A stretch of 33,780 nt of DNA from Candidatus Sulfopaludibacter sp. SbA3 (GTDB lineage: Bacteria; Acidobacteriota; Vicinamibacteria; Vicinamibacterales; UBA2999), in NCBI GenBank assembly GCA_945876205.1, contig CAMCNL010000009.1:1-33780 (forward strand), in the 5' to 3' direction. The notes beneath the pieces are model-generated. The model was not told where the DNA came from, did not search any database, and worked only from the letters and a program-made list of their open reading frames with translations. This document shows positions 1 to 33,780 of the stretch, piece by piece (position 1 is the first letter of the stretch; each line of letters opens with the position of its first letter). Both the position numbers and the translations under genes were made by a program.

Positions 1-155
1 TTCAGCACACGTCGCGTCGGGCCGGCCGGAAGATTCCGCGTCAACCCGCCAAGACACGAGCCTGCCGCGATATTCTGGCCGAGCATCACGAGAGGCCCGT
101 CGTGCGATTCGATGGTCGCGCGAATCAAGCCGTTGATGTGCTGCAGGTATTTCAC
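1..155 (-). CDS. Thiamine-diphosphate 2-oxoacid dehydrogenase-like E1 beta subunit (partial, N-terminal 51 residues)
   Basis: Only the first 51 codons are inside the window; the gene continues past position 1. It starts at GTG 155-153, overlapping the TGA of the alpha-subunit gene in a GTGA junction. The reading MKYLQHINGLIRA... with a later LVMLGQNI and an ending TRRVL matches the N-terminus of E1 beta (transketolase pyrimidine-binding fold), where the family usually has an alanine/leucine-rich first helix, a GEDV-type motif and FGPxRVxDTP. Here the usual acidic pair after the glycine is Q-N, so the subunit is divergent. Being directly behind an E1 alpha gene strongly supports the call. The TPP-contacting glutamate normally follows the RVxDTP segment and lies outside the window. 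Substrate and acceptor are unknown. Confidence 0.72.
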   Translation of the reverse strand, partial: MKYLQHINGLIRATIESHDGPLVMLGQNIAAGSCLGGLTRNLPAGPTRRVL

Positions 156-1060
156 GCCAGTTCCGCCTTGAGCAGCGCGAGTTGCTCGTCGGCGATGCCC
201 TGCAGCAACGTCATATCGACGTGATCCATCAGCGCATAGACCGGATCCTCGTGGCTCTCCCGCAGCACGGGCCATGTCCGCATTTCAACCGTCGGCGCCG
301 GACCCGCGTGATAGTTGATGTACCGGCCGTCAGGATCCGCACGCCAGTCACCGAGCGTGTGCAGATCGACTTCCACGATCGCCGGCCGACGGTCGCGCGC
401 GGTCTGGTCACGCACCTCCTGCAATACCCGCACGTATGCGTAGACATCGTTACCGGTGACTCGCCGGTACGGAATATCAAAAGCCTCCGCAAGCCGATCG
501 AGATGAATCGCGCAGCGGCGCTGCGCGATCGTCGTCGACATCGACCAGCCGTTGTTCTCCACAACGACCAGTCCGCTGACGTCGTAGGTGCGCATGAATG
601 TGAGGGTTTCGACGAACGCCCCCTCCTCGATCGCGCCGTCACCCGTCACGACGAAGACGATGCCTGGCGATTCCTTGACGCGCAGACCGAGGCCAATACC
701 TGCGGCGACTGGCAGCGCGTTGCCAAGAATGCTCGACGAGTAACGCACGCCGTCGCCTGGATTCGCGAGGTTCATCGACCCCAGCCTGGCGCCAGCAATG
801 CCACTGGCATTCAGGAGGAACTCGTCGAGAACCGGCTTGAAGCGCGCCGCCCGAGCGAGGTTGTAGTGGATATTGCGGTGCGGCAGGACGAGCTGATCGT
901 CCGTTGTCATGGCGCGGCTGACCGCGATGGCAATGGCTTCGTGCCCCATCGCCAGGTGAATCGGAATCTTGAACTCGCCGCTCTTGTAGCGCTCGTTGAT
1001 GAGCATCTGCGCGAGGCGCAGGCGCAGCACCTGCTGCGCAATTTCAGTGGAACCCATCAT
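152..1060 (-). CDS. Thiamine-diphosphate 2-oxoacid dehydrogenase-like E1 alpha subunit, divergent
   Basis: 302 residues, slightly short for the family. The TPP/Mg motif is clear: GDG at 140-142 and the closing NN at 169-170, about 28 residues later. A GHEA motif at 39-42 and LGNALPVAAGIGLG (112-125) are also typical. Two sites differ from ordinary pyruvate or branched-chain E1 alpha: the GGSMH motif reads GSMN (N97), and the GHSxxDP loop, which carries the catalytic histidine (His263 in human PDHA1), reads GDWRADP (D238). The protein should bind TPP and decarboxylate a 2-oxoacid, but the acyl acceptor may not be a lipoyl E2; no E2 or E3 gene is visible. Start ATG 1060 overlaps the previous stop (ATGA); ATG 1057 follows directly. 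In a sugar locus it may deliver a two-carbon unit to a ketosugar (inference). Confidence 0.87.
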   Translation of the reverse strand: MMGSTEIAQQVLRLRLAQMLINERYKSGEFKIPIHLAMGHEAIAIAVSRAMTTDDQLVLPHRNIHYNLARAARFKPVLDEFLLNASGIAGARLGSMNLANPGDGVRYSSSILGNALPVAAGIGLGLRVKESPGIVFVVTGDGAIEEGAFVETLTFMRTYDVSGLVVVENNGWSMSTTIAQRRCAIHLDRLAEAFDIPYRRVTGNDVYAYVRVLQEVRDQTARDRRPAIVEVDLHTLGDWRADPDGRYINYHAGPAPTVEMRTWPVLRESHEDPVYALMDHVDMTLLQGIADEQLALLKAELA

Positions 1061-1803
1061 AGGCGTTTCAGAAATCCCTCCGGCGACACCGTCACCAGCA
1101 GCTTGTCTTCATAGGTACGGTCGACGCCGAAGTCCGTATTCGCGGCGAGAAATTCGCGAACGGCGGCTTTCGGCCCCCGTCCCGCCTTCCACGCCTTGCC
1201 TTCGTGAAAACGGTCCGGCAGATCGTCGATCACCGTGTCGAACACGACGATGTAGCTACCCTGCGTGACAAAGGGCGAATAGAGCCGGAGCTCGGCCGCG
1301 ACGTGTTCGCTCGTGTGACTGGAATCCAGCACGACCAGCACGCGTTGACGCTTCCCGGCGTGGCGCGCCACTTCCGCCACCGTGGCCTCATCGATGGACG
1401 AACCCTGCACCATCACGACGCGGCGGCCGAGGGGATGGCCCTCGATCGCCTCGCGCGCATGGCTTCGGATGTCGACGTCTACGCCGATGACCTGACCTTC
1501 GCCCCCAAGCAGCTCGAGCATCGACGCGTAAAAGATCAACGAGCCGCCGCGCGCAACGCCGGTCTCGATCACCAGATCGGGCTTCACATTCCAGATCAGC
1601 TCCTGCATCGCCGCGATGTCTGACGGAAACTGGATGATCGGCACACCTAACCATGAGAAGTGGTAGTGGTACTCGTACGGGAGCACCGCGTGCACCCACT
1701 CGCGCGTGACGTCGCGGACGTGCGGATCGGCGTTCATCCGGCGCGTCATCTCGGCGTTGCGTACCTCGAACGCGTCAGCCCTGCCACTGTCAGTACCCGC
1801 CAT
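1057..1803 (-). CDS. CmcI-like (cephalosporin hydroxylase family) SAM-dependent methyltransferase
   Basis: 248 residues. The N-terminal half has the segment HYHFSWLGVPIIQFPSD (46-62), the Rossmann motif IETGVARGGS (79-88), the acidic strand end VDVDIR (108-113) and LDSSHTSEHV (159-168), in the order seen in the CmcI / rhamnosyl O-methyltransferase family (PF04989). These are class I SAM-binding proteins with a metal site. Despite the historical 'hydroxylase' name, most members in glycan and antibiotic clusters are thought to O-methylate sugars. No signal peptide, so cytoplasmic. It is coupled to both neighbours: the start ATG shares one base with the PhyH stop (TGATG), and its stop overlaps the E1 alpha start (ATGA). 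The target is unknown; a methyl ether on the deoxyheptose made by the preceding genes is plausible. Confidence 0.85.
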   Translation of the reverse strand: MAGTDSGRADAFEVRNAEMTRRMNADPHVRDVTREWVHAVLPYEYHYHFSWLGVPIIQFPSDIAAMQELIWNVKPDLVIETGVARGGSLIFYASMLELLGGEGQVIGVDVDIRSHAREAIEGHPLGRRVVMVQGSSIDEATVAEVARHAGKRQRVLVVLDSSHTSEHVAAELRLYSPFVTQGSYIVVFDTVIDDLPDRFHEGKAWKAGRGPKAAVREFLAANTDFGVDRTYEDKLLVTVSPEGFLKRL

Positions 1804-2552
1804 CAGCGATCCTTCAGGCGAACGACTTCACGCTGCCGGTCGTTCAATCCGGCCATGAATTCCGGGGTGAACGACAGGCCGAGCCTGCCCCAGTCGGGCA
1901 TGTAGCCCACGCTGTAGCAGAAGTAGATGGTGCGCCGCGGCCGGCCAGACACGTTCGGGACGCTGCCGTGCGTGAGCGCTTCCGTAAAAACAACCGCATC
2001 TCCAGGCTCGCCTGGTACAGGGATAAGCGATGGGTTCTCGTCCGGGTGGTCGCCGAAGGGCCGCCTGAAGTTCGCTTTGTGCGATCCGGGCACGACCGCG
2101 AAACAGCCGTCCTCGGTCTGGTTGTTCTGGATCGGAAACACCGCTTTCGTGGTCGTCGAAAACATCTGTGTGTTGTGGCACATGTACGTCGCCTTCGGAT
2201 GCAGCGGGGTGGCTCCCATATGCAGGTAGGTATATCCAGTGCCCCATCGGTAAATCGCGTAGGTGTGATTGAGGCGATACAAGTGCAGCGACACCTCGTC
2301 GATGATATCGAGCACTTCCGGAATGTCGACGAATGCGTTGAGCGCCGGGTCCGCCTCGACAATGTTCGAGACGTAGAGCTCAGCTGGTGTGCGGGGCTTT
2401 CCAAGAGTCACCCCATTGGGGTAACGCTCGGGCGCGAGCTGATCGATGACGTCGAGCACTTTGTTGCAGGCCGCGATCGTCTCAGGTGGCACGACGCCCT
2501 TGAGCACCAGGTAGCCATTCAGGTCGAAGAGATAGCGCTGCTTATCGTCCAT
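1803..2552 (-). CDS. Phytanoyl-CoA dioxygenase (PhyH) family Fe(II)/2-oxoglutarate oxygenase
   Basis: 249 residues. It has the PhyH layout: an N-terminal DLNGYLVLKGVVPPE segment (10-24), a double-stranded beta-helix core with CFAVVPGSHKANF (150-162) and GDAVVFTEALTHGSVPN (184-200), where H195 is the distal iron ligand and R206/R207 follow as candidate 2-oxoglutarate contacts. The usual proximal HxD is not evident. The sequence reads YLHMGATPLH (109-118), resembling a PhyH subgroup with an LHGG-type motif, so the proximal ligand assignment is uncertain. Probable role: hydroxylation or oxidation of a sugar nucleotide or glycan. A good GGGAGA ribosome site lies at 2562-2557, four bases before the ATG. 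A 27-base gap separates it from the epimerase gene ahead; its stop shares one base with the next start. Confidence 0.87.
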   Translation of the reverse strand: MDDKQRYLFDLNGYLVLKGVVPPETIAACNKVLDVIDQLAPERYPNGVTLGKPRTPAELYVSNIVEADPALNAFVDIPEVLDIIDEVSLHLYRLNHTYAIYRWGTGYTYLHMGATPLHPKATYMCHNTQMFSTTTKAVFPIQNNQTEDGCFAVVPGSHKANFRRPFGDHPDENPSLIPVPGEPGDAVVFTEALTHGSVPNVSGRPRRTIYFCYSVGYMPDWGRLGLSFTPEFMAGLNDRQREVVRLKDR

Positions 2553-2579
2553 TGACTCTCCCGCAGTGTGCCGGCGAGC

Positions 2580-3146
2580 TCACAGCTCGACGCCCCCGAC
2601 TGTGTCCGTGAAATGTCTGAAATTCGGATATTGGCGGTCGCGATCGGAGATGACGGGCTCGGCGCCGCCAAGCTGCCAGTCAATCGCGAGGTCCGGATCG
2701 TTCCACGCAATCCCCGTCCCATGCTGGTCGGAGTACCGTGTGTCGGCGCGCAGCAGGAGGTCGCAATGGTCGGTCAGTGAGACGCATCCGTGCGCAAATC
2801 CGCGAGCCGCGTAGAGCGTCGAGTATACGCCGCCAGCCAATCGCACCGACTCCCAGCGCCCGAATGTGCGACTGCCGCGACGGATATCCACCGACACCCA
2901 CAGCACCTCTCCGCGAACCGCGGTGATGGTCTTGCCTTCCACCGCCGGCGGCAATGACGCATGAAGCCCGCGCACGGTGTGGCGGCGTGCGGTGTAGGAC
3001 CGGCTTTCCTGCAGCCACGTGGTGTTCAAACCGGCGGCCCTGAACGCATCCACGTCGAACAGGCGCGTGAACGATCCGCGGCTGTCCTCACGCGGCTCTG
3101 GCGTGAGCAGGAAAAGGCCGTCCAGTTTCAGCGGTTCGATACGCAC
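2580..3146 (-). CDS. dTDP-4-dehydrorhamnose 3,5-epimerase (RmlC) family sugar epimerase
   Basis: 188 residues from a GTG start at 3146, chosen because the upstream gene ends at 3154 and the family N-terminus (RIEPLKLDGLFLLTP) begins there. The cupin shows the RmlC landmarks: EDSRGSFTRLF (20-30), VRGLH with the catalytic-type H62 (58-62), RGFAHG (115-120), Y138, and IAWNDPDLAIDW (146-157). It should epimerise C3 and/or C5 of a nucleotide 4-keto-6-deoxy sugar. Since no dTDP-glucose genes are present and GDP-heptose genes are, the substrate is more likely GDP-6-deoxy-4-keto-heptose, as with RmlC-like enzymes of the Campylobacter deoxyheptose pathway. It lies 7 bases after a reductase-like gene. 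No strong ribosome site is visible before the GTG. Confidence 0.86.
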   Translation of the reverse strand: MRIEPLKLDGLFLLTPEPREDSRGSFTRLFDVDAFRAAGLNTTWLQESRSYTARRHTVRGLHASLPPAVEGKTITAVRGEVLWVSVDIRRGSRTFGRWESVRLAGGVYSTLYAARGFAHGCVSLTDHCDLLLRADTRYSDQHGTGIAWNDPDLAIDWQLGGAEPVISDRDRQYPNFRHFTDTVGGVEL

Positions 3147-3153
3147 GCGATAA

Positions 3154-4026
3154 TCACACGAAGGCGAGGAGACTACGAAGGCCTTCCTCGAGGTCCACCG
3201 TAGGGCTCCACTGGAACAGTTCTGCCGCGCGATCGCCCGAGACGTCCCGGACGCTGGCGGAACCGCCGGTGGCCACCACCTGTGCCGACGTGCCAAGCAC
3301 GCGTGCGGACGCGTCGGCGATCTCACGGAGCGTGACGAGACGACTCCCCTCGAGATTGACCACGGTGAAGCCGGGCCATCCGACAGCTTTCACAATGCCG
3401 CGCGCGATATCCGACACGTGGATGAAGCGGCGCGCTGTCTGCTCCGAGCCGACCTGCACCGTCTCTCCCCGCCGAATCTTGTGAAGAATCGCCTCCACCG
3501 CCGACCAGTTCGATGGCCTCGGCCCATAGATGATGCCGAAGCGCAGCACGGTCGTGTCGCAGAAGCCGCGGAGGAACTGCTGCCGCAACACGGCCTCGCC
3601 CGCCAGCTTCGACAGCGCGTACTCGGACGTGTGTCGAGAGATATCGATGATCGAGTCCTCTGTTTTCACGACGCCGGCCTGACAGGAATCGTACACCCAC
3701 TCGCTCGACGCGAAGATGAACTGCTTCGCGCCTTTGGCCTTTGCCGCGCGCATCAGGTTGAGCGTACCCATGACGTTCACGTCAAACGTGTCGTACAGGT
3801 GATCCACGCAATCGGCGTCACGCGACATGGCGGCCAGGTGAACGACCGCGTCGACGTCCTCGGGCAGCACCTCTTCGACGCGCTCCGAGCGAATGTCCAG
3901 GTGCTCGAATCCCTCGCGCGACACCGGCGCCGAATCGATACCGGTGCAGGCGATTCCAGCGGAGGCGCACTGCGCGAGCAGCTCGCGCCCCACGAAGCTC
4001 TCAGACCCTGTTATGAAAAGACGCAT
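3154..4026 (-). CDS. NAD(P)-dependent sugar epimerase/dehydratase or 4-ketoreductase (extended SDR)
   Basis: 290 residues from ATG 4026, five bases after the preceding SDR stop. An extended short-chain dehydrogenase: Rossmann motif TGSESFVG (6-13), VVHLAA (61-66), the serine region FASSEWVYD (105-113) and the catalytic pair Y136/K140 in YALSK, then FGIIYGPR (163-170) and RRFIHVSDIARG (199-210). The usual middle glycine of TGxxGFxG is S10, a mild departure that does not remove the first or last glycine. A reductase of a GDP-4-keto-deoxyheptose (GDP-fucose-synthase or DdahC-like role) is the likeliest job, because it stands between an SDR and an RmlC-like epimerase. A 4-epimerase is the main alternative. 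Confidence 0.85.
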   Translation of the reverse strand: MRLFITGSESFVGRELLAQCASAGIACTGIDSAPVSREGFEHLDIRSERVEEVLPEDVDAVVHLAAMSRDADCVDHLYDTFDVNVMGTLNLMRAAKAKGAKQFIFASSEWVYDSCQAGVVKTEDSIIDISRHTSEYALSKLAGEAVLRQQFLRGFCDTTVLRFGIIYGPRPSNWSAVEAILHKIRRGETVQVGSEQTARRFIHVSDIARGIVKAVGWPGFTVVNLEGSRLVTLREIADASARVLGTSAQVVATGGSASVRDVSGDRAAELFQWSPTVDLEEGLRSLLAFV

Positions 4027-4031
4027 CGCGC

Positions 4032-4796
4032 TCAGTCGCCGCCAGCCACGGTAAAGATCTCGCCGGTGATGAAGTTGCCGGATTCGCCGGCGAGAAAGAG
4101 CGCCATCCGGGCGATGTCGTCCGGGCTGCCTGCGCGCTTGAGCAGCACTTTGTCGAGTCGCTTCTGGAACAGCTCGTCGCTGTACCCATCGACCCGGCGG
4201 TGCATACCCGTCTCGATCAGACCGCATCGAATCGAATTTACCAGAATATTGTACTGAGCCCCTTCACGCGCCAGTCCGACCGTGAGCGCATCGAGCGCGG
4301 CTTTGGACGCCGAATAATGCAAACTGCGGGGACCGCCGTACTTCTGCGAGACGGAGCTGATGTTGATGATGCGGCCCCAGCCGCGGAGTGTCATGTCGAG
4401 GAAGGCCTCGCGGCTGAGAAAAAAAGGCGCCTTGGCGTTCAGCGCGAGCGTGTGATCCCACGAATCCTCGTCAAGCTCGGTGAAATGTGCGTACCCGTAG
4501 CACGCGCCGGCGTTGTTGACGAGGACGTCGATCCCTCCGGAGGCTCGCACGAAGTCGGAGACGAGCGTTCGACGGACAGCGCCGTCCTGCAGGTCGCCCG
4601 CCATCACGTGCGCCTGACCACCGGCCTCGCGGATCGATGCGGCGACAGCCTCGGCTCCCTCCCGCGCCTGGCGATAATGCACGCCGACGCACGCGCCTGC
4701 CGCCCCGAACATGCGCGCCGTGGCAGCGCCGATGCCGGTACTCGCTCCGGTAACCAGGACGCGCCTGTCCTTGAATGATGTGGTGGTATCGGTCAA
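4032..4796 (-). CDS. Short-chain dehydrogenase/reductase (classical SDR, FabG-like)
   Basis: 254 residues from a TTG start at 4796, which overlaps the TGA of hddA as TTGA. No closer ATG precedes the Rossmann fold; the next in-frame ATG upstream is deep inside hddA. All classical SDR elements are present: TGASTGIG (16-23), NNAG (94-97), LNAKAPF (119-125), INISSVS (145-150 region), the catalytic Y161/K165 in YSASK, and a C-terminal ITGEIFTVAGGD typical of FabG-like proteins. In this operon it probably reduces a keto group on a sugar or small acid intermediate; the sequence alone does not reveal the substrate. It sits between hddA and an extended-SDR gene with 4-base overlap and 5-base gap. Confidence 0.88.
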   Translation of the reverse strand: MTDTTTSFKDRRVLVTGASTGIGAATARMFGAAGACVGVHYRQAREGAEAVAASIREAGGQAHVMAGDLQDGAVRRTLVSDFVRASGGIDVLVNNAGACYGYAHFTELDEDSWDHTLALNAKAPFFLSREAFLDMTLRGWGRIINISSVSQKYGGPRSLHYSASKAALDALTVGLAREGAQYNILVNSIRCGLIETGMHRRVDGYSDELFQKRLDKVLLKRAGSPDDIARMALFLAGESGNFITGEIFTVAGGD

Positions 4797-5773
4797 TCGC
4801 TCACGTAAATGATTTTGCTGCCCTGCGGCTCGAACAGGAACGGAGTCTCCTTCAGATCCCGGAGCGCCTGCCGAACGCTCTCCTGGCACGATTGCTCGCA
4901 GTACAGGAGAAGGAAGCCGCCTCCTCCCGCGCCAAGGACCTTGCCGCCGATCGCCCCCGCCCTGCGGGCGCGTTCGTAGCAGTCGTCGATCACACTGTTC
5001 GAGATCCCGCTCGCCAGCTTCTTCTTGTACTCCCAGCTCTCGTGGAGCAGCTCTCCGAACGTGCGGAAGTCCATCCTGACGATCAACTCGGACATCTGCT
5101 CCGCGAGGTCCACCAGGTGCGTCACGTAGTGGCCATTGTCGCCGATGTTGGCTTTCTGCTCCACGAGGATATCCGACGACACCCTCGTCCTCCCTGTGTA
5201 GAACAGCAGCAATTTTGAGTTGAGCTCGTCGCGTGTGGCACGGCCGCAGATCAGGGGATCGACAAAGACGCTGTCATCGCTGTTGAAACGGATGAAATTG
5301 AGTCCGCCGTACGCGGCCGCGTATTGATCCTGCTTGCCAATTGGATGGCCCAGAATGTCGATTTCGATCCGGCTCGCTTCCCGCGCGAGCCGCTCGGCCG
5401 ACGCGTGCTGTCCCCTGTACGCGTACAGTGCGTTGAGCACGCCAACTGCCAAGGCGCTCGACGAGCCGAGGCCCACTCCAGCCTGGCCGAGGGGCACATC
5501 GCCCATGTACACGATATCGATGCCCTTCGAGATCCCGACGATCTTCAGCGCTTCGCGGATGATGTTGTGTTCGATCTCATCGACATGCTCGACCATCTCC
5601 GTCTTCGAATAGCTGACACGGATCAGATCGTCGAATTTTTTGTTGACCGTGATGTAGATGTACCGATCGAGGGTCGTGCTGACGACGGCGCCGTAGCGCT
5701 GCCGGTAGAACACGGGCAGGTCCGACCCACCCCCCATGAAGCTGACGCGCATCGGCGTTCGCGAAATGATCAT
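4793..5773 (-). CDS. hddA: D-glycero-alpha-D-manno-heptose 7-phosphate kinase
   Basis: 326 residues, close to known HddA proteins. GHMP-kinase motifs in order: substrate motif GGGSDLP (14-20), the phosphate-binding loop GLGSSSALAVG (101-111), DILGHPIGKQDQYAAAYGG (139-157), which is highly characteristic of the HddA/fucokinase branch, and GGKVLGAGGGGFLLLY (276-291). It phosphorylates C1 of D-glycero-D-manno-heptose 7-phosphate on the route to GDP-D-glycero-alpha-D-manno-heptose. The isomerase for the preceding step (gmhA) is about 4 kb upstream in the same operon, supporting the assignment. The phosphatase (GmhB) and guanylyltransferase (HddC) are not in the window. The ATG overlaps the previous stop (ATGA). 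Confidence 0.92.
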   Translation of the reverse strand: MIISRTPMRVSFMGGGSDLPVFYRQRYGAVVSTTLDRYIYITVNKKFDDLIRVSYSKTEMVEHVDEIEHNIIREALKIVGISKGIDIVYMGDVPLGQAGVGLGSSSALAVGVLNALYAYRGQHASAERLAREASRIEIDILGHPIGKQDQYAAAYGGLNFIRFNSDDSVFVDPLICGRATRDELNSKLLLFYTGRTRVSSDILVEQKANIGDNGHYVTHLVDLAEQMSELIVRMDFRTFGELLHESWEYKKKLASGISNSVIDDCYERARRAGAIGGKVLGAGGGGFLLLYCEQSCQESVRQALRDLKETPFLFEPQGSKIIYVSD

Positions 5774-6639
5774 ACTGTCCCCGCTTGCACCTGGAGTGTT
5801 TCGCGCAATCCCGACTCGAGGTCAAACGCGGGTTGCCAGTCCGTATCACGCTGCAGCTGTGAAATGTCCGCCCAGAAATCCTGGTCGGGTACCCCTGGTG
5901 GAACGTCCGTCGTCTCCCCGCTGCCGAGCAGCCGTTCGACGACCGCGATGACCTCGGCAACGGGTGTCGGTCGTCCAGACCCCACGTTGTAGACCGTTCC
6001 GGCGGGACGTTGCTCGACGACGGCGGCGATCGCCCGGGCGACGTCGCCGACGAACACGAAGTCGTGCCGATTGTACGGAGCCTTCAGCGTCGGCCGGTGT
6101 CCCTGCCGCAGCGACGCGATCAGGTGCGGCACCAGCGACTGCGGACGCTGACCGGGGCCGTAGACAAAGAACAGACGCAGCCAATAGAAATGCATGCCGT
6201 GCGTCCGGGCGATGGCCTGACCCAGGAACCGCAGCGCGTTCTTCGCGGCATGGAACGGCTCGGTGCCGTTGAGCGGGGCGTCCTCGCCAAGTTGCCCCGA
6301 CCGCGAGGCATACTCCCAGCAACTGCCCGTGGACACGATCGCCTGGCAGCCGGCCTCTGCCGCAAGGCGGAGGAACCTGAGGCTGTGCTCGAAGTTGCGC
6401 AGCGTCTGCGGCAATGAGTAGTCCGGAAGGTTCTCCCAGGCCAGATGCACCGCGGCATCGGGAGCGAATCGTCGCAGCGCCTCGCCGACGACATCGGCGT
6501 CCTCGAGGTTGCCGTGCACGTATCCCTCCCCCGCCGGCTTCTGCCGCGTCAGCACGAGCACGTCATGGCCGCGCTCACGCAATAAGGGCACGAGAGCCCG
6601 GCCGATGATCCCGGTACCCCCGGTCACGAAGATACGCAT
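5770..6639 (-). CDS. NAD(P)-dependent extended-SDR sugar epimerase/reductase with Phe at the catalytic Tyr position
   Basis: 289 residues. The N-terminus MRIFVTGGTGIIG has an intact TGGTGIIG nucleotide motif (6-13). AVHLAWENLPDY (63-74), VSTGSCWEYA (102-111), LRLFFVYGPGQRP (154-166), HDFVFVGDVARA (192-203) and YNVGSGRPTPVAEV are typical of sugar-nucleotide epimerases and reductases. The usual YxxxK reads F129-HAA-K133; the codon is TTC. Without the tyrosine the hydride-transfer chemistry may differ, or S103/T104/S106 may compensate. It lies between an RmlC-like epimerase and hddA and overlaps hddA by four bases. A possible role is reduction or epimerisation of a GDP-4-keto-heptose. An AGGAAG ribosome site lies about 12 bases before the ATG. 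Confidence 0.83.
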   Translation of the reverse strand: MRIFVTGGTGIIGRALVPLLRERGHDVLVLTRQKPAGEGYVHGNLEDADVVGEALRRFAPDAAVHLAWENLPDYSLPQTLRNFEHSLRFLRLAAEAGCQAIVSTGSCWEYASRSGQLGEDAPLNGTEPFHAAKNALRFLGQAIARTHGMHFYWLRLFFVYGPGQRPQSLVPHLIASLRQGHRPTLKAPYNRHDFVFVGDVARAIAAVVEQRPAGTVYNVGSGRPTPVAEVIAVVERLLGSGETTDVPPGVPDQDFWADISQLQRDTDWQPAFDLESGLRETLQVQAGTV

Positions 6640-6654
6640 GAATACGGTGGCTTC

Positions 6655-7104
6655 CTAAAAGTCGCGGCGCGCCCAGTCGTACGGGATCTCGCCGGAGTGA
6701 GGGTCGATGCGGACGTACTTGAGGGCCGGGTCGTGCGCGTGCGACGCCACGTTGGTCATGAGGGCGAATGGGTCGGTCATGCCCTTGGTGCCGTTCGCGA
6801 TCCCGGCGGGAATGTGGACGAGGCAGTAGTTGTCGTCTCCGAAAAATATTTCCTGAATCTCTCCCTTGGTGGGCGAGCTCGGCCTCATGTCGCAGAGCAC
6901 GAGCTTGATCATGCCGAAGAGGCAGATGTAATTCAGGATCAGCTGTTCGTGAACGTGCCATCCGTTCACGACGCCGAAATAAAGCTTCTTGAAGTACACC
7001 TCGCCGAACTCATTCAGCTGGGTGTCACGGCGCACGCCGTGCATGATGGTGCCGCGCTCGTCCGCGATGCGCCGCAGCGGCACAATCTTCACGTCCTCGA
7101 TCAT
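6655..7104 (-). CDS. Short RmlC-like cupin, dTDP-4-dehydrorhamnose 3,5-epimerase-related
   Basis: 149 residues from ATG 7104, which overlaps the C-methyltransferase stop (ATGA). The protein is a single cupin: ERGTIMHGVRRD (16-27), GEVYFKKLYFGVVNGWHVHEQ (34-54), FFGDDNYCLVHIPAGIANG (87-105) and the ending DPHSGEIPYDW (134-144). The layout follows the short epimerase-related proteins rather than full RmlC. The RGLH motif is replaced by VNGWHVH (H50, H52), and the usual IPxGxAHG reads IPAGIANG, so the second histidine is N104. It could be a 3- or 5-epimerase, or a 3,4-ketoisomerase-like cupin, on the 4-keto deoxyheptose. It is the second cupin of this type in the module, implying two separate stereochemical steps or one accessory role. 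Confidence 0.82.
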   Translation of the reverse strand: MIEDVKIVPLRRIADERGTIMHGVRRDTQLNEFGEVYFKKLYFGVVNGWHVHEQLILNYICLFGMIKLVLCDMRPSSPTKGEIQEIFFGDDNYCLVHIPAGIANGTKGMTDPFALMTNVASHAHDPALKYVRIDPHSGEIPYDWARRDF

Positions 7105-8348
7105 GTCAATGTCTCCGCGGTGACGCTCACGACGTGAGGAGCGTCTGGAAAAGGTACGAGAAATTCGCCGGCGTAGCCACGACGCCGGCACGATTCGATG
7201 ATTTCGTCCCTGAAGTTCCACGCGAGGATGAACAACAGGTCGGGCCTCATCGCAAACCCCTCATCGGCTGTTACCACCGGAATCGCGGACCCCGGGGTGA
7301 CTCGCCCATGCTTCAACGGAGCGTTGTCGATCACGGCAGCAATCTCGCGGCGGGTAAACCCGCAGAAGTTCAGGTACGTCGCGCTCCGTGCCGATGCACC
7401 GAAGGCGACGACGTGACGCGTCGCAAATTTTGCAACGAGCTCCCGTGACCGCTCCCGGTGCGCTAAACATCGTGCGCCAAATGCCTGCCAGGCCGCACGA
7501 TCCGTGACGCCTGCGAGCCTCTCTCGTTCCTGGAGAGCGACGTACTGGGCAGTGGCCGGGCGCGGTGTCCGGGACGAGTAGATGATTTGCGCTCCGCCGC
7601 TGATCGGGCTGAACTCCACGTGGAACGGATGGAGCCCGTGCTGCCGGAGCAGGCGCTCGAATGAGGTCGCGGAGAAGTAACAGAGGTGTTCGTGGTAAAT
7701 GGAATCGTACTGCAGCCCTTCCAGGATGCTCTGAGCTGCGTGGAATTCGATCGCCGCGACACCTTCTTCATCCAACACGTCGCTGATGGCCCCGACCACC
7801 TCGTGCAAGTCGCTGACATGCGCGATGACATTGCGTGCCACGACAAGGTTGGCGCGGCCTTCCGAGGCGACGATGTCATCCGCCACGCTGGAGTTCCAGA
7901 AGGCGCATCGCGTTCTGATGCCGGCGGCGTTAGCCATCTCCGCGATGTTCGCCGCTGGATCGACCCCGATCGCGCGAACCCCAGATTCGACGAATGGCCT
8001 GAGGAACGTGCCGTCGTTCGACGCGATCTCGACGACGAGATCGCGCGAGGAGAGCGGCCGCACCTGCGTCGCAAGCTCGTGGAACTGCCGCGCAAACTGC
8101 CGCGCCGTGGAGGACGTGCCGGTGACCCACACGTAGTGGCTGAAGAGCGCCGACTTGTCCACGGTCTCGGCGATCTGGACGAGCCCGCACTCGTCGCAGA
8201 ACATCAGCGTCAACGGGTAACGGTCCTCGACCGCGTCGGGCGACGCCGTCAATGCATTCGCCAGCGGGTGGTCGCCGAGCGAAAGCACGGTCACGAGCCC
8301 GGCATGGCCACAAATGCGGCAGCCGGTGATGATTTCGAACTGCTTCAT
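7101..8348 (-). CDS. Sugar C-methyltransferase (TylC3/TcaB9-type, three-domain)
   Basis: 415 residues from ATG 8348 (ATGA with the dehydratase gene). Three domains are visible. The N-terminal zinc domain has C10/C13 (CRICGH) and C51/C54 (CDECGLVQ). The central SAM domain has VEIASNDGTFLRPF (106-119), IGVDP (127-131) and NVIAHVSDLHE (173-183). The C-terminal domain carries YDSIYHEHLCYFS (214-226), where E220/H221 match the catalytic Glu-His region of TcaB9, and a later VVAFGASARSATYLNF Rossmann-like stretch. These enzymes methylate a sugar carbon, usually C3, next to a 4-keto group. Its place right after a GDP-mannose-4,6-dehydratase-like gene suggests a C-methyl-branched GDP-6-deoxyheptose or hexose; the virenose route in Coxiella is a comparable case. 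Confidence 0.9.
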   Translation of the reverse strand: MKQFEIITGCRICGHAGLVTVLSLGDHPLANALTASPDAVEDRYPLTLMFCDECGLVQIAETVDKSALFSHYVWVTGTSSTARQFARQFHELATQVRPLSSRDLVVEIASNDGTFLRPFVESGVRAIGVDPAANIAEMANAAGIRTRCAFWNSSVADDIVASEGRANLVVARNVIAHVSDLHEVVGAISDVLDEEGVAAIEFHAAQSILEGLQYDSIYHEHLCYFSATSFERLLRQHGLHPFHVEFSPISGGAQIIYSSRTPRPATAQYVALQERERLAGVTDRAAWQAFGARCLAHRERSRELVAKFATRHVVAFGASARSATYLNFCGFTRREIAAVIDNAPLKHGRVTPGSAIPVVTADEGFAMRPDLLFILAWNFRDEIIESCRRRGYAGEFLVPFPDAPHVVSVTAETLT

Positions 8349-9331
8349 CGGAGGGGATTCGCGTCGAGCTCCGCGCGCCAGTAGGCCAGCGTATCCCTCA
8401 GGATCGTCTCGAAGCCGAGTGTCGGCTGCCATCCCGTCGCCTTGACGAATTTCGAGGGATCGCAGATCAATCGCGGCACCTGCGTCGGCCGCACGTACTG
8501 GGGCACGGTCTCGTAGCGAATGCCCGGCACAGTCGACATCGCGATCAGTTGCTCGAGCGCATTCCGAAACGTAAAGGTGTCGCTCTCCCGGTCACTGCCG
8601 ACGAGGTAGAGCTCTCCGGGCGTGCACTTCTCCACCGCCATCCAGTAGGCGCGCACCATGTCGGTGACGTGGGTAAAATTTCGCCGGTCGTCGATGTGCC
8701 CGACCTGCACGACGGGCTCCTGCAGCCCGCGCTCGATCCGCGCCACCTGGTAGGCATACCAGGGAATGCCGAACACCTTGTCGCGGCGCGGTCCTTCGTG
8801 ATTGAACGCCCGCGTCCGGATCACGTTCAGGCCGTATGACCGGAAATATACGTATGCAATCAGGTCCTGGGCGATCTTTGTCACCGCGTACGGATTCACC
8901 GGCCGCATCACGGTCGATTCGCGAATCGGCAGCTCGGCTTCGGTCACCTCGCCGTACTCCTCGCCCGAGCCGGGGATGTGCACCTTGGGGTTGATCTTGC
9001 TGTGCAGGCACGCTTCGAGAAGGTGCACCGTCATCTTGTAGTTGGCGTCCATGTAGAGCGTCGGGTGATCCCACGAGGGGCTGACGAAGCTCTGCGACGC
9101 CATGTGGAACACCACATCGGGACGAATGGCATCAATCGCTTTCATGACCGACTTCTGGTCGGTCATGTCGCAGTCGAACCAGTTGACGCGGGCGGCGATA
9201 TGCCCGACGTTCCGCGTGTTCGAGAGGTGGTAGCGACGGAAGCCGTGGACGGTATGGCCTTCCGCAAGACAAAAGTCCGCGAGGTGCGAACCGACGAAGC
9301 CGGTAATACCGGTGATCAGAATTTTTGACAT
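8345..9331 (-). CDS. GDP-mannose 4,6-dehydratase family enzyme, probably acting on GDP-heptose
   Basis: 328 residues from ATG 9331. The NAD(P) motif is TGITGFVG (7-14). VVFHMASQSFV (73-83), the Ser/Glu site GSGEEYGEV (121-129; S122 and E124 align with Thr and Glu of E. coli Gmd), NPYAVTK with Y148/K152, RTRAFNHEGPRR (172-183; family RxFNHxGPRR) and RRNFTHVTDMVRAYW (216-230) are all diagnostic. It should convert a GDP-sugar into the 4-keto-6-deoxy form. Because gmhA is the gene before it and hddA follows in the operon, GDP-D-glycero-D-manno-heptose (as for DmhA/WcbK-type enzymes) is preferred over GDP-mannose, but sequence alone cannot separate them. It is 45 residues shorter than E. coli Gmd. 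The 19-base gap before the start is pyrimidine-rich with no ribosome site. Confidence 0.88.
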   Translation of the reverse strand: MSKILITGITGFVGSHLADFCLAEGHTVHGFRRYHLSNTRNVGHIAARVNWFDCDMTDQKSVMKAIDAIRPDVVFHMASQSFVSPSWDHPTLYMDANYKMTVHLLEACLHSKINPKVHIPGSGEEYGEVTEAELPIRESTVMRPVNPYAVTKIAQDLIAYVYFRSYGLNVIRTRAFNHEGPRRDKVFGIPWYAYQVARIERGLQEPVVQVGHIDDRRNFTHVTDMVRAYWMAVEKCTPGELYLVGSDRESDTFTFRNALEQLIAMSTVPGIRYETVPQYVRPTQVPRLICDPSKFVKATGWQPTLGFETILRDTLAYWRAELDANPLR

Positions 9332-9350
9332 GAAATTGAGAGGACAGTCG

Positions 9351-9989
9351 CTAGACGGAAGCGAGACCCGTTGAACCCTTCTTGCCGTGTGCCGTCTGCA
9401 CCGCGTCGGGCACATCAGCTACGAGCGATCGCGTCAGGACGTGGCACAGGATCATGTGCGCATCTTCGACGATCTCGTACGCGCCGGCTTCGGTTGGCAC
9501 CAGCACCACCTCGTCGGCCGTCTTGCTCAACGCTCCGCCGTCGAACCCGACGATCGCGAGCGTCGAGGCGCCGTGAGCCCTTGCCACGTCCACGGCGCGG
9601 AGCAGGTTCGGCGAGTTCCCGCTGGCGGAAATCACGATCAGGAGATCACCGGGCTGCGCGAAGTTCTCGAGCTGGCCGGCGAATACCGATTCATACCCCT
9701 CATCGTTGGCGAGCGCCGTAAACCACGATGTATTGTCGGTCAAGCTCAATACACGAATCGGCTGCCGGCCCGACCGCTTGGCCGCCTTGCCAAGGTCATT
9801 GGCCCAATGGGTCGCCGTGGCGGCGCTGCCGCCGTTGCCGGCCAGGAATATCGTGCGGCCGTTGTCGCGGACCGCGCACAACCGCGAGTGCGCCCGAAAG
9901 AGCGCATCCTGGTCGACCAGACGCAGAACGTCGGCGATACGCCGCAGATGTGAAAACGTGATGCCATCGAAGGCGTTTTTATCCAGCAC
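9351..9989 (-). CDS. gmhA: Sedoheptulose 7-phosphate isomerase (phosphoheptose isomerase)
   Basis: 212 residues. A SIS-domain protein with the GmhA signature: FLAGNGGSAATATHWANDL (48-66), DNTSWFTALANDEGYESVF (85-103; E98 matches the catalytic glutamate), VISASGNSPN (119-128) and EIVEDAHMILCH (172-183; H178 matches the catalytic histidine). It converts sedoheptulose 7-phosphate to D-glycero-D-manno-heptose 7-phosphate, the first step of NDP-heptose synthesis. Start GTG 9989 is supported by an AAGAGGG ribosome site at 10000-9994. The C-terminal tail after about residue 190 is longer than usual. With hddA downstream it identifies the GDP-heptose branch rather than the ADP-heptose branch for inner-core LPS. 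Confidence 0.92.
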   Translation of the reverse strand: MLDKNAFDGITFSHLRRIADVLRLVDQDALFRAHSRLCAVRDNGRTIFLAGNGGSAATATHWANDLGKAAKRSGRQPIRVLSLTDNTSWFTALANDEGYESVFAGQLENFAQPGDLLIVISASGNSPNLLRAVDVARAHGASTLAIVGFDGGALSKTADEVVLVPTEAGAYEIVEDAHMILCHVLTRSLVADVPDAVQTAHGKKGSTGLASV

Positions 9990-10004
9990 GCGACCCTCTT
10001 CTAT

Positions 10005-10784
10005 CTATGATGTCCGCCGCAGATGGTGCCAGTAGCCAAGCCAATCATATTGGCCCTGCAGCTTCCGGACGAAATCGCGCCGGTCGTCGGTGCCGTACAC
10101 CTCGGTACGATTCACGGTGTACGACGGCCCAGACGACTGATTCAACCCGTGCCGGCTCGTGCAGGCCAGCTGATAACCCGCCCGTTCCACAGCCATCCTG
10201 ACGCGCTCATCGTAGCGCCCGTACGGATAGCTGAAATGCGGAACGCTTCGACCCAGGCGTTGCTCGAGCAGCGTCCGTGCACCCGACACTTCCTCGTCGA
10301 GTCGAACTCCGGCGCAGGTTTTGAGATCCGGATGCGTCATAGAATGCGCGCCCACATCGAATCCCTCGTCCATAAGCGCCGCCGCGTCGCTCCACCCGAG
10401 GTGCCCCCACGTTTCGGAGTACGTCTTGGCTGACGTCACACCGTCGAGGAAACGAGGCACGACAAAGAACGTCGCGGGAAACCCAAAATCCCGCAGGAGT
10501 GCCGCCGCCCATTCCTGACTGCGGTACCCATCGTCGAACGTGATCGCCACACGCGTTCGGCCATTCTCCTCGTGAGCGTCGAGAACAGCACGCAGCGGAA
10601 CCACGCCATACCCTTCATCGCGCAGTACCGTCATCTGTTCGAGAAACCGCTGCTGCGACACGCGAAGCGCCATTGAATCCGAGGGATCGGGATCGTCGAT
10701 CGCGTGGTACATCAGCACCCTCACTCCGCCAACGGACGCTCGCGGGGCGATGTGTGCAATGGTGCGAGAGAGCACGCGCTTCAT
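10005..10784 (-). CDS. Polysaccharide deacetylase (NodB homology domain, CE4)
   Basis: 259 residues from ATG 10784; GTG 10799 is an alternative start that lies closer to the upstream stop at 10805. NodB motifs: LMYHAI (24-29), motif 1 TFDDGY (82-87) with catalytic/metal D84-D85, motif 2 HSMTH (H147, H151) and motif 3 FSYPYGRYD (184-192). These give a metal-dependent N- or O-deacetylase of a sugar polymer or lipid-linked sugar. There is no convincing signal peptide, so it may act on a cytoplasmic precursor. It follows the FemAB-like gene and precedes gmhA by 15 bases. Removing an acetyl group to free an amine that the FemAB-like enzyme could acylate is an attractive but unproven link. Confidence 0.88.
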   Translation of the reverse strand: MKRVLSRTIAHIAPRASVGGVRVLMYHAIDDPDPSDSMALRVSQQRFLEQMTVLRDEGYGVVPLRAVLDAHEENGRTRVAITFDDGYRSQEWAAALLRDFGFPATFFVVPRFLDGVTSAKTYSETWGHLGWSDAAALMDEGFDVGAHSMTHPDLKTCAGVRLDEEVSGARTLLEQRLGRSVPHFSYPYGRYDERVRMAVERAGYQLACTSRHGLNQSSGPSYTVNRTEVYGTDDRRDFVRKLQGQYDWLGYWHHLRRTS

Positions 10785-10804
10785 GAACCGGACAACCACG
10801 CGGC

Positions 10805-11809
10805 TTACGGAAGCCCCGACTCCGATCGGTGGCGCGTCGCCAGATTGACGCCGTGACGCAGCAGGGCGGACGTGCTCCACTCCCACTCGCCGAGCCATCG
10901 AACCTCTCGGGCACCGGTTCCCCGCTTGAAGTCATACACGCCGCGCCCCTCGCCCGGATCGACACCGCTCAGATCGTAGCTCGTCACGCCGAGCGCGCGG
11001 CACTCGCGTGCGAGCGCCCAGAACACCGCGTAGGAGGCGTAACAGCGTCTCCCTTCGGGAGAAGTCGCCGCAAGGAGATCCCATGCCGACGTCCCTTGGA
11101 CGGCAGCGGCGCGGATGGCGAGCGGTGCCCCATGTTCGTCCTCGCAGCCGTAGATCACGACGCGGCGTTCGAGGCTCTGAAGCAGCGCCGTTAGTCGGGA
11201 TACGTCAAACCCGGTGTTGATCTTCTTGTAGGCACCCATGGCGTCAAACAGCCGTCCCAGGGCGGCCGGCGATGCATCCGCCCAGCGCGACACGCGCAGC
11301 TTGCGCCGGAGGGCGCGGTTCAAATTGTGTCTCCAGTTGGGCCTCAGGCCTGCCAGCATCTGCTCGTCGGTCTCGGAGAGATCCCAGATCATCGTCATCG
11401 GGGCGCCGACCGGGGAGCGTGGCCGGGCCCAGCCACGCGAGCTGAGGTAACGCACATCGTCATCGGCGCCCGGACGAGAGAACGTCACACGGAGGTAGAG
11501 CCGCCTGGCGCGCGTCACGGTCGCAATTCGATCGAGGAGGTCGCTACTCCACAGGTCGATCGGCCCCGCCAACCCGCCGGGGCACCATGCGACAACCGTT
11601 CGGCCCGGATAGGTCCGGACGAGAATTTGTGCCATGGCCACCGGCCGTGCCTGTGCGCTCCTCGCCTCGAATCGGACAGGCGTCCACCCCTGCGTCTTCT
11701 TGTAGTTTCCCCATCCAAAGCTCTGAAGGAGACCGTCGCCGGACAGCTGTTCGAGATCGTGGTCCCAGCGTCGCCTTGCCTCGTCATCGGAGACAGCCGT
11801 CCACGTCAC
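10805..11809 (-). CDS. FemAB/GNAT-fold aminoacyl- or acyltransferase-like protein
   Basis: 334 residues from GTG 11809, which overlaps the DegT stop as GTGA. It has the FemAB double-GNAT pattern: LLQSFGWGNYKKTQGWTPVRF (27-47), PMTMIWDLSETDEQMLAGLRP (137-157) followed by the basic helix NWRHNLNRALRRKLRV (158-173), AYKKINTGFD (193-202), and the C-terminal YDLSGVDPGEGRGVYDFKRG (278-297), the FemX-like signature before KxGF/RGTG. FemX proteins move an amino acid from tRNA to peptidoglycan; relatives in glycan loci probably attach amino acids or acyl groups to sugars. Which donor is used here cannot be read from the sequence. It sits between an aminotransferase, which creates an amino group, and a deacetylase. 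Confidence 0.78.
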   Translation of the reverse strand: MTWTAVSDDEARRRWDHDLEQLSGDGLLQSFGWGNYKKTQGWTPVRFEARSAQARPVAMAQILVRTYPGRTVVAWCPGGLAGPIDLWSSDLLDRIATVTRARRLYLRVTFSRPGADDDVRYLSSRGWARPRSPVGAPMTMIWDLSETDEQMLAGLRPNWRHNLNRALRRKLRVSRWADASPAALGRLFDAMGAYKKINTGFDVSRLTALLQSLERRVVIYGCEDEHGAPLAIRAAAVQGTSAWDLLAATSPEGRRCYASYAVFWALARECRALGVTSYDLSGVDPGEGRGVYDFKRGTGAREVRWLGEWEWSTSALLRHGVNLATRHRSESGLP

Positions 11810-12879
11810 CACAGGAACGGGAGGACCATCAGTTGGCCGTAATGCTCCGGCGCCGACGGCCTGACCGCGAAGGGCAGATCCGGCCACTGGCACAGTTGAA
11901 ACCCGTGACGTCGCACTTCTGCGGCAATACGCGGCGCGTGCGCCGACGACGCAAAGAACGGAAATCCGTAGGGCACAGCATTCGGGGGCACACGGGAAAA
12001 CACGGACACCGCTCCGGCTGCCTCAGCGATCCGACGGGCGACGTCGTACAGGTCGCGACGGCGTGCGGTCTCGAGCTCAGGCTCTGCGACACCGATCGGG
12101 CGCGTCACCCACGGGCCAGGGTTGGGCGAGACGGGGATCCGGGCCTCCGCGTCCGGCGGGCTCACCGGCACCGCATCACCGGTGATCGATTTTCGCAATG
12201 TCCTTATGACACCTATCGCTTGGAGGACGCGGCCGGGATCGAGGCGTCCGGCCGCGCGCCTGAACGCCTGCTTCATCGCATAGCGTGGTGACGGCTGCTG
12301 GTCAGCAGCATCGCGCACGGCCGGTGGCAGTTCGCGGCCGCGGGTGAGAACCAGCGCTGCTCCATCAGGCACCGCGATCGTTTTTCGGAAGCTGAATATT
12401 CCCGCATCGCCGCGACCACCAAGCAGCTGGCCTTCGCTGTCGCGGCTCAACATTCCGTGGGCGTTGTCTTCGATGAGCGCGGCGCCGGTGCGTCGGCAGT
12501 AGTCTCGAAAAACCGTTAAATCCTGCGGAAACCCAAAATAGTTCACGGCGATGATCGCGCGTGCCGAAGCGGTGTCGGACGGACCAAGGTCGGCGGACAA
12601 CTCCCGCGACATCGAGTAAAAGAGAGGTGACGCACCGACCACGCTGAGCGATGCCAGCACTTCCCGGCAGATGAGGCCGGGGACGAGTACGCGATCGCCG
12701 GCCCGGACGCCACACGCCAGCAACGCATCGACTAACGCCCACCGCCCGAGTGAGAAGAACCTGCTCGGCCCTTCGGGCAACGCGTCCCGCAGCATCCACG
12801 GCCGGCGTGCCCGCGGCGGGTTATAGATGGTCTTGATCAGGGCGACATCTGCCGCGGACAGACGCGTATCGTCCATCAT
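11806..12879 (-). CDS. DegT/DnrJ/EryC1/StrS family PLP-dependent aminotransferase
   Basis: 357 residues from ATG 12879 (ATGA overlap; a second ATG follows immediately). DegT-fold features: FSLGRWALVDALLACGVRAGD (42-62), VLVPGLICREV (64-74), AVNYFGFPQD (111-120), ALIEDNAHG with D138 (134-142), and SFRKTIAVPDGAAL with the PLP lysine K166 (163-176). The family converts a keto group on a nucleotide sugar into an amine, though some members are dehydratases. The subtype has the sparse 'LGRxAL' start and VPxxICxEV motif rather than the classic GSGTxAL, so the substrate cannot be inferred from close relatives I can name. Its neighbours suggest an amino sugar that is later acylated. Confidence 0.84.
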   Translation of the reverse strand: MMDDTRLSAADVALIKTIYNPPRARRPWMLRDALPEGPSRFFSLGRWALVDALLACGVRAGDRVLVPGLICREVLASLSVVGASPLFYSMSRELSADLGPSDTASARAIIAVNYFGFPQDLTVFRDYCRRTGAALIEDNAHGMLSRDSEGQLLGGRGDAGIFSFRKTIAVPDGAALVLTRGRELPPAVRDAADQQPSPRYAMKQAFRRAAGRLDPGRVLQAIGVIRTLRKSITGDAVPVSPPDAEARIPVSPNPGPWVTRPIGVAEPELETARRRDLYDVARRIAEAAGAVSVFSRVPPNAVPYGFPFFASSAHAPRIAAEVRRHGFQLCQWPDLPFAVRPSAPEHYGQLMVLPFLW

Positions 12880-13718
12880 GAGGGCTTGCGGGTGTGATAC
12901 GACTGCTGCCGCGCGACCGACGAGAGCCATGGACGGCTGCTGGACAAACGTCGGTCGAGCGCGCCGATTCGCGACGTCTCGCGGCCGCTGTGCAGCCTGA
13001 ATTCCGGATGGAACAGGATTTCTGTGTACCGGCTCATGGTGGGTGAACCAAAGACGCGGCTCACGATACTGGTTTGCTCTGCCGAGGCGCGCGCCAGGTA
13101 GAAGCTGCCGGATCGCTTGCCCTCGACGTGGTACGTTCGGCCCATCGCCCGGTAGACCGCCTCGATCAGCTTTGCGCGATTGAGAGAATAGGAGGCGAAT
13201 TCTCCATGGGGCCGCAGAACGCGATGCGCCTCAATCACCGCCTGCTCGAAGCGAGGGATGTGTTGAAGCGCCTGGACAGACCAGTATCCGTCGAACACCG
13301 CGGAGGGAAACGGAAGCCTGGTGGCGTCGCCGTGGACGAGGAACACGCGTTCGTTCACAAGCGCGCCAAGTATCCGTTCAGCCAGCCTCAGGTTTTCGCG
13401 CACGAGGTCGACCACGATCACGCAGACGTCTGGACGCTCGACGTCGAGGCGCCGCCAATGCCATCCCCAGCCGCCGCCGATGTCCGCCACGATGCCGTCT
13501 GCCGGTATGCGGCGTAGAAACCAGCGGACTTCTCCAGCCATCACTGGGATCGAATGGTGGCGGGCGACTTCCGCCAGCAGGTCGTGGTGGTCGCGTTGCG
13601 CCACCGTCTCGCGAAGGCGGATTTCATCGGACTGATCCGAAGTAGGTATCAGCCCGGCGGAATAGATCCCGTCAGGGCCCCGCTCCAGTCCTTCGAGCAC
13701 CGCAGCGGCCGCCTTCAT
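12876..13718 (-). CDS. Class I SAM-dependent methyltransferase (Methyltransf_11-like)
   Basis: 280 residues. SAM fold with motif I VADIGGGWGWHW (77-88), VVDLVRENL (102-110; D104), HGDATRLPFPSAVFDGYWSVQALQHIPRF (129-157), and HRVLRPHGEFASYSLNRAK (165-183). These are the Methyltransf_11/25 landmarks, with a tryptophan-rich motif I. Both ends are coupled: ATG overlaps the GT2 stop, and the stop overlaps the DegT start. A sugar O-methyltransferase or polyketide-like small-molecule methyltransferase are both compatible; in this locus a glycan target is likeliest. The C-terminal 60 residues are arginine/serine-rich and have no recognisable domain. Confidence 0.84.
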   Translation of the reverse strand: MKAAAAVLEGLERGPDGIYSAGLIPTSDQSDEIRLRETVAQRDHHDLLAEVARHHSIPVMAGEVRWFLRRIPADGIVADIGGGWGWHWRRLDVERPDVCVIVVDLVRENLRLAERILGALVNERVFLVHGDATRLPFPSAVFDGYWSVQALQHIPRFEQAVIEAHRVLRPHGEFASYSLNRAKLIEAVYRAMGRTYHVEGKRSGSFYLARASAEQTSIVSRVFGSPTMSRYTEILFHPEFRLHSGRETSRIGALDRRLSSSRPWLSSVARQQSYHTRKPS

Positions 13719-14653
13719 AGGCGTACTTCACGGACGACCGGAACCAGCAGGCGGCGGGCGGCGGTGGCGATCCACAGCAGTGCAACGGCGATGTTGCGTA
13801 ACTCGAACGGATAGGTCTTCAGCATCCGGCTCACGAACACCCGCTGGTCCTCCGGAGCCTCCCCATACCCCATCAGTTGCCGTGCCGCGGACCGATAGAC
13901 GCGCGCGATCCGGCGTTGCGCACGGAGGCGGACCGGCAGGCCGGAATGCGCCTGGAGGTACGCATCCAGATGGTTCCGCAGCATGCCCTCGAGAGCCAGA
14001 TGGTGGAACACAATCCGGCGTGATGCGGAATGATCGTGGAGGACATAGCCGCCCAGCACACGATTCAGGAACCGGATCCGCCCGTTGCGGCTGAAACGCA
14101 TCCAGAAATCGTAATCTTCGACGGTGAGGTACTCCGGCCGCTCGTCGAACCCTCCGATCTCCAGTGCCCTGTCGCGCCTGAGTGTCGTCGCCGATGGGGA
14201 GAGCAGGTTGCCTCGAAACAGCAGCGCGTCGTAGAGCACACCCGATGGCAGCCGTCGGCGGGCCACGCGCAGCACCCGACCGTCACGAATGATCTGCTCA
14301 TCGTGACAAATGAGGTCCGCATCAGGGTATTGGTCGAACTCGGCCATGACGGCGGCCAACTTCTCCGGAAACCAGAGATCGTCAGCGTCCAGCAGGGCGA
14401 CGTATCTGCCTCCGGCCTCGCGCATCCCGGCATTGCGTGCAGCGGCCATCCCACGGTTTAGCTGCCGAACGACGCGGCCACGCATGTGGTGCTCCGCGAA
14501 GTAGTCGCTGGCCACATCGCTCGTGCCATCAGTAGAGCCGTCGTCAACGACGATCACCTCGTAATCGGTGAACGTCTGCGCGCGCACGCTGTCGAGCGTG
14601 CGCGCGATGAACGCCGCTGCGTTATAGGCTGGGATGACAACAGAGACAGCCAT
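13715..14653 (-). CDS. Glycosyltransferase family 2
   Basis: 312 residues from ATG 14653, 10 bases after the preceding gene. GT-A fold: MAVSVVIPAYNAAAFIARTL (1-20), VIVVDDGSTDGT (33-44), NRGMAAARNAG (66-76), YVALLDADDLWFP (84-96; the DAD motif binds the metal-nucleotide), and VEDYDFWMRF (178-187), where the ED acts as the probable catalytic base region. It inverts configuration when transferring a sugar from a nucleotide donor to a growing lipid-linked or other acceptor at the cytoplasmic membrane face. No transmembrane segments are evident. Donor and acceptor are unknown. It is one of only two unmistakable glycosyltransferases in the window. Confidence 0.92.
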   Translation of the reverse strand: MAVSVVIPAYNAAAFIARTLDSVRAQTFTDYEVIVVDDGSTDGTSDVASDYFAEHHMRGRVVRQLNRGMAAARNAGMREAGGRYVALLDADDLWFPEKLAAVMAEFDQYPDADLICHDEQIIRDGRVLRVARRRLPSGVLYDALLFRGNLLSPSATTLRRDRALEIGGFDERPEYLTVEDYDFWMRFSRNGRIRFLNRVLGGYVLHDHSASRRIVFHHLALEGMLRNHLDAYLQAHSGLPVRLRAQRRIARVYRSAARQLMGYGEAPEDQRVFVSRMLKTYPFELRNIAVALLWIATAARRLLVPVVREVRL

Positions 14654-14663
14654 CAGCTTGCCG

Positions 14664-16502
14664 TTACAGCCACCCTCTCCACCAATACCAGGCCACGGCG
14701 GCGTACTCCCAGGCGATGCCGCGGAACTGTTCGATGGTGGCGCGGTACTCATGCGCGTAGTACTGGCTGCCCAGGACTGGTGTCGCAACCACCTCGATGT
14801 CGGGCGCCTGCTTGCGCCATGTCATGATCGCCCGCCGCATATGGTACGGAGAGCTGACCAGGAGCACGCGGCTGGACGAGTGCTGACGCGCGATATCACG
14901 GGCGAAGAGCACCATTTCGTGCGTGTTGCCGGCACGCTGTTCGAGAATGATCGAATCCGCGGGAACGCCCTGGTCGATCGCGAGGGCGCGCATGACTTCG
15001 GCCTCACGAAACACATAGACAAACCCCGATGAAAGGATCAGCCGGGGCGCGTAACCGGCTTGATACAGCCCCACGGCCCGGCCGACCCGTTCCTGATATC
15101 CACCCCCCGCGGTAGCTGACTCGCCCGCTCCGCCCGCCAACACGACGATGGCGTCGGCTTTCTGTGGCGCTTCGACGACTCGAAGGGGTTCGGCGATGAC
15201 CCAGAGCAGAGGCGTCTCGAGCACGAGCGCGTACAACAGTGCGGCAATCGCCGCCGTCCACAGGGGCTTTCGCGCGGTGCGGTACAGCCGGCGGATGTTC
15301 GCGTCCCAACTCTCCCGATGGCCCTGACGGGCGGCAAGCGCACCCTCGATCAGTCCTGACATCCCCTCGAGGCGCGCATCCCAGCTGTTCTCGCGCGCCA
15401 CGGCAATCCGCCTCTCGGTCTGCGCCTGATCGCGCGGCTCCATCGCACGTCGTATCTGGGTGGCGAACTCATCGGCGTCGTTGGCGACGGCGACGATGTC
15501 GCCATGCGTCTGATTGAAGCGCGTGATTTCTGGCAGTCCAGTGGCCACGACCGGTATGCCCATCGCCAGGTACTCGTTCAGCTTGGTGGGATACACATTC
15601 GCGGTGTAATCGCTGGACGCATAGGGGACGATGCCGACGTCGAATCCTTTGATGTACCCGGGAAGCTGATCGTGTGGGCGCGCACCGAGCAGGTGCACCG
15701 TGGGTTCCCGTTCGAGCGTCGAGAGGTCGCACTGCGGCGGACCGATGAACACGAATGTGGCATCCGGCAAGCGACGGGCGACGCCGGCGACGAGCTCCTG
15801 ATCCACCCAGCGATGGAGGCCCCCGACGTAGCCGACGATGGGACGAGGAAGCGCCGCGAGATCGGCAGGAATGCCGTCACTCGACAATCGAACCGCCTCG
15901 AACCGGCCGAAGTTGACCGCGAACGGAAACACGTCCACCTGCTCGCGGAACTGGCGAACGCGCTCGCGCAGCCGCTCCGATGTCACGAACACCAGATCGG
16001 CGGCACGGAACAGGCGATCCTCGGACGCGCGAACGCCGCGCGCGCCATGCGAGCTGGCGGCAATGTCATCGATGCAGTAATAAACCACCAGGTCTGGTTC
16101 AACCGCGTTGATGACGTCGAGCGCCAGCGGAGTGGGCAGGAAGGTCCACACCAGGGGACGCCGAACGCCCATCACGCTCATCCATCGCCGGATGGCGCGC
16201 ACGATGATGAATCGATTGACCCACCGGGCGAGCCGGGAGTACGGGAATGGCACGATCAGCGGCGAGTAGATGAACAGGTTGTCGCGCTCGCGCCTGAACC
16301 CCTTGGTACCACGGCTCCAGTTCCGCAGCCGCTGCCGAAGCCTCGGCATATCGCGAAACGACGGCCGGCGTGCACCGGTGTTCTCGATGAAGAGGACGTT
16401 ATTACCCTCGGCCGCCAGCGTCGACATGATCTGCTGGTGACCCTGCCAGATGAAATCCCAGTCGATCGACGAGATGCAAAGGATCGTCTGGCCCTTCAGC
16501 AT
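14664..16502 (-). CDS. Fusion: GT-B glycosyltransferase (GT4-like) + transmembrane helix + DUF218 (YdcF/ElyC/SanA) domain
   Basis: 612 residues in one uninterrupted frame. Residues 1-390 form a GT-B glycosyltransferase: WQGHQQIMSTLA (19-30), PIVGYVGGLHRWVDQ (221-235), TFVFIGPP (249-256), and the donor-site motif YPTKLNEYLAMGIPVVATGLPE (304-325). Residues 414-436 are a hydrophobic helix ending at aromatic residues. Residues 449-612 are a DUF218 domain: ADAIVVLAGG (449-458), RVGRAVGLYQAGYAPRLILSSG (472-493), ILEQRAGNTHEMV (519-531) and VSSPYHMRRA (549-558). DUF218 proteins act on envelope polymers, often undecaprenyl- or enterobacterial-common-antigen-linked. If the helix crosses the membrane once with the GT cytoplasmic, the DUF218 domain would be periplasmic. 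The ATG shares one base with the upstream stop. Confidence 0.88.
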   Translation of the reverse strand: MLKGQTILCISSIDWDFIWQGHQQIMSTLAAEGNNVLFIENTGARRPSFRDMPRLRQRLRNWSRGTKGFRRERDNLFIYSPLIVPFPYSRLARWVNRFIIVRAIRRWMSVMGVRRPLVWTFLPTPLALDVINAVEPDLVVYYCIDDIAASSHGARGVRASEDRLFRAADLVFVTSERLRERVRQFREQVDVFPFAVNFGRFEAVRLSSDGIPADLAALPRPIVGYVGGLHRWVDQELVAGVARRLPDATFVFIGPPQCDLSTLEREPTVHLLGARPHDQLPGYIKGFDVGIVPYASSDYTANVYPTKLNEYLAMGIPVVATGLPEITRFNQTHGDIVAVANDADEFATQIRRAMEPRDQAQTERRIAVARENSWDARLEGMSGLIEGALAARQGHRESWDANIRRLYRTARKPLWTAAIAALLYALVLETPLLWVIAEPLRVVEAPQKADAIVVLAGGAGESATAGGGYQERVGRAVGLYQAGYAPRLILSSGFVYVFREAEVMRALAIDQGVPADSIILEQRAGNTHEMVLFARDIARQHSSSRVLLVSSPYHMRRAIMTWRKQAPDIEVVATPVLGSQYYAHEYRATIEQFRGIAWEYAAVAWYWWRGWL

Positions 16503-17419
16503 CAGATTCGGTCACCGGCGTGTTCGAGCGCCTCGAGAAGATTTTCGACGGCCTCCATCTCCATGCGGCGGCGGCATTCGACCGTGAGAGAGCCGATATG
16601 TGGTGTCAACAATAGCTGGGGATACCGAGTGAGTGGCCCGTTATAGGGTTCATCGCGGAACGTGTCGATCCACCCGCCGGCCAGATGACCCGAATCGAGC
16701 GCCTCACACAGCGCCTCTTCGTCGATCAGACCGCCGCGGCCGCTATTCAGCACGAACGCTCCGCCCTTCAATCGAAGCAGCTCCGACCTGCCGAGGATCG
16801 TCGCCTCTCCCGAAGCGTGCAGCGTGACGATATCCGCGCGCGGAAGCGCGTCGGCGAGGGTCGCGACCTCGATCGGCAGATCCGCATGGTCTACCTGCGG
16901 ATCCACGGCGATGACGTGGCTCCCGAACGCCAGCAACAACTGAGCAACCCGCCGACCGACGCGGCCGAAACCCACGACGACGACCGTTTTTCCCTCGAGT
17001 TGCGCACCCGCGAACCGCGTCCATTGGCCGCCGTGAAGCTCGGTATTCATCGGGACAACCTGGCGGAGGAGCGCCAGTATCGCGGCAATAGTCAGCTCAG
17101 CGACCGCCGTCGTCGGCGCGTCTGGCGTGTTCCGCACGGCGATCCCCAATCGGCGCGCGGCATCGAGATCCACGTTCGACATTCCGACGCCGCACCGCGA
17201 GATCGCGCGTAACTCCGACTGTTCCAGGACGGTTCGACCGAGAGGTTCGAGACCAGCGACAAGACCCGTCACTCCCGGCAGGAGCTCCATTAATTCTTCC
17301 GTCGACAATTTTCGACCGAACGGATTCTGGAGCACGTCGAATCCTGCATCACGCAACCGCTGGACCGGCGCGATATCGACGACGCCGAACGATGACGGCC
17401 CAATAAGAATCCGCGGCAT
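16502..17419 (-). CDS. D-2-hydroxyacid dehydrogenase, 3-phosphoglycerate-dehydrogenase-like
   Basis: 305 residues, catalytic core only; the ACT/regulatory domain of SerA is absent. NAD motif VVGFGRVGRRVAQLL (148-162), and the three catalytic residues R228 (LNSGRGGLIDE), E257 (DTFRDEPY) and H274 (TPHIGS) are all in place. It oxidises a D-2-hydroxyacid or reduces a 2-keto acid with NAD(H). In serine synthesis the substrate is 3-phosphoglycerate, but its position directly after a KdsB-like cytidylyltransferase and near a 2-keto-3-deoxy-acid aldolase suggests a sugar acid instead. It starts 2 bases after the KdsB-like stop, and its own stop shares one base with the next start. Confidence 0.87.
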   Translation of the reverse strand: MPRILIGPSSFGVVDIAPVQRLRDAGFDVLQNPFGRKLSTEELMELLPGVTGLVAGLEPLGRTVLEQSELRAISRCGVGMSNVDLDAARRLGIAVRNTPDAPTTAVAELTIAAILALLRQVVPMNTELHGGQWTRFAGAQLEGKTVVVVGFGRVGRRVAQLLLAFGSHVIAVDPQVDHADLPIEVATLADALPRADIVTLHASGEATILGRSELLRLKGGAFVLNSGRGGLIDEEALCEALDSGHLAGGWIDTFRDEPYNGPLTRYPQLLLTPHIGSLTVECRRRMEMEAVENLLEALEHAGDRI

Positions 17420-17421
17420 GG

Positions 17422-18189
17422 TTAGTTCAGGTACCGCGCCGTCGTCGGGTCGTCGGTCATGAGCGTGCCGGCCGCTTCCAGCTCGGCTGGTGTATCGACG
17501 CTGATGGTGACGGCCTCGGTGGGCACCATCCGGACGCGGCCGCCTGTCTCGAGCACCCTGTTCATGTCGACCGATTCGATCTGCTCGAGACGCGTTTCGG
17601 GCATCGCGTTCACGCGACGCAGTACGTCGCGCCGGAACGCGATGATGCCAGTTTGCTGGAACATCGGCACCCCCGCGATTCCGCGCCAGGGCGACGGGAT
17701 CGGTTCTCGCGAGAAGTAGAGGGCGTCGTTGTTGTGATTGACGACCACCTTGACGTTGTTCCTGTCGGCGAACTCGTCGTAGCTCCGCAGGCGCGACATG
17801 ATGTTGACGATGTCAACCGCCGGGTCGGAGAAATGCTTCAGCGTCTCTCCGATCGTTTCGGGCCGAATCAACGGTTCGTCTCCCTGCACCATCACGACCA
17901 CGTCGACGCGCTCGCCCGTCGCCGCTTCGATATGGTCCATGGCCTCCGCCGTCCGCGTGGTTGCCCGGGTATGGCTGCGAGCCGTCATCACCGCCGACCC
18001 GCCGATGCTGCGCACATACTCCGCAATCTCTTCGTCGCACGTGGCGACGTAGGCGGCTGCAACCCCCGGGGCCAGGCGCGTCCGGTGATAGCAGTGCCCA
18101 ATCATCGGCATGCCGTTGATGCTCGCCATCGGTTTGCCCGGAAACCGCGATGCCGCCATGCGGGCGGGAATGATGGCGATGGCGGTCAT
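17422..18189 (-). CDS. KdsB-like cytidylyltransferase for a 2-keto-3-deoxy sugar acid
   Basis: 255 residues from ATG 18189. Nucleotidyltransferase (CTP_transf_3) with IIPARMAASRFPGKP (6-20), VQGDEPLIRPETI (101-113), YFSREPIP (158-165; KdsB has YFSRxxIP) and ISVDTPAEL (229-237; the KdsB VDTPEDL aspartate). It should join CMP to an ulosonic acid such as Kdo. It is not plain KdsB: the highly conserved HQSGTER motif reads HTRATTR (73-79) and several internal positions differ, so the sugar acid may differ. It is the only CMP-transferase in the window and could serve the product of the HpcH/HpaI aldolase, of the NeuB-type synthase, or both. Seven bases follow the phosphatase stop. Confidence 0.86.
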   Translation of the reverse strand: MTAIAIIPARMAASRFPGKPMASINGMPMIGHCYHRTRLAPGVAAAYVATCDEEIAEYVRSIGGSAVMTARSHTRATTRTAEAMDHIEAATGERVDVVVMVQGDEPLIRPETIGETLKHFSDPAVDIVNIMSRLRSYDEFADRNNVKVVVNHNNDALYFSREPIPSPWRGIAGVPMFQQTGIIAFRRDVLRRVNAMPETRLEQIESVDMNRVLETGGRVRMVPTEAVTISVDTPAELEAAGTLMTDDPTTARYLN

Positions 18190-18196
18190 CGGACGT

Positions 18197-18961
18197 TCAG
18201 ACAAAGTGGGGATCAGGCCAGGGACACGCGCCATTGTGGGCGTAGACGGTCAGCCCGTGAGCCACCGGCGACGGCGCAGACAGGAACGTCCCTCCGGCAG
18301 CCCGAACGAGTGCCAGCCCCGCGGCAATATCCCAGATTCGAATGTCACGTTCGAAATACGCATCCCCGCGGCCGGCCGCCACATAGGCGAGAGATAGCGC
18401 CGCGGAGCCGAGCAGGCGGATCTTCCGAAACGCGCTGACCTGAGTCACGAAGCGCGTCACCGTGGCCGGCGCGAAATCGGTCCCTGCCGGGAAGCCCGTG
18501 AACATGACGGCTCGGTCAGGTGGCACGGATCGGACGCGGAGAGGCGACCCGTTCAGCCAGGCGCCCGTGCCGACGATGGCCGAGAACATCTCATCGCGAT
18601 CGAAGTCGTACACAGCGCCGGCGACGGGTTGATCGTCGTTCCATAGCCCAACCGACACGCAGCAGAACGGGATGCCTTGAAGATAGTTCATCGTGCCATC
18701 CAGCGGATCGACGATCCAACGAAGTCCAACGGTGGACTGAGACGACGTGCCGACCGCGCGCTCCTCGGCAACGATGGGAATGGATGAACCGCCGGCGAGC
18801 ACGTCCACGATTCGATCTTCTGCGTCGCGGTCAGCCTGAAGCTTCACATCGCGCGCGGTCTCCGCCATGAGCACTGCATTCCGGCGCGAGCCGGCCGCCA
18901 GGAACTGCCCCGCCGCGCGGGCAGCGCATTCCGCCAACGCGAGCGACTCGCCGTCAGTCAC
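18197..18961 (-). CDS. Inositol monophosphatase family phosphatase
   Basis: 254 residues from GTG 18961, which overlaps the aldolase stop by eight bases. Metal-site motifs: VKLQADRDAE (39-48), EE (66-67), IVDPLDGTMNYLQG (83-96) and IWDIAAG (209-215), matching the Mg-dependent, lithium-sensitive phosphatase superfamily. Members hydrolyse inositol phosphate, PAP, or sugar/heptose phosphates. Because it stands between an aldolase and a CMP-transferase, removal of the phosphate from a 2-keto-3-deoxy sugar acid phosphate before activation is the natural reading (the KdsC step of Kdo synthesis), but that is inference from order, not sequence. Cytoplasmic; no signal peptide. Confidence 0.88.
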   Translation of the reverse strand: MTDGESLALAECAARAAGQFLAAGSRRNAVLMAETARDVKLQADRDAEDRIVDVLAGGSSIPIVAEERAVGTSSQSTVGLRWIVDPLDGTMNYLQGIPFCCVSVGLWNDDQPVAGAVYDFDRDEMFSAIVGTGAWLNGSPLRVRSVPPDRAVMFTGFPAGTDFAPATVTRFVTQVSAFRKIRLLGSAALSLAYVAAGRGDAYFERDIRIWDIAAGLALVRAAGGTFLSAPSPVAHGLTVYAHNGACPWPDPHFV

Positions 18962-19724
18962 GAAGGCTGCGCAGCTCTTTCGCTGCCTCGCGCGCCGCTG
19001 GTGTAAGGAACAACATGTCCCCGCCGTACGCGATCAGTCCAAAGCCTTCGGCCATGCGCTCCGCCACTTGCGTTCCCGGTGGGTGAACGACGTGAATCCC
19101 GGCGGCTTTTCCCGAGACCCGCGCCGCTTCGACGACGCGACGCATCGCCTCCCGGACGAGGGGATGACCGAGTTCACCCATCACGCCGTACGATGCGGAC
19201 AGGTCGTACGGCCCGATGAACACGCCGTCCACCCCAGGCACCGCCAGGATCTCCTCTACGTGCTCGACACCTTCCTTCTGTTCGATCATCGGGATGACGA
19301 CCGAGCCTTCGGCGCACGCTCGGAGGTAGTCGGCGAATCCTGGTCCATATCCATGCGCCCGCCCGAGTCCAACGCCTCGCGTGCCCTCAGGGGGGTATTT
19401 GACGGCGTCAACGGCCTGCCGCGCCTCGGCCGCTGACCGGACAGACGGCACGATCACTCCCCAGGCGCCCGCGTCCATGACGCGCTTGATCTGCACCGGG
19501 TCATTCGCCGACAGGCGAACGAGAGGCGCGCACCCTGCGAGATCGATGACCTGAATCAGCGTAAACGTCGTCTCGAGGTCGATGGTGCTGTGCTCGAGGT
19601 CGATGGCGAGCCAGTCGAAACCCGCCTTGGCCATGACCTCGGCGATGGCGGAGTTGCCGGATTGAAGCCACGAGCCGAAGACTGGCCGTCCCTCAAGCAG
19701 CGCCGCTCGAAGTGTATTGTTCAT
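18954..19724 (-). CDS. HpcH/HpaI aldolase (2-keto-3-deoxy-acid aldolase family)
   Basis: 256 residues from ATG 19724 (ATGA overlap). The residues align position for position with E. coli HpcH/HpaI: H45 in IDLEHS, R70 in APLVRLS, E148 in VIPMIEQKEG and D174 in IGPYDLSASYG, which are the catalytic histidine, the pyruvate-binding arginine and the two metal ligands. The family reversibly condenses pyruvate with an aldehyde to give 2-keto-3-deoxy acids. In an envelope glycan operon, followed by phosphatase and CMP-transferase genes, synthesis of an ulosonic acid from pyruvate and a sugar aldehyde is likely; a catabolic role is less so. Confidence 0.91.
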   Translation of the reverse strand: MNNTLRAALLEGRPVFGSWLQSGNSAIAEVMAKAGFDWLAIDLEHSTIDLETTFTLIQVIDLAGCAPLVRLSANDPVQIKRVMDAGAWGVIVPSVRSAAEARQAVDAVKYPPEGTRGVGLGRAHGYGPGFADYLRACAEGSVVIPMIEQKEGVEHVEEILAVPGVDGVFIGPYDLSASYGVMGELGHPLVREAMRRVVEAARVSGKAAGIHVVHPPGTQVAERMAEGFGLIAYGGDMLFLTPAAREAAKELRSLRD

Positions 19725-21634
19725 GCGTGTGCTCGGGCGTCCGCGGCAATCATGTGCTGGATGGCATCGGCAATGCCGGCGGAGGCTCCGGCCGGATTCG
19801 GACCGAAGCACTCGTGGAGCACCCGGCGCTGCGTCTCGAGGGTGGGCTGATAGCGCGCCGGATCCTGCATGAAGGCTTGAACCTCTCGCCGCAACGCGCC
19901 GACCGACGTAAACGACGGAATCACCGGAACGTCGAGGAACGGCGACGTATTGAAGCCGGGCCACTGCCACTGCCACGTCGGGATCCCGCGGAGCAAGGCC
20001 TCTTCCGCGAGGCCGGTCTGTGAGAAGAGCACGAGATCGGCGGCCTGAAAGTCTTCTTCAAGAGTGCTTGAGGTCACCGTGATCGACCCGCGAAAGCGGC
20101 GGAACGCCTGGCGCTGGCTGAAAAGGTAGAGCGGGTGATCCCGCCAGTGCAGGCGCACGGACTCCAAGCCTGTCGTCGCCGAGATCACGGCGTCGCACAA
20201 ATCGAGGTGAGCAGCCTCGCACATACCACCGGCCAGCAGCAACGTGACCGGACCGCCGGGCGCCCGCGCCGCGCGAGGCTCTATCCGGACGCCCTGATAT
20301 CGCAGCCCTCCCGTGAGCACGACGTGCTCGCGGGCGAAGCCGTTTTCCTCCCAGATCCGCCGTGAGAGGTCTCCCATCACGAAGATTCCGTCGGGCGCGG
20401 GAACCGCGCACCCGTCCGGCGTACCGCGCACCTCGATATCGGGATGGAAGACGCCAAGGGTCTTGTCGCTCGAATACCCCGCGTGCTGCGCGGCCCAGAC
20501 GTGCGCCCGCGGCGAGCACGCGCGCACACCAGCGTGCAGGGCCCTGGAGCGCATGAATAACTCAAAGGCCGTGAGGACAACATCGGGACGCAGGCGGCGG
20601 CACGCACGGGCTGTAGCCGCGGCGACGAGTTGCAGCCGGCAGACAGTCGCGCCCCATGCCGCTCGAAGCAGCTGCCGCCTGACCAGCGTATAGAGGTCAT
20701 AGCCGTCGACCCTGCATAGCTCTTTGAAGGCGCGACCATACACCACCCGCGTGACGTGCACCGGGTCGCGCAGGTCGGACACCGTGCGCGCCGCGTCGCC
20801 CGGAGTGACGTACCGTTCGAGGAGCGTGACGTCCGGATGCGCGCAGGATGCGGCGAGCACGTCACGTCTCTTGCGCCCACGCTGCCACGGTTCGAGATGC
20901 GGCTCGCACGACGCCAGCCACCCCGCGCTGAGACCGCGAGCAGCCAACCGCGAAGGCAGATCGGCGAAGTACCGATCCTGGATGCCGCCTTGAGGCGCAG
21001 GACGTATGGTCCAGTCCCAGTAGCCCTGGAGCAACACATCGCAGTGTTCCCCGACAGGCATTGGTAAACGCCGCAGCGTCCACCACGCTCCTACGAACTC
21101 GGCGAATAACCTCAACCGGCCAATGAGGCCGAAGACGAGCGCACGCGCGAGGTCGGCAAGCGCGCCGTGTTCCGGCGCTCGCTGGCCCATCGCTGCGGCA
21201 AACATCGGGGCAGCCCCGTGCAGAGTCACGCGGTCGACGCGATAGCGTTCTCGGAGCTCCTGAACAGCGATCAACTGCAGGAGTGTCAAGAAAATCGTGT
21301 CCTCATCCCAGAGACAATCCTTCTCTGTGATGTCGAGAAACCACCAGCGGCTGTACTCTCCCCGACCCTGGAGCGCCTGTCGGAGCGTTCGTCCGGCCAG
21401 ACAGGGTGTGGCGCCAATGCGCGCAATCAACCGCACGTACTCGGACCGGGCGCGTTGGCGCACGTCCTGGATGAGCGCGCGACCGCTGACGTACCGTGGT
21501 CCGCACCGTTCTTCCATCACCTCGTCGGCGCCGGGCGCCAGAAAACTCAGGACGACGACATCCCCGGACGGAGCCTCGACGGGAGGCTCGAAGCACACCC
21601 ACAGCTCCGAGCATGGGACAGGCACACCACTCAT
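19721..21634 (-). CDS. Large putative transferase, TIGR04326-like surface carbohydrate biosynthesis protein
   Basis: 637 residues from ATG 21634 (ATGA overlap with the methyltransferase). I recognise no catalytic motif with certainty. It resembles the TIGR04326 'surface carbohydrate biosynthesis protein' family in its length, the tryptophan-rich WWFLDITEKDCLWDED (97-112), TLHG (137-140), a middle region with VWAAQHAGYSSDKTLG, and a C-terminal FSQTGLAEEALLRGIPTWQW (537-556) that looks like the nucleotide-sugar side of a GT-B fold. No transmembrane helices. It is flanked by a methyltransferase and the ulosonic-acid cassette and shares this neighbourhood with the LIC12162-type protein. A glycosyltransferase using an activated sugar acid is my guess; family membership itself needs a profile search. 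Confidence 0.6.
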   Translation of the reverse strand: MSGVPVPCSELWVCFEPPVEAPSGDVVVLSFLAPGADEVMEERCGPRYVSGRALIQDVRQRARSEYVRLIARIGATPCLAGRTLRQALQGRGEYSRWWFLDITEKDCLWDEDTIFLTLLQLIAVQELRERYRVDRVTLHGAAPMFAAAMGQRAPEHGALADLARALVFGLIGRLRLFAEFVGAWWTLRRLPMPVGEHCDVLLQGYWDWTIRPAPQGGIQDRYFADLPSRLAARGLSAGWLASCEPHLEPWQRGRKRRDVLAASCAHPDVTLLERYVTPGDAARTVSDLRDPVHVTRVVYGRAFKELCRVDGYDLYTLVRRQLLRAAWGATVCRLQLVAAATARACRRLRPDVVLTAFELFMRSRALHAGVRACSPRAHVWAAQHAGYSSDKTLGVFHPDIEVRGTPDGCAVPAPDGIFVMGDLSRRIWEENGFAREHVVLTGGLRYQGVRIEPRAARAPGGPVTLLLAGGMCEAAHLDLCDAVISATTGLESVRLHWRDHPLYLFSQRQAFRRFRGSITVTSSTLEEDFQAADLVLFSQTGLAEEALLRGIPTWQWQWPGFNTSPFLDVPVIPSFTSVGALRREVQAFMQDPARYQPTLETQRRVLHECFGPNPAGASAGIADAIQHMIAADARAHA

Positions 21635-22599
21635 CGAGGGATCGGCGCATCCGGGCCGGCTTCGGCTATCAACTGCACGTGAGAGCTCAAACACGCCTGT
21701 TGCAGCAGCTCCTGAAACGCACGGCCGACCTGCTCATCCTCATGGCGAACAAGCTCATCGAGGATCGGCGGCAGACGCAGACCCGGGTCGCGCCGGCAGG
21801 CGTCAGCCACCGCCTGGACGTCCAGTTCGCCAGGGGTGCTGTACTCCACCAGCGTTGCACCCTCTCGCGCCAGGGCCGCGAGCCATCCCGCGCGCGATAG
21901 CAGCTGCAGGTGAACGGGTGGAACGAGCGCAGCGGTGCGCGGACCGAGCATCCGCACATCGAACCCCCCGCCCGACATCGTCGTCACGAAGAGGAGTCCG
22001 CGCGGGTGGAGCGCACGACGGCAGCGATGGAGCGCACGCGAGAAGTCGGCCGCGCGCTCGAGCACATCGAAGGCGATCACGCCATCTACCCGCGCATCCG
22101 CGCCATCAGCAGTGACGTCGGCGGGCCACTGCACGACGGATGCAGAGGCTCTCAGGAGGTCGAGAAGCGGCGGCGTTTCTGCGCCGAACTGCGCGAGAGT
22201 CGGACTCCGGCCCAGGCGAGACGCCGCTGCCGACAAGACCCAGCGCGCCCGCGGCCCCAGGGCATGCCGAGCGCGAACATCCGCCGTCATCGGCAGGAGC
22301 TGCTCGCGCCTGAATCGTTCGGCGGCCCCCTCGGCGTGGTACCGCGCAAGGCGTTCTTCCCGCGGCACAGGTGAGACGAAGAGTGATCCACACGCCGTGC
22401 AGCGCTGGTACGAGAACCCGAAGCGCATGAATTCCGGCGCCCCGTGTCCGCTGCAGGCCGGGCAGGGTCGCTCGAGGCCGCCGAGCATGAGGTCGAACCG
22501 GAGGATGTCGGCCTGTGCATGCGCCAGATAGGCGTCCAGCAGCTCGGCGGGACGCATGGCGCGCTGGGTCAGGTCCCCGCTCGTCACCACGCGCTTCAT
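21631..22599 (-). CDS. Methyltransferase-like protein with N-terminal zinc ribbon and degenerate SAM motif
   Basis: 322 residues from ATG 22599, chosen over ATG 22614 because a perfect GGAGGG ribosome site sits 7 bases upstream. An N-terminal four-cysteine zinc site (C46, C49 in CPACSG; C67, C70 in CTACGS) precedes a SAM-fold region ending in AFDVLERAADFSRALHRCRRALHPRGLLFVTTMS (176-209), which is the conserved post-III area of this methyltransferase type. The glycine-rich SAM motif I is not recognisable: the matching place reads AQFGAETPPLLDLL (136-149), without a GxGxG. It may bind SAM weakly, use another ligand, or be inactive. It overlaps both neighbouring genes by four bases, so it is under operon selection. 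Confidence 0.75.
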   Translation of the reverse strand: MKRVVTSGDLTQRAMRPAELLDAYLAHAQADILRFDLMLGGLERPCPACSGHGAPEFMRFGFSYQRCTACGSLFVSPVPREERLARYHAEGAAERFRREQLLPMTADVRARHALGPRARWVLSAAASRLGRSPTLAQFGAETPPLLDLLRASASVVQWPADVTADGADARVDGVIAFDVLERAADFSRALHRCRRALHPRGLLFVTTMSGGGFDVRMLGPRTAALVPPVHLQLLSRAGWLAALAREGATLVEYSTPGELDVQAVADACRRDPGLRLPPILDELVRHEDEQVGRAFQELLQQACLSSHVQLIAEAGPDAPIPR

Positions 22600-23615
22600 C
22601 GGGCCGCCCTCCATCCATCATCGGCGTAGACGCGCATCACGAGTTCCATCGCGCGCTGGGCGTCGAGTGAATTACCGTTCACCACGGGCGAGCCGGTCGA
22701 GATGCAGCGCACGAAGTCGTCCACCTCGCGCTCCCATGATTGATCCTCGTCGAAGTAGTACCGTTCTTCGCGCGGCCGTCCCCTTGCGCTGTCGACATCG
22801 TTCCAATCGCGGCGTCCGATCACGAGGGTCTCCCGCCCGTACGTCTGACTGCCGGTCAGGAATCCGTCGAGCACGAGGTATCCCTCGGTCAGGTAGATCT
22901 CCAGCCTGAAGGTGTGGTTCCAGTGGGTTGCCGAGGAGTGCAGCATCGCGACGCAGCCATCCGCGGACCTGAGGAGCGCAAAGGCGTTATCCTCGACGCC
23001 GACTTTCCAGAAGGCCTGGCCGACGAAGCTCTTGATCTCGGCAAACTCGCCCGCGAAGACCCGAAACAGATCGAGCATGTGAATGCCCTGGTCCAGCAGG
23101 ATGCCGCCGCCGGCGATGTCGGGATCCGAGCGCCAATCTCCTTCGTACCCGGGCCCCCCGGCCTTTCCGTACGTCCCGCGCATCCACATGAGCCGCCCGA
23201 GCTCGCCAGACGAAATGAGGGATTCGGACATGCGGACGCTGTCGTGTTCGCGATGGTTGAATCCGAACTTCACCGTCAGGCCTGGGAAGAGTGCCTCGAC
23301 GTCACGAATGCGTTCGATGTCAGCAACACACCGGCCGGGCGGTTTCTCCGCAAAGACATGTTTGCCGGCTTTGAGTGCGTCGACCACGAGGTCGGTTGTG
23401 ACCGCGAATGGCGTGCATACGAATACGGCGTGCAGATCCTGTCGTAGCAGATCGGCGCCGCTGCGATGCCATGTGCAGGACGGCGACACCGCGGCGGCGT
23501 CCTGAACGTATGGATCCGCCACAGCGGTCAGCTCGAGCCGAGGGTGAGCATTCACGAGCGCCGCACGGCGTCGGCCGATCCGGCCGAAGCCGATAATCCC
23601 CACGCGGTACACCAC
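22596..23615 (-). CDS. Gfo/Idh/MocA family NAD(P)-dependent oxidoreductase
   Basis: 339 residues from GTG 23615; GTG 23612 and TTG 23624, which overlaps the upstream stop as TTGA, are alternatives. Rossmann motif VGIIGFGRIGRRRAA (5-19), FVCTP (65-69), the signature AEKPPGRC (89-96) with K91, and GGGILLDQGIHMLDLFR (169-185) containing D175 and H179, the usual substrate-site residues. Proteins of this family oxidise or reduce a hydroxyl of a nucleotide sugar, for example at C3 (WlbA/WbpB type). Here it lies between the LIC12162-like gene and a methyltransferase gene. It might prepare a 3-keto sugar for amination by the DegT enzyme, but these genes are 10 kb apart. Confidence 0.9.
   Translation of the reverse strand: MVYRVGIIGFGRIGRRRAALVNAHPRLELTAVADPYVQDAAAVSPSCTWHRSGADLLRQDLHAVFVCTPFAVTTDLVVDALKAGKHVFAEKPPGRCVADIERIRDVEALFPGLTVKFGFNHREHDSVRMSESLISSGELGRLMWMRGTYGKAGGPGYEGDWRSDPDIAGGGILLDQGIHMLDLFRVFAGEFAEIKSFVGQAFWKVGVEDNAFALLRSADGCVAMLHSSATHWNHTFRLEIYLTEGYLVLDGFLTGSQTYGRETLVIGRRDWNDVDSARGRPREERYYFDEDQSWEREVDDFVRCISTGSPVVNGNSLDAQRAMELVMRVYADDGWRAAR
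22607..22612 (-). promoter_or_regulatory. Ribosome-binding site deciding the start of the methyltransferase at 22599
   Basis: On the minus strand the bases read GGAGGG, ending seven bases before ATG 22599. This strong site selects that ATG over the ATG fifteen bases upstream (22614), and it lies inside the end of the upstream gene-free stretch read by neither neighbour's critical motif. Confidence 0.6.
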
Positions 23616-23620
23616 CCGGC

Positions 23621-25408
23621 TCAAGACACAATCGCGGGCTGGGCGGGCGCCATCAGCAGCGCCTCTTTCAGGACGCGCAGCGGATGCTCCGGCATACGCG
23701 CATACTGCTCGCAGAAGGTGCGCCGAGCCTCCTGCACCGACGGCTGATTCCACCACGCCGCCACGTCGTTCCAGATTGCCGTCACGTGCTGCGCGGCGGA
23801 CTCGGGCGTCTCATGATAAATGCCCACGTGTTGAAGCAAATCGAAGTAGGGCTGGGCATCCGCTCGCAGCTCAAATGAATCCGGATTCCAGAACATCACG
23901 GTGGGGATGTTCCGTGCCAGTGTCTCGAGAAACCCGGTCGAGTTGTAGGTGTAGACGAACACGCGGCATTGGCCCAAGCGGCGCTCGATCGGTTCGGTGC
24001 TGGGATCGATCTCCACGCCGGGCCACGCCTTCTTCCATCTGGCGACGTATGCCGTGCGAAGCTTCTCGTCCAGCGCCTGATAAATGCGTACCGTGAGCAA
24101 GGCGCGAATCGGCTCGTCCAGGGCTTCGGCGAATCGCAGTTGCTCCGCCACGAACGCGGCAGACTGGTTCGCACCGACGGGCCAACTCATACTCCTGAAC
24201 GTGAACAACCGTATGGACACGGTCACCAGGAGGAGATTGCCAGACGGATTCCACGTCCCGACCGGTTTGCTGACATTGGTGAGAATGACCGCGGGTTGAA
24301 TCTGAGGCCGCGCATCCCGCCATCCCCAGGACAGGTAGCGATCAGAGATCTCCACCTGGTGGTCCTCGCCGGCGACCCGTTTGCCGATGCCGATGAGTCC
24401 TCCGTGCTGACCGATCACCAACGGGTAGCCCGCCTCGGTCTTCTCCGCGGCCCACTCCTGAAACACATCGCAGTACATGAAGAGATTCGACGTGAAGATC
24501 ACTTTCGGTTTGGAGGGCCAGGGAAGGCGTCCGGCTGCCCGCTTGAGATTCTGATAGCCCTCGACGTAGACCGTGGGGATCTGTTCAGGAATCATCGAGG
24601 CGGCGAATCGAACGAAGGCGTCGGTGCTGTCGCTGAGGACCGTGAGGCGCCGGCGTCGCGACAGGTCTGCCGGCTCGGCCTCCACCGCTGGCCGCGTCCA
24701 CCGCTTGGGCACCTGTCCCAGTGCCAACTGAAGCTTCATCTCGTCGCGAATCGAGAGGTAGCTGTGAATGATCAGCGCCTCGTCGCTCCTGGTGAACCGA
24801 GCGAGCAGCGAGGAAGTGAAATCGCGGACGGCCGTCCGCGCGGCTCGCCGAACGCTCTGGCGCAGGCGCGGCGCCGGCGTCGGCGTACTCTCTACGGGCG
24901 CAGGTATACGCCGCCACGGGATCCTGTTCTGGTGCTCGATCGCTCTCCCGAACAAGTAGTGGTTCGACGCGATGTCGTGGTACGCGCCACCCCGCAATTC
25001 CGCCGGGATGGTACTGCCGGGAGGAAAGTCGTAGATGAGCGTCTCATCGATGTCGTAGGCGTCTGCCGCCTTCTCTACCATCGTCCACCGGTCAAAGAGC
25101 ACGTGCAGGAAGACATATAGCCACGGCCCCACCAATATCCGCCAGTAGCGCGTGGACTTGTCGGTGTCGTGATGCTCGTTGAGGGCTGTGCCCGTTCTGC
25201 GCAACAGGTCTTCGTAGACAGCGTGGAGATACAGGCAATCGTCGTCGTAGCGTTGCCGATCGTCCCAGTGAAAGGGAACGACCTCGGCGTCAAGATGTTC
25301 CCACGCCGCGCGCCGGTCATACAGGCGGCACCATTCGCCAAGGAACAGCAGCGGACGATCCTGGCGCCACGTACCTTCGTCTGCAGTAGTAATCAGGAAT
25401 CGCTTCAC
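23621..25408 (-). CDS. LIC12162-family (TIGR04331-type) putative surface-glycan transferase
   Basis: 595 residues from GTG 25408. The N-terminus is strongly characteristic of the LIC12162 family: FLITTADEGTW (4-14), LLFLGEWCRLYDR (20-32), LNEHHDTDKSTRYWRILVGPWL (76-97), and the middle GQHGG (333-337). A second Rossmann-like half has YTYNSTGFLETLARNIPTVMFW (486-507), the donor-site layout of GT-B glycosyltransferases. The family is named for a Leptospira protein, is common in loci with nonulosonic acid genes, and its chemistry is, to my knowledge, not established; transfer of an activated sugar acid is a reasonable guess. No transmembrane segments. It begins 20 bases after the methyltransferase stop and ends 5 bases before the oxidoreductase GTG. 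Confidence 0.83.
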   Translation of the reverse strand: MKRFLITTADEGTWRQDRPLLFLGEWCRLYDRRAAWEHLDAEVVPFHWDDRQRYDDDCLYLHAVYEDLLRRTGTALNEHHDTDKSTRYWRILVGPWLYVFLHVLFDRWTMVEKAADAYDIDETLIYDFPPGSTIPAELRGGAYHDIASNHYLFGRAIEHQNRIPWRRIPAPVESTPTPAPRLRQSVRRAARTAVRDFTSSLLARFTRSDEALIIHSYLSIRDEMKLQLALGQVPKRWTRPAVEAEPADLSRRRRLTVLSDSTDAFVRFAASMIPEQIPTVYVEGYQNLKRAAGRLPWPSKPKVIFTSNLFMYCDVFQEWAAEKTEAGYPLVIGQHGGLIGIGKRVAGEDHQVEISDRYLSWGWRDARPQIQPAVILTNVSKPVGTWNPSGNLLLVTVSIRLFTFRSMSWPVGANQSAAFVAEQLRFAEALDEPIRALLTVRIYQALDEKLRTAYVARWKKAWPGVEIDPSTEPIERRLGQCRVFVYTYNSTGFLETLARNIPTVMFWNPDSFELRADAQPYFDLLQHVGIYHETPESAAQHVTAIWNDVAAWWNQPSVQEARRTFCEQYARMPEHPLRVLKEALLMAPAQPAIVS

Positions 25409-25428
25409 TGCGTTTAGGGAACCGGACG

Positions 25429-26355
25429 CTACGCTGAAGGATTCTTTCTCGAAAGAGCACGATAGCGGAACCGTCTAACTGCGCCCACCATTCGTCTCGT
25501 CACGGCTCGGTAGATACGAACCGACAGGATTGGAGATGGGGGGAAATGCTCGACAGGCGACGCGAGGAGACTCGACGCCACGCGATCAACATGGCTGACG
25601 CTGAACGAGACTGATTTCGGCTGACTACGCTGCGCCACAACACCCAGCTGGTCATACGTGCGATTCGAGCCGGGTGCGCATTCGGTCATGGCTAGAATTC
25701 TGAAACCAGCTTTCTCCAGCATTTGCCGCAGCGTGTGCGAGGTATAGAGGACTGCGTGACCCTGACAGATCTGTGTTGCGTGAATGTTGCCCAGATTCGG
25801 CGTGTCGATCTGAAGAAGGCCGTCGGGCTTCAGAGCCTTCCAGACTTCGAATAGCCAGGGCAGCGGATCGGGAATGTGCTCGAACACGTGATATGCAATG
25901 ACCAAATCCAGAGTGCCAGGCCCGACGGCGTCGGCCGTAAACCAATCGGGCCGAATCTCAACCCCATACGTCTCTTTGGCGAATGCATGGAATCGTTGAT
26001 CTGGGTCATAGCCAACCGCCTGCCACCCCATCTCTGTCAGCACTTTCACGGCCGACCCGTCTTTCGTGCCGATGTCGACGGCGCGCCCTCTGGGAACCGA
26101 TGCGTACTGTGCCAACCAGTTGAGACGAACGCGATTGGTAGGCAGCTTCCAGCGTGTATAGCGGTCGAACGATTCCCATGAGAGCGGAGGATCAGGTCGT
26201 GGACGCGGCTCATGATGAAACACCAGGCCGCAACGCTGGCACTGGACGTAAGGGGGAGCGTTGACGACGCAGGACGCGACACTGAGTCGGAGCCTCCTGG
26301 CCACATCGGAGCACAGCGGACATGCTTCCGGGCTCACGTATTCTGCGCCATTCAT
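25429..26355 (-). CDS. Class I SAM-dependent methyltransferase with N-terminal zinc ribbon
   Basis: 308 residues from ATG 26355. Zinc-type cysteines C12, C15 (CPLCSD) and C39, C42 (CQRCGLVF) precede a SAM fold: AVDIGTKDGSAVKVL (92-106), VGYDPDQ (114-120), LDLVIAYHVFEHIPDPLPWLFEVWKALKPDG (149-179) and QIDTPNLGN (182-190). The motif I reads VDIGTKDGSA, with threonine-lysine where GxG is usual but the final glycine kept. This arrangement is common in sugar methyltransferases of the Methyltransf_23 type. By eye its base composition is less G+C-rich than the genes on either side. It stands after a 101-base gap, so it may belong to a unit with the radical SAM enzyme. Confidence 0.85.
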   Translation of the reverse strand: MNGAEYVSPEACPLCSDVARRLRLSVASCVVNAPPYVQCQRCGLVFHHEPRPRPDPPLSWESFDRYTRWKLPTNRVRLNWLAQYASVPRGRAVDIGTKDGSAVKVLTEMGWQAVGYDPDQRFHAFAKETYGVEIRPDWFTADAVGPGTLDLVIAYHVFEHIPDPLPWLFEVWKALKPDGLLQIDTPNLGNIHATQICQGHAVLYTSHTLRQMLEKAGFRILAMTECAPGSNRTYDQLGVVAQRSQPKSVSFSVSHVDRVASSLLASPVEHFPPSPILSVRIYRAVTRRMVGAVRRFRYRALSRKNPSA

Positions 26356-26431
26356 GACGGTCCTTCAGAGTCAGCGTGCCGTATGAGTGACGGCGCTGAG
26401 GCAATATGCTTCGACAAGGTTGAATAACGTT

Positions 26432-26451
26432 CCGATCGTCGCCGCGATCGG
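26432..26451 (-). terminator. Hairpin just after the radical SAM gene; weak terminator or RNA-processing candidate
   Basis: A perfect 7-base inverted repeat, CCGATCG ... CGATCGG, with a 6-base loop, begins 5 bases after the radical SAM stop codon (minus-strand direction). What follows (AACGTTATTC) has only short T runs, so it is not a convincing intrinsic terminator; it could stabilise or separate transcripts. It lies in the longest gap of the window (26356-26456). Confidence 0.3.
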
Positions 26452-26456
26452 TCTGG

Positions 26457-28268
26457 TCAGCCGGCCGGCTGCAGAGGGATCACCTTCCGGCCGGCGTGCG
26501 GGTCTGGCAACGCCCGGTCGGAGATTTCAGTGATAGGCACGGCGACGTCACTCGCGGCCGGAGGGGCTTTGGCCGCGGCGTAGAGCGCGTCGGTAACAAT
26601 CTGTAACTGGCTCTCGCTCAGCGCCAGCGAGTACGCTTCGCCGAGGATACTGGGTACATCGAGCTCGCCATTCAGGTAGTCGACGCGATCCGCGGCGGCG
26701 AGCAGGCTCTCCAGCGACGTCGTCGCGATTTCTTCCTTCGAGAGGTAGGACACGACGAACCGGTGCAGTATCCGCCGCAGGCTCAGGCCCACTTTGCTTG
26801 GGGATTCAGCCAGCTCGACCATCGGCCAGAGCGCCTCGGGCACGTGCAGATAGATATTGAACGTGCCCTGAAGGCCTTCCAGCTCGTCGGGACTCATCTT
26901 CGAGAGGCGCAGTTCCTTCGCCATCGACACCGGCAGTATCTTGCCGTCGGCGCCACGAACCGGAATCTTGTGCTCGATCTGAATCGGCGTGCCCGGATAG
27001 GGGAACAGAATATAGATGTTGCACGCCGAGGTTCCGATGCGGCGATTCAGCTTGATGGTCTCGAACACGTTGTCGCGCGTCTCGTCGGGAAAGCCGATGA
27101 TGTTGAATGTCGAGAGGCGGATCCCATTCTTCTGGACGATCTTGAGGCGCTCGACCAGTTGGTCGTCCTTGTAATTGCGCCTGACACGGCGGCGGATAGC
27201 CTCGTTGCCACTTTCCACCCCCACACTCATCGCCACGCACCCCATGTCTCGCGCCAGCTTGACCTTCTCCTCTGTGATCGTATTCGGCATGACCGAACAG
27301 CCGAACTTGATCCCGAGCTTCTTCAATCCGTCGCCAAGTTCTTCCAACCGGTCCACCCTCGGAAACAGAAATGAGTCGTCCGCGAACTTGATCCACGAGA
27401 CGCCAAACTTCTCCTTCAGCTCGGTCAGGTGACTGATCGTGACCGATACCTTCTGCTGCCTGAAGTAACCCGCGCTGCCGCCGGTCATGTCCGACACCGT
27501 CGGGTCGACACAATACGTGCACTTCATCGGGCAGCCTCGTGACTGCACGTAGAAGGAGCCCTGGTAGATCTCGCCTTCGAACGGACGGTGCAGGTGACGA
27601 CGGTCGAACAGTCCCCAATCGGGGCACGGTAGTTCGTCATTGTCTACACGGGGTGCCGGAGGGGTGTGCCTGATGGCGCCATTCGGCATCTTGAATGCCA
27701 TCCCCGCCACGTTGGTGTAGTCCTTGCCGGCGTCCATGAGGTCGCACAGTTCCACCATGACGTGATCGGCCTCGCCGATACAGGCGATGTCGATTTCCCT
27801 CTGCGCCAGGCAGTCGTCAACCGCGATGGTGGGATGAATGCCGCCGACAATCACCTTGCAGTCGTACTTGACCATTCGCAGGAGGTCCAGGCAGAAGTCG
27901 AACGTCGAGGTCATCGTCGAAATGGCAATCAGATCCGGCTTGAAGGAATCGATCGCTCTCTGGAATTCCTCTCGATACGAAACGACCGGGTCATCCATCA
28001 CGAGGTCGGCAATCGTATAGGCAGTGAGCTTCATCGAACTGATGCCAGATCGGTCGGCCTCTTTCTCGCCCAGGCCGCCGTGTGTCTTCTGGTGGAGCGC
28101 CTTTGCGTCGAAGGTGCGGGCATTGAAGTCGGGATCGGTCTTCATGAACGTCGTATCCACGAGCGCCGTCTTGTGGCCATGGCGTTTCAGGTTGGCCGAC
28201 AGCATCGAGATCCCGCCTGGAATCCCAATATTGAGGTAGTGCTCCGGATAGAGGAAAAGTACGTTCAT
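26457..28268 (-). CDS. Radical SAM enzyme with N-terminal B12-binding-type domain
   Basis: 603 residues. The N-terminal 200 residues have the cobalamin-binding Rossmann pattern of BchE-type enzymes: MNVLFLYPEHYLNIGIPGGIS (1-21), PDLIAISTMTSTF (111-123), VIVGGIHPTIAVDDCL (139-154) and DIACIGEAD (160-168). The DxHxxG lower-axial motif is not obvious, which is common in this group. The radical SAM core carries C246-x3-C250-x2-C253 (SRGCPMKCTYC). SVGVESGNEAIRR (348-360) and IIGFPDETRDN (390-400) are the usual GGE-like and later strands. Such enzymes perform C-methylation or radical rearrangement of unactivated carbons. The C-terminal 120 residues are unassigned. A clear GGAGA ribosome site is about 8 bases before the ATG. 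It is separated from neighbours by 85 and 101 bases. Confidence 0.9.
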   Translation of the reverse strand: MNVLFLYPEHYLNIGIPGGISMLSANLKRHGHKTALVDTTFMKTDPDFNARTFDAKALHQKTHGGLGEKEADRSGISSMKLTAYTIADLVMDDPVVSYREEFQRAIDSFKPDLIAISTMTSTFDFCLDLLRMVKYDCKVIVGGIHPTIAVDDCLAQREIDIACIGEADHVMVELCDLMDAGKDYTNVAGMAFKMPNGAIRHTPPAPRVDNDELPCPDWGLFDRRHLHRPFEGEIYQGSFYVQSRGCPMKCTYCVDPTVSDMTGGSAGYFRQQKVSVTISHLTELKEKFGVSWIKFADDSFLFPRVDRLEELGDGLKKLGIKFGCSVMPNTITEEKVKLARDMGCVAMSVGVESGNEAIRRRVRRNYKDDQLVERLKIVQKNGIRLSTFNIIGFPDETRDNVFETIKLNRRIGTSACNIYILFPYPGTPIQIEHKIPVRGADGKILPVSMAKELRLSKMSPDELEGLQGTFNIYLHVPEALWPMVELAESPSKVGLSLRRILHRFVVSYLSKEEIATTSLESLLAAADRVDYLNGELDVPSILGEAYSLALSESQLQIVTDALYAAAKAPPAASDVAVPITEISDRALPDPHAGRKVIPLQPAG

Positions 28269-28353
28269 CGGTTCAATCTCCGCGCTGCACGGTCAAGCTG
28301 CTCGGCAGCATAGCCTTCTTTGAGAGGAATACAAGATCCTGCCCGGGCCGGCA

Positions 28354-29394
28354 TCAAGGTCTTCCACCGAGCATTCCGAGGTCAATGCCGGAGCCCCGTG
28401 GAATCGCCTTCGAGGCCAGTAGACCTAGCACTGAATCGTAATAGGCCGGCTCGAGGCCGGTGGTTCCTGGAGACGGACGAAGAATTCCCGAGTTCTCCAG
28501 CGTGAAGAGCTCTCCGGCGGCGATATCGCGCACCGCGACGATACACCTCCTGAACAACTTCGCGTTCTCGCCTTCGGCAGGCGCCGGACGCTTCGCGGAG
28601 TCGCCGAGCATCGCTTCGGCGGACCGGATAGCCGAGAGGAACTCTCTGAATTCACCGGGCTCTGCGGCAAAATGGTGCTCCGGGCCAGGCCGAGCGCGGT
28701 CCAGGGTGATGTGCTTCTCGATGATCTTTGCTCCGCGCGCGATGGCTGCGACGCTGGCCACGACGCCACGGGAGTGATCGGAGAACCCGACCACGGCGCC
28801 TGTGGCGGCCGCCAGCGTGTTAATGGCGCGCAAATTCAACGAGTCCGGCGGCGCCGGATAGAGGCTGGTGCACTGCAGGACGCCGAGTTCCTCTTGGCCG
28901 TGCTGGCGGCACCACTCGACGGCCCGCACCACGGCATCCAGGTAGCTCATCCCCGTTGACAGGACGATCGGCACTCCGAGCGAGCATGCGATCTTGAGAT
29001 GATGCACATCGGTCAGCATGCCCGACGAGATCTTCACGAGCGGCATCTCCAGCTGTTTGACCAGCTTCAACGATGCCGTATCGGGCGTTGCGAAAAACGC
29101 CAGGCCAAGGCCCCTGGCATACGCGCCCAGCCGCGCGTAATTATCGAGCCCGAGATCCATGCGCTGGTAGATCGCGTACGAGGGATGCTCAGGGGAATAG
29201 TTGCGGTCGGGATTGAGAATCTGCAGCTTTACGGCATCGGCACGCGCTTCGGCAGCGGCGGCAATCAGTTCACGAGCCGTCTCGACGCTGCCGTCATGAT
29301 TCACGCCGATTTCGGCGATCACAAAAGCAGGTGCGTCTCCGCCGATCTGCCGGCCGGGTCCAAGCGTGAATTTCGATGAGCCTGGAGCGTTCAT
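28354..29394 (-). CDS. neuB: N-acetylneuraminate/nonulosonic acid synthase (NeuB/SpsE family)
   Basis: 346 residues, the usual length. The TIM-barrel domain has FVIAEIGVNHDG (24-35), DAVKLQI (53-59), VKISSGMLTDV (120-130), STGM (146-149), FSDHSRG (204-210) and IIEKHITLDR...PGPEHHFA (224-242), all family signatures. A SAF/antifreeze-like domain with RRCIVAVRDIAAGELFTLENSGILRP (282-307) ends the protein. It condenses phosphoenolpyruvate with a 6-carbon amino sugar to form a 9-carbon 2-keto-3-deoxy acid such as Neu5Ac, legionaminic or pseudaminic acid. Which one is unclear: no NeuC, PseG/LegG or clear NeuA is in the window. ATG overlaps the PhyH-Rieske stop by four bases. Confidence 0.91.
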   Translation of the reverse strand: MNAPGSSKFTLGPGRQIGGDAPAFVIAEIGVNHDGSVETARELIAAAAEARADAVKLQILNPDRNYSPEHPSYAIYQRMDLGLDNYARLGAYARGLGLAFFATPDTASLKLVKQLEMPLVKISSGMLTDVHHLKIACSLGVPIVLSTGMSYLDAVVRAVEWCRQHGQEELGVLQCTSLYPAPPDSLNLRAINTLAAATGAVVGFSDHSRGVVASVAAIARGAKIIEKHITLDRARPGPEHHFAAEPGEFREFLSAIRSAEAMLGDSAKRPAPAEGENAKLFRRCIVAVRDIAAGELFTLENSGILRPSPGTTGLEPAYYDSVLGLLASKAIPRGSGIDLGMLGGRP

Positions 29395-30581
29395 GCGAGT
29401 TTGACGAACACGCGATCCCCTTCGACACGGGTCTGATGGCGGCGGACCGCGAAGGACGGATCATCGGTACACGCCCCGGTCTCGAGATCGAAAGACAAGC
29501 AATGCCCCGGACACGTGACCCTGCCGTCACGCTGCGGCCCGTTCGCGAGACGGTAGTAGAGATGGGGGCAGACATTGTCCAGTGCGATGATGTCCGAGCC
29601 TCGGCGGAAGAGCGCTATTTCTTTCTCACCGATCCGGATGCTGAAGCCCTGACCTCCAGCGATCTCGCTCTGCGCGCATGCATCGGTCCAGTCGTGATAG
29701 GACGCCGCACGAACCGGCCTCGGCAGGCGCGTGTGGTGCGACCCCTCGGAGTCCGTGGGCGGCGCGGCCACCGTTTCGTGACTCTCGATGAAATCGGGTT
29801 CCGGGCGATCGAGCTCGCTCGCACGTAGCCACTGGTCGCGATTGGTGCTGGCAAACTGCGGCCAGTACCGGGGCGTGTCGAGCGCGATTCGGCCGGAGAC
29901 AGCGACCCGCGTCACGTCGGTCGTATTCAACCGTGTCCCGTGAAGCTCGTCCGCTCCGAAAAGCACGCAGTCTCCCGGCCGCATGTCGAAGGTCTGCGGC
30001 ACAACTGGAAGATTCGCCTCATGCGTAGCATAGAACGGCGTCGTGCTCAGGTGAGGCAACTCGATGTCCTCGAATCCGGGAAACACGGTGATGCCTGCGG
30101 CGGCCGGAACCTCGTCGATCGCCATCCACACATTGAGCAGATTCACGGAATCGCCCGCCCAGGAGTCACGATGGGGCGCGTGGCTGCCGAACTTGTACTT
30201 CAGCGCGTCGACGTCACGGCGTCGTACGTGGTACCCAGGCCGGTCCCGGTAGGTGCTGAATGGCGGCACGATCCGGAGAAATACCTCTCGCAGCAGATAG
30301 AATCCGCCGTCCATCCCCATTTCATCCTTGGCGACGGTCGCCATCATCCGCCACATGTCGGATTCGCAGGGACGACTGGTGTAGAACGCCTCGGTGATCC
30401 GCGCGATGTCGTCTAGCGGTACGTGACGATGCAGGTAGCGCAGGCCCTCTACCCGCACCGCTGCGGCCACGGCCGCCCCGGAGATTCGTTCGATGCACGA
30501 CAGCGCGTGATCCTGCAACGTTCGAAGCATGTCTTCGCGCTGTGGGGTGTGCCTCGCAAGTACAGCGGCAGAGTGCGGCAT
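29391..30581 (-). CDS. Fusion: PhyH Fe(II)/2-oxoglutarate dioxygenase + C-terminal Rieske [2Fe-2S] domain
   Basis: 396 residues in one frame. Residues about 40-260 are a phytanoyl-CoA dioxygenase-type fold: APHRDSW (135-141) supplies H137 and D139, VNLLNVWMAIDEVPAAAGITVFPGFE (146-171) is the usual core, and DELHGTRLN (211-219) supplies the distal H214, with R225 as probable 2-oxoglutarate ligand. Residues about 295-396 are a Rieske domain with both cluster motifs, C338-P-H340 and C357-P-G-H360, 16 residues between them, inside the standard VCPH...LANG...CPGHCLSFDLETG pattern. This differs from classical Rieske oxygenases, whose cluster is N-terminal and whose iron centre is not a PhyH fold. 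ATG directly follows the LeuA-like TAG with no spacer. Confidence 0.9.
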   Translation of the reverse strand: MPHSAAVLARHTPQREDMLRTLQDHALSCIERISGAAVAAAVRVEGLRYLHRHVPLDDIARITEAFYTSRPCESDMWRMMATVAKDEMGMDGGFYLLREVFLRIVPPFSTYRDRPGYHVRRRDVDALKYKFGSHAPHRDSWAGDSVNLLNVWMAIDEVPAAAGITVFPGFEDIELPHLSTTPFYATHEANLPVVPQTFDMRPGDCVLFGADELHGTRLNTTDVTRVAVSGRIALDTPRYWPQFASTNRDQWLRASELDRPEPDFIESHETVAAPPTDSEGSHHTRLPRPVRAASYHDWTDACAQSEIAGGQGFSIRIGEKEIALFRRGSDIIALDNVCPHLYYRLANGPQRDGRVTCPGHCLSFDLETGACTDDPSFAVRRHQTRVEGDRVFVKLA

Positions 30582-31748
30582 CTAGGCGCCCTGCCGCTCG
30601 CTGATGACGGACTCCGCGATCTGGTGAATCTCGTCGTTGGTGGCGCCCCGGCTTTCACGCAACCCTGCCTTCACCCGCCGCAGGACCTCCGCAACCTCGG
30701 ACTCCGACAGACGAAGCCCCAGTTCCACCAATCTGCTCTGCAACCCGTGTCGGCCGGAATGCCGGCCGATCACCATTCCACCGGAGACCGCGCCGACCGC
30801 CTCGGGACGGATGATCTCGTATGTCACCGGTGACTGCAGCACGCCGTGCTGGTGAATTCCCGACTCGTGGGCGAACGCATTGGCGCCCACCACGGCTTTG
30901 TTCGGTGGCACGGGAAACCCGGTGATCCGGGACACGAGCTGACTGGTCGCAAGGAGTTCGCGCGTGTTGACGTTGAGCCGGTACGGCAGGAGATCGGCGC
31001 GACAGGCGATCGCCATCACGACCTCCTCGAGACAGGCATTGCCCGCCCGCTCCCCGATGCCGTTAATCGTGCACTGGACCTCGCGCGCCCCAGCCTCGAT
31101 GGCGGCCAGCGAATTTGCCACCGCGAGGCCAAGATCATCGTGGCAATGGATCGCCAGCGTGACTCTGTCCATCCCATCGACGTGCTCGTAGAGATGGTGG
31201 ATGCGCCTCTTCAACTCGTCAGGCGTCGTGTACCCCACCGTGTCCGCGATCGTGACAGTGCGAGCTCCGCACCGGATGGCCGTTTCAAATGCGCGGCACA
31301 TGAAGTCGTAATCGGTCCTGGTGCAGTCCTCGGCCGACCACTGCACATCGTCGCACGCGTTCCGGGCCTGCCGCACGGCGGCCTCCGTAGCCTCGAGAAC
31401 CTTCTCTGGGGTGCTGCGAAGCTTGTGCTCGATGTGGATGGTGCTGGTGGCAATAAAGACGTGAATGCGCGGCGCGCGTGCCTCCTTCACCGCCGCGGCG
31501 GCCGCGTCGATGTCGTCGGGGCGGGCGCGTGCCAACGCCGCCACGCGGCAGTCCTTCACCAGCCGCGAGATCTGGCAGACCATTTCAAGATCCGCCGGCG
31601 ACGATGCGGGAAAGCCAGCCTCGATGACATCGACGCCAAGGCGCTCCAACTGCGCCGCCACGGCGAGCTTTCCCTCGACGTCCATGGAAGCACCCGGCGC
31701 CTGTTCCCCGTCGCGCAGGGTTGTATCGAAAATCCTGACGTTGTCCAT
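30582..31748 (-). CDS. LeuA-type (2-isopropylmalate synthase-like) Claisen condensing enzyme without the regulatory domain
   Basis: 388 residues from ATG 31748, supported by GGGAGA 7 bases upstream (31761-31756). DRE-TIM metallolyase motifs: [14 protein letters not shown] (7-20), [11 protein letters not shown] (41-51), [10 protein letters not shown] (137-146), [13 protein letters not shown] (201-213), NGIGERAGN (229-237), and [19 protein letters not shown] (287-305). These fit 2-isopropylmalate synthase better than homocitrate synthase. Standard LeuA is longer (about 510 residues) and ends in a leucine-sensing dimer domain; this one stops after the first subdomain, so it should be leucine-insensitive. 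Making a branched acid for sugar acylation, or a sugar-acid precursor, is inference. A 4-base stem could hide the ribosome site (31768-31757). Confidence 0.87.
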
Positions 31749-31755
31749 CAATTGA

Positions 31756-31768
31756 TCTCCCGGGGGAG
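31756..31768 (-). promoter_or_regulatory. Ribosome-binding site of the LeuA-like gene overlapped by a small stem
   Basis: Minus-strand RNA has CUCC at 31768-31765 and GGAG at 31760-31757 with a four-base loop. The GGAG half is most of the ribosome site (GGGAGA, 31761-31756) seven bases before ATG 31748. The stem is short, so any masking of translation is speculative. Confidence 0.25.
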
Positions 31769-31791
31769 TCGGCACGCGGGATGTTTGAATG

Positions 31792-32889
31792 TCATCGAAT
31801 GAAGGGCAGCGACACGCGTCGTCCAGCCGTCACAGGATCGACGGCCACCATGTGGTTGAAGGGAATGCACCGGGTGCCTTCGATCAGCCCACAGGGCGTC
31901 AACGCCAACCCAAGAAGAGAGCGGACCAGCTGAAGCGGCAGGCTGAGCCCCGCATCCACTGTCGCACTGACGGATCCGCTGAACCGGCAACTAACGTCCA
32001 GGACGGTCAGTCCACCCGTCAGCCGCGACGCAATGTCCATGTCGCCGCAGTGCGCGAAACCGACAACCTCCGCCGTTCGGCTCGCCAGTGCGATCACATC
32101 CTCGCGAAAGCACAGCTGATGACCGATGCTGACGGTCGCCATCCCCTGACGCGGGTGGCGCATCCGCGGAACGGCGATCGCCACGCTCCCGTCGTGGACC
32201 AGGACGTCGACGTCGAAGAAGGGATTGTCGACGTACTCCATCAGGATGAAGTTCGTGAAGAATTCCTTCGCGTCGACTCCCTCGATCAGGCTCGAGGCGT
32301 TGGCTCGTCCATAGAGGCGCACCGGATCATGAATTTCGAGGGTCGGGCATGACGCGTCGATGACGAAGGTCTTCCGTGACCCGGCACCCACACTCGGTTT
32401 CAGCACAACGCGCTTGTCCGGATACCCGAGCGCGCGAAGGCCTTCCTCAAAATTGCTGGCCGTGTCGATGAAGACGAAGTCGGCCATGTCAACGCCCGCG
32501 GCCCGCAGACATTGATACAACGCGCGCTTGTCATTGCACAGGTTCACCGGCGCCGGATCCGTCACCGAGGTGCGGACACCCAACTGCTGCAGCCGGCCTG
32601 CCATCGAGGCGATGGCCAACGCCTCGCCGTCAGACCCCGGGATCACCACCTGTACGGCTTCGCGCTGGCAGATGTCCACCAGCCGATCGGCGAAGTCCGC
32701 GAACGAACGTCCGGTTGGCGGCACCTGATAGAACGCGTCGAGAATTGCCGCAGCGGGCGCATCATCGCGCAGGTCGGTGCCCACCACGCGAACGTCGAGA
32801 TCCGGATCGCTTCGCAGACCGCATACGTAGTCGTAGGTGAACGCGCCGCCAGCGCTGGTGAGGAGCACCGTAACAGGCATCTTGGGCAT
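31792..32889 (-). CDS. ATP-grasp enzyme (carboxylate-amine ligase / carbamoyl-phosphate-synthase-like)
   Basis: 365 residues from ATG 32889 (a second ATG lies three codons later). Pre-ATP-grasp domain MPVTVLLTSAGGAFTYDYVCGL (4-25), VVIPGSDGEALAIASMAGRL (81-100), an ATP-binding loop VVLKPSVGAGSRKTFVI (161-177), EYVDNPFFDVDVLVHDG (about 213-229) and VLDVSCRFSGSVSA near the end. The family ligates a carboxylate to an amine or thiol with ATP; CarB-like members in capsule and nonulosonic loci are often uncharacterised. Expected role: N-acylation or aminoacylation of a sugar, acting with the neighbouring deacetylase and formyltransferase. It follows the PIG-L gene by 10 bases and precedes the LeuA-like gene by 43. 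Confidence 0.84.
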   Translation of the reverse strand: MPKMPVTVLLTSAGGAFTYDYVCGLRSDPDLDVRVVGTDLRDDAPAAAILDAFYQVPPTGRSFADFADRLVDICQREAVQVVIPGSDGEALAIASMAGRLQQLGVRTSVTDPAPVNLCNDKRALYQCLRAAGVDMADFVFIDTASNFEEGLRALGYPDKRVVLKPSVGAGSRKTFVIDASCPTLEIHDPVRLYGRANASSLIEGVDAKEFFTNFILMEYVDNPFFDVDVLVHDGSVAIAVPRMRHPRQGMATVSIGHQLCFREDVIALASRTAEVVGFAHCGDMDIASRLTGGLTVLDVSCRFSGSVSATVDAGLSLPLQLVRSLLGLALTPCGLIEGTRCIPFNHMVAVDPVTAGRRVSLPFIR

Positions 32890-32899
32890 GTTTACGAAG

Positions 32900-33577
32900 T
32901 CACTTGATCAAGCGCCCAAGCTCGAAGGCCTCGGCCGCCGGGAGGCCGACGCTGGCGCCTCGCCAACGCGCGAGGTGTTCGACTGCTGAATGCGAACGGG
33001 GATGCGGAAAGTCACGGAGCTCGGCCGCGTACGCCGCCATCGCCTCGAGCTTCACCGACAGCGTGGCTGAGATGTCGGTGAACCAATTGGGTGCGAAGGG
33101 CGGCAGCGAACCCGGAGGACGCCATTCCGTGCTCGAAGGTGTCTCAAAGAACAGCAGGGTTCGAACGCCATGTCCGGGCTGCGGCCGGCACGCAGCAATG
33201 ACGGCGTGATGCGTGCGCGAGTGATCGATGTTCACGTCACCGGAATGGTGGGTGTACACCACCGCAGGCTGGCAGCGCTCGATGACCCGCTCGATATCCT
33301 GGATGACATCGAGCAGCGCTACTGAATCCATCCGGTTGTCAGGGTAGGCGAGGAGCGTCAGGTCCTCCACACCGAGTCTTTCGTTGGCCAGGCGTGCCGC
33401 GCGCTGCCGCTCCGCGAGGGCCGTCCCTGCCGACGCCCCACGACTGCTGATCCCATCGGCCATGATCAACACCGTCACGCGGTCCCCTGCACTCCGGTGA
33501 CGGGCAATCGTGCCTCCGCAGCCCAATACCTCATCATCCGGATGCGCTGCGACGATCAGCACTGAGTTATCACTCAT
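32900..33577 (-). CDS. PIG-L / LmbE family N-deacetylase
   Basis: 225 residues. Zinc-site motif AHPDDE (11-16; H12, D14, D15), GCGGT (19-23), and the C-terminal histidine region VYTHHSGDVNIDHSRTH (107-123), where H119 is the third zinc ligand. The family removes acetyl groups from N-acetylglucosamine-type substrates. Next to an apparent sugar N-formyltransferase, the simplest scheme is deacetylation of an acetamido sugar followed by N-formylation of the free amine. Cytoplasmic. The ATG overlaps the formyltransferase stop by four bases. Confidence 0.9.
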   Translation of the reverse strand: MSDNSVLIVAAHPDDEVLGCGGTIARHRSAGDRVTVLIMADGISSRGASAGTALAERQRAARLANERLGVEDLTLLAYPDNRMDSVALLDVIQDIERVIERCQPAVVYTHHSGDVNIDHSRTHHAVIAACRPQPGHGVRTLLFFETPSSTEWRPPGSLPPFAPNWFTDISATLSVKLEAMAAYAAELRDFPHPRSHSAVEHLARWRGASVGLPAAEAFELGRLIK

Positions 33578-33780
33578 TGGGTGTGCTTGTCTTTCGTGAT
33601 GCCGAGGACGTACCGCTCTCCATGAAGATAAAAGAACGCGGGGTACCGCTCGTTGTCCACGACGCGCAAGAGCGGAAACTGCTCTGCGAGCGGCTTCGTC
33701 GTATCGAGCTCACTGTCTTTGGGCGTTCGCCGCCGGTACGTCGTGGCGGGACCAGCCTGAGGTCTCGCGTCGGTCAACAC
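33574..33780 (-). CDS. Sugar N-formyltransferase-like protein, C-terminal fragment
   Basis: Only the last 68 codons are inside the window; the frame is open to position 33780, so the GTG at the edge need not be the true start. The fragment RRTPKDSELD (17-26), LAEQFPLLRVVDNERYPAFF (31-50) and GERYVLGITK matches the C-terminal tail of methionyl-tRNA-formyltransferase-like sugar formyltransferases found in nonulosonic acid and O-antigen clusters (recalled family pattern, not searched). The catalytic His-Asn-Asp domain would be upstream, outside the window. Its junction with the PIG-L gene is a 4-base overlap, consistent with a paired deacetylation/formylation step. Confidence 0.66.
   Translation of the reverse strand: MLTDARPQAGPATTYRRRTPKDSELDTTKPLAEQFPLLRVVDNERYPAFFYLHGERYVLGITKDKHTQ

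Follow-up and report, generated by a model that had tools for sequence, protein, structure and literature searches.

A PhyH-type oxygenase carrying a C-terminal Rieske ferredoxin domain, encoded in a glycan gene cluster of Candidatus Sulfopaludibacter sp. SbA3

The genome of Candidatus Sulfopaludibacter sp. SbA3 contains a gene in which an N-terminal domain of the PhyH type and a C-terminal Rieske [2Fe-2S] domain of the ferredoxin type are joined in one open frame, with the ligands of both metal centers complete; a second protein of this domain order is encoded in a genome of another family of the same order. The gene lies on the minus strand of contig CAMCNL010000009.1, in the stretch of 33,780 nucleotides analyzed here (hereafter, the window), within a cluster of glycan genes (Table 1). 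Judging from the sequence, the product may be a 2-oxoglutarate (2OG)/Fe(II) oxygenase of glycan-precursor tailoring, whose built-in ferredoxin would keep or restore active-site Fe(II). This is the interpretation we favor, at slightly under an even chance.

The description of the gene in the earlier note on this DNA, as one frame at 29391-30581 (-), is borne out. Both domains exceed the Pfam gathering thresholds: PF05721 (PhyH) at residues 131-226 with 32.0 bits (gathering 22), although only profile positions 104-212 of 213 are covered, and PF00355 (Rieske) at residues 298-377 with 58.0 bits (gathering 20.3). Rieske_2 was matched as well (residues 297-394, 51.8 bits, gathering 27). Codon usage prefers the fusion frame over the other two frames from residue 1 to residue 396, the 55-residue linker included. 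Possible in-frame start codons (ATG, GTG, TTG or CTG) between residues 225 and 345 are limited to GTG 271, CTG 286 and CTG 334, and a Rieske protein with a start of its own is therefore not evident. The location between a LeuA-type synthase and NeuB also holds, in an operon-like setting: the ATG of the fusion gene directly follows the stop codon of the former gene, and its own stop codon overlaps the start of the latter as ATGA. The source genome is a draft (4.06 Mb, 391 contigs), which would leave room for an assembly or frameshift artefact; however, the coding frame is single throughout, the junctions with the genes on both sides are tight, and the second fusion, whose domains are arranged alike in a genome from a different family of the order, excludes chance or misassembly. 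An artefact is thus extremely improbable.

Table 1. Features of the fusion gene and of neighboring genes (positions are those of the window).
Feature	Position	Strand	Evidence or remark
Whole PhyH-Rieske fusion gene, 396 aa	29391..30581	-	One open frame, PF05721 then PF00355
PhyH (PF05721) core match, residues 131-226	29904..30191	-	32.0 bits and subfamily alignment
HxD iron ligands H137-R-D139 (HRDSW motif)	30165..30173	-	H, D, S and W invariant in aligned relatives
Distal iron ligand H214 to 2OG-type Arg R225 (H+11)	29907..29942	-	Subfamily alignment, SnoN profile match
Linker, residues 242-296	29694..29858	-	Coding composition in frame
Rieske [2Fe-2S] domain PF00355, residues 298-377; ferredoxin-type match to 395	29451..29690	-	
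Rieske ligands C338-x-H340-x16-C357-x2-H360	29502..29570	-	
KdsB-like CMP-ulosonate cytidylyltransferase, same cluster	17422..18234	-	
LIC12162-family transferase (TIGR04331)	23621..25408	-	450.9 bits, cut-off 225
Class I SAM methyltransferase	25429..26355	-	
B12-binding radical SAM protein	26457..28268	-	
NeuB/SAF nonulosonic-acid-synthase-like protein	28354..29394	-	
2-Isopropylmalate-synthase-like protein (HMGL-like and HCS_D2)	30582..31775	-	
ATP-grasp ligase-like protein	31792..32889	-	
PIG-L type de-N-acetylase	32900..33577	-	

The ligand sets reported earlier were found complete, both the 2-His-1-Asp facial triad of the N-terminal domain (H137, D139 and H214) and the CxH-x16-CxxH ligands of the Rieske domain (C338, H340, C357 and H360). 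The earlier note had missed R225, an arginine of the 2OG type at H214+11, the position where oxygenases of the PhyH kind hold 2OG. The presence of R225 and its invariance in the aligned relatives make it likely that use of 2OG by this domain is retained. With the arginine kept, nothing positive was found for the earlier suggestion of an iron chemistry that does not rely on 2OG alone. The subfamily profile matched one solved structure, SnoN (5ep9), aligned across the triad and the H+11 arginine. The fusion is placed as a variant within the PhyH-type Fe(II)/2OG oxygenases, of which SnoN is the nearest solved: it has the HxD...H triad, the H+11 arginine and a PF05721 score above cut-off in common with them, but adds the C-terminal Rieske ferredoxin domain, and its residues 1-130, an N-terminal region common to the Streptomyces relatives, are outside the Pfam match. 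The sporadic carbohydrate cluster 2OG-Fe(II) oxygenases (TIGR04324) resemble it in PhyH type and carbohydrate-cluster setting; membership was rejected, as residues 137-232 match the model weakly (23.1 bits against a cut-off of 150) and its 248 positions include no Rieske part. The AF2 model of the fusion, built on a thin alignment, has a mean pLDDT of 45, with most of the core below 50, and was discarded as too poor for measuring how far the cluster lies from the iron.

The C-terminal domain (residues 296-395) aligns with residues 3-103 of the 104 residues of the stand-alone ferredoxin 5bok (1.5e-11) and, near full length, with the naphthalene dioxygenase ferredoxin 2qpz. Since the match spans nearly the whole ferredoxin, beyond the cluster motif, the domain is, by sequence, a module for carrying electrons and not the Rieske portion found in classical oxygenases. 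The ligand motif and the full-length match are shared with Rieske-type ferredoxins and NirD-like proteins; in contrast to stand-alone ferredoxins, this copy is linked to an oxygenase of another fold, and among NCBIfam models it is near NirD and the AndAb/HcaC ferredoxins, under all equivalog cut-offs. Classical Rieske oxygenases, too, combine both kinds of center in a single chain, a Rieske cluster being coupled to a mononuclear 2-His-1-carboxylate iron. In the fusion, however, the order is the opposite, as the earlier note had pointed out (PhyH N-terminal, Rieske C-terminal), and the catalytic domain is PhyH, no Rieske-oxygenase catalytic family being present in the protein (Pfam). That classical coupling, together with the complete ferredoxin-type domain kept on the same chain in two distant fusions, would agree with a Rieske domain supplying the catalytic electrons, so that O2 is activated at the PhyH iron by two external electrons and 2OG is used poorly or not at all. 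Nevertheless, an enzyme abandoning 2OG need not keep the H+11 arginine, and no precedent was found in the open-access literature; we regard such a mechanism as unlikely. A similarly small probability is assigned to a self-contained hybrid, in which the cluster would feed the PhyH-type 2-His-1-Asp iron and the enzyme would run on 2OG plus external electrons, or on electrons alone, in surface-glycan tailoring. If true, this would be a mechanism between those of 2OG oxygenases and Rieske oxygenases, used in the tailoring of bacterial surface glycans.

The PF00355 profile identified three Rieske domains in the source genome: the fusion, a true Rieske oxygenase with LigXa_C (L167), and an FAD oxidoreductase (DAO) with a C-terminal Rieske domain (L169:504-2042 (-), contig C311). 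The latter resembles the fusion in that a Rieske domain is appended C-terminally to a redox enzyme; its catalytic domain is of the flavin type and unrelated. A ferredoxin reductase of the PF14759 type, a Rieske partner, had no match in the source genome, while three control genomes gave matches. Two viral contigs (L052:2045-2647 and L053:2045-2647) encode a 200-aa protein with Rieske-like ligands (CPHRG...CPGHGL) at the C-terminus, 54% identical to the window fusion over 35 residues.

The second fusion was found by profile search among 162 genomes of the order, at G508:C256 (family f8, the source genome belonging to f1). It occupies a 451-aa frame, whose true start is possibly later, with PhyH at 35.2 bits and a C-terminal Rieske domain at 43.5 bits, and is 29% identical to the window protein over 411 aa (E = 3e-38). 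HRDSW, the distal histidine, the H+11 arginine and CPH-x16-CPWH are retained. In the tree, the PhyH domains of the two proteins are sisters (support 0.93), adjoining an actinobacterial clade without Rieske domains, whereas the Rieske domains share just 25% identity and form no group, at low support. Hence the two proteins may go back to a single old fusion, the Rieske part of which changed fast, or to two independent fusion events. As all ligands of both centers are kept despite this divergence, the cluster appears to be under selection jointly with the oxygenase, and the same conservation argues that the cluster works with it. The proposal of the earlier note that the oxygenase may receive electrons directly is plausible.

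Relatives of the PhyH part from Streptomyces and Embleya have no Rieske domain, nor was a Rieske motif found in their inspected flanks; therefore, this PhyH type can exist without one. The loss or gain of the domain among relatives, the strong divergence of the Rieske sequences between the two fusions and the failure to find a dedicated reductase in the source genome would suit a gating function, in which the Rieske domain controls the oxygenase as a sensor of redox state or oxygen, or as a structural module, without donating electrons to it. The best-matching known families, on the other hand, are electron-transfer ferredoxins, and we consider a gating function improbable.

The fusion is rare. 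It was seen in two genomes among 193 of the class, namely those of the window and G508; their proteins were the only strong matches in the class, the next ones being weak, and those weaker matches whose loci were inspected had no Rieske ligands. Across 99 genomes (the source genome and relatives), the full protein matched, besides itself, only Rieske parts, from query residue 245 on. The PhyH part alone matched only itself in 396 genomes of the phylum, and the PhyH domain of the second fusion matched in the same number of genomes only the window protein and one marginal 83-residue stretch. Within the phylum, the subfamily profile gave weak matches in 26 other genomes, in open frames of 167-343 aa with one exception of 909 aa, matched in its N-terminal region only. 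PF05721 itself has matches in at least 95 of 297 genomes. Longer-frame PF05721 proteins of the phylum were considered as further fusions and rejected, as 13 stretches inspected among the matches listed contained no Rieske ligands; at L009, an open frame of 466 aa that ends in a Rieske domain was judged to be an ordinary ferredoxin behind a non-coding-looking frame. Scans of viral contigs with the PhyH part found no relatives, and plasmid and phage searches yielded Rieske-part or PhyH-part matches only, with no fusion.

A motif-pattern scan of genome contigs recovered four Streptomyces relatives, all without Rieske domains. Its two patterns came from an alignment in which the window protein and the Embleya relative were supplemented by two synthetic rows meant solely to guide the patterns, and would miss the second fusion (PPHRDSWV, NLINIW); the scan is therefore unusable for counting fusions in named genomes. 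No description of a PhyH-Rieske or 2OG-oxygenase-Rieske fusion was found in the open-access literature, and so within that literature the architecture did not turn up as already characterized with a known substrate. Earlier sightings of it, uncharacterized, in subscription journals or domain-architecture databases are quite possible.

The cluster in the window is encoded on the minus strand and includes genes for a PIG-L deacetylase, an ATP-grasp protein, the LeuA-like synthase, the fusion, the NeuB-like protein and the B12 radical SAM protein. These are followed by the methyltransferase, the LIC12162-family transferase, a Gfo/Idh/MocA protein, a weak match to the LIC13510 family, an HpaI-type aldolase and an inositol-phosphatase-like protein. 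Also present are the KdsB-like cytidylyltransferase, a D-2-hydroxyacid dehydrogenase, glycosyltransferases, sugar dehydratases, an rmlC-like gene and a second PhyH gene. This second PhyH protein (1803-2552 (-)) is an ordinary one, encoded beside a CmcI-type O-methyltransferase and 18% identical to the PhyH part of the fusion. Two proteins of the cluster, at 19721-21694 (-) and 23621-25408 (-), belong to Leptospira-type surface carbohydrate families (TIGR04326, weak, and TIGR04331, strong) and have no Pfam family. The LeuA-like synthase (397 aa) has no LeuA regulatory domain that could be found; as paralogues are encoded elsewhere in the source genome (one 51% identical, of 417 aa, and more distant ones), it may be dedicated to the glycan cluster. 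Its product may be a 2-alkylmalate acyl group, supplied to the adjoining ATP-grasp ligase.

Around the second fusion there are genes for glycosyltransferases, a Wzx-type flippase, a polysaccharide pyruvyl transferase, methyltransferases, including one of the CmoA type, and a polysaccharide deacetylase; NeuB and LeuA are absent among the genes scanned. The CmoA-type protein (L175:11842-12612 (-); TIGR00740, carboxy-SAM synthase CmoA, 225 bits, cut-off 193) is encoded next to the second fusion. With another methyltransferase as its neighbor, its presence in a glycan cluster points to carboxymethylation of a precursor of the glycan. In Streptomyces, the Rieske-less relative examined is flanked by a methyltransferase gene and a glycosyltransferase-like gene. 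A nonulosonic acid or its precursor, proposed earlier as the substrate from the neighboring genes, is thus not supported in general, since the second fusion is found in a glycan cluster without NeuB or LeuA. Only the broader role of tailoring a surface glycan or its precursor, the common denominator of both fusions, is supported. Nonulosonic-acid clusters with NeuB and radical SAM genes were also observed on plasmids of Azospirillum thermophilum (L152, 100000-142000), where PhyH genes are present too, and A. lipoferum (L153). Their gene inventory resembles that of the window; as a pathway model they were set aside, the gene kinds being similar but the PhyH proteins not being close relatives.

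The neighborhood bears on the function of the Rieske domain as well. B12 radical SAM proteins need external electrons, and one is encoded two genes downstream of the fusion; as the C-terminal domain resembles a free ferredoxin, it might serve as the electron carrier of this or another enzyme of the cluster, the fusion only ensuring joint production. However, no radical SAM gene was detected among those scanned in 20 kb around the second fusion, and the partner common to both proteins is PhyH, so this function is given a low probability.

In the favored interpretation, restoration of active-site Fe(II), the N-terminal domain would be an Fe(II)/2OG oxygenase of a divergent PhyH subfamily, with the epimerase SnoN as the nearest solved relative, and probably hydroxylates, epimerises or desaturates a sugar or an acyl or ulosonic precursor from the surrounding surface-glycan cluster. 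Single electrons would most likely be accepted by the Rieske ferredoxin domain from a general cellular reductase and handed to a mononuclear iron, either the one in its own chain or that of a partner chain. They would return Fe(III) from uncoupled turnover to Fe(II), as a built-in stand-in for the ascorbate used in the test tube. In 2OG oxygenases, the iron ends up as Fe(III) after uncoupled turnover, and it is proposed that Fe(II) is regained with the help of a reductant, for example ascorbate (PMC11878239). The Rieske-less Streptomyces and Embleya relatives and the lack of a PF14759 reductase match in the source genome speak against a reactivating role.

Nature activates O2 at a 2-His-1-carboxylate iron in two separate ways, with 2OG as the electron source in the 2OG oxygenases and the Rieske cluster in the Rieske oxygenases; iron enzymes of the PhyH class normally need no electron donor. 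With both machineries joined in one natural chain, it can be tested directly whether a Rieske cluster is able to reactivate an iron site of the 2OG type, or to drive it. A 2025 perspective on Rieske oxygenases states that naturally self-sufficient systems have yet to be identified and that activity and coupling are attenuated in the fused systems constructed to date (PMC12445004). A natural fusion of a ferredoxin with an oxygenase, even of another oxygenase type, is a design template for such systems.
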